From contig NC_091134.1 in assembly GCF_041381155.1 (NCBI RefSeq), positions 41,995,338-42,059,337 on the forward strand: DNA of 64,000 nucleotides. Reading direction: 5' to 3'. The notes under the pieces were generated by a model. That model was not told where the DNA came from, did no database searches, and saw only the letters and a list, made by a program, of their open reading frames with translations. Source of the stretch: Argopecten irradians. Lineage: Eukaryota; Mollusca; Bivalvia; Pectinida; Pectinidae. How positions within the stretch are numbered: the stretch's first letter is position 1; each line of letters opens with the position of its first letter. Made by a program: the position numbers and the translations under genes. Of this stretch, positions 1-64,000 are shown in pieces.

Positions 1-840
1 CTAAATAAAGCTAAATATTTACATTTTCACTTCGCTCCGCCTCAATTAAACTAGTAAACTGACTAAACTCCGATCACTTCATTTCGCAATGATAATGCTT
101 GGTCACGCGCTGACCTCTGACCGACGTTAGAATATATTTTTGACATTACTTACATTTTGACTTAGTTTTACGTCGCTTCAGTTTTGAATGAACTTTCCGC
201 GATGGGGCATATCGTTGTACCTTTAGACAGAAATGCTTGATTAGTGGTATTAGAAATTGTTAGTAATATTATACAGATAAAAATTTACACGTATTTTGAT
301 GAAACGCTGACTTAGGTTTAAGCCCCAAAAATGCTGAACATGGGCTACCGAACGAAGTGAGGTTCACCACTCATCCCATAATCGAACGCAAATAGCTACG
401 ATAATGTATACAATTTACGTAAAACGTTGACACACATATATGTAAGGTTAGAAGCGATAGATTCCATTAAAATACGCTTAAATAGCAAACAGGCTGATTT
501 CAGTGACATTAAACTTAACGAAACGATTCTGTTAGTGTCAAAACCCACGGCATTGGAAAGTCGTTGGAAACCGCCAACATTTCAAATCGATATTTCTCTA
601 CTTACTTTATACATAATTTTAATCCCAAAACTCCAGTTGACAGAGAAGTTATCACAGTTCGAGAATAACACAGAAGTCCTCCGTAGATCTGCGACTAAAA
701 CCCACATTTTACCACGTTTTATTGAGCCCCGGAAGCATGGTTATTGGACTGCATCGCATACAATTGGATTTTCAAAACAGGCTAAAAAAATAGATTTTAA
801 TTATTTTACATTGATTGAGAAACAAGTTATATAACTTATA
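1..840. other. Non-coding stretch, no gene recognised
   Basis: AT-rich sequence upstream of the first recognised exon. An open frame of 135 codons lies at 427-834, but its translation has no recognisable domain, biased composition and no splice context, so I do not call it a gene. If the receptor gene starts inside this window its first exon could lie here or further right, but I see no signal-peptide exon. Confidence 0.5.
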
Positions 841-1027
841 TAAATCACTCTCGATGGCCCGGATGTAAGCGCGCGAGGGTTCTTAGTGTAGGAGGAAACC
901 GGAGTGCCCGGAGAAAACCACGTAATCGGGTAAGTGACTCCTGAACTTTTCACGTCCATGCCGGCGGGGATCGAATCCCAGCCGGCTAGGTGAAAGGCGA
1001 GCGGCTTAACCACTATATACCAACCGA
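841..1027 (-). mobile_element. tRNA-derived SINE
   Basis: Read on the minus strand, the right end (about 1025-1000) has a tRNA-like A-box region (tagtggttaagc) and 968-978 is a good B box (gggattcgatccc on minus). Downstream at 891-920 is a block around ggaggaaaccggagtgcc, typical of the conserved body of metazoan and mollusc tRNA-SINEs. Boundaries are approximate and no target duplication was resolved. The family assignment (META/BIVA-type) is from memory of the motif. Confidence 0.75.
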
Positions 1028-3961
1028 AACAGGTTTAACTAATAAACATTTAAATGTCAGCTACAAATAATTATGAGACGGAAATACACCATTCAGTTAC
1101 ATTCCACAACAATTGCAATTCAGTTTTAAAAGGCTTGATTGTGTCTAGATACCAACTTTTCAGCATTATCACCACAATCGTCATTTTCTTCAAAACCGTA
1201 CCCCTAAATCTACATAATAATGTTTTTTATGATAAAATTTAAGCCATGAATTAATGGACATAAAAACAATATTTCAAAACCACTGTTTTTAATCGTAACA
1301 ACGCACAAAGAATGAAGTTATTTTCGGAACTACATTTTGTGTTGCCTTGGAACTGGTCGACTGGCGGCTGTTCCGTAGCTGTACTTACATGTACATGTAC
1401 GAGAACTGGTACATATTGTTGTAAGATTCAATTATACACTTTTTTCAATGCGTATAAAAGTAGCATTCAACAAATACCTGTCCATCTTAATTTGTTTCAG
1501 TTGATATAGATACATATGACTTATATATATGTAGACGGGGTACATGTAGGTGTTAAAGTAATAACAGCATCGTGGTTCTTCCATGTTAATCTACATTTTA
1601 ATGGTTCGTAGTACAGAACAAAAAACCTACACCACGTAGACAAAGATGAAACGGACCGAAAGTACAAACCCTTTCACACTTGTATACACTTACCAGGCGT
1701 CCCATATATGGATTAATCTACGGTCCTCGTGGACAAGTAGATGAACAATGTACATGTACACGTATACGTGCAGCACAACCGGTCTTGTGGAAGGCCAGAG
1801 TGATAATGATTATTCAAGGGATATTAACTACAGAAGAAAAAAAGTGAACGATGGGATGATGGGAAATGTACGTGGTAAGTAAGAGTCCGTCCGTCAAGTG
1901 TCACTCAAACACCTACATGTACATGTACATGTGTACATACACATATCAACACCTGTACCTGACAGGTGTGACCTCATGCGCGACGACTCACGAATACATA
2001 CTCTCAGAGCACACTCATGCATACCTGACGTACAAGTATGTACCACCTGTCTACATATAATTATATATACCATTTATGTATATCAAATAAACGTCTCACC
2101 TCACTAATTGATAAGTCATCTGATAAGGAGTTGTTTTATACGAATCATTTGTACTAGTTAGGGGAATCAGTATAAAGGTGAAATATAATCGAAGGAAGTT
2201 TAAATATCTTCACTTATATACAGTAATTACATTGTATCAATTCTAATAGGGTCATCTGATCGGTCTACATACACTATACATAAAACAATTATTTCTCGTA
2301 TAGATTATTTAATAACATATATATAATGGTTTTTAACATATTCTTTTTTCAAGTTATAAGTGTCATAATGGATGGCACTTTTTGACCTGTTGTTTGCTGT
2401 TCAAAAATATATTAATAACACAAACATTGATAAAATAAGCTATGGAAAACATTGAAAGCCACTGACAAATATAATAGATAAATTTAAAACACTAGTAAAA
2501 ATACACGCTTAACATTTATTAAAGCAAATTGCTTCTCAAGTAAGCTGTATTGTTAATTCTTAATGTATCTCTCAATATGTTAGTAAAGTGTAATTTCTTT
2601 TGTTGAATAATACTATTTTATTTAAAGTTACCGTGCCGCTGCCAATCGCCTATTTCTATGTTTTACGTTTCTTACATACTAAAAGTAAGAAACGCTTCAT
2701 TAATTGACCTAGTCCAAATTATATTTGAAAAATAGAGAAATAAGACATTACTTAAAGTGCCCGACAAAATCGCTATTTTCTCTTCTTATACCGTGCGCGA
2801 TAACAATGTGTGATATACCAAGACCTTACAAATTATAGTTATAGAACACCAAACAGAATGTACATTAAACCTGTCAGTATAACACTGGTACTTGTGGCTT
2901 TAGATCAGTTTTTGGTATGTGTTTTGCAGAGGTTGTCAGTTACAACAAACTTTTATCTATTAGCATCTCAATGTCATCAATATCGCTCTTTTCTTCGCAA
3001 ATAATCATTTATTTGAATACATTTGTACTGGGAATAAAAACTATTGAAGTTTAGCTTGATTTCGTACAAACGCGTAAGAATGATGGTTGGGGTTAGAGGC
3101 TGTTATTGTTATTATCATTAAGGTGTGTGTTTTGTGGAGTTAAAGTCACTTTCTACATGTAACATCGTGTATTAATGACTTTATCTTCAGCATTATTATG
3201 TGCAATTAGTTGTTAGATTCCAACAGTTAAGCTAATGATCACTGATTTGATATTTGACAATGCACAATGATACAAAGACACTGTACCATTAAGCATTTCT
3301 AGTCCTTGATCTCCGCACTTATACTACTAAATTTAGATAGTACGCATTGTGTTTGAATAGCCTTTGGAACGTGTTTTCGTAACAAAAATATCAGAAAATT
3401 GTCTTTTTTTGTTTTTTGAGATTTACAAAACTCTCAACCTACGCGGATTCACACAGTTTGCAAATATTTTTTTTCATACATGTAACCCGATGAAATTAAT
3501 AAACAGTAACATAATTGATTATAATTCATTTTGTTATCAATTTGATAAAAGAAAAATGTGTTAAGATGTATCATTCTAGTGATTTTTCAAGGAATTCTTT
3601 CTCCGAATTAATACGCATCATCAATGTTTCTAGTGTTACGTCATGATAATGTCGGGGTTTCGCGCTTTTTTTCATAGTAGTATGCAAAAATAATATTAGC
3701 AAATCAGAGAGCAAAATTTTGTATAAAAACATGGAAAAAATAATTATAGTAGTATGAGGAAAAAGAATCTGCCAATCAAAAAGTTGGAATTAGTATAAAA
3801 ACATATAACAATTAATTATAACTAGCATAAGTGAAGATTTATAAATTCATTAGAAATATTGATATTGTAGAACGTTCATTAATGTGATAGTTTATGTACG
3901 ATACATTGCCAATAACCAATTTAAAATTACTCAAATATTAAACTTTTTTATCCACAGACAG
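1028..3961. other. Non-coding, upstream or intron of receptor gene
   Basis: AT-rich sequence with no recognised exon. Palindromic acatgtacatgt tracts occur at about 1386-1401, 1750-1760 and 1914-1938. The sequence just before 3962 is a pyrimidine-rich acceptor (tttttatccacagacag), so this stretch at least ends as an intron. Confidence 0.5.
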
Positions 3962-4108
3962 CCATGTTGAACGGTAGTGGATGTAAGGCCGACGTTGGTA
4001 CACCCTGCTCTGATTCTGGTGGCTGCACTACAGGAGAGATCTGTAGCGACGGAGTATGTGCCTGTGACACAGCAACTCATTTCCAAAACGGATCAGACTG
4101 CCAAAACA
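3962..4108 (+). CDS. Exon: EB/EGF-like module 1
   Basis: Phase 1 to 1, 147 nt. Acceptor ...tccacagacag, donor gtaagt at 4109. It encodes seven cysteines, with the EB/EGF-like CxC pair (GVCAC) and a final nGsxC. This is the most 5' recognised exon of the receptor, so the true N-terminus is upstream and not identified. Confidence 0.8.
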
Positions 4109-7100
4109 GTAAGTTGCACATTAATGTCATTATTGAAAATGGTAATATTCAAATTCGACAATAATTATTAGTTTTCTTCAACAGGACTTATTGTTATAGT
4201 ACTTATTTTACAAGCTAACCGAATTCCTTATTTGTAATTCAATATTCATATGAAATTAAGCGAGTAGTCACCAAATGTGATACAGATATGAAACGTCATA
4301 ATGTACATTTGTATAGCAAAAGGTGTCCCATGGTAATAAATAACATGCGTATCGAATTACAAGTAAGTGTTTCTGTCAGTACTTCTATGTGGTTTTATAT
4401 TACACTTGAACTGAGGTTACGGTGTTTAAGTCGAAAACAGATTTATGTTGATATTCGTTATGAAACTGTGGCATGTAAGCATAAAAAACTGAAAATAACG
4501 TGAAGGATGGATGTGTGTTCTTTATTTTAAACCCCACAAAAAATCACAAATAATATGTTTGATAAAAACTTATGTATTATTTTTGGTGACATTTTAAATC
4601 ATTTTAGTCCAAGATGCTTTATTTACTATGTATGTTTTCTACTTTTCACATATATATGTAGGCGGATATACATGTAATCACCTGTTTATCGCTGCCAACC
4701 CTTAGATTTCATTTCATAATGAACTATTCCGGCCGAACATACCGCAGTCTCCCTGCCTCGCGATTATAAACTTCGAATCAGCAATATATAGAAATTATAA
4801 ATATTTATTTACTGAAATCATCTAATTTGTCGCAACTGTTCAAAAGTATTCTATTAACTGGTAGTGAGATATATGTCCAACTATTGTCGTTATAGGTGCT
4901 GAAAATAAAGTGTTCATTGGTGCCGTTTCGCTTTTTTTTTTATCAAAAATGCGAAAAATTAACTTCAAAGCTTCAAAGCTTCAATATTTGCGGTTGGCAG
5001 GAAATCTTATGAAATGTAATTAATTAATCAATATATGCAGATAGGATTATAAATTTTATTCGGTAAAAAATCTTACATGTAGAAAATTGAAGTGGACATT
5101 TTTCAAAACAATCTGTCTCCAATATGGCCGCCTTTACCTCATTCGTTAAAAACTAGACGATTTTTTAAAATTTTTGCTGGGATGTTGCTGGGATCGTAGC
5201 TATTACAATCGGTCGCTTTGCCTGCCATGTTGTTGGGATTCCACATAGTTATAAATACATTGTTCACTTTGATTGATTGGCCAAATCTATTTACGTGTGG
5301 TGATTGGTTATTTGTTGTTTAGATGTCCTGTGTGTAAGGGGTACCAGTGGGGAAATTATTGCAAACAAGTTATCATTAGATAAACCCAGAAAAGTCCGAA
5401 TGCTTTTTTGGTTGTCGGACATTCTTCTCAAGGTAGCGCTACATGTACTGAATAGAATATAATTGGTAAGTCTGGAGAGAATTCAAATGTTCGATGATAT
5501 GACGTGTTTATATGGCCTAACTGTTAGCTACCTGATCAGGACCTACTTGTAGGAAACATATTGTTAGTCTTTACTTAGGGATATTTGTGATACTGTATGC
5601 GCTAAAATAACATGTAGTTTTAACCGAAATATTACGATTGTTTATATGCGTATGTATATCACCAACATGTCCAAGTACATGTCCGTACTTCGTAAATTGT
5701 ATATTAGACGGAAAACTTATTTAGCATTAGGAAAAGACCAAAAGACACCTTCTTCACAACTTTATAATAATATTCAAAACGGTGATTCTTCACATAGGTC
5801 GTATTATGTTTCCCGACGTCGTCCTAATTACCACGTATCAGTTGACAATTACTGCGCCAGACGGCAAAAGAGAGACATGAATATATATAGATTTGAATTT
5901 GCTTGGTGTTGTAACCTCATCTTTGGCCATCGTTATCAATTTTATTATTTAATTGTTTGAAAGAAACTTTTAATTTTTGTTTCGAAAAGATAGCCTAGTG
6001 GCACTTTCATGAATATCATGAAATTGATTATCTTTTACATTGAAAGTGAAAGTATTTAAATTATCATTCTTTAAAAAATAAATTGTCATGAGAACTATGC
6101 CAGCTAACTGTGTACAGAACAATTCATAAAGCTTTCCTATCATTGCTTCCTAATAAATAATGTTGTATGGAAGCTTTCTTAGATTTTTAGAAAGCTAGTG
6201 CGTGTTGATATGTTATGTACAATCTTAAAAGGAAAAAAACAGTTCCTCTACATTTAGTTCCTCTACATTTTTCACTGAAATATCAACTTCGGGTCATTAA
6301 TGGGGTTCAAAGCTCAAAAGTGCGTTGTTTCAAGGAAATATTAAAAACAATCTTCTCAAGTTCTCAAGACAAAAGGAATTACAATTTTGTTAATATAAAT
6401 GACCTTGCCAATCCTTCAAGGTCACTTAGACAAAACAAATATCTTTTATCGACTTCTTGTCAAATTCTGGAAGGTTAGAGACCTGACATTATACTTGTAT
6501 TGTGTTGTGAAAAAGAGCCACCACATTTGTTAATATAAATGACCTTGGCCTTCATTCAAGGTCACAAGGACCAAAAATTCAAAATTTTGTAAACGATATC
6601 TTACCGAAATCAAGAAAGAAGGCCGGGATACCTCATATTGTGCATGTTCATTAATATCTTTGACATTGACCTTCATTCAGAGTCGGAGAGGTTAGATAAA
6701 CTAATATTGGTTCACTTGATAATCATTATTCAAACTTGTTTTAAATCAAAATTAAAAAAGAATTAAAAAAAAAACCTTTTATGTTCAAAAGTTAAAGATG
6801 CCGTCAAATTGTCAGTGGTAATTTCTAGGTACATATAATCGTTACTTTGTCTAAAACGTAGCAAGATGTTTTAAATACCAAACGCCAAAAACAATTATAT
6901 TTATACAAATGTAAAGTTCTATTTGTCAAATTTAAAGATGATCAATTCATCAATTCAGTTCATCAACTGATTCACGAAAGTGTTTTCATTGTTCAAGTGA
7001 TGTTGTCAGTGACATGATATTGCAAATTAACTTAATTCATTGTCAAATGGTAAAATATCCATTTTCGTTTTTAAACCTAATCAATGATAAAGCTAAATTC

Positions 7101-10100
7101 ACGTGAAATCAAACTTATTATGTTAAAATTGTAAAACAACTAGTAACATACGGGTTTTATTGAATGTTTCAGAGATTGCATTGAGTCATTTCTGTGACAG
7201 CAGTATGTTAGGCGTTGCCCAGTGCGAGACCTTTGGGTCTGTATGTGCTACTGACGACAGATGTAGATGTAACCAAGGAACATTTGATAGTAACGGCTTT
7301 GATACAGCTGGGGGTTCGTGTGAGAACAGTAAGTGGCTAGATGTTTCAATTCAATGTTCTGTCATTCACTTTATTGTAGCTTTACTGTAAAGGACCATCA
7401 ATTTTACTGTGTTCACTTATCTATTTTATTTTCTTATAAATACATCATATTCATAAAAATTGCAATACACTTTAAAATGAATATAAATCAAATTAATAAG
7501 ACATAAACTTAATATAAAAATGAATTTAAAAAAACTTGATATAAAAAATTAAATAAATACAATCAAAGTTACTGCGCCACAAATTGACGGCATAATGCTT
7601 AGAACGGCTTAAATTTATCTTCTTCTTTTTTAAATTTGATTCTCAGCTACATATACGAAGCAATTTATTTTCATTTAATTAAGTTATTAACCGTTGTTTA
7701 AACTGGTGATATTTTGGAGGCATATACTTCACTTCTGATGTGTACTTGAATATAACTAAAATGATAAAAAGTGTTTATGCACCTTGTATAACATTAGGTA
7801 TTACTATTGACTCGTAACTTGTGTAGCCTGCTATTGCAATTTGTTAAATAATCATTGATATTTAGGCGTGATTTTAGTTCAAATGATAATTAGTCTCTAC
7901 ACATAGAAGGCATTATGAAAACCTGCATGAAAAAGGTAGCAGCATTTAACAAACTTCAAATATCTATTGAGCAGAACATTTTCGAATGTATAGCGTATTT
8001 GTGTTGCATGTGTTAGAGTACTCTTGTGAGGTGTGGGATGGTTGTTCTCTGGCAGATGTAAATAAACTGAAACAAGTACAACTTGAGGCAGCACGAATTA
8101 CCTACGGCATGCCATCATTCTCTTGTAAAGTAAAGTATCTCTATATAAAGAATCATAGTAACAACCCTTATCTGAAAGAAATATCGTAAACTTACAATCA
8201 TGTCACAAATATACAGTTAGAAAATATATAAAGATACTAATTTTCTACTATCTACCTCTAACGAGTCCTTAGTCCAGGCACAGGAGTTTGACGTTCTGTC
8301 AATAATATATAGTATACATATATAAAAATACACCTATATACTATATAAAAACATAGTATATAGGGGTATTAATGTATACTATAATATAGTATGTAGGGGT
8401 ATTCTTTATATATGTATACTATATATTATTGACAGAACGTCAAACTCCTTTGGTCCAGGTGCCAAATGGCGAATAAAATAGTTTTTTTTTCATATAATAT
8501 TCTTTAACATGTCCCCTCATCAGAAACTGGATGATGGCACCCCGGCATCCTTGGGGTATTTAAAATATTCAAAATGGCGGTCAAGATGGTTGAATAACTA
8601 TAATATGGATATACTTTCATCCGAATTTGGTATTCTTGCTATACAATCATCGATTCTTTATGCAATTCGTTACCATTTTGTGTATATATTTTTCAAACCG
8701 TCATTGAACACAATGCTTATTATAACGAATTTATCTCTTCTAATTAATGTGTACTTAATAAGTTTATGAATATCATTTTAGATGGTAACTTAAGGATAAA
8801 ATTGCTTTGTTTTATTAGTAATTACATTTATTATTTTACATAATGTTTATCTCTTGAGTGTTAAGTTGCGTCAATTTTCGTTTCGTTTTGTTACATAAAG
8901 TAACATATGACTAATGCGTCCAAAATAGACGGTGTCTATACTGTTTCCATTTTACATTTTTGTACGTAGCATGATCATAAAAGGCAACTTTTGGGGTCTT
9001 ATATTTTCTTTTCCTACTAACGTTTTCCTTGCCACCACCTCACGTTTGAGTTGATAATTAATCATAATTTACAAGTGTTTTGCACTTGCGGTACAATATT
9101 TCCTTCGCATTCAATAGCATGAGAGTGGGACTAGAATCCTAGAAGTATCGTGTTTAGCGCACCTAAAAAGTCGTGATTTAAAAAATACAGAAATAAAAGA
9201 AAGTCAAACTTATTATAATGCACATAAATTCATCTAATGCTGATAATTAGGTTAAGGGTTTTTTAAGCTCTCTCATTTATCTATGTACCTAGCTGACGAC
9301 GCAATCGATACATAAAAATATCTTCCAATTACCGACGTGATCATCTTTCGCGCACCTCAAAAAACATTTCTACGGCGATTCACAAATAAGTTCTATCATA
9401 TTAAGATACAATTTTATTCTGTCGCTATTACCCATGAAAAATATGTTAATTCTGGTACAAGATAAAAAGGCAAATAACCGGGGATGACAAAAATGTATTA
9501 ATATCCGTTTTTTACCATTTTCCTACATTTTTTATATTTTGTAAATTCTGCTTTTATTTTAAATAAAAAAATAGCCGGGTATGTAACGTCATCGCTTTGT
9601 GTGCGAATGGTGTCACCAGAACTCAGAGTGTGCGATTTTTGAGCAGCGTAAAACAGCCATTTCGAAAGAATGGTCCAACTGTAATAAAAAAAAACTATGA
9701 AAAAAATAAAGTCGTTCAAAATATCAATGGTATAGACTTTATTCGAAGAAGAACATGCAAAGAAAAATGTCTGATATTTTTACACACACATCTCTATCAG
9801 AATTCGAATAACGACATTTGAAACTTTGGTATCTCTTATTTTCGTTACGGATGTTAGGAAATATATTCACTAAGCATAAGAAAAATCCCTTTACATAAAA
9901 TTCCATGTTAGCTATTTTATACATGTAATGGAGGTGTAATCATCTGATGATGTATTGGGTTATTTGATAGCAAGTGGAATTTCACTTTAGTAGCAGCTAC
10001 AGGTGTTATGTATTATGTGATATTACAAAGGACCTCTTTCACGAACAATGGAAATTTGCCCACGAACCAATTTTATTGAAATTAAATGTTATATGTATCA

Positions 10101-13100
10101 ACATAAATGCAAACCCTTGAAATACGTTTAAAAAATTCAAAAGGTCCCAGGGGCCTGTGCTATGGCCAAATTAATGTTGCCCAGTAGAGGTGTATGACAG
10201 GGTTCCCTTTTTGATCCAAAATGGTATAAAAATAATGTTTTAAGTCATAAAACTTGTATTATTTTCTGAAGAGTATAAATAATTACATATTATGATCACA
10301 AATATGTAGGCGAAATGTGACAAATAAAATTTTGGCTACATTTTAAAGACAGAAAATATCGAAATTTTGGGTGTTATTTTCGGCCATGTCAATTATTAAC
10401 AATGGTGATTCACCAACTTCCAGTTTGAGTGCACCAAAAATATTTTCTAAAAAGTTGGCTCATTACCTGAAGTAAATATTATGAAAATTTCAGAAAAATT
10501 GTGGACCGGTAAATTTGTCTTTTAAAGGTTATGATATAGCATGGTCTATTTTAAGTAACGTTACATAATGTTAAGAATATGCTTATTTTGGATCATTTAT
10601 CACGAATCTAACGGTGTCAACATTAATGTATAATCCAATACTCATCTATAACGCTTGATATGTTTTCAAATTGATTTATTTAGTGATACTTTGTAGAAAA
10701 ATTAAGTTTAACATAATCAAAATTACAAAACATTTGGGTGTTCTATGACCACAATAAGCTGTTTTGCATTTGAAGTAGCTTCACTAATATGTCCTGTTCT
10801 AATTATTTATTTTGTAATTATAGAGCATATTTACAGTGAAGAGAGTGATTAAAATGGGATTCTGTAACTGTGTGGTTTGAGAGGTAAGAGTTACCAGGTT
10901 ACACGGGTCATGTTACAAACCTACAGTAGTTCAATTATTTGCAGGGCTGATTCATGCTAAAAATGTAAATCTCATCACTTTAACATATTATATCGTTTTA
11001 GATTTTAAGTTTATTTTTTCGGGAAACTCATTGATGTATCATTTCAGATTTAGATACATTAATGGCAAATGCTTCTTTAATCTTGCAAAATAACTAACTG
11101 AATGTAGCAGTTTTATTAATGAAAATAGACGTTACCTGTAAGTAGATCATCAAAACTTGATTTATCTTTATTGTCAATAATCATATTTGAATTCCATGTT
11201 AGTATTATTATATAATTAGAAAATTAAACAGCTTTACTGAGTAATAGACACAAAAGAAAGGCTCCGATCACAGTACATGAACATGATGTATATCCCCGTG
11301 GTAAAGAGTGTGTGGCGATGAAACCGTTTTATTCAATACTATATAAACTGACTTTGAGTTTAGAATTATATGTATATGAGTTTTATTTTATAAGTAATTG
11401 TAAAGTAATCCGTATGGACAAAAACATCTCTAAAAATCTTAATTGGCGGATATGGTATTAATCGTACAGAGATAATGGAGAAACAGTCAAACAGGAAATG
11501 AGGTGTCTGATTAAACTGGAAATCATTTAAATGCAGTGTATTGCATATACTTTATGTTACTTAGCTTTGTGTCACGTATAAATTTATTTATTTGGATCCC
11601 CCTGACATGTATAATTCATGTTGTGATGACCAAATTTCTTATAAAATCATTTTTTTTACCTGAAATGATAAACCTTATGCCATTTTGATTGATAGTATGA
11701 TGTGTTTACGATACACAAAGCTAATTATGAAAAATAAAACTGTGGACCTCAAAAACTTTTGACTGTTTCATTAACCATAAAAGCTGCTGTTATTTTTTTA
11801 ACTGAGAAAAAAATTCTTAGTTAACTTTTATGGAATGCATGAAAATTCTAAAGAAAATTAAAAAAAACTCGAAATCAAACTTCAGTTGATTGATCACAAA
11901 ATGTTCTGAACAATCTAAATATTAAACTGCTAAGAAATACTTATATAGTAAAATTAATACATTTTTGAACGAAAAAAAAATCATATATCAATTTGTCTAT
12001 GTTTTTTTAAACAAAAACTTGTAATGGTATGATTTGATGCCATTGCCAACACTTTGAAAGCACAATATTTTGAAAAACAACAACATTATACATATATGCA
12101 CTAATATACGGGATGTGTGAAAATTGGTAAAAACTTGATTCTCTTACATAATAATCTACTCCCACCCATTTTTTCTAGATTTTGTTATTATTTTACTTTA
12201 TATGCCTTTCAGCTGTAAATAAAAATAATATTTCTGAGAATGCAGTTGCAATCATCATCTAGCTTGAAAAGTGAATGATAATGCCCTAAAAATTCCGAAA
12301 TACTTTGTTATTGTGATTCAATATTTTGATTATTCTACAATAAAAAGGTTATAAATTCATATATTACTTAAAATTTAATGTAACTAATGAGTGTTAAATA
12401 AGATTAAGACATTAGTTTCTTTGTTTTCTCAATTTTATGATTGAAAAGGGCCGTGGTGCAACCACGGTGTAATACTGCTAAAAATAGACCTTGCCTCATT
12501 AAGACCTTTAAACGACAAATTAACGGTCCACAATTTTTCTGAAATTTTCACAATATTTACTTCAGGTAATGAGCCAACTTTTTTGAAAATATTTTTGGTG
12601 CACTCAAACTGGAAGTTGGTGAATCACCATTGTTAATAATTGACATGGCCGAAAGTAATACCCAAAATTTCGATATTTTCTGTCTTTAAAATTTAGCCAA
12701 AATTTTATTTGTCACATTTTGTCTACATATTTGTGATCATAATATGTAATTATTTATATTCTTCAGAAAATAATACAGTTTTAAGACATAAAACATTATT
12801 TTGATAACTTTTTGGATCAAAAAGGGAACCCTGTCATACACCTCTACTGGGCAACTTTAATTTGGCCACAGCACAGGCCCCTGGGACCTTTTGAATTTTT
12901 TAAACGTATTTCAAGGGTTTGCATTAATGTTGCTACATGTAACATATAGTTTTAATAAAATTGGTTTGTGGGCAAATTTCCATTGTTCGTGAAAGAGGTC
13001 CTTTGTCATACTTTAAAAGTATCAAACAAAACTACGGCAACAAAACCCTATCCAGCATATCAATTTGAATTGAAAACTAGCCTCGACTATATCTAGAAAG

Positions 13101-16100
13101 TAGATTAGGTCTGGATTTGATGCATCATTCAAACCAGCTCATAATTGTTTTTATTAATCACCAATTCCACATTAAAAATTTAGCAAAAATAACATCATTG
13201 TCGCTGGATTTATTCATATTTTGCAATTAGAGTATTGGGACAATCGAAGTTATGGTCTGGCATATCATTCAAGTTATACAAAGATCGATGGTAACAATGA
13301 ATTGAACGACGTGTGCTCCTAATTACAAAAAACAGTAAGCTTCTGTGTTTAAAACGTTGAAAATGTGAAATCAATGATCAATAGACGAACATATACACTC
13401 CAAACCCTTGCCAGAAAATGTTTATAGAAAGAATTGCTGATGAAAACTCATTAATGCTATTATTACCGCAATTTCAATGTTTCTAACATCCGTAACACTA
13501 TTCTTAAATAACCTACATAATGACTAAAATAGTACAACTACATATGTACGTTATATTGTATAGAGATTAATGGTGTAACTATAACATACTCGTCGTATTA
13601 TTCAGTACAAATACAATTTAGTGATGGCTTGTCTAAATTTTGATCGTTGTGAAGTATTCTTTCAAAATATGTATGCCAAAATTATTTCTCTCTAACATTC
13701 GTAACGCAAGCTGATAGTAAGAGGTAACATAAATCACAGTAAAAACGTTTTTATTATAGATGCTGTAATTACAGGTACTTTTTAATTTCGAAGAGACATT
13801 ATGCGTACAAAAAGTGTTTGCAATCATATTGGAGCAAAAATAAGTCGTTATAGAATATACTAACATCCATATCATTTGGTAGACTATTTCTAACATGTAT
13901 AATTCCTCTGAGCTCTGTCAAAACGATTCTTTAGGTTGCTCATCTTTGCCAATAATACTTCGTTACGGATGTAAGGCGTTATGGAGGTTAGAAAACACAT
14001 GCTCCTTTGAGAATCATTCGAGATAATTCTGATCAAGAGTCATGTTTTTTGTTATGATTTTGTACATATAACCATAATATTATTTTTTGCGGTTATATCT
14101 TATATTTTGTTATCCTTAGTTTAAATACGGGATGTTATGTGGAGTTCGGCGACATTTTGAATAATGCAATAAAATTGTATCTGACGATCCTTTTTAAACA
14201 AAAAGTATCAGATTCTATACATATATCAAAGTCTTGTTACCACCAAAAATCAATATTTTACCAAAGAGAATATTGAAATGTACTAGCTCTTAACTGTCCT
14301 AGAAGCAAAGCGACATCGAAAAAGGCGATTTTCAAGCTTATTCTAAGCAACAGTGACAAGAGATGGGTGGCGAAAATAACCTCATTCCTATTTTTTCCGT
14401 CGTCTTACATTTGGAGCAATAAATAACATACAACCGACAAGATAATTATGAAATTCGCAAGCGACAGCTGATTTTTGAAAAAAACAGTGGGACCATTTTT
14501 CTGGAATGGCTAAAAATAGAGCGCCGTGCGATACAACCGATGTCAGATGTCCGGTGACAAATCAGTGCATGGTGGGAGAATATCGTTTTTATCAGATCAA
14601 ATACTTAATACCACATTATAGTTTTGTTTTGTTGTTTTCTTGATGAAAGCCTTTTTATTTATGTGACCCTTTATCGCACTTTGGTATGACACATGCAATA
14701 TGTATTCGCATGCATTTGAGAAATTACCGACTTAGTTCTAGCACATTTACAAATTTCCTGCTATTTTCTTTCTTTTTATCTTTTTTATTTTGATTCTTTA
14801 GCTAGGTTTGGTGACTTGATAAATAAAAAAAAAAGTTACCAAGTCAAATTGTTTAGTCCAAAATTGTTTTGTTAATACCAAGAAATAGGTCGGTAGCGGC
14901 ACGATAACTTAAACTATATTATCATTTTAAAATTCCCAATCGACTTTTGTGATATAAACTTTCCAAAACAGGTAATGTAATTGTGCATAGTAACTAAAGA
15001 CAAACTATTAGCACATTTCTTAAGACATACCCTTGTGATGTACAGAAATCTTAATTCAGTGTCCTAACACCATGCACATTTGATACGTTATGCATTTAGA
15101 TAAACAAATAAAAAGGTGCTCAAATCGGATATCTTTTTCACCTAATCATACAATAATGTTGTCTGTTCCAGTGGATCTCCTTGTGGGGACATTTTATCAC
15201 TCATCTCAACTTGGACTTAATTCTGTGCTTCTCTACTTTTCACGCCCATCCCGTTTTACTGATCAGGTCAACAGGTATGAATTTTTATGGACTGGAGGAG
15301 AAGGTGGTAGACAGAATGTTTCTAGCACTGGTTATGCTAGAGCGTATGTGACGGGACTACAATCATCCACAACTTATAACTTTTCTTTAAAGTCAATTGA
15401 ATCTGGAAGTTGGACAACGGAGCAAGAAGTAACCTCTACCGTTTTTAGAACGATTACTACAAGTAAGATTTAACATGCAGTTCAATTTTCTTGAAAAAAT
15501 GGATTAATTAAATTTTGAGACTAGAATGACAATAAAAATTCACCAATGAGAACTGCTCAAGAATTGATACTGTTGTTAATTGAAACATTTATATAATTAT
15601 TGTTAAGCTAAATCAGATGAAGGTTTGTAATCCATTAATACTGTAAAAGTTTCAGTGTTCGTCACCGATATGTAACCTCGTACGTATAGTGGATTTTCAT
15701 AGGTTCATCAACTCTGTGGTTCCGTCTCGATTTACGCTGGGTCTACAGGTCAACGGACAACAACACAATTCATAGAATTGAACATTTCATTATAGACAAG
15801 ACACAATGACTAAACATGGAGATTGAATATAGAACACCACAAAATATTTACAGAGAACGCATTACACCAGTGAAACAACATGGCAAAAACAATACAGACC
15901 TAAGCCGAACAACTACAGCACACCATATTTTAATTCCCGACCCCAACGATCGCCCTTTCCCGAACTTGGGGTTCACTATATTAACATTTAACACATTTTT
16001 TAAATATTGCCTAACGCTGTCTACGTGGAATACAATCACCTAACCCGGAGTAAGTTTTAGGTATATGGCCTACATAGTATCTGGATAATTACCTTGAAGA

Positions 16101-19100
16101 GAGATAATGGAGCTGGCCAGCTACATGAAAGCTTCCGTCAAAACTCACTATACTTAGCAAAACACCTGGCTATATACCCAAATCTAAAAATATGCCATGA
16201 ACAACACGTGCTCAAGCTATATAGGTAAGCGGACTAGGTATCAAAAATAACATCCAATCAAAATTTACATAAGTATGAACCGGAATCGTGATTCCCAAGC
16301 GGGGAAATCCCCGTAACAGATGGAGTCTCGATCACAACACATGGTTTGTCACGCAGGACATAACAAAAACACCGAGCGTAAATACGGATAAATCCAATAC
16401 TTTTACATTACTATTTGAACAACCGGGGTATAGTCGTGAGCTATTTGAACAACCGATGTGTAGGCGTGGGCTATTTGAACAACCGCTGATAAGCTTGGTG
16501 CTGAAAGCTATGGCCAATGACACTTTAAGAACACGACTTGGAAGTTGAACGGTTTAAGTCCATTATGTTGGGGGAGATTACCGTCATAAAGTAGTAAATT
16601 TGGCTGAGTGATAGAGCATATATTCTTTTTAAAATTCGTTAATAAAAAATGTCCAACGTTTCCATGTTCTTCAAAAAGAACTGAAAAACCCTCGTGTAAT
16701 TGCGACTAATTCCCACAAAGCCTAAAGGTATCGAGTTCGCATGCGCAGGCAGAAAAATGTGGAATTTCCCAAACAAACTTCGTAACGACGTACACGTGTA
16801 CATGACGTATTCCGCAATTAAACTTAAACTCACCGAATACAGGAACAGGAAAAATAACATCTCAAGCTCTGATAACTATGACGAATTAGCGATCAAGAAT
16901 AGATAAGAACAATTGATTTGTATTTTGATATTATATGAATGCATACATTATGTACGTTCCTATCAAAAGCGCTGATGATAGCTCATCAGCCTGTATCATG
17001 AACATTTTAAACACATGGACTTGGTCAACGGTCAATATCTAAATATGTATACATAAATTCGTGTTAAGTCCCTGTGTATGTACATGTATCAAGTACAATC
17101 AAAATAATGTATTGCGGCTGTTTAAAAATGTATATATTATTATTTACTTGGCTGATTTTCGGTCTAATTCAGCTCATTAGCGTCTAGACCATCTATAATT
17201 CTTATATTCATATTAAATTATGTATCTGGGTTGCGCATGTTGAAATTATTGTATGTTTTCATACTTAAGTTACTTAAGTCCCATTATGTTTTACAAAACT
17301 TTGCTAAGATCTACATTAACATCCCTTATGAAGCGTACTTCATTTGGTTTCTTTCTAATGAACCTTAATACTTAATGATCAATTAGTAAAGAATTCTTAA
17401 AATAGAACGGGTTGACTTCCATACATTAAATACCTCGTGTATACATTTATGTTCGATACCCGGATGGTAAACAAAACAAAACATAGGCGAAGGAACTTGT
17501 GAGTGATACAACTGATTTAACATTTGACACTCATTTTTTCCACAAATATCGACTGTGATTCCTAAATTGTTTATTATGCTTCATTAATAGTTAATAATAA
17601 ACGTATAATGATCCAGAAATGATGAGTGTAAGTAGTGAGATGCATACATGGGGCACCAAAGTGGGGTACTTTATTGTACATCTACATGTGTAACTATGAT
17701 AAATATGGAATCACTTGAAAACAAGCATGGTATCAGTTAGTTTTCTTTTTCCAACTGCGAACTTAGGAGCATTCTGGTAGTGTCTAAATTCAAGAGGAAA
17801 AACCGCTATTTTGCATTTCAAGATACCGTAGATATTAATAATGTAATAATTGGCTAAGCTGACTTTAAGCAAATAAAACACATGTTATTACAGTGAGTAT
17901 TGATATTTTGTAGTAAACACAATATTTCTATTATTATTTGACTTTCAAAATGACCGCCTACCTGAATTTTAAGGTATCCGGCAGCATTAAAGAGACATTT
18001 AAATGGGGCTAATTCTGGTAATAACAACGAGGCAAAACATGGCATCAAACTTTTTATCTTTATTCCCTATTAAAAAGATATTCAAAATTCCAAATCATTT
18101 AGCTATACAATTAAGGATTAAGACTCCGTTTAAACTAGTGATTTTTGTATGCCTTTACACATCATCCTGAAATCATCGGGTATTATCCCAAAAATTCACG
18201 ACATACACGGTAATATCAATTCCCGAGGAGTTCCGGATGTATATACATTGTATCACTCCTTAGGTGTTTTTGAAGAGAACTTATCATATATATTTAGTTA
18301 TATATAATGTAAAGTGTCTATGGATCCATTCTAACCTTAAATATTACTGTTGACTCTCGTAGATTGTTGTGTTGTTTTTAAATTTTGGGAAAAAATATGC
18401 AAAAAATTGTATACTTCAATTTTGCATGTTCACATGGTATAAAACATAGTTGTGATATCATCCTTTGTGTAATTAGTCCAATATCTGGGTGAAAGTACTT
18501 TGGTGGTCATTAACTGTCCATTAAGTGAACTGAACTGTCCAATAAGTAACAAGTTAATGGATAGTTTTTGGTCACTAAATGGACAGTTAGTGACCAGAGA
18601 CAAAGCAGCGGATGAAATCAAGATACCCAACACAAACATGAATTATAACCTTAGTATAATCCATATTGTTATACACAGAATTCCTTCAGAATTTCAATTT
18701 TAGGTATATATCCTTGCATTTCACATAATTTCGAAACTCCAATGCCTTATTTAGAGTCACATTGGTCAAAACCAGCATATTTCCTTTGAAATGTTTCACA
18801 ACTTTGTTTAAAGAGTCTGTTTTTCTCTTTCTGTTTGCCAGGTTGCCAACACGATCAGAGCCCATCTTGATTTATCCTCTCTGTTGAAAGTCCCTCTTTC
18901 ATTAAGTTATCTAAATTTAATTCCTTAATGGCTTGCGGAATTTTATATTTTCTTTAATGTCCTGCGTAATTTTACGCATTTTGTCTTCATCACTGATATC
19001 GAGAAAAAAATCTGTGTTAACATTGAAACTGGGCAGTCTGTTTTCGTTTTGGGCTAGTGAAATTTCCTCTTCTCAATCAAGACCGAGTCCATATTATTTG

Positions 19101-22100
19101 AAAATGTTGAAACTGGGTCAAAAACATATCCTTTCCGTCTGACGACATTTTTGAAACTGATATTACTTTACCTGTACATGCTATACATGAGCGCACACAA
19201 AGTATGGAATGCATGAGCAGTTGTTATGTAATCATTACACAGTTCACAAACTGTCTAATAAGTTATGAAAGAGTGTTGAGGGTGACTATACATGATATGC
19301 ATGATTGGACACAAAAGGTATAAAAAGCATAGACAGGTACCCGAAAATGAAACACTTGTCGGGATGATTGACTCCGCACCTTGGTCAGTCCATTCTCCAA
19401 CATAATTGACACTTTTGAGGCGTCTCTCCATAACTTAGTACATATTACTGTCGCCTAATAACCATTCCATTAAGTTTGTTAGTATTTAAAGCTTGTAATA
19501 GGAGCGCTAGTTTGACCTGATTCGTCTTTACAAAGGCGCGTAATATCGCGTCCTTTTTTTATCTTGTCTTGTATATATTAGCAGGTGTTTATTTCCTTAA
19601 AGTTAGCTTAGCCATTTAGATATACAAAATGGCGGTCCTGCTACATGAAGTTTAACACTACCGGAATGTGCGTAAGTATTAATGATATGAATGTAAACGT
19701 TCAAAGTTTGCACCTAGCTGGTATAGAACGTGACATATGGGTAACAGAAACTGGTTTGTGGCGGCAATTTTACAATCAATATGGTACTACCGCCAGGGGC
19801 TGTAATTTTTGGATGATTTTTCTTTCTTCAAACTTCGAATGATTTTGCCGAAAAATCTACCTTAGCTGCACCACTATCAGGAATAACCTTCCAACTTGCT
19901 GTCTATAATGTCTTAATTTGTGCAGATTTAGTTTTTTCCATGAAGAAATTACAACAGATTAAATTCGGGACATGTTTTCTGAAACATATTGTGTTTATAG
20001 GTACAAATCATGTAGGTTCTCACTCAGCCTCTCTAGTTTCCATTTTCCTTCCTTTTTATGCTGACTTCCTTAGATTACATTTAGTGTAAGTATTCACAAA
20101 GCTAAACAATTATATTACTGTATTCCTTTTTATAGTTTTTTCTCTTTTTCGTTTCAGAAACCGATCTAGGTGATCCTTGTACCCGTAATAGCTGCGGTGA
20201 CACTAAAGCCAACTGCAACACCACCTGTGTGTGTCCATCTGATTTCTACGACAGTAATGGAGATGATATTGGTGGGACATGTACTTCTAGTAAGTGTATG
20301 CTACATGCGTATACATGGTCACCATGAACTATACTGTGCGTAGGGTGAGGATTAAATATTTCCATCGCATTTTCTCCGTCATTGCCTGCCGTCCACGGTG
20401 CTCCATGCACCGTCCGCCTTGGGTAAGCGTTTCTTTTTCTAAAACACCATAATACATAGTGTGGAAATATAGGTATGTAGAGAGATTGGATGAGGTACTA
20501 CCAAATTTACTGAATGAATGGCCTCAACCTACATACATGGCCACAGGGATCAAATAAGCTAAACCTTTAAACGATTTCTTGTCAGTTACAAAGAGGCTCA
20601 CATACCTGAAATTGGACCTGTAGCATTCCCGGATAAAGTGCTACCAAATTTGTTCAAAGGATTGTTCTTGCCCTTCATTCAAAGCCACGTGAGTCAAAAA
20701 AGCTAAAAAGCAATAAACAACTTCTTGTTAATAACTGATATGCCTCTTAATATTCTGTAATGAGGGTAGTCCCCACTTTCAAGGTCACAGAGAGGTCGAA
20801 TATGTGAAAGTTTTCTCCATGTCTGAAAGGCATAAATAACTATGATATTAAACATGAAGCATTCTGGACGAAACACAAATTTACCTTTATGGATTTGAGC
20901 TACTTTTGAAGGCACATTAGTGACAGATATCATGAACTAACATCTTCTCATGAATAGTTCCTAGTGTACAATGGCTTAAGTTTTTAACAGTAGAAAAGCA
21001 ATCTCCGACGAATAAAATATTTTCATTCTGTCGAATGAAAGAGATTGTTTTTGTATGATTGCTTCTTCTTTCATTTCTTCCTTCATTTATTAGTCACATT
21101 CTGAAATATAATTGACAGTTAGTGTGGAGATATTTATGGAAAATAGTTAATATCTATAGCCATCATGCTAGCTCCGTTCGTCGTCGTCCGCGTTGTGTAA
21201 ACTTTTCATTCGAACAACTTCTTCTCAATAAATAACTACTGATATTTGGCCTACAGTATGCTGGGATAAAGGATTACAATGTCTCTTCAGACAAATGACC
21301 TTGACTGTCTCTCAAGGTCGCAGGGGTCAAATTGGCAAAAATCATTAAACGACTTCTTGTAAGTAACTAAGAAACATTTAGACCTGATATTGGGTCTGAA
21401 GCATGTTGGCATGAATGGCTACCCAGTTTCTTCATATAAATGACCTTGACCTTTACTCAAAGTTCTTTGCTTCATTTCAAGAGGAAAATGTGATACTCTG
21501 GGACCAAAAAATTGTTTAAAATATGCAAAATCAAAATTGGTCACACTGTCGATTCTGGAAGCCGATATTGTTTATGTTTAGGGATATTTTGTATGCTTTA
21601 GTAGGTATCCTTTTCTATATATTCTGTTGTGATCAAAGCTATCGTTTTTCTTGGTGTCCTATATCAAACAGAACACGTCTCTGTCACTGCCACCGATAGA
21701 AGACTAAAAACACGTTTTATTCTATCTTTATATTTATCGTTGTTTTTGAGTCAAATAATTTTAAAAATAATCTGAAAATAATTAATATGTGTCATGTCAA
21801 TATTCTGATAGAAAATAACTAATACTACAATATCTTCCCTTTTAGGGCAAAATCCGGGATTAGGATGTCCAACTTCACCATCAAACGCCTGTAAGGACAA
21901 CGCTGCGTGTAACAATGGCGTATGTACCTGTAACAATGGTTATTATGACAGTGACGGACCGTCAGCCTATAACGGAATTTGTGCTCCAAGTAAGTCAGAT
22001 TATTGCACTTTTGATAAAATGAACTTTGTTGAGAAAAAGTTATGTTCATATAGTCGCAGAGCTAGACCAACTAACCAATCATTTTTGTATGTAATGTTTG

Positions 22101-25100
22101 TGTTAGGAATCGCAAAATAAATATGCAAATCGAAACTTTTAACATCAAAACGTTGAATCTCCAATCCGCTGTTGGCGGCGGGTTTGATATTTGTTATTTG
22201 ATTGTTTAGTCTCCACTCATGAATTCACATATATTTCCACAGACTTTACCACAGCATAGTGATAAGATTTGCAAATAAATTGATGTTCACTTATATACAT
22301 GATAATAGTAATTTTCTGAAGAAGCAGACAAAAAGAAGAATTTTTATTACAATTCGAGATTCATGCATCTCAAATTTACTATGCTTCAGTATCATCAAGC
22401 TTACTTTCAATCATTATACAAGTCTCTCGTTATATGCATTTCCTTCAGTTCATTATAATTTTCAAATAAACAATAGTTTTTCAAAATCTTTCTTGTGTGC
22501 ATACATTATTAAATAGATGTATAAGTACATTCACTTCATACATGCATACAATGTAACATTGCCACTGACACAACGTAATTACAATGTACCCTTACTCTAT
22601 GTTTCCTATCCTTTAAACTCCGCACTGCATCATCAGCTCTTGACGTTTTGCATATCGCTCTGTCGCTCGCTCTGCCCCGACCTCTAGAGCAGCCTACATA
22701 TAGCTAGCCTACCCCTGCCTGCACTGCATGCTTTTCTCATCGTGTACAAAATCGCTTATTGATCTGATGTTAATACTGGCAAGATTGTCAGAAAATCAGG
22801 AGTACATTTGTCGTACATGTATGTGTACTTTTATGCCAACAATAGCTCTGTGTTTTTAGATTATTTAATGGCATTTATATCATTCTACAATATTTCGATG
22901 GACAAGACTGGCGAACATCTACATCGCCGAGATTGTTTATTTATTTCAATAGTTTTGTCGTTACCGTCATAGGGTTCTCGCTTTTTCGGAAAAAGGCCAT
23001 AGGTTTAATGAGAGTAAAAGAGGTTACAAAACGAGTGGTTATTGGATATTCTACACGAGATAGTTATTTTTTTAAAAGAGTATTGAATAAACTCCATACC
23101 CAACAACCACGAGTCGACTTATTTGTGTTTACCACGATTATATCCTATCAGCAAAAAGGCTTTAATTAATGTCATACATTAATAAATTATCTATGAATTT
23201 CAAATTCTCCTAATTTGGAGCATCTTTAGGATGAAATATTTCTCATTTAAAGTCTTATTGATTTAGATTTGTCAAAATTGCTTTTTAAAACTGACTATAT
23301 AAAAAACAGGAACTGAATAGATTACCAACAAACAGGTTACTCAGTAAACAGTTTGTCATGTTTACTTATTGTCCTGGGTTCGATCTTCAAGCTTTTTTTT
23401 CGTGTTTTCTATACTGAACATCTTGCAATATTTTCAATGTATTTTAACAACAATATCAAATAAATCCGTTAACGAACATGTAGTAACCGAAATTCTTCAA
23501 AATCAGGACTTAACGCGGGATTACCATGCCCTTCATCGCCAATAAACGCATGTAAGGACAACTCTATATGTACCAATGGTGTGTGTAACTGTAACACTGG
23601 TTACTACGACAATGATGGTCCGTCAGTCGATAACGGGATATGTGTGTCAGGTAAGTCCATTGTTTTGATACTGATACACTGGTGAAAAGTATATAACATA
23701 GCAAAACTTCATAAAATTGGCATCCACAATAATTGTAGTATCATATTGAACATGGTTTGTTTTAAAGTTTTCTTTTCATTATAATTATCATGTCTGCATA
23801 TAAAGGGTGTCATAACTGATTGTATCATATGACTTTTGTGTTTCGCCATTCAATAAATCCATTTCATTTTTTTTCTTACACGTGTAATACAACCTGCATT
23901 GTTGTAAGTATTTCTACGCGTGAGAAAGGACCTTATTTTTTACTACCAATTTTTACTACGAAACAATGAATTGATCGACGACACCACACTAATCTGTAGA
24001 TCCATAACGGTGCGTTAAATCAGCAATTTATTCTCACCTTTTCGTGCTGGTTTGAACCTGATTATCGATGAAAATAACTTTCAAATGGTAAAAAAATGAC
24101 ATCCGACAGTCCTGCATGACGACAATATCAATGACAGTTGGGGAAAGTATTTTCGCGCGAAACGTCAATCTGTGACGTCACGAAAACATCACAATATAAA
24201 GTGTCGCTGAAGTAGTCGTTTATGCCCTTCAAAATTCATAGATTTTAACATTTTACCTTGCATAAAATTCGCCGCTTTATTTACAGTCATTTACAAGTAA
24301 ACATTTTGATTATGAAGTGCATGATAAAACTAGATTAATATTTTAAATGAGCTTTTGTCGCACTTTTTGTTACGACACGTTGGTACTTGACCGACATTTC
24401 GGGTTTTGTAATATGACCCGAATCGGAACTGATCGATTTATTGATCATCTGGCGATAAAAACAAAACTTAAAGAAACAATTATTAGTGATATGATCAATA
24501 GAATATAATTTTTTTTCTTTCTTGTTTTTCTTTCCAAGGGCTCGAAAAAAATGAAAAATCCACGTATTATAAATTTACAATGAAAGGAACCCCATGATAG
24601 ATCATCTATATATACATATTTCAAGTATTGATATTGGTAAATCTCCACAGAGAAAAAACATTATCCAACAAATTCTTTTTATAATCAGACAACTTGAATC
24701 CGGGAGTGTCATGCCCTTCCTCACCAGCAAATGTATGCGGAACCAACTCTACGTGTATCAATGGCGTGTGTACCTGTAACAACGGGTTTTATGATAGCGA
24801 TGGTCTGTCAAACTTCACTGGAATATGTGTTCTAAGTAAGTTCAAGCATTGCAACCAGATAGTCATATAAAAAAAAAATTTGGACGAAAAAACAACCAAG
24901 GAGAAAAAAACTGTTGCTGTTGAAAATCTGTGGCATGTAATGCATTTTTAGTGAAACTGATACCTTAGCTGAATAGATAATTTTCATCTTTTGCTGAATG
25001 AAAATGGTATGTTATATTCATCTTCTTTAAATAATGTTATTATCATTTGCCATTCTGAATTGTTCTAAATATCATTGTATGAGGACAAATCCACATGCTT

Positions 25101-28100
25101 GAAATACATGTAAGTATAATAATAGTATACAATTTCAGAGCAAGCACTAAGTGTTTCCTGTGACATTTCCCTGACTAATGTGGACCAGTGTTCAGATGTC
25201 TATGCTGAGTGTACAGATCCTGGTGTGTGCAGATGTCAGACAGGGTATTTTGATAGTAACGGTTATAGTACACCAGACGGCACCTGCACGTCTAGTAAGT
25301 CATTATGCAGATGAGAAGAATCTAGCGATATTTCTTTCGTAAACATGCAAAATGAAGCCTTCGAAAATATTAAAAAACAGACGTATAAATCCAAATTGCT
25401 TAGATTTTACAACACGTGTGATACAAACGTTATACATATATTTCGATATGTTCTTTATGCTCCGATAATTTAATTACTTGAACACGTTAATATTGTGCAT
25501 AAATCTAGAAACTTTAGTTTCAACTTTTGTTGTATTGTGTATGGAACTATTTCCAGTGAATGCTCTGAAGGTGACCAATATTACCTCAACATCCTTGACC
25601 ACCTCTGGTGTCACAATCAGCTGGACAGAATCTACCTCTTCCTCTCAGGTCTCCAGTTACACTGTGGTCTGGAGGCAGAGTGGTAATGTACCTATGGAAA
25701 GAACCATACTACTGGGGAAAGTCACATCTACAGGTATAACAGGGCTGTCACAGGGAACTACATACGTGTTCAAGGTCATATCAGTGGAATCAGGAAGTCG
25801 CCCTTCTTTTCAGGAAATTGAATCGGATGTTTCTATCTCAATCACCACTAGTAAGTAAGCATACATTAGAGTTTTGTTTCAAAACTTAGTCATATTACGT
25901 AAAAATATAGGCATATCTATATCAATCATAAATTTTGTTACTAAAACGTTCTTCAACGTTGGGGATCCATTTCCCAAATTTCAAACTTGCTTTTTTTGTA
26001 TGAGAATACCAACTCGTGTCATGAACATGTCATTATGATTTGATTATTAGAATTTTAATATCAGTGGACTGTTATATTATGTCATCAGAAGTCATTAAAT
26101 AAACTTTTTGTATAAACCTCCAAACATTCGACGAAATGTGGTATTCTGGTCTTCAGAAATTGCTTTGCACATTTACACACACCTGGAAAAGAATAATTTA
26201 TTTACTGGTCTAAACCTACTGTGAGCCATCACAATTCATTTTCTTTTATCATTTAAAGAGGCCGAGTTGAGTCAATCATGTGGTGGAATGATTCTTTGTG
26301 GAGATGCGCAGTCCGAGTGTGTAGCTCGTAATTCTGGAGGAAATGTGTGTCGATGCAAAACAGGTTACTATGACAACAATAGCTACAGTACACCTGGTGG
26401 GGTGTGTACAGATAGTAAGTATTTAAGCATGGAAACCATATAATATGTTTAGGGTGTAAATTCGCTACTATGGAGTGTGTACAGACAGTAAGTATTACCA
26501 TAGTAACCATGTAATTGATGTATAGGAGTAAATGTGGGTACTATGACAATAGCATTTCCACAACAACTACTGCAGTGTACATAGACAAAGAGGGTGTGTC
26601 CTTGGATATCATGTAGCGTGTGCAGGTAAAAATCCTCTTACTTTATTGTATGACATTTGCTGTATTTTTTTGCATTACTTTCAAACATGTTCGTGCTTTT
26701 CAGTGACCGGGTTGGTGGTGACAAGTTTGTCTGTTGGAGTAGAAGGTACCAGTACAGTGACTATAACATGGAACGCTCCATCCCCGGGGGTAGACCAGGT
26801 CAGTAGGTATCAGATACACTGGACACCAGTGTTATCTAATGGAACGTCCTCGTACACTTCTGCCAAAGCCACTTCTGTCCGACTAACGGGATTTGTATCA
26901 GGACAAATGTACAACTTTTCTGTTAAATCTGTAGAAGATGGAAGTCGTCAGAGTCCACAGGAAGTACAGACAAGTGTCGTATCTATCACTGTCGGTAAGT
27001 ATCGTAACATGAAGTCAAGCTTAGTCATGTGTATTCCGTACATTCTTAAGGTAACTCTTTGATTGTGCTTACATTGCAACCATTAATTCATTATTAAGTA
27101 ATGTACTTTTCTACTGACAAAACACATTTTGCAATATCAATACGCACGCAAGCAAATAGGAAAGTATTAACGAGGTTTTTTTCTCCGAGAATTGTTTTGT
27201 GTTGACCGAAACAGTGAATAACTAGTGATATCTAGACATCAATAAAGAAAGAAATCTATTGTAAACGCCAATTTCTTTCCGGTTATGTTATAATCTAACC
27301 AAATATGAATATTTCATTCCCCCATCTTTGAACAATTCATTACAGACGTATGTATATTTTTCTCATACTTACTGATACTTAGTAATACAATAAACTCGTG
27401 TCATATGAGGCTGTGTCGTATGGCTGGCCACTGTGTCAACAAAATCACTAATAACCTTAAGAAACTATGAAACTGAATTAATCACCACATGAAACCGACC
27501 AAAGCAAGATTTAATTCTCAAATGAATGATATACTGTAGATAGATATTCAAACACATATGTCATACTGATAGATCCAGTTGAGAGGAATATGACCTTAAA
27601 TACCGATAAAATATCAATAAATGAGACGAATTTCTAAAACGAATCGGAAAAGGTAGGTTACAAAGTCATTATTGTATGCACGTTTAAACACAAATGAAAT
27701 GCTTTATACTACATTATACTACATGTACTTATTAAATACGTCGAAATAAGTAATTGGTTTTAGTTGGGTTGGACCATCAGCTTATTTATTCTACGAATGG
27801 AATTCAGTATTACGAAAATATGTTGTTTAATTGATGTTATTTACAGATGCTGGTCTTGGGGTAGGATGTGACACTGATGGCAGTATAAAGTGCTCTGACA
27901 CTAATGCGGAATGTACCCAGACGAATGATATGCTGAGTACAGTCTGTAGATGTAAGGCCTCATTCTTCGACAGCAACGGATATGATAACACAGGTGGCAT
28001 GTGTGTCGCAAGTATGTGCATTGAAATAGACTCTTAAACGCGTATCTGTTTGAGCAAATACATAGCCAACTAAAACTGCTGTTAATGCTATTATATCCAC

Positions 28101-31100
28101 AATGTTGCATTACCTGGGCATAACAACTAAGGAAGGTGACAGTATTTTCATGCGAAACATTGATTGGGCATCATACACTTTTTAAAATGAATAGTCGAGC
28201 AAAGAAAACCAGTCCAAATGCCTTCATTGGCCTTCCAAAATCTTCACATATCAAAACGACGGTCAAGTTCTGCTATCGTTGCCCAGTTCTGACCATTGAA
28301 ATAATGGAAAAGTTCTAAAAATAAATTCGCCGAACTCTTTGAAAACGAGGCTGCGTGGAAATGAAATCATTTACACAGCTTGCTGGGAGGACGTTTTAAG
28401 ATTCCTATAATTTAAATTAAGTTCTTTGCATCAGAGCGATTTTGACGGCAGATTTTATTTTTCGATTTCATAAGAAATTATACTGGATAAAATCACACCA
28501 TTTTAACCGCCTACACTTTAGCCTTCCTTTGCCCGATTGTTCACTTTAACAGCTTTATCTGGAAAATGCGTAAATGATTTTTCTCATTATTACATACACA
28601 TGTTCTCCTTGGTACTTTATTTATAAACATGTGCTTCGTTATTTAATGGTAACATAGAAATTCAGGCATCCCGAATTTTGATAAAACTTCAAAATGCAAT
28701 GAATATATGCCGAGACTCCTTGTGTTATCAAAGGTTGGAATGAAAAGACAAGATAAGCCTAAGAGGAAATATATATCTTATACTTATAATTACTTTTGAC
28801 TCATAAAACTTTCAGACATTAGTGTCAAGTTTCCTTTAGGATCTTCAGTCTGTTGGAATACTTTTCAATGTTTTGAGCACGTTGTGTAAAACTACTAACA
28901 TGGGACATTGTTTCCGTTTCTTTCGATACCTGTTGAAGTATTTTACTTACAAAATTTAAAGAAAATGAACATATATGTTGCCAGTGATATATTTCCTGTG
29001 GTATTTCACTTTGATATAACTTGCTTTGAAAATACATGCATAGTATTTTTATTCATCTTACAGTGTCCACTCTTATGGTGGGTGGTATCACATTTGAAAA
29101 TAAAGGGTCAGATTCAGTCAACATCAGCTGGACCCCTCCAGCAGAATACACTGATCAGGTCACTAGATATGAGGTATCATCGGTACCACCAGAAATCATC
29201 AATGGTTATACAGAATACAGCGCCCAGCTGCTTACAGTTGTGCATTTGGAGGGATTTACACCAGGACAGACCTATACCTTTTCTGTCAGCTCTGTGGAGT
29301 CTGGCAGTCGTACACAAGAACAGATGACATCGATCACATCTTCTCCAATAACTATGAGTATGCATTAAAGGCTACGAGAAAATGGCATTGTATTGTAAAA
29401 TATTATATGTTGATGATTTAAGCTGCACACACTGCTCGAATCATAAGATTTATTAGATATCCGATATCATCTTTTGCATACATTTGACTTGAAATCATAA
29501 CAGTTTTTAATTTTTTTTTTCGTTGTAGAAGTTGTAGAACCAGTAAAACCAACATCAGTTTTAACGGCAGATGTTGATGGTCCCGTGATCATGATATCCT
29601 GGACTCGTCCTAATGGGGTCAAAACTAGTTACGATGTCTTCACTACTCCATCACTAAGTCCCACCACCACATCTACAGAATCTATAACCTACAGCACAGG
29701 TGTAATAGACGGACAGAGGTACAATATCTCTATTACCACAGTCAGTGGTAGTGAAAGGAGTGATCCTCTGGTGGCTACCTTCAGGACAGTGTCCAAAAGT
29801 AAGTACATGATACAGAATCTATAACCTACAGTACAGGTGTAATAGATGGACAACAACATATCTATTACCACAGTAAGCTGGTAGTGAGAGGAGTGATCCT
29901 CTGGTGGCTACCTACAGGACAGTGTCCAAAAGTAAGTACATGATACAGAATCTATAACCTACAGTACAGGTGTAATAGATGGACAACAACATCTCTATTA
30001 CCACAGTCAGTGGTTGTGAGAGGAGTGTCATCTGGTGCTACCTTCAGGACAGTGTCCAAAAGTAAGTACATTATACAGAATCTATAACCTGCAGTACAGG
30101 TGTAATAGATGGACAACAACATCTCTATTACCACAGTCAGTGGTAGTGAGAGGAGTGGTCCTCTGGTGGCTACCTCCAAGACAGTGTCCAAAAGTAAGTA
30201 CATGATACAGAATATATAACCTAAATTACGAGTGTAATACATGGACAGAAATACAACATCTCTATTACCACAGTCAGTGGTAGTGTAAAGAGTGATCCTA
30301 TGGTAGCTACCTTCAAGACAGTGTCCAAAAGTAAGTACATGATACAGAACCTATATCCTACAGTACAGGTGTAATAGATGGACAAACAACATCTCTATTA
30401 CCACAATCAGTGGTAGTTAGAGGAGTGATCCCTTTGCGGTTGCCTTCAGGACAGTGTCCAAGAGTAAGTACATGGTACAGAATCTATAACCTGCAGTACA
30501 GGTGTAAGAGATGGACAACAACATATCTATTACCACAGTCAGTGGTATTGAGAGGAGTGATCCTCTGGTGGCTAACTTTAGGACAGTGTCCAAAAGTAAG
30601 TACCTGATACAAAATTATATATTTACTAGAAGGTATATGCTTTATATACATGATGTATATTAAGTGCAGTTTATATACGTATTCCTTTTTATCAGTAGAA
30701 TGGTTCTCTTGGCAAATTACCACTATTCATTTGAGTTTGAAACGAACGTAGACATTTGCAAGGAACTGAAATTAGATCGGTTATATTCTCTTCTCTTGGT
30801 ATGCCGACTTTCTTCAACCCTAAAAAGGGTCCGCCGTCCACCGTGCCGTTCGCTGTGCGCTGTGCGCCGTGCGTAAACTTTTCACATTTTGAACTTCTTC
30901 TCCAGTTCTACCAGTGCGGTTTGGCTGAAACTTACATAAAATGACCCTGACATGGTCCAGACAAAGTGTTGTTATTTTTCGGATCGTTCCGAAATCGAAG
31001 ATGGATGCAACAGCCGCCATCTTGAAAACACATTTTGAGCTTCTTCTCAAGTTCTACCGGTGCGATTTGGCTGAAACTTGCATTAAATCATCCTGACATG

Positions 31101-34100
31101 GTCCCGACAAAGTGTTGTTACATCTCTGGGTGATCACAAACCGAAGATGGCTGTCATGACACTATATCTAAATAATTTTCCATACGATTATTGCCAAGGT
31201 TGTCAGATGACCGTTAAAGCCCTTGGGCCTCTTGTGTTGATGTTCTGTTTCATTTTTAAAAGTTGATCTCTTACTACTCAGCACCCGATCCTCCTACATC
31301 TCTTACCTGTCAGACCACAACCGACAAGTCTATCACCCTATCATGGATCCCTCCATCACTACCACGAGGCGATATCCAGTATTACGTGGTTAATAGTTAT
31401 TCGACTGGTGATATGTATACCACGACGTCTAGTCTAACAGTGTTTACAGTTAATAGCGGTCTGCAGCCAGGTAAGATTGGTCTTCAAACAGTATCCTACA
31501 CTAATAGTTATAGGTAATTTACATTGTTCATATCATCTTTAATAAACCTTGATGTTTTGATGAGTACGAGTTTCACTTCATCTTTAAAAATGCATTCTTG
31601 TTTTCGTAACGATGAATTTGAAATTTAATGGCAACTTTGTTTTCGTCAAACAAATCTACTTGTTTCCTATTTCAGCATCATACTACGCATTCAGTGTGGC
31701 TACAGTCAATGATGCAGTAACAGAAAATAACCGCAGCTCGTTCAGTTCTGTGTTAGGGTGTTACACTAAATCAGCCAGTAAGTAAAGCATAGACAATATA
31801 ATTATTTACTATGCTGTATGGCATACTTAATGCCAAAGTAACAACATCACTTACATATCCTTTTGCGTGTGGAAGATTTTGTGTCAGACTGAAGAATAAT
31901 ATGAGAAAAGGGGCTCGACCCGTCTGTTGAAAACATATCATGTACAACATTTATTCATGAGAAAATCATGTGATGTGTAGCGAGAATGGACTGGGTCAAT
32001 CATCGGTGACCAGGTAGTTCAGTCCGTAGAACACTCGGCTGGTGTTCGGATGATTCCAGGTTCGAATCTCGGTCTGGCAACTACACTTTCTTCACTACTG
32101 TTACAGTTGTAAGCCGAAACTACCGACCTTATTGAAATGAATGCTCTGGCGGGATAACATGTTTGATAAATCAAGAATTTTACTTGTCTATTTTAGGTTA
32201 TTTTAAAAGCAGAAAAAAATTAGTATTACTCAGTATGCGCTATATGAGTCAAATTACATATATGCATATCTAAATATTGTCAAGATATTTTCGTTTGTTT
32301 TTCATTTCGTAGTGTCCGTACCGCCTTCATCCTTAATCGTATCGGCTGTTCAGAGCCGACAGTTTACCCTGCACTGGACCAAACCGTCTCGAACTAACGG
32401 CTACCTGAGTGGGTACCGCTTCACATTGCTGGCCTGGAACATGTGTGTCCAGGAGGTTCTCTTTCCATGTATGTCGTGTCCAGGGGTAAGGAACTTTTTT
32501 CTGTAACGGTATTGGACTAGGAGGAAATTGTAGCGGAATTAATTTTAAAAAAATGCTTGTTTTTCAAGATGGCCGACATAGAAATTTTTAAATTATAATA
32601 TCTTGGTAACTAGTTGATATAGAATCCTAGTTTTTGTTTGTTGTAATCCTATATGTTTAGGGTTACTGAACGTTAGTAATTGGTAAAAGTTGTTGTCAGC
32701 CATCTTGTTTTTTTTAAAATGGCCGCCATAGATATAATTAAAATATAATATCCTGAAAGCTAATTCATAAAGAGTCATTGCTGTATTTTCTTCGTTACTT
32801 AATACAAATTCAAATGTTAATAATTGATAAAGGCTGTCGGCAATATTTTTTTAATAATTTCGAAGACATTTTCAAAGTATGGCTAAAATATGATTAAAAT
32901 TACGAAAATCGCTTGGTCATCGACAGGGAACTCCCGAGGGAGGTAGTGAAAACTTTGCGCTGTGTTCTTCTTTTTGTCCATTTGTTCGCAATGTTATCAC
33001 TTAGTGCATTATCTATTTTGAACATTATCTCATATACAAATATTTCATGGGTTACTGTGCTAAGGCCGAAGCAATATAACATTTGTTGATTACCATCATC
33101 GAGGTGTAAATATTATGAACTAGAGCACAGTAACCCATGAAAAATTTGTTTTATAGCATAATCAATAAATCACTAGTTTTTTTAGTTGATTTTAATGAAT
33201 TCCAAAATCACAGATCACAATCTTCACCACCGTACCGGACGGAAAAGGTTCAAATCATATTGAAGATTGGCGTCTTGTCCACGTACTTCATGGTGTAACT
33301 CCACTTTTCATATCGTATAGCATTCTTTTAAATTATTAGAACTATATGCAGCCTTTCAATCCATAGATTTGTAGTGTTCGTCCTCTACTTGATAAAACTA
33401 GCTGTCAAGCAAAGCGAGCAACGTCTATGGCGGGCTTGATCCGATATATATAAAGCTTGCGCGGAACTGAGCGTGAACCTTTGTGACGTGATAATAACGT
33501 AACTCACTTGTACGCGCGAATCCTCGGAGGTTTTCTACAAAGTTAGACAACAACGGTGAGAAGTTTCAAAAGTCGTGCAATATAACATCTCGAACCGTGC
33601 AATATAACATCTCGAACCGTGCAATATAACGTTACCATAGAAGCGTGCAATATAACTTCGAACTGTGCAATATGACAAACATTTATTGAATGGTGGGAAT
33701 AATAGTTGAAAATATTATATCTCCTCATATAAAGATTGGTGTAAACAAATTATGTGATAATGTACTATATGGCATTTGAAGTTGGTGTTTGGGTAATCCT
33801 AGGTAAGACGATATATCACACACCAAAATCAAGCCACTGTGATTTTTCTGAAAACAAAAATCCATTTGTTAGGTTGTCATGAAACGGAAACGAGAATTTT
33901 CAAATATATTGAAAACTTATACATATATGCATAGTTTGTGTGGGTTTGTTTTTGGTGTGCTATTAACAAGGTGTCCGATTTGTTCTTTTTCCTATATTTT
34001 CAAAATGGCTCTTATGTAAATATAAATTGCTATTTATCTCCCTACGTTTTGAATAATTTTAATTATTGTCAAACAATTTTCAAACAATTAGTTGATTGGG

Positions 34101-37100
34101 CCTATCGTTCTTTTAACAACCAGGATCCCCCATGTAAGCAGTTTATTGAGTGTATGAATGTATGTTTTGGGAAGTTGCTGTATAATCGTATTGTGTCTCC
34201 ATGTAATACTGGAACTGTTACATAACTTAATTTCTATAGTAATATCCCAATTAAGCATGCCGCTTTACAACAACCCACCAGGTAGTATTGTACTGATTAT
34301 GGACAAACCAGTAGTTCCATTCTCTTAATGCTAAGTGCTTAGCAGAACAAGAAACTTTTAATTACCTTTTTATAGACAATAGCGTGCCTTGACCAGAAGA
34401 CAGAAATTTAGTCTTCTTTTAAGATCACTTCTAACGCTCTGCATACAGTACAGGCATATCTTAATAATATATTATATTTATTGATATGATATTTAATGCG
34501 CTTGCAGTGAGACATTTATCATATTTATAGTTTTGCTTTTGATTATTTTTCTCTTAAACGCTAACCCAATGACGAGATTGGAATAACAATTTTATGTAGA
34601 CCACCTTAATCTAGATCCAGTGTAGGAGCTGGTTCCTTCTTTCTGTTGTTATCATGTAATAACATTATATTTCAGATATACACATTCACACATTCTACCT
34701 CTTTACTTGTAAATGAATTCATAATATAGTAACATTAATTTAGCGAACTAAATTGTCCTATCGTATATGCTAAATATGGTAATCCCCTCGCCTAAAGGAC
34801 ATCTTATGATGTTCCAGTACCTTAAACTAATCGATAGATAGATCAGACATGTTTTGTTTTCTTTCTTAAGCTGGTTCGATACAGTTAGGTCTAAAAAATT
34901 CCCATCGTTTAATTTTCTTTAAAAATTGTTCACTGAAAGATTGGTTGATAAACTGTTTATTAAGGCTTTAATTTGAAATGTGATCTAGCGGTTTTGGAAA
35001 TATTGTACTCTCAATAACCCTACTTTACCGTCTGTTTTTCGCAAAATACAATTTTACAAACATATTTTCAAAGCTTGGTAATTGACTGAAATATTACAAA
35101 CAACAACATTTTTTATCTTCAATATATAAGTTAATATGGCTATCGATGACCTCAATGCCATTTCCACTCTCAAAAATACATTAATTGTGATGTTTTTACG
35201 CGAATGCGTATAAATGAGGCCTAAAAAAGCTATCCTTTGCATTTGAATTTCAATTTAAATACCTAATTTCAAAAAATTGTGTCGTTTAATTTTCTTTAAT
35301 TATTGTCCACATAATAAGACAGTTGTTTGGGTTACGATGAAAGAATATAAAAAAAAAATTGAGTAATTATCCTTCATATACCTCTACCCCCTAAAAATGA
35401 CTTTTTTCCCAATAATATAATTAGACCGAAATCGAGCGGTAATATTTTTATAAGTACATCTTATGTATTCAACACTATAAAGTGAAACAGTCTGATAATA
35501 TAAATTGTTATAACTGTTAATTTTATGTCACGATACCTGGATATAATATCTGGAAAATGATTTTGGAAAATTCCGTTTAAAGATTCCACTTCAATTGCCC
35601 TTTAGACAATCCATGATTTTATATTGTTCTAGCGGGAAAATATTTTATCAAAATCTATCTTTCCATCGTCAAGCTTCTATTGTCGTTTGAGGCAGAGCTT
35701 CAACCATAAATTTAAATTTGTAAAAAATTGTAGCCATGAATAGCGTCTACGTGACAACGTTCGAAGTTGATAACTTCAGCTTGATCACAAAAATGTCGAT
35801 AAAATCGATGTCATCATACACAACTCTATATCTTTGTATGTTTTTTTAGGAGATATCTGCATATCTAAAAATGTAGCTCTGTATTTATTATCCTAAGTAA
35901 ACTAAAACAGATTTTTGGATCCTCAAGATTACCGGTACTGTAAGTGTACGCCTAAGTACGCCTGATTTACGTTCAGCTCATTACTGTAGATAGGAAAATA
36001 ATTAGTCTATGCCTTACATGTACATGTTTAGTTTCTATATCACAGACATAATACTGTTGTTGGCACTAGTTTACATGTGCTTTTTTTCGTAAGATAATAT
36101 TTGATCAACTGAATCAGTGTACTTCCATGCATTTTTTCAAAACAGGAAATACATGTGTAAGCTTTCATGCATCATCTAAATACAGTAGTTATGTCTTATC
36201 GTACATGTATACAGTAAATAATGTCTTGTTTTACCGAACACAATATTCATGAAATATACTGACTTGTACAAATGGAACGAAAAGCACGGGTCGGTTGATG
36301 GAGAGATGAAAATATTTCTGTATTTGTATTTTTATACTAAAGAAATTACTCGGCCAAAATTTGAATATCTTAATTATGCATCTTCCTTAAAACATATACA
36401 ATGTATATTAAGTGTCAAATATTTCCCAGTTTTAACGGAGTTGAACAGAAAGTGTTTTAATCACTTGATTGTTATGAAATCTCATTTTATTCAAAACAAG
36501 ATCTTATCGGCGTATATCAGTCCGTTTGTATGAGTTATGTAATTTGCTTCTCAAAAGATACATGTACATGTAGCTTCATATTATTTTAGCCTAGCCAAAT
36601 TAAAAGATCTGACAACATTATTTTTCTAGTTTGTCGAAGCTAGGTCCTACACCTACCGTACAAACTTTGATTTTCACCCGGTATCAAGCTTTCGACAAAC
36701 CGAACTAAGTACAATATCGACAAATACGCCGTTTATCGACTATACTATCCTGATGTTAACGTTAAAAGATAAGATATCGTTAGATGGATAACATATAGAT
36801 CGCTACTCTTCATAATCTTAGTCACAAAAGAGTTTTCACGCGTAGTTCCGAATGCACTCTTCGACCCGAGGAGGTCCGAGCGAACGGCGCATTCGATCAC
36901 TGTTCGGAACGTCCTTAAACGAGGTTCAAAGGTAAATATCTCTGTTCTGAGTCTACTATATGGCCTAGTGGCTCACCTAGATGGACGTAGGGCGTTAATA
37001 TGGTACATGTTTCTATCATTGAATTGTCGTCAAATGCGAATAATTTTAGGATCTAATGTTTTTTTCTTCTTCCTAAAGTCTCTCATGACATCGCCACATT

Positions 37101-40100
37101 CTTGGCCCTGAGTTAAGAATATGAGGTAGGCTCTGTTTCTGTCCCCTGGCTGAGACACATCATAGTCTGTAAAAGTGGTAAAAGTCCCTGTTCTTGCTTA
37201 GCACTAAGCATTAGTGAAGCGAAACGACGGCCATTGCTGTTGTCAGTATGTTTTCGGGTTAGATATGTTTTTCTTTGTCTTTAGGCTGTATGCTTATAAA
37301 TCTCTGTCTACCAAATATACAAATATTCATACATAGACAATTAATGGGCATATATTGCAAACAGAGATGGTCATTTCTCAATGACTTCTAGCTATTATAC
37401 CGCTAAAAGATCTAAATTAAGATCTGGAAGATATTATCGAAATAGGTTTTTTTTTATTGACGGCAATGGATGAAATATATGTCACAGTTTCTTGGTTTCG
37501 GTATGCTGTCTATCGACTTCCCGAATCAATTGACCAGGTATGAGAGATTCCGGTGCCATATGGAAAAGAAAATATAGCCCGAACATTTTTTTTTTAAACT
37601 GCAAGAGGTCAAAATAGGTCACATTGATTTATTACTATGTTAAATTGCACAAGGTCAAAAAAGGTTACAATACTTTGGTTTTGGTATGTTACAAACACTC
37701 TTTCCAAGGTGAAACCTTACATCTCATTATAAGTACTAAATATTTTATAGTATTGGAGTAAAGTCAAGATATGACCACGTACAATTGTACGCAAAGAAGA
37801 AAAATCGAGTGGTGAAAGGACAAACTGACGGAACAACACGACACAAAACTGTACCTTTGCCACTTGTTCGAGACCGAGGAATTTAAAAAAACAACATCAC
37901 TAAATAGGTTTTTATTCATGGAATAATTCAAGATAGAAATTATATAGTCGTTCTGTGCTCACTCTATGGATATCATTTTGGGCATTTTGCTAATACAAGA
38001 CACTAATTGCTAAAATAAAAATAGTCATTTTAGCATTTTTTCCTTAGCCATTTTTTTTATTACTGAAGAAAGAGAATAAATTTGTAGTTTCATTTTTTTA
38101 TTCTAAATGCCTGAGCTATCAAATCCATATGATTCAAAATGGATTTTAAGTTCCTAAACATTTGTCATTTCAAGTGTTACACTGAAAAAATAATAGCCTG
38201 GTTATGGCCTTGAAGAATAGGGAGGGATATGTGAAAGAAGTATGAAAATACCATGTTCTTTTATTATTCGCTTAGTTTACTTTTAGAAATTTAAAGCATT
38301 GCAAATTTTGCCCTATGCGCTATTGTAGATATCGTAATTTTTAAAAGACAAAAAGTGACTTTGTTGGGCACTAGGTGTGTTCTGCTAAAAATATTTCTTT
38401 TTTTTTTGTTAAAGATAAAAGAAAGGTTTTAGCAACTTTTCCTAAGGCGTTTTTTTTATATAGAGTTACCAGTGTCATTAACACATTCTAATTATAAAAT
38501 GATGGCCATAATTGAAAACCAATGTGTCTGGAAGGAAAGCCTTTTTTTACATTCAATAACTTTCATAAAAGCATTGACACAAAAATTAGGATTCTACGTC
38601 AGTTAAGATTTAAAATATTACACTTTAAATATTTCTGCGGCGGCTATTTTGAAAAAAAAAAGAAGACGACAAGGTTGCTGATACCTTTACCAATTATTAA
38701 AAATTATCAAAGTTCCATGTGCTGTAACTTGGCGAGAATTTGGAATGTTTATTTTTTCTTATTAATCTATTGAAAACCATAAGGTTTGATAAATTAGGCC
38801 GTGAAAAGCATTCAAATGGCCTCAGATGCCTTAAAGGATTTGTGCAGTCAAAAATGATAATTTCAGTTTATGCTGGAAATGGCTTTATTAGCACGTGTAG
38901 AAACCTCTCCGTGCCGCGCGCGACCGGAAATAACCCGTAAGAAATCGATATCGAGGTCCAAAATTCTGGCCGCCCGATTATGCATATTTTCTAGCTCTAA
39001 ACCGTGTGACGTCACAATAGTCAGTGGTTTATAGCTGTACCATAACTGGTGTGCTATCACTTACATCGACTGTCACAGAAAAAGCCGGTGTACGATTTTT
39101 TATGATTACTTTTGAGTGAAGTTAATCGTATAATAACTTTTGCTCGAATGTAAATAACTAAAAGAGTGAAAATCGATGTTTCAAATACTCTAATTTATGC
39201 TCTAATAGCAGGTATCTTCATGTAATTATGAAAGAAAATCCACACAGAAATGAAAGTTTCGGATTTTTTTTGTCGAGGAGTTCAGCAACGAATAAGCTTT
39301 AATTAGATAATATTTTCCTATTGTCTGTATCTTTAATACATTGTGAATTACAAAGTTTGTGACTGTAAAATGAAATTTTACGTAACAATTTAAGAAATCC
39401 TTGATTAAAGTATTGACGTACGTACACACACCGATGATTGATCATTACAAACATTGTGTTGTGTGTTGTTAACCGAAGAAAATTGAGATACAATTATTAC
39501 AATACCGTAAAACGTTTCAACATATGGTAGAAAGAATTTATTTTTGATATTATAAAAGATCTAAATATTGAGATATTAAACAAAACAAACTATTTTTTTC
39601 AGACCGTGCGGTCGCTTTCAATTTTTAATCGATATACGTGTAGATACTCCGATATAGTTATATAATTAGCCATGCCTTTAGTTTGATGGTTATGTAATAC
39701 CTGGACCAGGATGTTTGTTTACCAGTACACAACGCCATTCATCGAACTCACCTGTAATTATCTGGCCGCGGGCAATTTGCTATTCGGTGGATATATCGGG
39801 TATTTGCTATTGTCTTGCTGTCAATCATGGTTAGGACATCTGTTAATTGGATTGTGATTTGTATTATGGAAACCCCGTACATCTATGCTCTAGGGTTTTT
39901 TTATTGTCACCTCCATTTTTAAAATGAAGATGTAAAGCAAATGGAAATAAAATATCCCTGATCATACCTACGGTATATATATGTCTCGTCCACAGGTAAA
40001 ACATATAATGGAAGTTCTTATTACAAAAATGGTTCAGCTAAAATTACTGTAGATAGGAAAATAATTACCGTCTATGCCTTCATGTACATGTTTAGTTTTC

Positions 40101-43100
40101 TATATCACAGACATAATACTGTTGTATATTTTGAAAAGGTACAGGATAATATATCTACTCTCTAGTTTACATGCGCTTTTTTCGTAAGATAATATTTGAT
40201 CAACTGAATCAGAGTGCTTCCATGCATTTTTTCAAAACAGGAAATACATGTGTAAGCTTTCATGCATCATCTAAATACGGTAGTTATGTCTTATCGTACA
40301 TGTATACAGTAAATAGATGTCTTGTTTTACCGAACACAATATTCATGAAATATACTGACTTGTACAAATGGAACGAAAAGCACGGGTCGGTTGATGGAGA
40401 GATGAAAATATTTCTGTATCAGTATTTTTATACTAAAGAATTACTCGGCAAAATTTGAATATCTTAATTATGCATCTTCCTTAAAACACATAGATGTATA
40501 TTAAGTGTCAAATATTCCCAGTTTAACGGAGTTGAACAGAAAGTGTTTTAATCACTTGATTGTTATGAAATCTCATTTTATTCAATACAAGATCTTATCG
40601 GCGTATATCAGTCCGTTTGTATGAGTTATGTAATTTGCTTCTCAAAAGATACATGTACATGTAGCTTCATATTATTTTAGCCTAGCCAAATTAAAAGATC
40701 TGACAACATTATTTTTCTAGTTTGTCGAAGCTAGGTCCTACACCTACCGTACAAACTTTGATTTTCACCCGGTATCAAGCTTTCGACAAACCGAACTAAG
40801 TACAATATCGACAAATACGCCGTTTATCGACTATACTATCCTGATGTTAACGTTAAAAGATAAGGTATCGTTAGATGGATAACATATAGATCGCTACTCT
40901 TCATAATCTTAGTCACAAAAGAGTTTTTCATGCGTAGTTCCGGATGCACTCTTCGACCCGAGGAGGTCCGATCGAACGGCGCATTCGATCACTGTTCGGA
41001 ACGTCCTTAAACGGGGTTCAAAGGTAAATATCTCTGTTCTGAGTCTACTATATGGCCTAGTGGCTTACCTAGATGGACGTAGGGCGTTAATATGGTACAT
41101 GTTTCCATCATTGAATTGTCGTCAAATGCGAATAATTTTAGGATCTAATGTTTTTTTCTTCTTCCTAAAGTCTCTCATGACATCGCCACATTCTTGGCCC
41201 TGAGTTAAGAATATGAGGTAGGCTCTGTTTCTGTCCCCTGGCTGAGACACATCATAGTCTGTAAAAGTGGTAAAAGTCCCTGTTCTTGCTTAGCACTAAG
41301 CATTAGTGAAGCGAAAACGACGGCCATTGCTGTTGTCAGTATGTTTTCGGGTTAGATATGTTTTTCTTTGTCTTTAGGCTGTATGCTTATAAATCTCAGT
41401 CTACCAAATATACAAATATTCATACATAGACAATTAATGGCATATATTGCAAACAGAGATGGTCATTTCACAATGACTTCTAGCTATTATACCGCTAAAA
41501 GATCTAAATTAAGATCTGGAAGATATTATCGAAATAGGTTTTTTTTATTGACGGCAATGGATGAAATATATGTCACAGTTTCTTGGTTTCGGTATGCTGT
41601 CTATCGACTTCCCGAATCAATTGACCAGGTATGAGATTCCGGTGCCATATGGAAAAGAAAATATAGCCCGAACAATTTGTTTTTTAATCTGCAAGAGGTC
41701 AAAATAGGTCACATTTGATTTATTACTATGTTAAATTGCACAAGGTCAAAAAAGGTCACAATACTTTGGTTTTGGTATGTTACAAACACTCTTTCCAAGG
41801 TGAAACCTTACATCTCATCATAAGTACTAAAATATTTTATAGTATTGGAGGTAAAGTCAAGATATGACCACGTACAATTGTACGCAAAGAAGAAAAATCG
41901 AGTGGTGAAAGGACAAACTGACGGAACAACACGACATAAAACTGTACCTTTGCCACTTGTTCGAGACCGAGGAATTTAAAAAAACAACATCACTAAATAG
42001 GTTTTATTCATGAATAATTCAAGATGAAATTATATAGTCGTTCTGTGCTCACTCTATGGATATCATTTTGGGCATTTTGCTAATACAAGACACTAATTGC
42101 TAAAATAAAAATAGTCATTTTAGCATTTTTTTCCTTAGCCATTTTTTTTTACTGAAGAAAGAGAATAAATTTGTAGTTTCATTTTTTTTTCATTCTAAAT
42201 GCCTGAGCTATCAAATCCATATGATTCAAAATGGAATTTAAGTTCCTAAACATTTGTCATTCGAAGTGTTACACTGAAAAAATAATAGCCTGGTTATGGC
42301 CTTGAAGAATAGGGAGGGATATGTGAAAGATTATATGAAAATATCATGTTCTTTTATTATTCGCTTAGTTTACTTTTAGAAATTTAAAGCATTGCAAATT
42401 TTGCCCTATGCGCTATTGTAGATATCGTAATTTTTAAAAGACAAAAAGTGACTTTGTTTGGGCACTAGGTGTGTTCTGCTAAAAATATTTCTTTTTTTTT
42501 GTTAAAGATAAAAGAAAGGTTTTAGCAACTTTTCCTAAGGCGTTTTTTTATATAGAGTTACCAGTGTCATTAACACATCTAATTATAAAATGATGGCCAT
42601 ATTGAAAAACCAATGTGTCTGGAAGGAAGCCTTTTTTTACATTCAATAACTTTCATAAAAGCATTGACACAAAAATTAGGATTCTACGTCAGTTAAGATT
42701 TAAAATATTACACTTTAAATATTTCTGCGGCGGCTATTTTGAAAAAAAAAGAAGACGACAAGGTTGCTGATACCTTTACCAATTATTAAAATTATCAAAG
42801 TTCCATGTGCTGTAACTTGGCGAGAATTTTGGAATGTTATTTTTTCTTATTAATCTATTGAAAACCATAAGGTTTGATTAATTAGGCCGTAAAAAGCATT
42901 CAAATGGCCTCAGATGCCTTAAAGGATTTGTGCAGTCAAAAATGATAATTTCAGTTGATGCTGGAAATGGCTTTATTAGCACGTGTAGAAACCTCTCCGT
43001 GCCGCGCGCGACCGAAATAACCCATAAGAAGTCGATATCGAGGTCCAAAATTCTGGCCGCCCGATTATGCATATTTTCTAGCTCTAAACCGTGTGACGTC

Positions 43101-46100
43101 ACAATAGTCCGGGGTTTATAGCTGTGCTATAACTGGTGTGCTATCACTTACATCGACGGTCACAGGAAAAGCCGATCAACGATTTTTTATGATTACTTTT
43201 GAGTGAAATTAATCGTATAATAACTTTTGCTCGAATGTAAATAACTAAAAGAGTGAAAATCGATGTTTCAAATACTCTAATTTATGCTCTAATAGCAGGT
43301 ATCTTCATGTAATTATGAAAGAAAATCCACACAGAAATGAAAGTTTCGGATTTTTTGTCGAGGAGTTCAGCAACGAATAAGCTTTAATTAGATAATATTT
43401 TCCTATTGTCTGTATCTTTAATACATTGTGAATTACAAAGTTTGTGACTGTAAAATGAAATTTTACGTAACAATTTAAGAAATCCTTGATTAAAGTATTG
43501 ACGTACGTACACACCGATGATTGATCATTACAAACATTGTGTTGTGTGTTGTTAACCGAAGAAATTGAGATACATTTATTACAATACCGTAAAACGTTTC
43601 AACATATGGTAGAAAGAATTTATTTTTGATATTATAAAAAGATCTAAATATTGAGATATTAAACAAAACAAACTATTTTTTCAGACCGTGCGGTCGCTTT
43701 CAATTTTAATCGATATACGTGTAGATACTCCGATATAGTTATATAATTAGCCATGCCTTTAGTTTGATGGTTATGTAATACCTGGACCAGGATGTTGTTT
43801 ACCTGTACACAACGCCATTCATCGAACTCACCTGTAATTACCTGGCCGCGGGCAATTTGCTATTCGGTGGACTATATCGGGTATTTGCTATTGTCTTGCT
43901 GTCAATCAGGTTAGGACATCTGTTAATTGGATTGTGATTTGAATTATGGAAACCCCGTACATCTATGCTCTAGGTTTTTTATTGTCACCTCCATTTTTAA
44001 AATGAAGATGTAAAAGCAAATGGAAATAAAATATCCCTGATCATACCTAGGATATATATATGTCGTCCACAGGTAAAACAATAATGGAAGTTGACTTATT
44101 CAGAAACAAAAATGGTTCTAAGAACTATTTCAACTAAAGATTAAACTTTAAACATTATTCCAGTCTAATACTGTAATTACGGAATCGTAGCATATCTATA
44201 TAGCAATCTACCGTAATTTCTAAGGTATTAGTAAAACTTCTAAGCATGTATTTTCAGCGTTTCGAATCTACATGTATAGTCATACAAGAAGGGTTACAGC
44301 ATTACCACACTAATTATATATAAATATACTTATTTTAATATCACTTAGTATATTTTTGAAAAGGTACAAGATATTTATATCTATTTATGATGCCGGTATA
44401 CAAGTAATTTCATTTTTCATTTGAACACTATATGTGGTTACGTTTTGGATTATACGATAAATGTTCATATATCATACTATTAAATTTCGGTATGATATAC
44501 AAAAGGATCGACAATGAATATACTATTTTAAGGATTTAGTATGATTTTGAAATAATGAATTTAAATCTACACTTATACTGTTATTAAGAAACATATATCA
44601 GAAATATCATTGATGTATTTCTGCTTTTTAGTAAACGTTAAAGTTTCAAAGGCAACAATATAGATATACATATTATTTTCGGTATAAGTTCGGTACTGTT
44701 ACTCCAATATCACATAACTGATAACCGTCCAAATTTTATTTTTACTCAAAACTGTGCCGTGTTTGCATCGTTGTGGCAGAAGTTTGAAATAAAAACATGG
44801 ATTCTAGATATATTCATGCTAAATTTTGGGATTTTACTCGTAAAAAGATAGCGTTACATTATACTGTTTTTTATTACACAGAAATTTACATAATATGCTA
44901 TCTAAATCTCAGTCCAGACTGATCCGAACATCATATTGATATCGCTATCGAATTGGACTAATTATCTAATCTAAAGTTAGATATATTCTTGTTTGAATGT
45001 TTGAAATGGTGTAAATGGAATGTTTTGAAACTGAAAATATCTTAATCATAAAGCTAGAATAACCATTTACTCGAAAAACTCAAATTGTAGATCTAACGTA
45101 TACGTGTATGTGCTGTATAGATGTATAGTACTAGGCTTACCGTGTGTAGCCGCGGACTACTGTGACATCACAAAACCACGTGACCGCATAGCTCATTATC
45201 TCTGAACCGTAGTCGACACTACCGTAAATCACGACCAAAACCAACCGATAGCGCTAAAAGCTAGGCGATTCGTTGGGTGGGACTTAATTTTTCATTCATC
45301 CAAAGCAATATCCTGACGTATTATCAAAAAACAAATTTTGGCTGCACAAATCCTTTAAAAGCGTTAGTTTCAACACAGATATTATGTACTGTAAATTATT
45401 GTTTTATGCCTTATGTATGTTTAGATAGAAACTTTCCTGAAGAAATCACGTTATAATTACTGGTTACACTGTAAAAATGTGAAATGAAATTGTAGACCAC
45501 AATTTGACTTGATGGTCTGACCGTATGTACTCATTTCGCTTCACTATATATTTACATATAATGAGTTTTGGCAGTATACTGCTAAATATCATTTTCTGCT
45601 CTTATTTGTATTTTAAAATAAAAACCAATGCATTGAAAGTGTTGTAATTTTCAAAATGTTAGTAACTTTTGTTGACGAATAACATATTTAAAGCTCATTG
45701 ATTTGAGGGTGTGACAAATACGGCATTTACATAACTTTAACTTTTATTTGTGCATTCGGCAGCCTTACAAATAAGAAATGGACGCAAAAATAGGATTTTA
45801 CATCAATTATTTTTTAGAATTTAATCATAAACGACACGTCGGACATTTTGAATAACAAAATGGCTGACAACAATTTTTACCAATTACTGACGTATATGCA
45901 TTAAGTAACCCTAAATATGTGAGATTTGGACAAAAATTAGGATTCTTATCAATAAGTTATCAAAATATTAGAATTTAAACACATTTTGAAAACCAAGATG
46001 ACCAACAAAAATGTGTTCTTCAACGCTTAAAAATAAAAGTATTCATTATTTATTTTTGTAGTATGTTCCATTCTTCCATGCAACTTCATGTATAAAAGAT

Positions 46101-49100
46101 GGCAAACAGACACTCGATATTCTGCCTACGGACCTAGATAGCTACACCTATAATGTGGACATCTTGGACCCTTACACCAACTACACCGTTAGTGTACTGG
46201 CCGTAAATGCAGCAGGGGACGGTCACCCCAACACAACGTACGTCATAACAGATCAGGAAGGTGAGTCCTGTATTAAGTTGTAATTGTACAGGTGATGGTC
46301 ACCCACAAGACGACCTGCGTCATAACGGACCATGAAGGTGAGTCCTTACACAGTTATGATACAAGACCAAGTCAACCCCACATAACTTATTTCATGACAA
46401 TTTAGAAGGTGACACTTGCATTATGTGATGGTGCCAGTCCCCCTTGCCATGCACATCCCATCCCATTACAAAAATGAATCGTTAGGATTTAGCCTTAAGA
46501 TAGAATGGACTAATAAATAACTCATTGAGAGTTCACTCGTCAAACATTATGATAACGGTGCATAACACGTTTTGTCACATAATCCGTCTGATATCCAGTG
46601 ATTTCGCCCTTGTTCTATTTTTGTATATGTCACTAGTGCAATATGACTTGGAAAGTTTTTTATTAGTTGGAAAATTAATTGTTTCGTCATGACGGAAACA
46701 ATAAAATGACATCAATATTTCGAGACGTCGGCGAGATTCTACGCTAAGTCTCACAAAAATAAAAAAAAATAAACTTATTTTACTCGTTTTATACATCTTA
46801 AATAAAATGAACACTTATTTTAGATCCTATATCTATGATCTAGCTCTGTCATAATGTTAATTTTACCTGATATTTTGAGAGACAGATAGATAAAACGTGT
46901 TTAAATCAAATATATCAATATTTACATTTTTACACTTCCAAATATCCCGCTCACACTGACAGCTGCTGTTGAGAGTAGTACAGAAATACGTGTAAGCTGG
47001 ACCATTGGTGGTCCGATGCCTGGACCTACCACCTACACTCTGTATATAATAGCTGCATCTCCAGAAACTGGTCGGACGGAAAACGTCACTGGTGAGATAT
47101 TAGTGTAACAGAGACTCAAGAAGCCTTAAAGGGATACTTAAAGCTGAATAGCTAAACGACTAGAAACGTGTATGTTGTATGTTTACATCACATAGGACAA
47201 AACTACCGGTTTGTATATATAGAGATTGTGCGACTTGAGTTTTGAATTTCTTGAGCTATTTTAATATATAAATGATGCAAAGTTCATGATCTAACGATTT
47301 GAATAGCATATTCGTAATCGGCTCTATGCTCTAGAAATGATACGAATGTGTTATATAAACGGTTATATAACAGTTTTCAGATATGTTTATTTTCTATTCA
47401 TTTGTTGATTCAGGGTTCTCAACTACCACATTCTTGGTGACGAGACTAGAGGAATATAGGACTAACACCTTTAATCTGTCAGCCAGCACAATAAAGGGGA
47501 CAGCAGTATACCAACATGTGCTTCCATCTGCATCGACAAATGCTGCAGGTGATATAAACTTTTTGACCACCCGTGTTGCATTTATCAGGAATGCCATCTC
47601 TCCCGTGTTTGACTGGAGTCTCTCGATTTTTATTGTTTGTCTCACAAAGACGTGTCTTAAGCAACATGATCACGATATTTTCAAGATGCTCTCCGACATT
47701 CTCACGTCAGTATATGTGTAATCTAGCTATATTGGTCTTTTTAATCGTTAATTAACAAAATGTCCTTAAATATCATAAATATTACATAACTAAAATCGAC
47801 ATTGCTTTCTTTGTCAGTGTAATAAGTATAATATCATATGATATTTCACGTCGAAAAATGACGCCGTGTAAAATCCCCCTTTGACCTGGCTTATGTCATC
47901 TCTAGTGGAGGTTGGTAACCCTGCATCGATTATATTTATGGTAACAAGAATACTAAAATATCAAGACGACATTGCACTGAATGTAACGAAGACCTTCCTT
48001 CGTCAAGTTCTACTCATTATCATTTCATACCAGTTCCACTTACCACAGATATTGTGTATTACCTGTGCTCTCAGTACTGATCTCACCGTAGATTTTGTTC
48101 TCCTAATACTAGGTGAACACTCTGCCTTGTTAACTCAGTAAACCTTTTTGAATTAACTGTGTTGAAGGGACCAACACATAATATGACATTTATTGTGACA
48201 TCGAGTTCTATATTTAGTCTGTTCTTATTTATCTATTCAGGTTTTTTTGTCTTCTTTTCTTAACATATTTACTCAAGCTTACAATGCTTTTATTCCGTTT
48301 CCGTTGGTATTTTCGTTCATCCTCATCTTAAACATTATATTAATCCATAAGATAGTCCATTTGAATGTTTCAGCTCCTGGTCCAGTAATGAACTTAACAG
48401 TAGCTCGTCCTGACGGGCCCATCTTCACAACAGTAAGAGTAACCTGGGAACTCCCGTCGATATTGCAGCGAAACAGCGAAATCGTCAAGTTCATGTTATC
48501 ACACAATGCTACAGGAGGAGTAAGCTAGTTATATATGACTATTTCTATTAAACTGAACTTCATATCAGCTTCTCAACGTAATACTAACATGCATGATTGT
48601 TCATAAAAAACAGACTATCGTTATTATTTCAGATTAATAAATCATTAAAATAAATATTAAATATTGTACTTACACAAGGTCAGGGAAGGACGACTTTTAT
48701 TTTGTCATTTTACTATTAGCTGTCTGTTATTGTCAAATTGGATATGATTTAAATAGCTGATTTCTTTTTCAGAACTTAAATTATCAGTATCCCCCCGAAG
48801 AGATAAACGTAAACATCAATATAAAGACAGTAACTCGTAATCTAGAGGTGATACCTGAGAACACTTACTACATCGAGGTAAATAGTAGTAATTTCCGTGA
48901 TACTTAGACAATATATATATTGAGGTAATAGGATTGACCACACACATCGGGACTGTCCATCAGGAATACACACATCGGGAATAATTCCCGGTTAAACGTG
49001 CACGATTGAAGTGGTGCAAGATTGAACATCACCAATGGCGTTAAAATAGCATTGCAAAGGACAAAGACAGCAGTGTTGTATGGAAACAAATATTGCGTTT

Positions 49101-52100
49101 TTCTATTGAAATGTATGTCAGAATGCATACATATGTAACTGAAATTAGTAAATTTGTCTAGATAATTCTACTATGTTTGACGGGTTTTGAGAGATACATG
49201 TATACTAACATAATTACATTAAACTATTTAACTATTCATGTGTTTTGTTGAAGAAATGCACCTTACCGGATTTGTTTAGAGATGGCTGATATAGGCTTTG
49301 TCTGATGCTATTTTTTTGCTTTTTGCATTAAAATTTGTTTACATTAAAGTTATTGAAATTTATAGACATTGTTAGGACCCCGCATCAAGATGCAAGTGTC
49401 CTATCGTAATCAGGTTGTCCTTTTGTCTTTTTATTGCTTTTATATATATACTTTGAGTAATTTAATTTGTTTTTCAGGTGTACGCTATAGGCACTGATTC
49501 GACTCTTCGACAATATATAGGACAAAAAAGCACGAAAATATACATAGCACCTGCTGGAGGTAACATAATGAAGTGACAAGCCAATGCAATTATCCATATC
49601 TCACAAAATATACTACCATATTTTTTTCATTATGATTGTCAAGACCTCGATGAATATTGACACAAGGCACAACATCACAAACTCTAATTCATAATCGTAT
49701 TTATATGTCCTAGAATATCGTGTTTGATTCATTTATATACAGAAAAATGTATCATAATAATAAAAATATATTTATATAATATTTTGCTATCGTAACAATT
49801 GAACTATAAAACATGCCTGACAACATTACAAAAGGACTAAACGCGTACAAGTAAGGATGTAAGATTTTGTCTCGTAGATGAGATGAGGATATGGTCACCA
49901 TATTTGTTCTACCAAATCTTCAAGTCGGCATCTAGCGGTTAATACAAATTTAAAGCAAAACTACGTACTGCATTCCATTTTCAGCTCCTGACCCCCCTGA
50001 AGTACTTACCTGTAAGGCTTCTACTGATACAACCATCACCCTGACCTGGGCGGCTCCACACCAGCGAAATGATGACCCCATACAATACTATGTCGTCAAC
50101 AGTGTTACAACTGGTGTTATGTTTTCCACGACATCTAACATGACAGAGTACACAGTTGACTATGGCCTTCAGCCGGGTAAAATAAATTATGTTACGTATA
50201 GCTTTTTTATTTCTTATTGCATATTGTGAGTATTAATAGCAGGTATTGATTATCACGTCATGTGTTTAAATCATCACGTCATGTGTTTGTGGGTGTAACG
50301 TCATATTTTTCTAAGAAAATGACGTGAGATTCTCTCATAAAATATTGACGTCAAAATCGATACCTTCCCACAAGGAAGATCATTAAGTGCAAATAGTAAT
50401 CTGTGTTGATCACTGAATGACATAGTCAGTTCAGTTAAACCATCATTGTTTTAGGCAATTTTTTAAATGAACAAACGTGGGGTGCCAAATTGAACCAATT
50501 TTGTTAAAGATGCGACCCGATTTTGTTGTTCAAAATATCTGATACTTTGAAATTTGAGTTTCGCGAATTATCCTTAGAATAGCTTATTTACAAGTATTTT
50601 TCCGAAAATGAATCTTTTCATGAAGAAAATGTATTGATGAGTATCATCGTCTATACAGTTTAAATTTAAATGATACTTTAGATACATTTTTGAGATCGAC
50701 ATCCAATTGCGCATGCACATGAGGAATTATCTTGTATAAATAACTTTCAAAAGTATGACACTAGTAAAAAAAAAAAAAAAGAAATGTTGTGTAGCTGAGA
50801 TTGCTGTTTTTGTTTTTACAGCAACAGCATATGTATTCAGTGTGGCGTCTGTCAATGAAGCAGTGAAATCTGTCAACCAACGGACATACAGCTCACAAAT
50901 AGGTTGTACAACCAAAGCTACGAGTAAGTCAGGGTTAGAAAATATATCTAAATTAAAGAATGCATATCGGCTAACGACATAAATGATTCAGCCGGAATTA
51001 TGCTAAAACAAGTGTATGTGTATGGTTATGATTTTTGATATTTTATTTGATACTCAGTCTGGTTCCGTTTTTCTCAAGAAAAAAAAATGACAGTTGATGC
51101 ATCTGCTCATCAGCACATGTAATGGAGAAAAGCTAACACTAATGTGATTAAAGGTAATAATAAATTAAATAAATGTGGCCCCATTTCCTGAACATACACA
51201 AACATATATCCTAACGAATAATACTTTTCGAACCATCATTGGGTACAAAGTTAATATATCGTTCCCATACGGTATCACTTACCCACATGAAACAAATAGC
51301 ATTGTACCAACGCCAAGCACTAAACAACACAAGGCCCTAAACTACAAAAAGTACTATTTGATTACACGATAAAACATTGACAAATAATCGATTAAAAAGT
51401 AAGAATTAAAAATGTAATTGCAAGTATAAATTGCCCGGTTTAAAAAAATGGAATGGAACTGTGTGGTTTTTTGGAGCAAAATTTAAAGGCTCCTTAAAAA
51501 CATGATATAAGAAACTACATATCGATGACTTAAGATGATGTAATAACACCAAACATATGCAAATTTTCTACATAATATATGATAACTGTGGAGATTCGTT
51601 TCGCTGTTTTTCCCTCTTCCACAGTAATATTCAACTACCGCGCGGCATTTAGGACGACGGCGGGAAACATAAGACGACAAGCGTTATGAAAATTAATATT
51701 TTATCTATTTTAATTAATTTTTTCAGAAGATGTTGATGAGTGTAGTATTAATGATAAGTTAGTAATTTTTGCGACTCTTCAAAATTATCGATCTCGTTTT
51801 ACATTCCCATTTTAAAACTTAAAAGCCGTTTCGGGAAGGTAGTGGGCTTTTCAGATGCATCAGCCAGAAATATTTTTTATGGAGGTTGTACACTGAAATA
51901 TTACGGGATATAAAATTTAACAAGACGATATTTATTCACCTTTAATAAGTAATTTTCTCTTCTTATCCAGCGACGGAAAATGAGGCAAGTAGTCTGTTTA
52001 TACCAGGAGTAGTTATGATGATTGCTGCTGTCTTCACTATTTTGTTAGGTGCTGGACTATGGATTGCATTCAGACGTAAGTATATTTTTCTGAATGTCAC

Positions 52101-54223
52101 AGCCACGAAAAAGTAGTATGAAGAAATTACTCTCAGAACATATTATAACTATTTGAGAAGTCCTAACGATGAAAGCAATTTAATTTGTTTTTTTCAGGAA
52201 ACAAAATGTGCTTCAGGTAAGCTAAAGTTACCGATATTTAATCAAGTTATCATATTCTATATTTTTGCATTGTAATTTGTAAAATGATAATGTCTTAACT
52301 AATAAAAAGTATCTTCGATACGTTAGCTAAGGAGACAGCTTGTTCTTTTAGGGTTTTTTTCTCTTGAATTCTTTTTAATTATTGCATAAAAACGATTTTG
52401 TCTTCATGATTGCTGTATGGAAAATGTTAAAAACAATTTAATCAAGTTAATCCATTATGTGGCATACCTCAAAGGACTAAACAGAAGGCTCAGTTGTTCA
52501 TTATGTTTATAAGGTTAACTTTTATGCATGCACATGATGATTTCAGGGGTTAAATGCCAGAAGAGGAAATTTGAAGTAGACTCTGGCGAAACGTACCTTT
52601 AAATAACAATAATAGAAGTTTGTATCACATGAGTATAACAAATAAATCTTTTAATTCTGATCTGTTCCTGATACGTTTTATTTGTTTTGTTGGTTCTTTC
52701 ATGCCTTCAGGAGAAGTGAGAATCCGAAACAAATGGATGTACAGAATGTTCAACTGTCAGAGAGGGGAATCTGCAGTGGTATTTATTAATACGCATTTAG
52801 CAATACCTTCATCCCCGATTTCCATAGGTTGTGATCACAAACGATCTCTACACCCATGAAATATTTTAAAGCAAAGCTGAAGGCTCTTTGTGCGACATCC
52901 GATTAGCAAGTAGTTTGATATCGAATAAAGATGCAATATGTGTTTTGAAATTGAGCGTCGCTCTCTGTTAATTTCAAAAAGCTGTCTGCAGGCCTTTGGT
53001 CGGTCAATTTTTATTCTTCTGGAACTTCTTATGTTTTTGCTCTGACATATACAAGGGGTATAGAGATCGTAAATGATCGTAACCCCTTTGAAATATAGAC
53101 TGCAATACTTCTGTTGTTTATTGTTTGGCCTCCAATAAGCTTCTATAAACAAACACAAGCAAGGTTATTTCTCGTCAGCTTATATTTTCTATCTTTATTC
53201 CACATTCCTATGTTAACTGTCATCAAATGAAGGTTACATTGCATTTTTATCAAATTTTATTTCCTTTATAATTTTCAGATGCAACCCCATCTGGTGACGA
53301 TGAAAGGTAAGTAATCACGTATTTATCTCAATGATATTTTTGATGCTATATTAAACATATTATATGTCTTACGAAATTTTATTTTGTCTTTTCACCCAGA
53401 TCACATTACCAAACAATACGGAGTGATGAGATAGCCAAGCCATCCGTGTATGCTGAAATTGAGGGGTCTGATCAGGGTAAGATATGTAGATATGCACGTT
53501 CTAATAATTGTTCAGACATAATAACAAGCTTAAAGGTCTTGTCGACTAGAATACGATTGAAGTTCTCTTTGACAAAGTAATTTCCCTTTATCAATAAAAT
53601 ATGCGATGGTCTTTCCTTATCATACAATACTTGCATTAAATGTTTCCGCAACGAAGTACTGGAATCAGCTTGTCAGTCCGGCCATAGAAGAGGTTTCTCC
53701 AGACAACTCATTATAAAATACTGAACCGGTTTTAACTAAGTAGTAATATTTGTGACCATGTGTAGATTTGCGTGTATGTTTTCGGGGTTTTTTTAATGTT
53801 GACACTCTACAAGACAAGGTTTGTGTTGAGAAATATTGTCCGGACAACGCTTCCTATACCACTTAAATGAAACTTGGCAGTTATATTGGAGACCATATGT
53901 TGTTCCGATGGTATTTCTATGGTAATCACTTCCCACAGGTTTCAGATTTGCCTGGACAACTCCTCCAACACTACTGAATCAATTTCAATGAAATCGTCAT
54001 CTGAACATGCATGTTTTTGTTTATCAAATTAATGTTCCCATGGTAACCAGATGAATTTTACACTTTAAAATATATCATAATACTGCTTCATGTAATGTAA
54101 TGAGTATTATATATAACATCAAATTTCTTTTAAAACAAACAAGACAACTCTGATAAGAGGAAGCGGGGGTATACGATACCCACTGCAACTAATAACAGTG
54201 TTTTGTCTGAAAATGACAATTAA
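3962..54223 (+). CDS. EB/EGF-like plus FN3 single-pass receptor with SxYxxI tail (partial at 5' end)
   Basis: Thirty-one exons join in one reading frame to at least 1,572 residues; I could not find the start. Using residue 1 for the codon split at 3962, the order is: two EB/EGF-like modules (1-101), FN3 (102-198), five EB-like (199-439), FN3 (440-537), EB-like (538-589), FN3 (590-686), EB-like (687-741), seven FN3 (742-1447), transmembrane exon (1448-1482), cytoplasmic tail (to 1572). Each domain starts and ends in phase 1, the usual arrangement for shuffled extracellular modules. FN3 domains keep the B-strand Trp, the YxFSV F-strand motif and often end in ESGSR. The tail has two SxYxxI motifs. 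By architecture it is a cell-surface adhesion or immune-type receptor. Ligand and partners cannot be read from sequence, and no orthologue name can be given. Confidence is high for the ectodomain and lower for the short tail exons. Confidence 0.85.
5795..5960 (+). repeat. Dispersed repeat, copy 1
   Basis: Contains a block around tatgtttcccgacgtcgtcc that recurs, diverged, in opposite orientation at 51485-51690. Both copies share the following segment through tttggtgttgt or tttggtgttat and catcgatat-like sequence. The apparent coding similarity between the two loci (both YVSRRRP) comes from the shared DNA repeat, not from a gene. Confidence 0.6.
6384..6690 (+). repeat. Degenerate ~140-bp tandem repeat
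   Basis: The block ttaatataaatgacctt followed by ccttcaaggtcac-like sequence occurs near 6390 and 6530 and in weaker form near 6650. The same phrase (atgaccttgacc..caaggtc) appears in the arrays at 20580 and 21290, so this is probably a decayed member of the same pearl/Helentron-like repeat class. Confidence 0.5.
7173..7328 (+). CDS. Exon: EB/EGF-like module 2
   Basis: Phase 1 to 1, 156 nt. Acceptor tgtttcag, donor gtaagt. Six cysteines, including the C-R-C pair, then the signature TFDSNGFDTAGGSC between cysteines 5 and 6. This FDSNG...GGxC signature is shared with several later modules of the gene. Confidence 0.88.
7329..10024. other. Intron, left part
   Basis: AT-rich with no exon seen. 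Contains the palindromic element at 8283-8448 and a short motif (ttcgttacggatgttagg at 9841) that recurs at 13481-13497, 13690 and 13959. Confidence 0.5.
8283..8448. mobile_element. Palindromic MITE-like element
   Basis: The first ~41 bases (from ggagtttgacgttctgtc) are repeated as a near-perfect reverse complement at the right end (to gacagaacgtcaaactcc). The ~85-bp core is AT-rich with its own smaller palindrome. Total ~166 bp, no coding capacity. Flanks agtccaggcac and ggtccaggtgc resemble each other directly, but a clean target duplication was not resolved. Confidence 0.7.
10025..10553 (+). repeat. Foldback left arm
   Basis: Left inverted arm, starting acaaaggacctctttc and fading out after atggtctatttta. 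It pairs with 12479-13006. Confidence 0.8.
12479..13006 (-). repeat. Foldback right arm
   Basis: Right inverted arm, from taaaaatagacc to gaggtcctttgt. A small perfect palindrome (ccgtggtgcaaccacgg, 12451-12467) lies just inside it. Confidence 0.8.
13007..15171. other. Intron, right part
   Basis: No exon recognised. It holds three of the four copies of the ttacggatgtt-type motif. It ends in a good acceptor (gttgtctgttccag) for the first FN3 exon. Confidence 0.5.
15172..15462 (+). CDS. Exon: FN3 domain 1
   Basis: Phase 1 to 1, 291 nt (97 codons). Acceptor tgttccag, donor gtaaga. FN3 features include DQVNRYEFLW, the F-strand YNFSLKSIESGSW and a TITT end. The usual B-strand Trp appears to be replaced by Tyr (LLYFSRP), an atypical substitution compared with the other FN3s of this gene. 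Confidence 0.88.
16411..16500 (+). repeat. 30-bp tandem repeat, three copies
   Basis: Three units at 16411, 16441 and 16471, each beginning ctatttgaacaaccg. The second half of the unit diverges, most in the third copy. Confidence 0.85.
18507..18597. repeat. Small imperfect inverted repeat
   Basis: taactgtccattaagtga at the left matches, inverted, tcactaaatggacagtta at the right with about one mismatch. An inner pair (aactgtccaataagtaac and gttaatggatagtt) is weaker. It could be the fossil of a small hairpin element. Confidence 0.5.
20158..20289 (+). CDS. Exon: EB/EGF-like module 3
   Basis: Phase 1 to 1, 132 nt. Acceptor cgtttcag, donor gtaagt. Six cysteines (PC, SC, NC, TC, VC, TC) with the CVC pair, then DFYDSNGDDIGGTC. 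It is the shortest module of the set and the clearest six-cysteine pattern. Confidence 0.9.
20340..20950. repeat. Degenerate pearl/Helentron-like repeat array A
   Basis: Begins with a GC-rich tract (cctgccgtccacggtgctcc) and continues into two or three decayed units sharing gtgctaccaaattt, ccttcattcaaagcca and acttcttgttaataac-like phrases. Repeats of this style are abundant in bivalves. The copy is too decayed for clear ends. Confidence 0.5.
21170..21480. repeat. Degenerate pearl/Helentron-like repeat array B
   Basis: Starts ctccgttcgtcgtcgtcc and then gtgtaaacttttcatt, the same left-end style as the element near 30840. It continues with about two units sharing gacttcttgtaagtaact, gctgggataaagg / gttggcatgaatgg and atgaccttgacctttactca. 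Confidence 0.55.
21846..21989 (+). CDS. Exon: EB/EGF-like module 4
   Basis: Phase 1 to 1, 144 nt. Acceptor cccttttag, donor gtaagt. Encodes GLGCPTSPSNACKDNAAC followed by NNGVCTCNNGYYDSDG and a final GICAP. Nearly identical in plan to the next two modules, pointing to recent tandem exon duplication. Confidence 0.9.
21990..23506. other. Intron, nothing recognised
   Basis: No exon or defined repeat seen. Ends in acceptor cttcaaaatcag. Confidence 0.5.
23507..23650 (+). CDS. Exon: EB/EGF-like module 5
   Basis: Phase 1 to 1, 144 nt. Donor gtaagt at 23651. Encodes LPCPSSPINACKDNSICTN then GVCNCNTGYYDNDGPS and GICVS. Closest to module 4, both in length and in the GYYDxDGPS stretch. Confidence 0.9.
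23651..24688. other. Intron with a palindromic TGACGTCA site
   Basis: No exon seen. A full CRE-type palindrome tgacgtca lies at 24173-24180, next to a cgcgcgaaa tract. The same palindrome recurs at 39007 and 43094 in repeated DNA, so here it is more likely part of an old repeat than a regulator of this gene. Confidence 0.45.
24689..24835 (+). CDS. Exon: EB/EGF-like module 6
   Basis: Phase 1 to 1, 147 nt. Acceptor ataatcag, donor gtaagt. Encodes VSCPSSPANVCGTNSTCIN then GVCTCNNGFYDSDG and GICVL. Third member of the 4-5-6 group. Confidence 0.9.
25139..25294 (+). CDS. Exon: EB/EGF-like module 7
   Basis: Phase 1 to 1, 156 nt. Acceptor caatttcag, donor gtaagt. Six cysteines with the CRC pair, then TGYFDSNGYSTPDGTC. 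The C5-C6 signature resembles modules 2 and 8 more than 4-6. Confidence 0.9.
25557..25850 (+). CDS. Exon: FN3 domain 2
   Basis: Phase 1 to 1, 294 nt. Acceptor tatttccag, donor gtaagt. FN3 hallmarks: GVTISWTES in strand B, SSYTVVWRQSG in strand C, LSQGTTYVFKVISVESGSR in strands E to F. Confidence 0.93.
26259..26414 (+). CDS. Exon: EB/EGF-like module 8
   Basis: Phase 1 to 1, 156 nt. Acceptor catttaaag, donor gtaagt. Six cysteines with the CRC pair, then TGYYDNNSYSTPGGVC. The exon's 3' end is repeated in decayed form just downstream (26415-26600). Confidence 0.9.
26415..26600 (+). repeat. Decayed tandem copies of exon 8's 3' end and donor
   Basis: tggagtgtgtacagacagtaagtatt at 26470-26495 echoes the exon end and donor (gggtgtgtacagatagtaagtatt, 26400-26422), including the following ccatagtaaccat / ggaaaccat stretch. 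A second, weaker echo (ggtactatgacaatagca) follows at about 26537. No acceptor or open domain remains, so these are not extra exons. Confidence 0.7.
26704..26994 (+). CDS. Exon: FN3 domain 3
   Basis: Phase 1 to 1, 291 nt. Acceptor gtgcttttcag, donor gtaagt. Hallmarks: VTITWNAPSPGVDQVSRYQ, IHWTP in strand C, QMYNFSVKSVEDGSR near the end. Confidence 0.93.
26995..27846. other. Intron, nothing recognised
   Basis: No exon or repeat identified. Ends in acceptor gttatttacag. Confidence 0.5.
27847..28011 (+). CDS. Exon: EB/EGF-like module 9
   Basis: Phase 1 to 1, 165 nt, the longest module. Donor gtatgt. Six cysteines (GC, KC, EC, VC, RC, MC) with the CRC pair, then ASFFDSNGYDNTGGMC. It is the last cysteine module before the run of FN3 domains. 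Confidence 0.9.
28186..28546. mobile_element. MITE copy A, TAA target duplication
   Basis: 361-bp non-coding element in the intron between EB module 9 and FN3 4. The right end tttgcccgattgttcactt is the inverted match of the left end aatgaatagtcgagcaaag, with a few changes. TAA flanks both sides (28183-28185 and 28547-28549). A second copy in the same orientation is at 59948-60290. Terminal inverted repeats with a 3-bp TAA duplication fit a PIF/Harbinger-type MITE. Confidence 0.8.
29064..29357 (+). CDS. Exon: FN3 domain 4
   Basis: Phase 1 to 1, 294 nt. Acceptor catcttacag, donor gtatgc. Hallmarks: VNISWTPPAEYTDQVTRYEV, PGQTYTFSVSSVESGSR. Confidence 0.92.
29529..29798 (+). CDS. Exon: FN3 domain 5
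   Basis: Phase 1 to 1, 270 nt, the shortest single-exon FN3. Acceptor cgttgtag, donor gtaagt. Hallmarks: VIMISWTRPNG in strand B, GQRYNISITTVSGSERSDP near the end. Its 3' half and donor have been copied about six times downstream. Confidence 0.9.
29799..30595 (+). repeat. ~132-bp array of the FN3-5 exon 3' half plus donor, about six copies
   Basis: Copies end at 29931, 30061, 30193, 30330, 30463 and 30595, each with gtgtccaaaa (gtgtccaaga in the fifth) followed by gtaagta, the exon's own end and donor. The unit runs from acagaatctataacc through ctattaccacagtcagtgg to the donor and about 12 intron bases. Most copies share a 5-base deletion relative to the parent exon; the copy ending 30330 keeps the parental length there. 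No copy has the exon's 5' half, and the unit carries an in-frame stop, so they are not extra domains. Confidence 0.88.
30805..31236 (+). mobile_element. Pearl/Helentron-like non-autonomous element
   Basis: Left part is GC-rich (gggtccgccgtccaccgtgc). Then come two tandem ~146-bp units starting gaacttcttctccagttc (30891) and gagcttcttctcaagttc (31037), each with tttggctgaaacttrcat, gacatggtcc and gacaaagtgttgtta. The right end is a small hairpin gcccttgggc followed by ctcttgt, the same ending style as the element at 56531-57650. Such repeats are abundant in bivalve genomes. The Helentron affiliation is inference. Confidence 0.65.
31282..31470 (+). CDS. Exon: FN3 domain 6, first part
   Basis: Phase 1 to 1, 189 nt. 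Acceptor tactactcag, donor gtaaga. Encodes PDPPTSLTCQTTTDKSITL, SWIPPS and IQYYVVNSYSTGD, ending at LQPG. The FN3 is completed by 31676-31777. Exon lengths and break point match FN3 10 (49985-50176 plus 50822-50923). Confidence 0.9.
31676..31777 (+). CDS. Exon: FN3 domain 6, second part
   Basis: Phase 1 to 1, 102 nt. Acceptor cctatttcag, donor gtaagt. Encodes YYAFSVATVNDAVTE and ends VLGCYTKSA. The same length as its paralogue at 50822-50923. Confidence 0.9.
32008..32080 (+). mobile_element. tRNA-like SINE head
   Basis: ggtagttcagtccgtagaac resembles an A box region and ggttcgaatctc at about 32059 a B box, followed by ggtctggcaactac. The acceptor and anticodon arms do not pair properly, so this is a tRNA-derived SINE head rather than a tRNA gene. 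The tail was not delimited. Confidence 0.6.
32313..32485 (+). CDS. Exon: FN3 domain 7, first part
   Basis: Phase 1 in, phase 0 out, 173 nt. Acceptor catttcgtag, donor ggg|gtaagg. Encodes FTLHWTKPSRTNGYLSGYRF and ends near CMSCPG. It must join 46062, the next phase-0 exon, across a 13.6-kb intron. Cysteines late in this half are unusual for an FN3. Confidence 0.85.
32560..32850 (-). repeat. ~150-bp repeat family, inverted copy
   Basis: Two diverged units around aagatggccgacatagaa and aaaatggccgccatagat, each followed by aaaatataatatc-like sequence, then gaatcctagtttttg and gggttactgaacgttag in the first. The same family appears on the other strand at 38560-38720, 42640-42800 and 45770-46010. 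Confidence 0.6.
33037..33147. mobile_element. ~111-bp element with 25-bp inverted ends
   Basis: Left end caaatatttcatgggttac continues to tgtgct; the right end agcacagtaacccatg followed by aaaaatttg is its reverse complement with one mismatch. The ~60-bp core contains gcaatataacat, which recurs in the 22-bp array 430 bp downstream. No coding capacity. Confidence 0.7.
33574..33677 (+). repeat. 22-bp tandem repeat
   Basis: Units beginning cgtgcaatataac at 33574, 33596, 33618 and 33644, plus a degenerate one (ctgtgcaatatgac) at 33663. The first two units are identical (cgtgcaatataacatctcga); later ones diverge. Confidence 0.8.
37125..37270 (+). repeat. Dispersed bivalve-type repeat, copy 1
   Basis: Begins gtaggctctgtttctgtcc, then cctggctgagacacatc, cttgcttagcactaagc and gttgtcagtatgtt. 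The same family occurs at 41217-41365 (via the duplication) and, diverged, at 61023-61145. This phrase is common in bivalve genomes. Confidence 0.7.
38560..38720 (+). repeat. ~150-bp repeat family, copy in duplication copy 1
   Basis: Carries attaggattctacgtcag, a run of ttttgaaaaaaaaaagaag and tttaccaattattaaa. Related to 32560-32850 (inverted) and 45770-46010. Confidence 0.55.
41217..41365 (+). repeat. Dispersed bivalve-type repeat, copy 2
   Basis: Near-identical to 37125-37270, carried by the tandem duplication. Confidence 0.7.
42640..42800 (+). repeat. ~150-bp repeat family, copy in duplication copy 2
   Basis: The counterpart of 38560-38720 in the second copy of the tandem duplication, again with attaggattctacgtcag, a poly-A run and tttaccaattatta. 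Confidence 0.55.
44119..46061. other. 13.6-kb intron, right part
   Basis: No exon. At about 45130-45360 (inverted) lies a diverged relative of 38830-39020 and 42917-43105, sharing aaaggatttgtgcag and tgayrtcacartagtc. At 45770-46010 are units of the aaattaggattctta repeat family. Ends in acceptor tatttttgtag. Confidence 0.5.
45770..46010 (+). repeat. ~150-bp repeat family, diverged units
   Basis: Units contain aaaataggattttacatc, caaaatggctgacaacaa, accaattactgacg, taaccctaaatatg and attaggattcttatcaata. These phrases match, inverted, the repeat at 32560-32850. Confidence 0.6.
46062..46260 (+). CDS. Exon: FN3 domain 7, second part
   Basis: Phase 0 in, phase 1 out, 199 nt. Acceptor tttttgtag, donor gtgagt. 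Encodes LDPYTNYTVSVLAVNAAG, a typical FN3 E-F strand motif. With 32313-32485 the domain is 124 residues, longer than the usual ~95 because of an insertion around the intron site. Confidence 0.88.
46261..46340 (+). repeat. Tandem copy of the FN3-7 exon end and donor
   Basis: About 75 bases after the exon end, 46290-46338 repeats its last ~50 bases and donor in diverged form: caggtgatggtcaccc, cgtcataacgga, ccatgaaggtgagtcctta against caggggacggtcaccc, cgtcataacaga, tcaggaaggtgagtcctg. A second gtgagtcc donor is thereby created. Confidence 0.82.
46574..46845 (+). repeat. Dispersed repeat, copy 1
   Basis: Starts tcacataatccgtctgatat, then ccagtgatttcgcc, atatgacttgga and near the end aaatgaacacttattt. 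The same order of blocks is found at 55559-55930. Confidence 0.65.
46963..47091 (+). CDS. Exon: FN3 domain 8, first part
   Basis: Phase 1 to 1, 129 nt. Acceptor cacactgacag, donor gtgaga. Encodes VESSTEIRVSWTIGGPMPGP and TYTLYIIAASP. The acceptor lies inside sequence that would read LTLTA in frame, and the pyrimidine tract is modest, so the start is a little uncertain. Confidence 0.75.
47414..47548 (+). CDS. Exon: FN3 domain 8, second part
   Basis: Phase 1 to 1, 135 nt. Acceptor gttgattcag, donor gtgata. Encodes FLVTRLEEYRTNTFNLSAST and ends ASTNAA. Together the two exons give an 88-residue FN3. Confidence 0.82.
47549..48373. other. Intron, nothing recognised
   Basis: No repeat or exon recognised. 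Short open frames read through from the preceding exon but have no domain. Confidence 0.5.
48374..48519 (+). CDS. Exon: FN3 domain 9, first part
   Basis: Phase 1 in, phase 0 out, 146 nt. Acceptor gaatgtttcag, donor gtaagc. Encodes APGPVMNLTVARPDGPIF and VRVTWELPS. Confidence 0.88.
48773..48877 (+). CDS. Exon: FN3 domain 9, middle part
   Basis: Phase 0 to 0, 105 nt. Acceptor tttctttttcag, donor gtaaat. Encodes NLNYQYPPEEINVNINIK and ends ENTYYIE, where the FN3 F strand begins. Confidence 0.85.
48878..49477. other. Intron, nothing recognised
   Basis: A short direct repeat of acacacatcggga (about 48940 and 48967) is the only structure noted. Confidence 0.5.
49478..49559 (+). CDS. Exon: FN3 domain 9, last part
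   Basis: Phase 0 in, phase 1 out, 82 nt. Acceptor gtttttcag, donor gtaaca. Encodes VYAIGTDSTLRQYIGQ and ends APAGG. The three exons make a 111-residue FN3, the only one here split in three. Confidence 0.85.
49560..49984. other. Intron, nothing recognised
   Basis: AT-rich intron between FN3 9 and FN3 10, with no repeat or exon noted. Confidence 0.5.
49985..50176 (+). CDS. Exon: FN3 domain 10, first part
   Basis: Phase 1 to 1, 192 nt. Acceptor cattttcag, donor gtaaaa. Encodes PDPPEVLTCKASTDTTITLT then WAAPH and IQYYVVNSVTTGVMFSTTSN, ending LQPG. A clear paralogue of 31282-31470. Confidence 0.9.
50177..50821. other. Intron, nothing recognised
   Basis: Contains a short direct repeat (atcacgtcatgtgtt at about 50253 and 50273) and a poly-A run near 50766. 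No exon. Confidence 0.5.
50822..50923 (+). CDS. Exon: FN3 domain 10, second part
   Basis: Phase 1 to 1, 102 nt. Acceptor gtttttacag, donor gtaagt. Encodes AYVFSVASVNEAVKSVNQRT and ends IGCTTKAT. This is the last extracellular domain before the membrane exon. Confidence 0.9.
51485..51690 (-). repeat. Dispersed repeat, copy 2 (inverted)
   Basis: The minus strand carries cgtcttatgtttcccgccgt followed by cgtcctaaatgccgcgcgg. It matches 5795-5960 in order and content with substantial divergence. Confidence 0.6.
51727..51757 (+). pseudogene. Orphan calcium-binding-EGF exon start
   Basis: A good acceptor (taattttttcag) is followed in phase 1 by codons for DVDECSIND, the classic start of a calcium-binding EGF domain. 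No further cysteine pattern follows, and the only nearby donor (aa|gttagt) would leave the wrong phase for the membrane exon. It reads as the remnant of a lost exon of this gene. The transcript can skip it without changing frame. Confidence 0.5.
51971..52075 (+). CDS. Exon: transmembrane segment
   Basis: Phase 1 to 1, 105 nt. Acceptor cttatccag, donor gtaagt. After a short TENEASS linker comes a ~25-residue hydrophobic stretch (from LFIPGVVMMIAAVFTILL, then GAGLWIAF) ending in Arg, which with the next exon forms a basic stop-transfer. This fixes a type I, single-pass topology with the EB/FN3 part outside. Confidence 0.9.
52198..52216 (+). CDS. Exon: 19-nt juxtamembrane microexon
   Basis: Phase 1 in, phase 2 out. 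Acceptor gtttttttcag, donor gtaagc. Encodes RNKMCF and two bases of an Arg codon. The basic residues and Cys just inside the membrane suit a stop-transfer and possible palmitoylation site (inference). Length and phase fit 52711-52778. Confidence 0.65.
52711..52778 (+). CDS. Exon: cytoplasmic tail, part 2
   Basis: Phase 2 in, phase 1 out, 68 nt. Acceptor catgccttcag, donor gtattt (weak). Encodes RSENPKQMDVQNVQLSERG then ICS, a polar segment without a known motif. The weak donor makes this exon less certain, but it is the only sequence found that links the phases of its neighbours. Confidence 0.6.
53279..53306 (+). CDS. Exon: cytoplasmic tail, part 3
   Basis: Phase 1 in, phase 2 out, 28 nt. 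Acceptor ataattttcag, donor gtaagt. Encodes DATPSGDDER with its neighbours. Another microexon; the strong sites support it. Confidence 0.7.
53400..53476 (+). CDS. Exon: cytoplasmic tail with two SxYxxI motifs
   Basis: Phase 2 in, phase 1 out, 77 nt. Acceptor cttttcacccag, donor gtaaga. Encodes RSHYQTIRSDEIAKPS then VYAEIEGSDQ. SHYQTI and SVYAEI both fit the ITIM consensus (S/I/V/L)xYxx(I/V/L). Counted as YxxI-x10-YxxI they also fall in a loose ITAM spacing. Known families with such motifs recruit SH2 proteins (SHP-type phosphatases or Syk-type kinases) when phosphorylated; that this one does so is inference. Confidence 0.8.
53477..54143. repeat. Intron with a degenerate tandem repeat
   Basis: Three decayed units of roughly 110-145 bp share ccagacaactcattata, ccggacaacgcttcctata and cctggacaactcctccaac (about 53697, 53840 and 53952), the latter two followed by aatgaaact/aatgaaatc. 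This resembles the pearl-like internal repeats elsewhere in the window. Confidence 0.5.
54144..54223 (+). CDS. Exon: terminal cytoplasmic exon with stop
   Basis: Phase 1 in; 80 nt including TAA at 54221-54223. Encodes DNSDKRKRGYTIPTATNN then SVLSENDN. The acceptor (taaaacaaacaag) has a mediocre pyrimidine tract. Its phase fits the preceding exon. A KRKR basic cluster and one more Tyr (GYTIP) are present. Competing downstream terminal exons exist, so this is the most likely but not the only end. Confidence 0.6.
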
Positions 54224-54276
54224 ATCAATAATTTCGGGGATACTCTGTAATCTGGCAAAGTGTCAGCGTCAGGTAA

Positions 54277-54282
54277 AATAAA
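54277..54282 (+). promoter_or_regulatory. Polyadenylation signal AATAAA
   Basis: AATAAA 54 bases after the TAA of the terminal exon; plausible 3' end for the main receptor transcript. Confidence 0.5.
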
Positions 54283-54443
54283 TTTACTAATAGAATTGTC
54301 AAGCATAGACACTCTCTTTGATTTTTATTTTTGCGGAATGTATTAGAGAGACTTTATTTTCTTTATTTAACATTATGTTTAGCCACATACAAATTGATAT
54401 GATTTCCTAACCTCAATACCGACAATTTAAGTTGCAGTTGCAG

Positions 54444-54480
54444 ATTACCAAAATGATCCAAGGAATACGAAATAACTAGG
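54444..54480 (+). CDS. Candidate alternative 3' exon
   Basis: After acceptor gttgcagttgcag, phase 1 reads DYQNDPRNTK then a stop, followed by donor gtaagt at 54481. Joined to 53476 it would give a short tail with YQN, which fits the YxN pattern bound by Grb2-type SH2 domains. Only phase and splice signals support it. Confidence 0.3.
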
Positions 54481-54602
54481 GTAAGTTGTGATAACCTGTC
54501 AGTTATCATTATTTCTAACTATATTTAAGAGACTGCGTTTTAAACGTACTGTTTGTTTTTTAATGAATTTCATTACAATATGAACTCCTGCGAACTTGTT
54601 AG

Positions 54603-54626
54603 ATGAACCTCAAAGTAAACATCGTG
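54603..54626 (+). CDS. Candidate 24-nt cassette exon
   Basis: Between tgttag and gtgagt; phase 1 to 1, encoding DEPQSKHR. It could be included before the exon at 55425 without a frame change. Weak acceptor; low confidence. Confidence 0.2.
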
Positions 54627-55002
54627 GTGAGTAGAATTGTAAAATGAAAATGAAAATGAAATGAGTTACAGTTGATTGTTGCTGAACAAACATAGAAACT
54701 TTATAATGAGTCAGTTTCAGCCGTCATGTCAGTGTTGAACGATCACATTACGAAGAACTATGTACGTCACAGAGAAAACGCTATTAGCCATTTTGTTATT
54801 ATGAAATATGCAGATATATTGCATAAACATTTTGTTTCAAATTCAGAAATTAATTATGAACCCTATAGGGAATATATAGACTTTAATATTTGCGTCGTGT
54901 TCGTCCGCCCACCTGTGTCTTATGCAGTCTCTATTCCCTATACTTTTATTGGGTCCTCAGTTGTAAGACGCAGTTTACATACCAAAACCAGATCAGCGTG
55001 AC

Positions 55003-55184
55003 CCTCGTTTCAAGACTATATCTCATATCCTCGTTTCAAGACTATATCTCATATCCTCGTTTCAAGACTATATCTCATATCCTCGTTTCAAGACTATATC
55101 TCATATCCTCGTTTCAAGACTATATCTCATATCCTCGTTTCAAGACTATATCTCATATCCTCGTTTCAAGACTATATCTCATAT
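55003..55184 (+). repeat. 26-bp minisatellite, seven copies
   Basis: Seven virtually identical units cctcgtttcaagactatatc + tcatat, starting at 55003, 55029, 55055, 55081, 55107, 55133 and 55159. Homogeneous, hence recent or actively corrected. Open frames across it arise because the unit lacks stops in some frames. Confidence 0.95.
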
Positions 55185-55424
55185 CGGAAAGCACTGAAAC
55201 TCCATACTTAATATAATATTTGTCCACGAAAAAGACGCAGTATGTACCAACTATTGCTAAATGTTTTGACTGTAATCGTTCATTCAAGAAATACGCTGTT
55301 TTTCATATTCCGAAACCTCTATAGGTTAGCAAAAAGAACTATTTAAGTACAAATAATAAAGTGCAATACCTGCTTATCAGTTGTACAATAAATATATAAT
55401 ATCACTTTAATATATATATTATAG

Positions 55425-55465
55425 GGAAAAGAGGAACGTACAGAAATGTTCATCAACCTTGGTAA
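55425..55465 (+). CDS. Candidate alternative terminal exon
   Basis: After acceptor atatatattatag, phase 1 reads GKRGTYRNVHQPW then TAA at 55463-55465. TYRNV again has a YxN pattern and KRG recalls KRKRG of 54144-54223, hinting at duplicated terminal exons. AATAAA follows at 55869. The AT-rich acceptor is weak. Confidence 0.3.
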
Positions 55466-55558
55466 AGCTAATGACGCTTTAACACGTAGATGATTTACAC
55501 CATCAGGAGTTCTGCGAGTATTAACTCAAATTACCTACATACCCAGAAGAATATCTTT

Positions 55559-55930
55559 CATCACATAATCCGCCTGTTATCCAGTGATTTCGCTCGTGTG
55601 ATATTTTTGAATATGTCATTAGTATAATATGACCTGGAGCGATTTTAATTGGCTGGAAATTCATTGTGATGTCAAGACAGAAACAGTAGGATGACGCCAG
55701 GTGGTGTTAGGATTTAGAGCATGGCGGGACAAAAAGACGGCCTTTACTGGATTTTAGCAATACATTTTGACGAGAGATTATATGATGAAAAGTATCTTAA
55801 AGTTGTGCTCCATTAATGAAACTCATTTCAATTTTTTTTAAGTTTTGCTCACCATGGCTCGCAATAATAATAAAAAACCTTCTTTAACTCGTTTCATAAA
55901 AGTTCATATGAAATGAACACTCATTTAAGA
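55559..55930 (+). repeat. Dispersed repeat, copy 2
   Basis: Shares with 46574-46845 the ordered blocks tcacataatccgcctgttat, ccagtgatttcgctcgtgt, aatatgacctggagcg and, at the right, aaatgaacactcatttaaga. This copy has ~100 bp more in the middle. Confidence 0.65.
55869..55874 (+). promoter_or_regulatory. Candidate polyadenylation signal AATAAA
   Basis: Lies ~400 bases after the candidate terminal exon at 55425-55465, but inside a dispersed repeat, so of doubtful use. Confidence 0.25.
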
Positions 55931-56530
55931 TATTATGTATATATATATGACATTTTCTTATGACTTTACAAATGTGTGCATCTTAGCATAAATCGAAGAA
56001 TATCATCCTCGGTGGAATATGTGACGTAACACTGTTTAAATTGCTGCGGATAAATGCATTTCATTTCATGTTCCCACATTTTCTACATATATACTTGAGT
56101 GATATAAATATTTAATACTGTTGGGCTATTAATGGAGAAAAGTATTAAAGTATTTAAGTTAACATGATTATGATAACATGATACACTGTGTATGCCACGA
56201 TAATATTACCTGTATCATCCATCGATAGCTCCATACATTGAAAATGGTAAAAAGGTATTTATTTGTAATATGTAATGTTGTTTTATTATTTTTCTTTAGT
56301 TTTTTCGGGGATGGGGAAGGAAGGAGTCCATAAACAATAGATATATTATTTATATCATACTAACACAATTCTTTGTTTTTTTCTTCACAAGCTCTATCAA
56401 ATAGATAAAATAAAATTGTTATGTTTACATAACACCTTTTTATAGTTTATGCATTAAGATTGTGTTTAAAGAATTTTTGCTAATATTTGATGATATGTTA
56501 TCAAAATATTTATTTCAAAAATCGGATTAT
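55931..56530. other. Intergenic, nothing recognised
   Basis: AT-rich spacer between the receptor's possible 3' ends and the pearl/Helentron-like element. Confidence 0.5.
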
Positions 56531-57650
56531 TTTTAGCTCGCGTCCGGCTGGTCAGAAGGTCGGATTTCAACAAAATTTGACTGGTAGAATCCTTGTGGGC
56601 TACAAACTGAAAATTGTACAAATAGTGGGGCTGACACCCTAGGGGCCTGAGGGGCGGGTCCAAAAGGGGTCAATTTGGCTATTTCCATATAAATGACTTC
56701 TTCTATGAAAGTAAGCATGGGATAGCACCCATAATGTAATGGTAGCATCCTTATAGGGTGGGGATTCAAAACTGTACAAATGATGGGGCTGACCCTCCGG
56801 GGGCTTGAGGGGCGGGGTCAAAAGTGATCAATTTGACTATTTCCATATAAACGACCTCCTCTCTGCAACTACGCATGGGATTGCACCCATAATGCAATGG
56901 TAGCATCATTATAGGGTAGGGATCAAAATTGTACAAATGATGGGGCTGACCCCCTGGGGGCCTGAAGGGCGGAGTCAAAAGGGGTCAATTTGACTATTTC
57001 CATATAAATGACTTCTCTGAAACTAAGCATGGGATAGTACCCATAATGCAATGGTAGCATCCTTATAGGGTGGGAATTCAAAATTGTGCAAATGATAGGG
57101 CTGACCCTCCGAGGGCCTGAGGGGCGGGGTCAAAAGTGGTCAATTTGACTATTTCCATATAAACGACCTCTTCTCTGCAACTAAACACGGGTTTACGCTC
57201 ATAATGCAATGGTAGCATCATTATAAGGTGGGAATTCAAAATTGTGCAAATGATGGGGCTGACCCCCTGGGGATCTGAAGGGCAGGGGCAAAAGGGGTCA
57301 ATTAGGTTATTTCCATATAAACGACTTCCTCTCTGCAACTAAGCATGGGAGAGCACTCATAATGCAATGGTAGCATTCTTATAGGGTGGGGATTTGAAAT
57401 TTTACAAACGATAGGGCTGACCCCCGGGGCCTAAGACGCGGGGCCAAAAAGGTCAATTAGGCTCATATAAATCACTTCCTTTCTGAACCTATGTATTGGA
57501 TAGCATATTTGTATGGTATCTATAGCACCATTATATGGTTGTGATTCAAAATGAAACAAATTTTGGAGTCACCTTTTCTAATTTTTATAATTGTAAGAGT
57601 CTTTGTGTTAAAAAAAGGTGAGCGATACAGGCTCTCTGGGCCTCTTGTTT
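56531..57650 (+). mobile_element. Pearl/Helentron-like element with ~157-bp internal repeats
   Basis: Left end ttttagctcgcgtccggctg. Right end ggtgagcgatacaggctctc then tgggcctcttgttt, with an aggc...gcct hairpin before the ctcttgttt end. Inside, units beginning gggcctgaggggcggg or close variants start at about 56643, 56801, 56958, 57113, 57270 and 57427 (spacing 155-158), each with atttccatataaatgac and ataatgcaatggtagcat. It is a non-coding element of a class abundant in bivalves, immediately 3' of the sulfotransferase gene. Confidence 0.75.
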
Positions 57651-57749
57651 AAGACAAAATAAAGCTCCGACTTATTACGTGTAATAACTTCTGTCCATAG
57701 ATAATTCGCAGTAATAGCGAGACTATATCGTAGCGAAAATATGAATAAG

Positions 57750-57865
57750 TCAGTCGTAGCGAACAGCAAGCTTCAAATTGAACTCCTTGATTTTCTCTTT
57801 TATGTGTGCATCACACCATTCACTCTGTGCCACCGTAAAGGTGTTCTTCCAGTCTCCTATCACAC
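57750..57865 (-). CDS. SULT exon 5 (terminal)
   Basis: 116 nt, phase 1 in, stop TGA at 57752-57750. Acceptor ctgttgtag. Encodes VIGDWKNTFTVAQSE then WCDAHIKEKIKEFNLKLAVR and YD. Carries the GDWK and dimerisation motifs. Confidence 0.93.
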
Positions 57866-60674
57866 CTACAACAGAAAGATATCATACATTTTGGAGAGAG
57901 TCAGTATCTAATATTATATGTATTTGATTGACAGTTATGAAAAATATCTTTATGCTTTTATTACTAGAATGTTAGGGACATTTTTCTACCATGCTGAAGA
58001 ATGGGTTTCAAAGTTAGATGTGTACTTATCTTTATAATTTATGCTTACCTTCACTACCCAGCATTTAAAGGAAGTAATTCATGTTAACTAGTTATCTCGA
58101 TTAGACACCTCAAATAAATACTAAAAAAGTAAATTCATTCATCGAAAACTGGGACTACATGTGTTTGATTATTAATCGACAGTTGTGTATGTGACATGGT
58201 CAGCACTAATCTTATCCACAAGTCTCCAATCGTTGACAATACCTTTCCTGTATATAGGCAAGCGTCCATCATCTGTTATGTTCTTCCATCGGTCACTAGC
58301 CGGAGTTTGTGTGATGTGGTTTTCTTTCAATATTTTAAATCGGACGTTCTCTTCGACAGCCCTTAGAAATGTTTCATCATGGTCCAATTCCAAAAATGAA
58401 GCTAATTTCTTAATGGTCTCAAAAGGTCTCTGAAATAAAAAAAAAATAAAAAAAACTTTTGTCAAGTGACTTTAATGACAGTGATAACGTAGACTTGGAG
58501 ATTGATTTTTTTCAAAGGAAACAAAACATAGAAAAACTATACCTCTTTGTATTCCCTGTATGAAATACATAGTAAATTTTTGCTTTTCCATTCTTCCATA
58601 TCCTTTATCCAGGCAAACCACGATCCATTCCCCCAAAAACCTGTATTCAAAACCATTTATGTATTTTGTAAGACAAAACCAATACGTTGAAATACAAATG
58701 CGATACCAATAAAGATCAAATTTAGTTGTGTTTTTTTAATTGGAGGAACGCATGCAATTAAGACTGAACTAATGTGATTAAATGTAGTTGTAATTTAGAT
58801 ACAGATATTACAAAAATGACTGCGTTTTGCTTGGATACCACAGGGTATTTTAATATCTCATGAACGACTTTGCAAAGACGATACTTCCAATAATCTTCAA
58901 TCTCCATTTCTTAACTTGCATTATCAGCTTTATGACTGAATTTTCGTTTGTTTGTATTGTAATATTCTTTGATATACTAATATAAGTGGGTGAACTTGCT
59001 AACTGCCTTTCAGAAATACGCCTTAGATAAAGCTGAAATACAAATGCATTCAAATCGAGATTTTAACCAAACTGATTTGATATACATGTACGCAGAAACA
59101 ATGTCACTGTTAGGATTGCATTTTAAATAGTGTTAAAAATAACAATCACTTCAGCAGAAAAATGATGAAAATATAAGAACCCTTATATATATATATACAG
59201 ATATGTAGACGATAGTCAAATTCACGTACTCTCTTCAGAAAAAAACCTTTTTAAAAGTCCTGAAAAATTCCCCGAGTATCCTACATCGCCTAATGCCTGG
59301 ATCATATGGTACACGGACACAACGATGTCTTTGGGATCCCGAGTGATGGTGATGACTTTCCCTTTGCCGCGCATCATCTCCTCTGGGAGGAACCGGTACC
59401 GTAGGTGGGAACCAAATGTCCTGGGAGATGACATGTTGTCAACAAAGCTTATATCTTGATATTCCATCAAATGTGGCGTCCCGTGATAGGCAAGTGTGCC
59501 TGTACGTAACATCATTACGGTATTGTAGAGCCAGTGTGTCCCTGAAAGTCGAATGCTATTTTCACATTTATAGATAAATAGTGAGTATGGGTCATAGTAG
59601 AACATTTCATCATGTGGGGTATTGTTTCAAACGCATCTTGGAGGTTTTTTGTCGACACCTGTCGTGGAACCGTCACTGATACACATGATCAAATAGTATT
59701 TACAATTTACTAAAACTTAAATTGAAGTTAAGGCAAACATCGTGCGATATGTGGAATAAAATATTGAGAATCATGTTTTCGGGTTTAGAAAGGAGGGGTA
59801 TCATTTGGACCGATTTACGGCCACTCAATCATAAGAAAAATATCTTTTCATGAAGATACCTTAAGGTCAACTACATATTGTATGCTAATCAGTATATCTG
59901 ATTTTTTTTTCTGTGTCTAAAGGTGAAAATTCACAATTTCATTGTAAAAGTGAATAGTCGGGCAAAGAAAACCAGTCTAAATGCGTTCATTGGCCTTCCA
60001 AAAGTTCTCACTTATTAATACGACGGCCAAGTTCTGCTAAGTTTCCCAGTTCTGACCATTAAAGTAAAGGAAAGTTGAAAGCATTGAAAGCGAGGCTGCT
60101 TGGAAATGTAACCACGGACATAGTCAGCCGGGAGGACGTTTTAGGATTCCTATACTTCAAATTAATTTCTTCGCACGCAGACAGATTTTGGCGAGAGATT
60201 TTATTTTTGTATTTCATAAGAAATTATACTGGATACATTCACTTCACACAATTTCACCGACTTTAGCCATCCTTGCCCGACTGTTCACTTTAAAGTCCTA
60301 ATTAATTAAATATCAAAATAGTGATGATATGTTTTGGTGTTTTTTGGGGTTTTTTTCATGTAAATATTAAGTTGTGAAGAAAATTGATGACAAATTTAAA
60401 AAGAAGGTCATCATCTTTTGTTTCATCAAATATAGGCACTATATGGTTATTTGTGTATAATCCGAATAAAACTAAGTATACAGTTTCCAAAGGAATTCTC
60501 ACCTGATTTAGGGAACACACCTATGAGAACATCATCAGATTTACATTGGAGTTGAGAAATGGCGTTGAGATGGTCCCCGACGTTCCCAACAACTTCCCGG
60601 ATAAAGGGATAACCTTTGTACCTTTTAAAACTGTACTTGTTATCTTCTTCGTCTGTAAGGCTTACTGATTCCAT
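57750..60674 (-). CDS. Cytosolic sulfotransferase (SULT family)
   Basis: Five coding exons on the minus strand join in frame to 294 residues, the usual SULT length. SULTs transfer sulfate from PAPS to hydroxyl or amine groups of small molecules in the cytosol. Visible motifs: 5'-phosphosulfate loop FPKSGTHW (54-61), catalytic His in SHLRYRFLP (His103), 3'-phosphate-binding ITRDPKDIVVSVYH with Arg125 and Ser133, RKGVIGDWKN (255-264), and a perfect KxxxTVxxxE dimerisation motif, KNTFTVAQSE (263-272). No signal peptide or membrane segment. All key residues are present, so it should be active. The substrate cannot be told. A TTTTCAG acceptor just before the ATG suggests an upstream 5'UTR exon. 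It faces the receptor gene tail to tail; no functional link is implied. Confidence 0.93.
58243..58429 (-). CDS. SULT exon 4
   Basis: 187 nt, phase 0 in, phase 1 out. Acceptor ttttatttcag, donor gtattg. Encodes RPFETIKKLASFLELD through to LPIYRKG. If the donor is not used, the frame runs 23 codons further (IVNDWRLVDKIS..., stop ending at 58172), giving an alternative C-terminus. Confidence 0.9.
58543..58640 (-). CDS. SULT exon 3
   Basis: 98 nt, phase 1 in, phase 0 out. Acceptor tgaatacag, donor gtatag. Encodes FWGNGSWFAWIKDMEEWK and SYREYKE, aligning to the WFxH...W-stretch and LfLxYEd region of SULTs (here ISYREYKE). Confidence 0.9.
59230..59541 (-). CDS. SULT exon 2
   Basis: 312 nt, phase 1 to 1. 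Minus-strand acceptor cgactttcag, donor gtacgt. Encodes the rest of the PAPS loop (GTHWLYNTVMML), the catalytic His103 and the 3'-phosphate-binding segment with Arg125 and Ser133. Confidence 0.92.
59542..60502. other. SULT intron 1, holding MITE copy B
   Basis: 961-bp intron between exons 1 and 2, phase 1. About a third is the MITE at 59948-60290. Confidence 0.85.
59948..60290. mobile_element. MITE copy B, TAA target duplication
   Basis: 343 bp from aagtgaatagtcgggcaaag to cttgcccgactgttcactt, terminal inverted repeats, flanked by TAA at 59945-59947 and 60291-60293. Same family and orientation as 28186-28546; internal blocks such as aaaccagtctaaatgcg, cccagttctgaccatt and cataagaaattatactgg are shared. 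Confidence 0.85.
60503..60674 (-). CDS. SULT exon 1 (coding)
   Basis: 172 nt, phase 1 out. Starts at ATG 60674 in context aaacATGG and ends inside the Gly codon of PKSG; donor gtgaga. On the minus strand an acceptor (taattttcag) ends 8 bases before the ATG, so a 5'UTR exon probably lies further upstream. Confidence 0.92.
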
Positions 60675-60682
60675 GTTTATTT

Positions 60683-62282
60683 CTGAAAATTAATAGTATG
60701 TGCTGTCGCTTAGCATTATTTTTCATTGGTAATGTTTAAATATTAAATGGTGACGATTTAATAGCGTTTGACTTTGACCGTAAATCAATACAATGTATTC
60801 CTTCAGTTACGAATCCAATTTGTTTTCATAAGACGCAATCATTGAAGCTTCCTCCTTCATTTTGAATTAGCTTGTTCTATGGTCCATAATAGATGTTTGA
60901 AGTTGGACATAAACCTTGCAATTTGAACTCTTAATATCTTTTGCCTGCATTGCATTATCATTAAATAACGTATCGTGTTCGTTAACAACGACTCACTTTG
61001 TGATTGGGCGTTTGGCCCTGTTAGGTAGGCTCTGAGTTCTGTCCCCTAGCCGAGACACACCAGCGTTTAAGTACTCAATATAAAGGGAGTAGAAAGATTT
61101 AGTTTCCCGTTGTCAGTATAATATGACCGGGCGTGATATGGGTTTTTTTAAATAAAAAGTCTTCAGTAATATGACATTATTTTAAGGGCGCGTTGTTTCC
61201 AAAAGAAACACTTCATGACATACTGAACACATACATTTAACATCCAACCTTCATCGCAAACATGGGATTCCGTCCTTAAATGGCCTTAGCTGTTCTGACT
61301 ATGACTTCTCATCATTCTCTACCAATCAACCATTTCTAGGTGAGTGTATGATCGGAATTCATATCAAGTGTCTAAAGCTATATATATATACAATATATTA
61401 CTCAAATTACACGCACGAGAAAAACACCTTTACCATACAGCCATTATTATCTTCTCGCTAAAGGTGGAAATGAACAAATTAAATATACTGATTATTAATA
61501 AATAAGATAATAAATAAATTAATAAGCTGTATTATAGATAGAAATGGCTTCATTGATTTTAAATTTTCATTATTTTATACTGAATTCAACAGAATGGTGA
61601 AATGCAGACTTTTTTTTAATTTGCATATGCAGCCATCTCTTAAAAATTGCATGAACCATAACCCTATTTTACGAATTGATTATTAAACAAAATATAGGGG
61701 AAAATCACGCGATTGATCAAACAAAATGGTTCAATGTTTGGAGTGTAAGGTGATTTAAATCATTATTGCGTGCTGTTATTGTACGTTGATTTGTTTACAG
61801 TCCTAAGGCAAGCTTTGGTTCCCTTAAAGATGTTCCATCACCGACGAATGGTATTTTTCCTCTATCAAAAAAGGAGCAAACGAATTATTATGTGAATTAG
61901 ACATATATATACACACAATTTAACACCAATTATTGTTCAAATGATGAGTGTCATTTATGCTCTGTTGGCGATGAGCATCTTTAAAAAAAGGGGGGAACTG
62001 TATTATCTTAGTATTTATATAAATAACATGGAAATATCAATCAGGAATTATATAGTATTCGAAATGTAATGAAGTTTCTCTACGATTCGTAATTTCCATT
62101 TGGTAAAAATAGGGACATTTCGCATTATGCAATAATTAGAAATACATTATTGAAATACTACGTTCATTTTATATAGTGTATCTTCGTTTGGGTCTATATT
62201 TACATGCCATGTTATTTTAATAAAAGATAAAAATATTAAAAATAATTTATTGCCACCCGAGCAAATTCCTTGGCACAATGTC
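60683..62282. other. Upstream of SULT, repeat-bearing spacer
   Basis: No gene recognised. Holds a diverged gtaggctctg-type repeat at 61023-61145 and a diverged member of the 62283 repeat at about 61890-62000. The SULT promoter and 5'UTR exon probably lie here but cannot be placed. Confidence 0.5.
61023..61145 (+). repeat. Dispersed bivalve-type repeat, copy 3
   Basis: gtaggctctgagttctgtcc, cctagccgagacacacca, gttgtcagtataatatga then ccgggcgtgatatggg. Diverged relative of 37125-37270 and 41217-41365. Confidence 0.65.
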
Positions 62283-62566
62283 CCAAATGGACTAATATGT
62301 AAGTACTTAATCCTCATGCATCAAAAGCAAAATACATTTTCGTGTAAATTTTACATATATAAACACAATTAAACAATTGGTATCGTTTATGCTCTGTAGG
62401 CGGTGGAGTATCTTTAAATTATAATTTCTTATTGTGTTACAAATACTTGTGTCCATTCTACCATATCACATGCGATGTGGTATAAAGTGGGTAACGACCT
62501 ACTTTAAATAGATTCAATGTCTATATACATAACAAATAAAGCATGTCGTCAAGGAAGGTTTGAAAC
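62283..62566 (+). repeat. ~280-bp direct repeat, copy 1
   Basis: From cccaaatggactaatatg through tgctctgtaggcggtgg and cacatgcgatgtggtata to gcatgtcgtcaaggaagg. Repeated 405 bases further on with few differences. Confidence 0.85.
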
Positions 62567-62687
62567 CTGACCTTGTCATTCAGGTAATCTTAATGCACTG
62601 TACGATTGTCGACAGCAGCCGTCACCTTTTACGATCATGCAATAGGGGCAGCAGGTACAATTCTTACGCCCTACCTACAGGGCCAAC

Positions 62688-62965
62688 CCATATGGACTTA
62701 CATGTAAGTACTTAATCATCATGCATCAAAAGCAAAATACATTTTCGTATTAATTTCACATATATAAACACGATTAAACAATTGGTATCGTTAATGCTCT
62801 GTAGGCGGTGGAGTATCTTTAAATTATAATTTCTTATTGTGTTACAAATACTTGTGTCCATTCTAACATATCACATGCGATGTGGTATAAAGTGGGTAAC
62901 GACCTACTTTAAATAGATTCAATGTCTATATACATAACAAATAAAGCATGTCGTCAAGGAAGGAT
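62688..62965 (+). repeat. ~280-bp direct repeat, copy 2
   Basis: Near-identical to 62283-62566, starting cccatatggacttacatg and ending gcatgtcgtcaaggaagg. It abuts the minisatellite array. Confidence 0.85.
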
Positions 62966-62991
62966 TGGATCATCAGGTAATCAATGATGCA

Positions 62992-64000
62992 CAAATGTGA
63001 CCGTGACACCTCGTACACGAATTGAAAAGATGTGCACAAGAAAAATGTGTACCGTGACACCTCGTACACACGAATTGGAAAGATGTGCACAAGAAAAATG
63101 TGTACCGTGACACTCGTACACACGAATTGAAAGATGTGCACAAGAAAAATGTGTACCGTGACACCTCGTACACACGAATTGGAAAGATGTGCACAAGAAA
63201 AATGTGTACCGTGACACCTCGTACACACGAATTGGAAAGATGTGCACAAGAAAAATGTGTACCGTGACACCTCGTACACACGAATTGGAAAGATGTGCAC
63301 AAGAAAAATGTGTACCATGACACCTCGTACACACGAATTGGAAAGATGTGCACAAGAAAAATGTGTACCGTGACACCTCGTACACACGAATTGGAAAGAT
63401 GTGCACAAGAAAAATGTGTACCATGACACCTCGTACACACGAATTGGAAAGATGTGCACAAGAAAAATGTGTACCGTGACACCTCGTACACACGAATTGA
63501 AAAGATGTGCACAAGAAAATTGTGTATCGTGACACCTCGTACACACGAATTGGAAAGATGTGCACAAGAAAAATGTGTACCGTGACACCTCGTACACACG
63601 AATTGGAAAGATGTGCACAAGAAAAATGTGTACCGTGACACCTCGTACACACGAATTGGAAAGATGTGCACAAGAAAAATGTGTACCGTGACACCTCGTA
63701 CACACGAATTGGAAAGATGTGCACAAGAAAAATGTGTACCGTGACACCTCGTACCACGAATTGGAAAGATGTGCACAAGAAAAATGTGTACCGCGACACC
63801 TCGTACACACGAATTGGAAAGATGTGCACAAGAAAAATGTGTACCGTGACACCTCGTACACACGAATTGGAAAGATGTGCACAAGAAAAATGAGTACCGC
63901 GACACCTCGTACACACGAATTGGAAAGATGTGCACAAGAAAAATGTGTACCTGACACCTCGTACACACGAATTGGAAAGATGTGCACAAGAAAAATGTGT
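62992..64000. repeat. 53-bp minisatellite, about 19 copies, runs off the window
   Basis: Unit gtgcacaagaaaaatgtgta + ccgtgacacctcgtacacac + gaattggaaagat. Units start at 63032, 63085, 63136, 63189, 63242 and so on to 63982, after a partial leading copy. Units differ by one or two bases or single-base indels. All three minus-strand frames stay open for >300 codons because the unit has no stop in any minus frame and 53 is not a multiple of three; I do not regard these as coding. Confidence 0.95.

Follow-up and report, generated by a model that had tools for sequence, protein, structure and literature searches.

In this work we have asked whether a gene in a 64,000-nucleotide stretch of Argopecten irradians DNA, here called the window, encodes a receptor in which an ectodomain of EB and FN3 units is joined to a tail of ITIM or ITAM type. 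The original prediction placed two SxYxxI motifs in one exon of such a tail. Is this pair more than a chance pattern, and to which kind of signalling would it point?

The gene model and its ectodomain

Thirty-one exons, from 3962 to 54480, splice into one frame of 1558 residues in which the junction phases agree and the sole stop lies in the last exon; the donor of one exon was shifted from 48514 to 48519 between model versions so that the phases meet. The architecture is nine EB-type and ten FN3 units, one transmembrane helix and then the tail, and the predicted count of EB and FN3 units thus holds in the spliced model. With Pfam, EB was found at E 1.8e-27 (4 stretches across the first half of the protein) and fn3 at E 3.5e-63 (7 stretches across the second half); the stretches scored individually numbered 4 for EB and 8 for fn3. 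The ectodomain features are as follows.

2858..2914, + strand: possible first exon, signal-peptide-like, MYIKPVSITLVLVALDQFL (hydrophobic scan; phase 0 to the acceptor at 3958)
3962..4108, + strand: EB-type exon 1 (splice signals and phase; with the possible first exon included, the start would be 3958)
7173..7328, + strand: EB-type exon 2 (splice signals and phase)
15172..15462, + strand: FN3 unit 1 (splice signals and phase)
20158..25294, + strand: five EB exons, 20158-20289, 21846-21989, 23507-23650, 24689-24835 and 25139-25294 (phase chain, Pfam EB)
Within 25557..29798, + strand: FN3 25557-25850, EB 26259-26414, FN3 26704-26994, EB 27847-28011, FN3 29064-29357 and FN3 29529-29798 (phase chain, Pfam)
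Within 31282..32485, + strand: FN3 unit split over 31282-31470 and 31676-31777 (phase chain, Pfam)
32313-32485, + strand: first half of the FN3 unit following 31282-31777 (phase chain, Pfam)
Within 46062..50923, + strand: FN3 exons 46062-46260, 46963-47091, 47414-47548, 48374-48519, 48773-48877, 49478-49559, 49985-50176 and 50822-50923 (phase chain, Pfam fn3)

For the possible first exon, the acceptor at 3958 was scored; inspection by eye gave the donor that follows 2914 and the join, both tentative.

The tail and its paired tyrosine motifs

The transmembrane segment, whose core carries no charged residue, is followed by a tail spread over several short exons.

51971..52075, + strand: transmembrane exon, TENEASSLFIPGVVMMIAAVFTILLGAGLWIAFR (spliced model; homologous transmembrane exons in relatives)
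52198..52216, + strand: short basic juxtamembrane exon, RNKMCF (homologous exons in relatives)
52711..52778, + strand: tail exon with PKQMDVQNVQLSER (spliced model, comparison with relatives)
53279..53306, + strand: 28-nt tail exon, DATPSGDDE (phase chain, relatives)
53400..53476, + strand: ITIM-pair exon, SHYQTI at 53401-53418 and SVYAEI at 53443-53460
54438..54480, + strand: last coding exon, VADYQNDPRNTK and stop (TAA at 54473-54475)

Translation of 53400-53476 gives R-SHYQTI-RSDEIAKP-SVYAEI-EGSDQ, which confirms that both motifs lie in one exon. This exon is internal (acceptor cacccag, donor gtaaga) and together with the 28-nt exon it makes up an in-frame cassette of 105 nt. Ten residues lie between the +3 Ile of SHYQTI and the Tyr of SVYAEI, and the distance from tyrosine to tyrosine is 14.

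When the 77-residue tail was shuffled 200,000 times, at least two matches to [SIVL]xYxx[IVL] occurred in 0.14% of the shuffles. Across the six reading frames of the window the motif matches 439 times, and 25 pairs of matches lie no more than 20 residues apart; the motif pattern on its own is therefore weak evidence. In the same genome, the search for the ITIM-pair exon gave 13 places. All ten copies with an intact frame retain both tyrosines and I or L at +3, in the forms Y..[IL] and S[VL]Y.[ED][IL]; the other three have a frame break inside or after the first motif. Since it is kept in 10 of 10 frame-intact copies of the exon, the pair is more than chance.

Related genes and the terminal ITAM

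Eight related gene regions were read. Six contain Ig domains and another, on the same contig as the window, is a second gene of EB/FN3 type, the sister; one of the sister's FN3 exons is broken in this assembly, which leaves its pairing with the window receptor uncertain. Tails were spliced to a stop for three relatives; all three end in YESL-x8-Y[ED][DE]L, and x8 is the textbook spacing of an ITAM. This terminal ITAM is lost from the window gene, as an in-frame TAA stands in the exon after the ITIM pair. The sister's counterpart of this last exon is also 43 nt long, with 27 nucleotides identical, and has no stop. An upstream tyrosine is lost too: exon 52711..52778 has V in the window gene, whereas the relatives have Y (KYQNVQLS, TYQDIQLS, KYQDIQLS).

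54593..54620, + strand: possible remnant of the terminal ITAM exon that the gene has lost (resembles the sister gene's terminal exon)

The local alignment score of this candidate, 34, was equalled in none of 300 shuffles, although the best placement fell here for only one of four paralogue exons.

Predicted signalling and the shared tail

Could SHYQTI and SVYAEI themselves form an ITAM, as had been proposed in the alternative? Their spacer of 10 and tyrosine-to-tyrosine distance of 14 do not support it, and the exact x8 ITAM of the family belongs to a separate terminal exon, the one missing here. The broader proposal of a receptor with ITIM- or ITAM-type signalling is thus partly supported: in its favour are the conservation in paralogues of both tyrosines and of the +3 aliphatic residue, the open and phase-consistent gene and the EB/FN3 ectodomain. 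From its sequence we read the window gene as a receptor that would be pushed toward signalling of a predicted ITIM/SHP-2 type. A gene for SHP-2 is present as well.

The ectodomain had been considered unusual for such a tail. It is indeed of EB/FN3 type, but its novelty is tempered by the Ig-type genes of the same genome, which bear the same tail and so mark it as a shared module, and by the precedent of Draper, in which an EGF-type ectodomain together with ITAM/ITIM is already known. Draper is the nearest analogue of the window receptor, and Ig receptors that carry tails of this kind have been reported from oyster. The conservation of the paired tyrosine motifs across genes with quite different outer domains suggests one signalling tail common to several kinds of receptor.

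Gene model and ectodomain

The gene model, which we assembled from splice signals and reading phase, comprises 31 exons between 3962 and 54480; its junction phases agree and it gives a single frame of 1558 residues whose stop falls in the final exon. For the phases to meet, one donor was set at 48519 instead of 48514. This phase-consistent model bears out the domain count of the original prediction, with nine EB-type exons, ten FN3 units and one transmembrane exon. Pfam recognised EB (E 1.8e-27, four stretches) and fn3 (E 1e-13, one stretch) in the first half of the protein and fn3 in the second half (E 3.5e-63, seven stretches), and profiles made from the window's own exons recovered nine of nine EB exons and seven of ten FN3 units on its plus strand. 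No Ig family was called by Pfam on the protein and the local Ig profile had no match on the plus strand of the window, in agreement with the earlier proposal that the ectodomain is not of the Ig type. Upstream of the model lies a candidate first exon, joined to the next exon by eye only:

2858-2914, plus strand, candidate signal-peptide exon

The two tyrosine motifs are in frame on the fourth exon past the transmembrane exon. This exon, 53400-53476, translates as R-SHYQTI-RSDEIAKP-SVYAEI-EGSDQ, and the peptide of the tail which holds both motifs is SHYQTIRSDEIAKPSVYAEI. SHYQTI and SVYAEI each match the consensus (S/I/V/L)xYxx(I/V/L), so the two ITIM-type motifs expected on one exon are indeed encoded downstream of the membrane. 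The frame stops at a TAA and Pfam found no intracellular PTP domain in the protein. Neither was one found 3' of the gene in eight of the ten plus-strand frames of at least 65 aa between 54480 and 60000, and the window has no entry among the 150 of 396 PTP candidates of the genome that were scored. A receptor-phosphatase tail was dropped, PTP being absent from the protein and from the downstream frames examined. A last exon at 54143-54223 (RGYTIPTATNNSVLSENDN*) was likewise dropped; its acceptor at 54143 is weak. The exon at 54438 was preferred because it matches, in length and phase, an exon of the sister gene (C1-38.67 Mb, a second EB/FN3-type gene on the same contig). The 54143-54223 exon is a possible alternative end of the gene.

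Several other features of the window were seen along the way. The 13.6-kb intron 32485-46062 holds two similar stretches about 4.1 kb apart, with repeated open frames, within 36070-43672, which are perhaps a duplicated mobile element. Degenerate repeat pieces of the FN3 exon 29529 lie in open frames at 29952-30607, and the piece at 30225 still matches the FN3 profile. A sulfotransferase gene is represented by two exons on the minus strand at 58172-59626 (Pfam Sulfotransfer_1, E 1.3e-6 and 9.3e-15). At 63000-64000 lies a tandem repeat whose translation consists of NWKDVHKKNVYRDTSYTRIGKMCTRKMCT units.

Conservation of the motif pair and loss of the terminal ITAM

How much weight can two such motifs carry? 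When the 77-residue tail was shuffled 200,000 times, two motif matches arose in 0.14% of the shuffles, and a six-frame reading of the window contains 439 single matches and 25 pairs no more than 20 residues apart. The pattern taken alone is weak evidence, and the real support for the pair comes from its conservation in paralogues. With a paralogous exon as query, the ITIM-pair exon was found at 13 places in this genome (846 Mb in 1508 contigs), the window included; a search with a short artificial peptide gave no match. Ten of the 13 places are intact in frame, and in all ten both tyrosines are kept, each followed by I or L at +3. Every intact copy has S[VL]Y[SAT][ED][IL] as its second motif; serine at -2 is present at the second tyrosine in 10/10 and at the first in 8/10. 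The remaining three places (stretches L022, L023 and L026) carry a frame break that falls inside the first motif or downstream of it. The 13 may include haplotype copies, and two of the stretches, L029 and L030, encode the same peptide in this exon. Against eight paralogues the window exon gave modest pN/pS values of 0.49-0.66, calculated over 27 codons with near-saturated synonymous sites.

The tails of three relatives, the C8 gene, the C303-39 kb gene and the sister, were spliced in phase from the transmembrane exon to the stop. In the C8 gene the end of the 28-nt exon was placed by length, with GT next, and the stop of the sister is reached only by reading through a possible donor. All three tails have the same order of motifs: YQ[DN][IV] on the second tail exon, then YQxL-x10-SVYSEI, and YESL-x8-Y[ED][DE]L on the terminal exon. 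As read from these predicted transcripts, the window gene carries a copy of the multi-tyrosine tail common to a receptor family of this genome. The 28-nt and 77-nt exons, 105 nt together, have the same sizes in the three relatives (the 28 of the C8 gene being set by us), so that a transcript skipping both would stay in frame and lack the ITIM pair.

The terminal exon of the relatives has the exact spacing of an ITAM, YxxL/I-x(6-8)-YxxL/I, and is spliced in frame in all three. It was found at 15 places by the genome search, several with identical peptides; both YxxL are intact at 14 of these and the x8 spacing is constant at all 15. In a further relative, C303-50 kb, which was read exon by exon, the first tyrosine of the terminal pair is lost. 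Could all these motifs be sorting signals? YxxPhi is the sorting-signal consensus, and the unphosphorylated YQTI and YAEI might be read by clathrin adaptors in a scavenger or uptake receptor. All the conserved tail motifs (YQDI, YQHL, YSEI, YESL, YEDL) fit YxxPhi as well. However, conservation extends beyond the tyrosine and the +3 residue: 10/10 distinct peptides scored also share A13, S16 and, in the second motif, an acidic residue at +2. Nor does a lone sorting signal need a constant x8 spacing. We consider sorting an unlikely explanation and return to the reading of the motifs as phosphotyrosine sites.

The window protein contains no such ITAM, as the spacer of its pair is 10 and the position of the x8 exon lies beyond an in-frame TAA. 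Reading the pair itself as a loose ITAM was not supported, given this spacer and the separate exon with exact spacing in the family. At the penultimate position the window has an exon of 43 nt, as in the sister, with 27 identical, and this exon carries the TAA at 54473-54475. Upstream, it reads VQNV where the relatives have a YQNV-type tyrosine. One candidate remnant lies beyond the stop:

54593-54620, candidate relic of the terminal ITAM exon, where one of four paralogue exons aligns best

A second relic candidate, at 54746-54759, was the best place for two of the four paralogue exons, yet 194/300 and 17/300 shuffles scored as high and it was rejected. The fourth paralogue exon aligned elsewhere, with 279/300 shuffles scoring as high.

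Ectodomains of the relatives and the sister gene

Local profiles were run on 11 stretches from eight related gene regions, and seven of the stretches gave matches. Ig was matched in six regions (C8, three on C303 and two on C3), using an Ig profile built from the C8 gene itself, and FN3 in the C1-38.67 Mb region; C303-7.5 kb matched none of the local profiles, and the EB profile had no match in the 11 stretches. The FN3 profile is not sensitive: in the C8 gene it overlooked a unit close to the membrane to which Pfam assigns fn3. Pfam support for Ig on two C8 exons is weak, I-set being above the cut-off in one and Ig_3 below it in both.

The sister has, upstream on its own strand, FN3 exons resembling window exons 31282 and 49985, and these lie 18.6 kb apart compared with 18.7 kb in the window. 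It also has an EB-type exon resembling window exon 27847; Pfam makes no EB call on it and its class rests on this likeness. Its tail is the nearest to that of the window, with 41/69 aligned residues identical versus 29/68 for C8 and 26/68 for C303-39 kb. In the homologue of exon 49985 the match spans 41 of 64 residues (about two thirds) and gives way to a small duplication, then to a stop and simple sequence; this could reflect a pseudogene, exon skipping or faulty assembly. Since this exon is broken, the sister may not be a working partner. EB/FN3-type genes with and without the ITAM thus appear to lie on one contig, and the ITAM-bearing one may not be intact.

Is it possible that the two genes, separated by about 3.4 Mb, originated as an activating and inhibitory pair? 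One five-tyrosine tail (YQxI; YQxL-x10-SVYSEI; YESL-x8-YEDL) would be common to Ig and EB/FN3 receptors, a stop would have removed the ITAM exon of one EB/FN3 gene, and the 105-nt ITIM cassette could be removed in frame by splicing, switching the sign of the signal. We consider this rather unlikely, and the break in the sister's FN3 exon led us to lower its weight, to lower slightly that of inhibitory signalling by the window gene and to raise that of decay. According to the last of these, the window tail is decaying after ITAM loss, its remaining motifs are silent and the protein is an adhesion or decoy receptor. The TAA ahead of the terminal exon, the possible relic, the change of the upstream tyrosine to valine, the broken copies at 3/13 places and the sister's broken exon all speak for decay, and the loss of the ITAM and the upstream tyrosine could equally mean relaxed constraint. 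However, the reading frame is open through the 31 exons of the model, their splice sites are intact, and pN/pS is below 1 against each of the eight paralogues. Decay seems to us quite improbable.

Broken family copies were seen at L022, L023, L026, L040 and L012 (reverse complement, 794-960), in the form of ITIM-pair frame breaks, a TAA in one terminal exon and the broken FN3 exon of the sister. Near the sister gene, at C1:38.70-39.00 Mb, EB-type exon matches are densely clustered on each of the two strands. Another array of such matches, with a regular step of about 921 bases and about 1765 bases in its second part, occupies C1:62655996-62697123.

Predicted signalling, effectors and known receptors

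We observed a continuous gene model, a conserved motif pair on a shared tail, loss of the ITAM and an SHP-2 gene in the same genome; in the model that we favour, the motifs would be phosphorylated, SHP-2 would dock on them and the receptor would inhibit, and it might be paired with an ITAM-bearing relative. By a small measure, we think it probable that the window gene encodes a single-pass EB/FN3 surface receptor which carries the family tail, has lost the ITAM and signals through SHP-2-type inhibition. On ligand binding or clustering, a Src-family kinase would phosphorylate both SHYQTI and SVYAEI and probably also YQND. The phosphorylated pair would then be bound by a tandem-SH2 protein. This is most likely SHP-2, which would dock through its two SH2 domains and damp neighbouring activating receptors, some of them possibly ITAM-bearing relatives. 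Without the terminal ITAM that its relatives keep, the window gene should lean towards inhibition. The tyrosines of an ITAM are 10-12 residues apart and those of ITIM pairs 20 or more; the distance of 14 in the window counts against the model, being shorter than the latter and longer than the former. SHP-2 prefers I/V/L at -2, and the serine found there is less favourable for its docking. YQND, present in both the window and the sister, matches the YxN pattern of Grb2 sites, and the receptor might thus also feed an ERK branch.

A search of the genome with the SH2 profile PF00017 gave 52 matches. A tandem SH2 lies at C1:28.48-28.49 Mb, with PTP exons downstream of it on that strand (28.4966 and 28.5003 Mb), and the N-SH2 translation, joined by hand from two exons, matched PTPN11 with E 5e-73. 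The locus at C1:28.48-28.50 Mb has the layout of SHP-2, and by this prediction an SHP-2 gene is present. One CSK-like SH2 exon was matched to CSK; a second CSK-like exon and Src-like exons are putative assignments from their translations. Among 24 short stretches fetched around SH2 matches we identified no clear Syk or Shark gene, and one SH2 exon, at C14:38.60 Mb, had ZAP-70 as its best, weak match. These results bear on whether the pair might act as a loose ITAM, recruiting a Syk/Shark-type tandem-SH2 kinase to activate the cell. Its YxxI-x10-YxxI spacing and the weak ZAP-70 likeness agree with this, and, as the relatives have ITAMs, the genome probably encodes a kinase that reads them. Against it stand the separate ITAM exon of the family, the spacer of 10 with serine at -2, and the lack of a clear Syk gene among the SH2 pieces examined. 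We judge such activation very unlikely, and compare the favoured inhibitory receptor with known systems below.

The closest known system in its working is Draper. According to PMC8092387, Draper has an EGF-type ectodomain and an ITAM, and its ITIM isoform Draper-II is bound by Corkscrew/SHP-2. Like Draper, MEGF10 and CED-1 as described there, the window protein is single-pass, with a cysteine-rich ectodomain of EGF type and a tyrosine-motif tail, and a Src-type writer is envisaged. Unlike them, it has FN3 units and two ITIM-type motifs with no ITAM. Pfam finds EB and fn3 and no EMI domain in the protein, and NPxY is absent from the tail, so that it is not a member of that group. In bivalves, a review (PMC11999971) describes CgIgIT, CgIgIT2 and an ITAM receptor of Crassostrea gigas, which have ITIM/ITAM-type tails and are reported to act in haemocytes; the review terms CgIgIT2 an ITAM protein, whereas a title that it cites terms it an inhibitory receptor. 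By these descriptions, the oyster proteins are likewise bivalve surface receptors with such tails and resemble the Ig-type paralogues found here. Their ectodomain is Ig, as it is in the C8 paralogue, unlike the EB/FN3 ectodomain of the window gene, in which Pfam finds no Ig. PMC12065747 reports related genes or splice forms with ITIM or hemITAM tails among the fester co-receptors of Botryllus and the alr genes of Hydractinia; unlike the window gene, these are allorecognition-linked and have Ig/sushi or Ig-like ectodomains. Among mammals, paired receptors such as CEACAM and CD300 offer, in outline, a similar divergence of activating and inhibitory relatives by their tails, but on Ig ectodomains and in an unrelated lineage. 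The invertebrate ITIM/ITAM receptors compared in the available parts of these sources (PMC8092387, PMC11999971, PMC12065747) have Ig-type ectodomains or the EMI/EGF type of Draper, and a literature search of partial coverage found no EB/FN3 receptor with an ITIM or ITAM tail. What is new here is an EB/FN3 ectodomain on a tail common to Ig genes of the same genome, together with the loss of the ITAM in one copy. If the tail is truly common to both kinds of receptor, a phosphotyrosine tail may spread as a unit, whatever the receptor recognises. ITAM loss by a stop codon, if true, would be a simple route from activating to inhibitory receptor outside the vertebrates.

The genome searches also turned up, at C10:25444696-25446909, a pair of CSK-like SH2 exons that share a strand and lie 2 kb from each other; a search with one of them matched CSK. 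The pair may represent gene duplication or a CSK with an unusual double SH2. Contig C6 carries over half of the PTP-domain matches among those listed, which points to a large expansion of tyrosine phosphatases.
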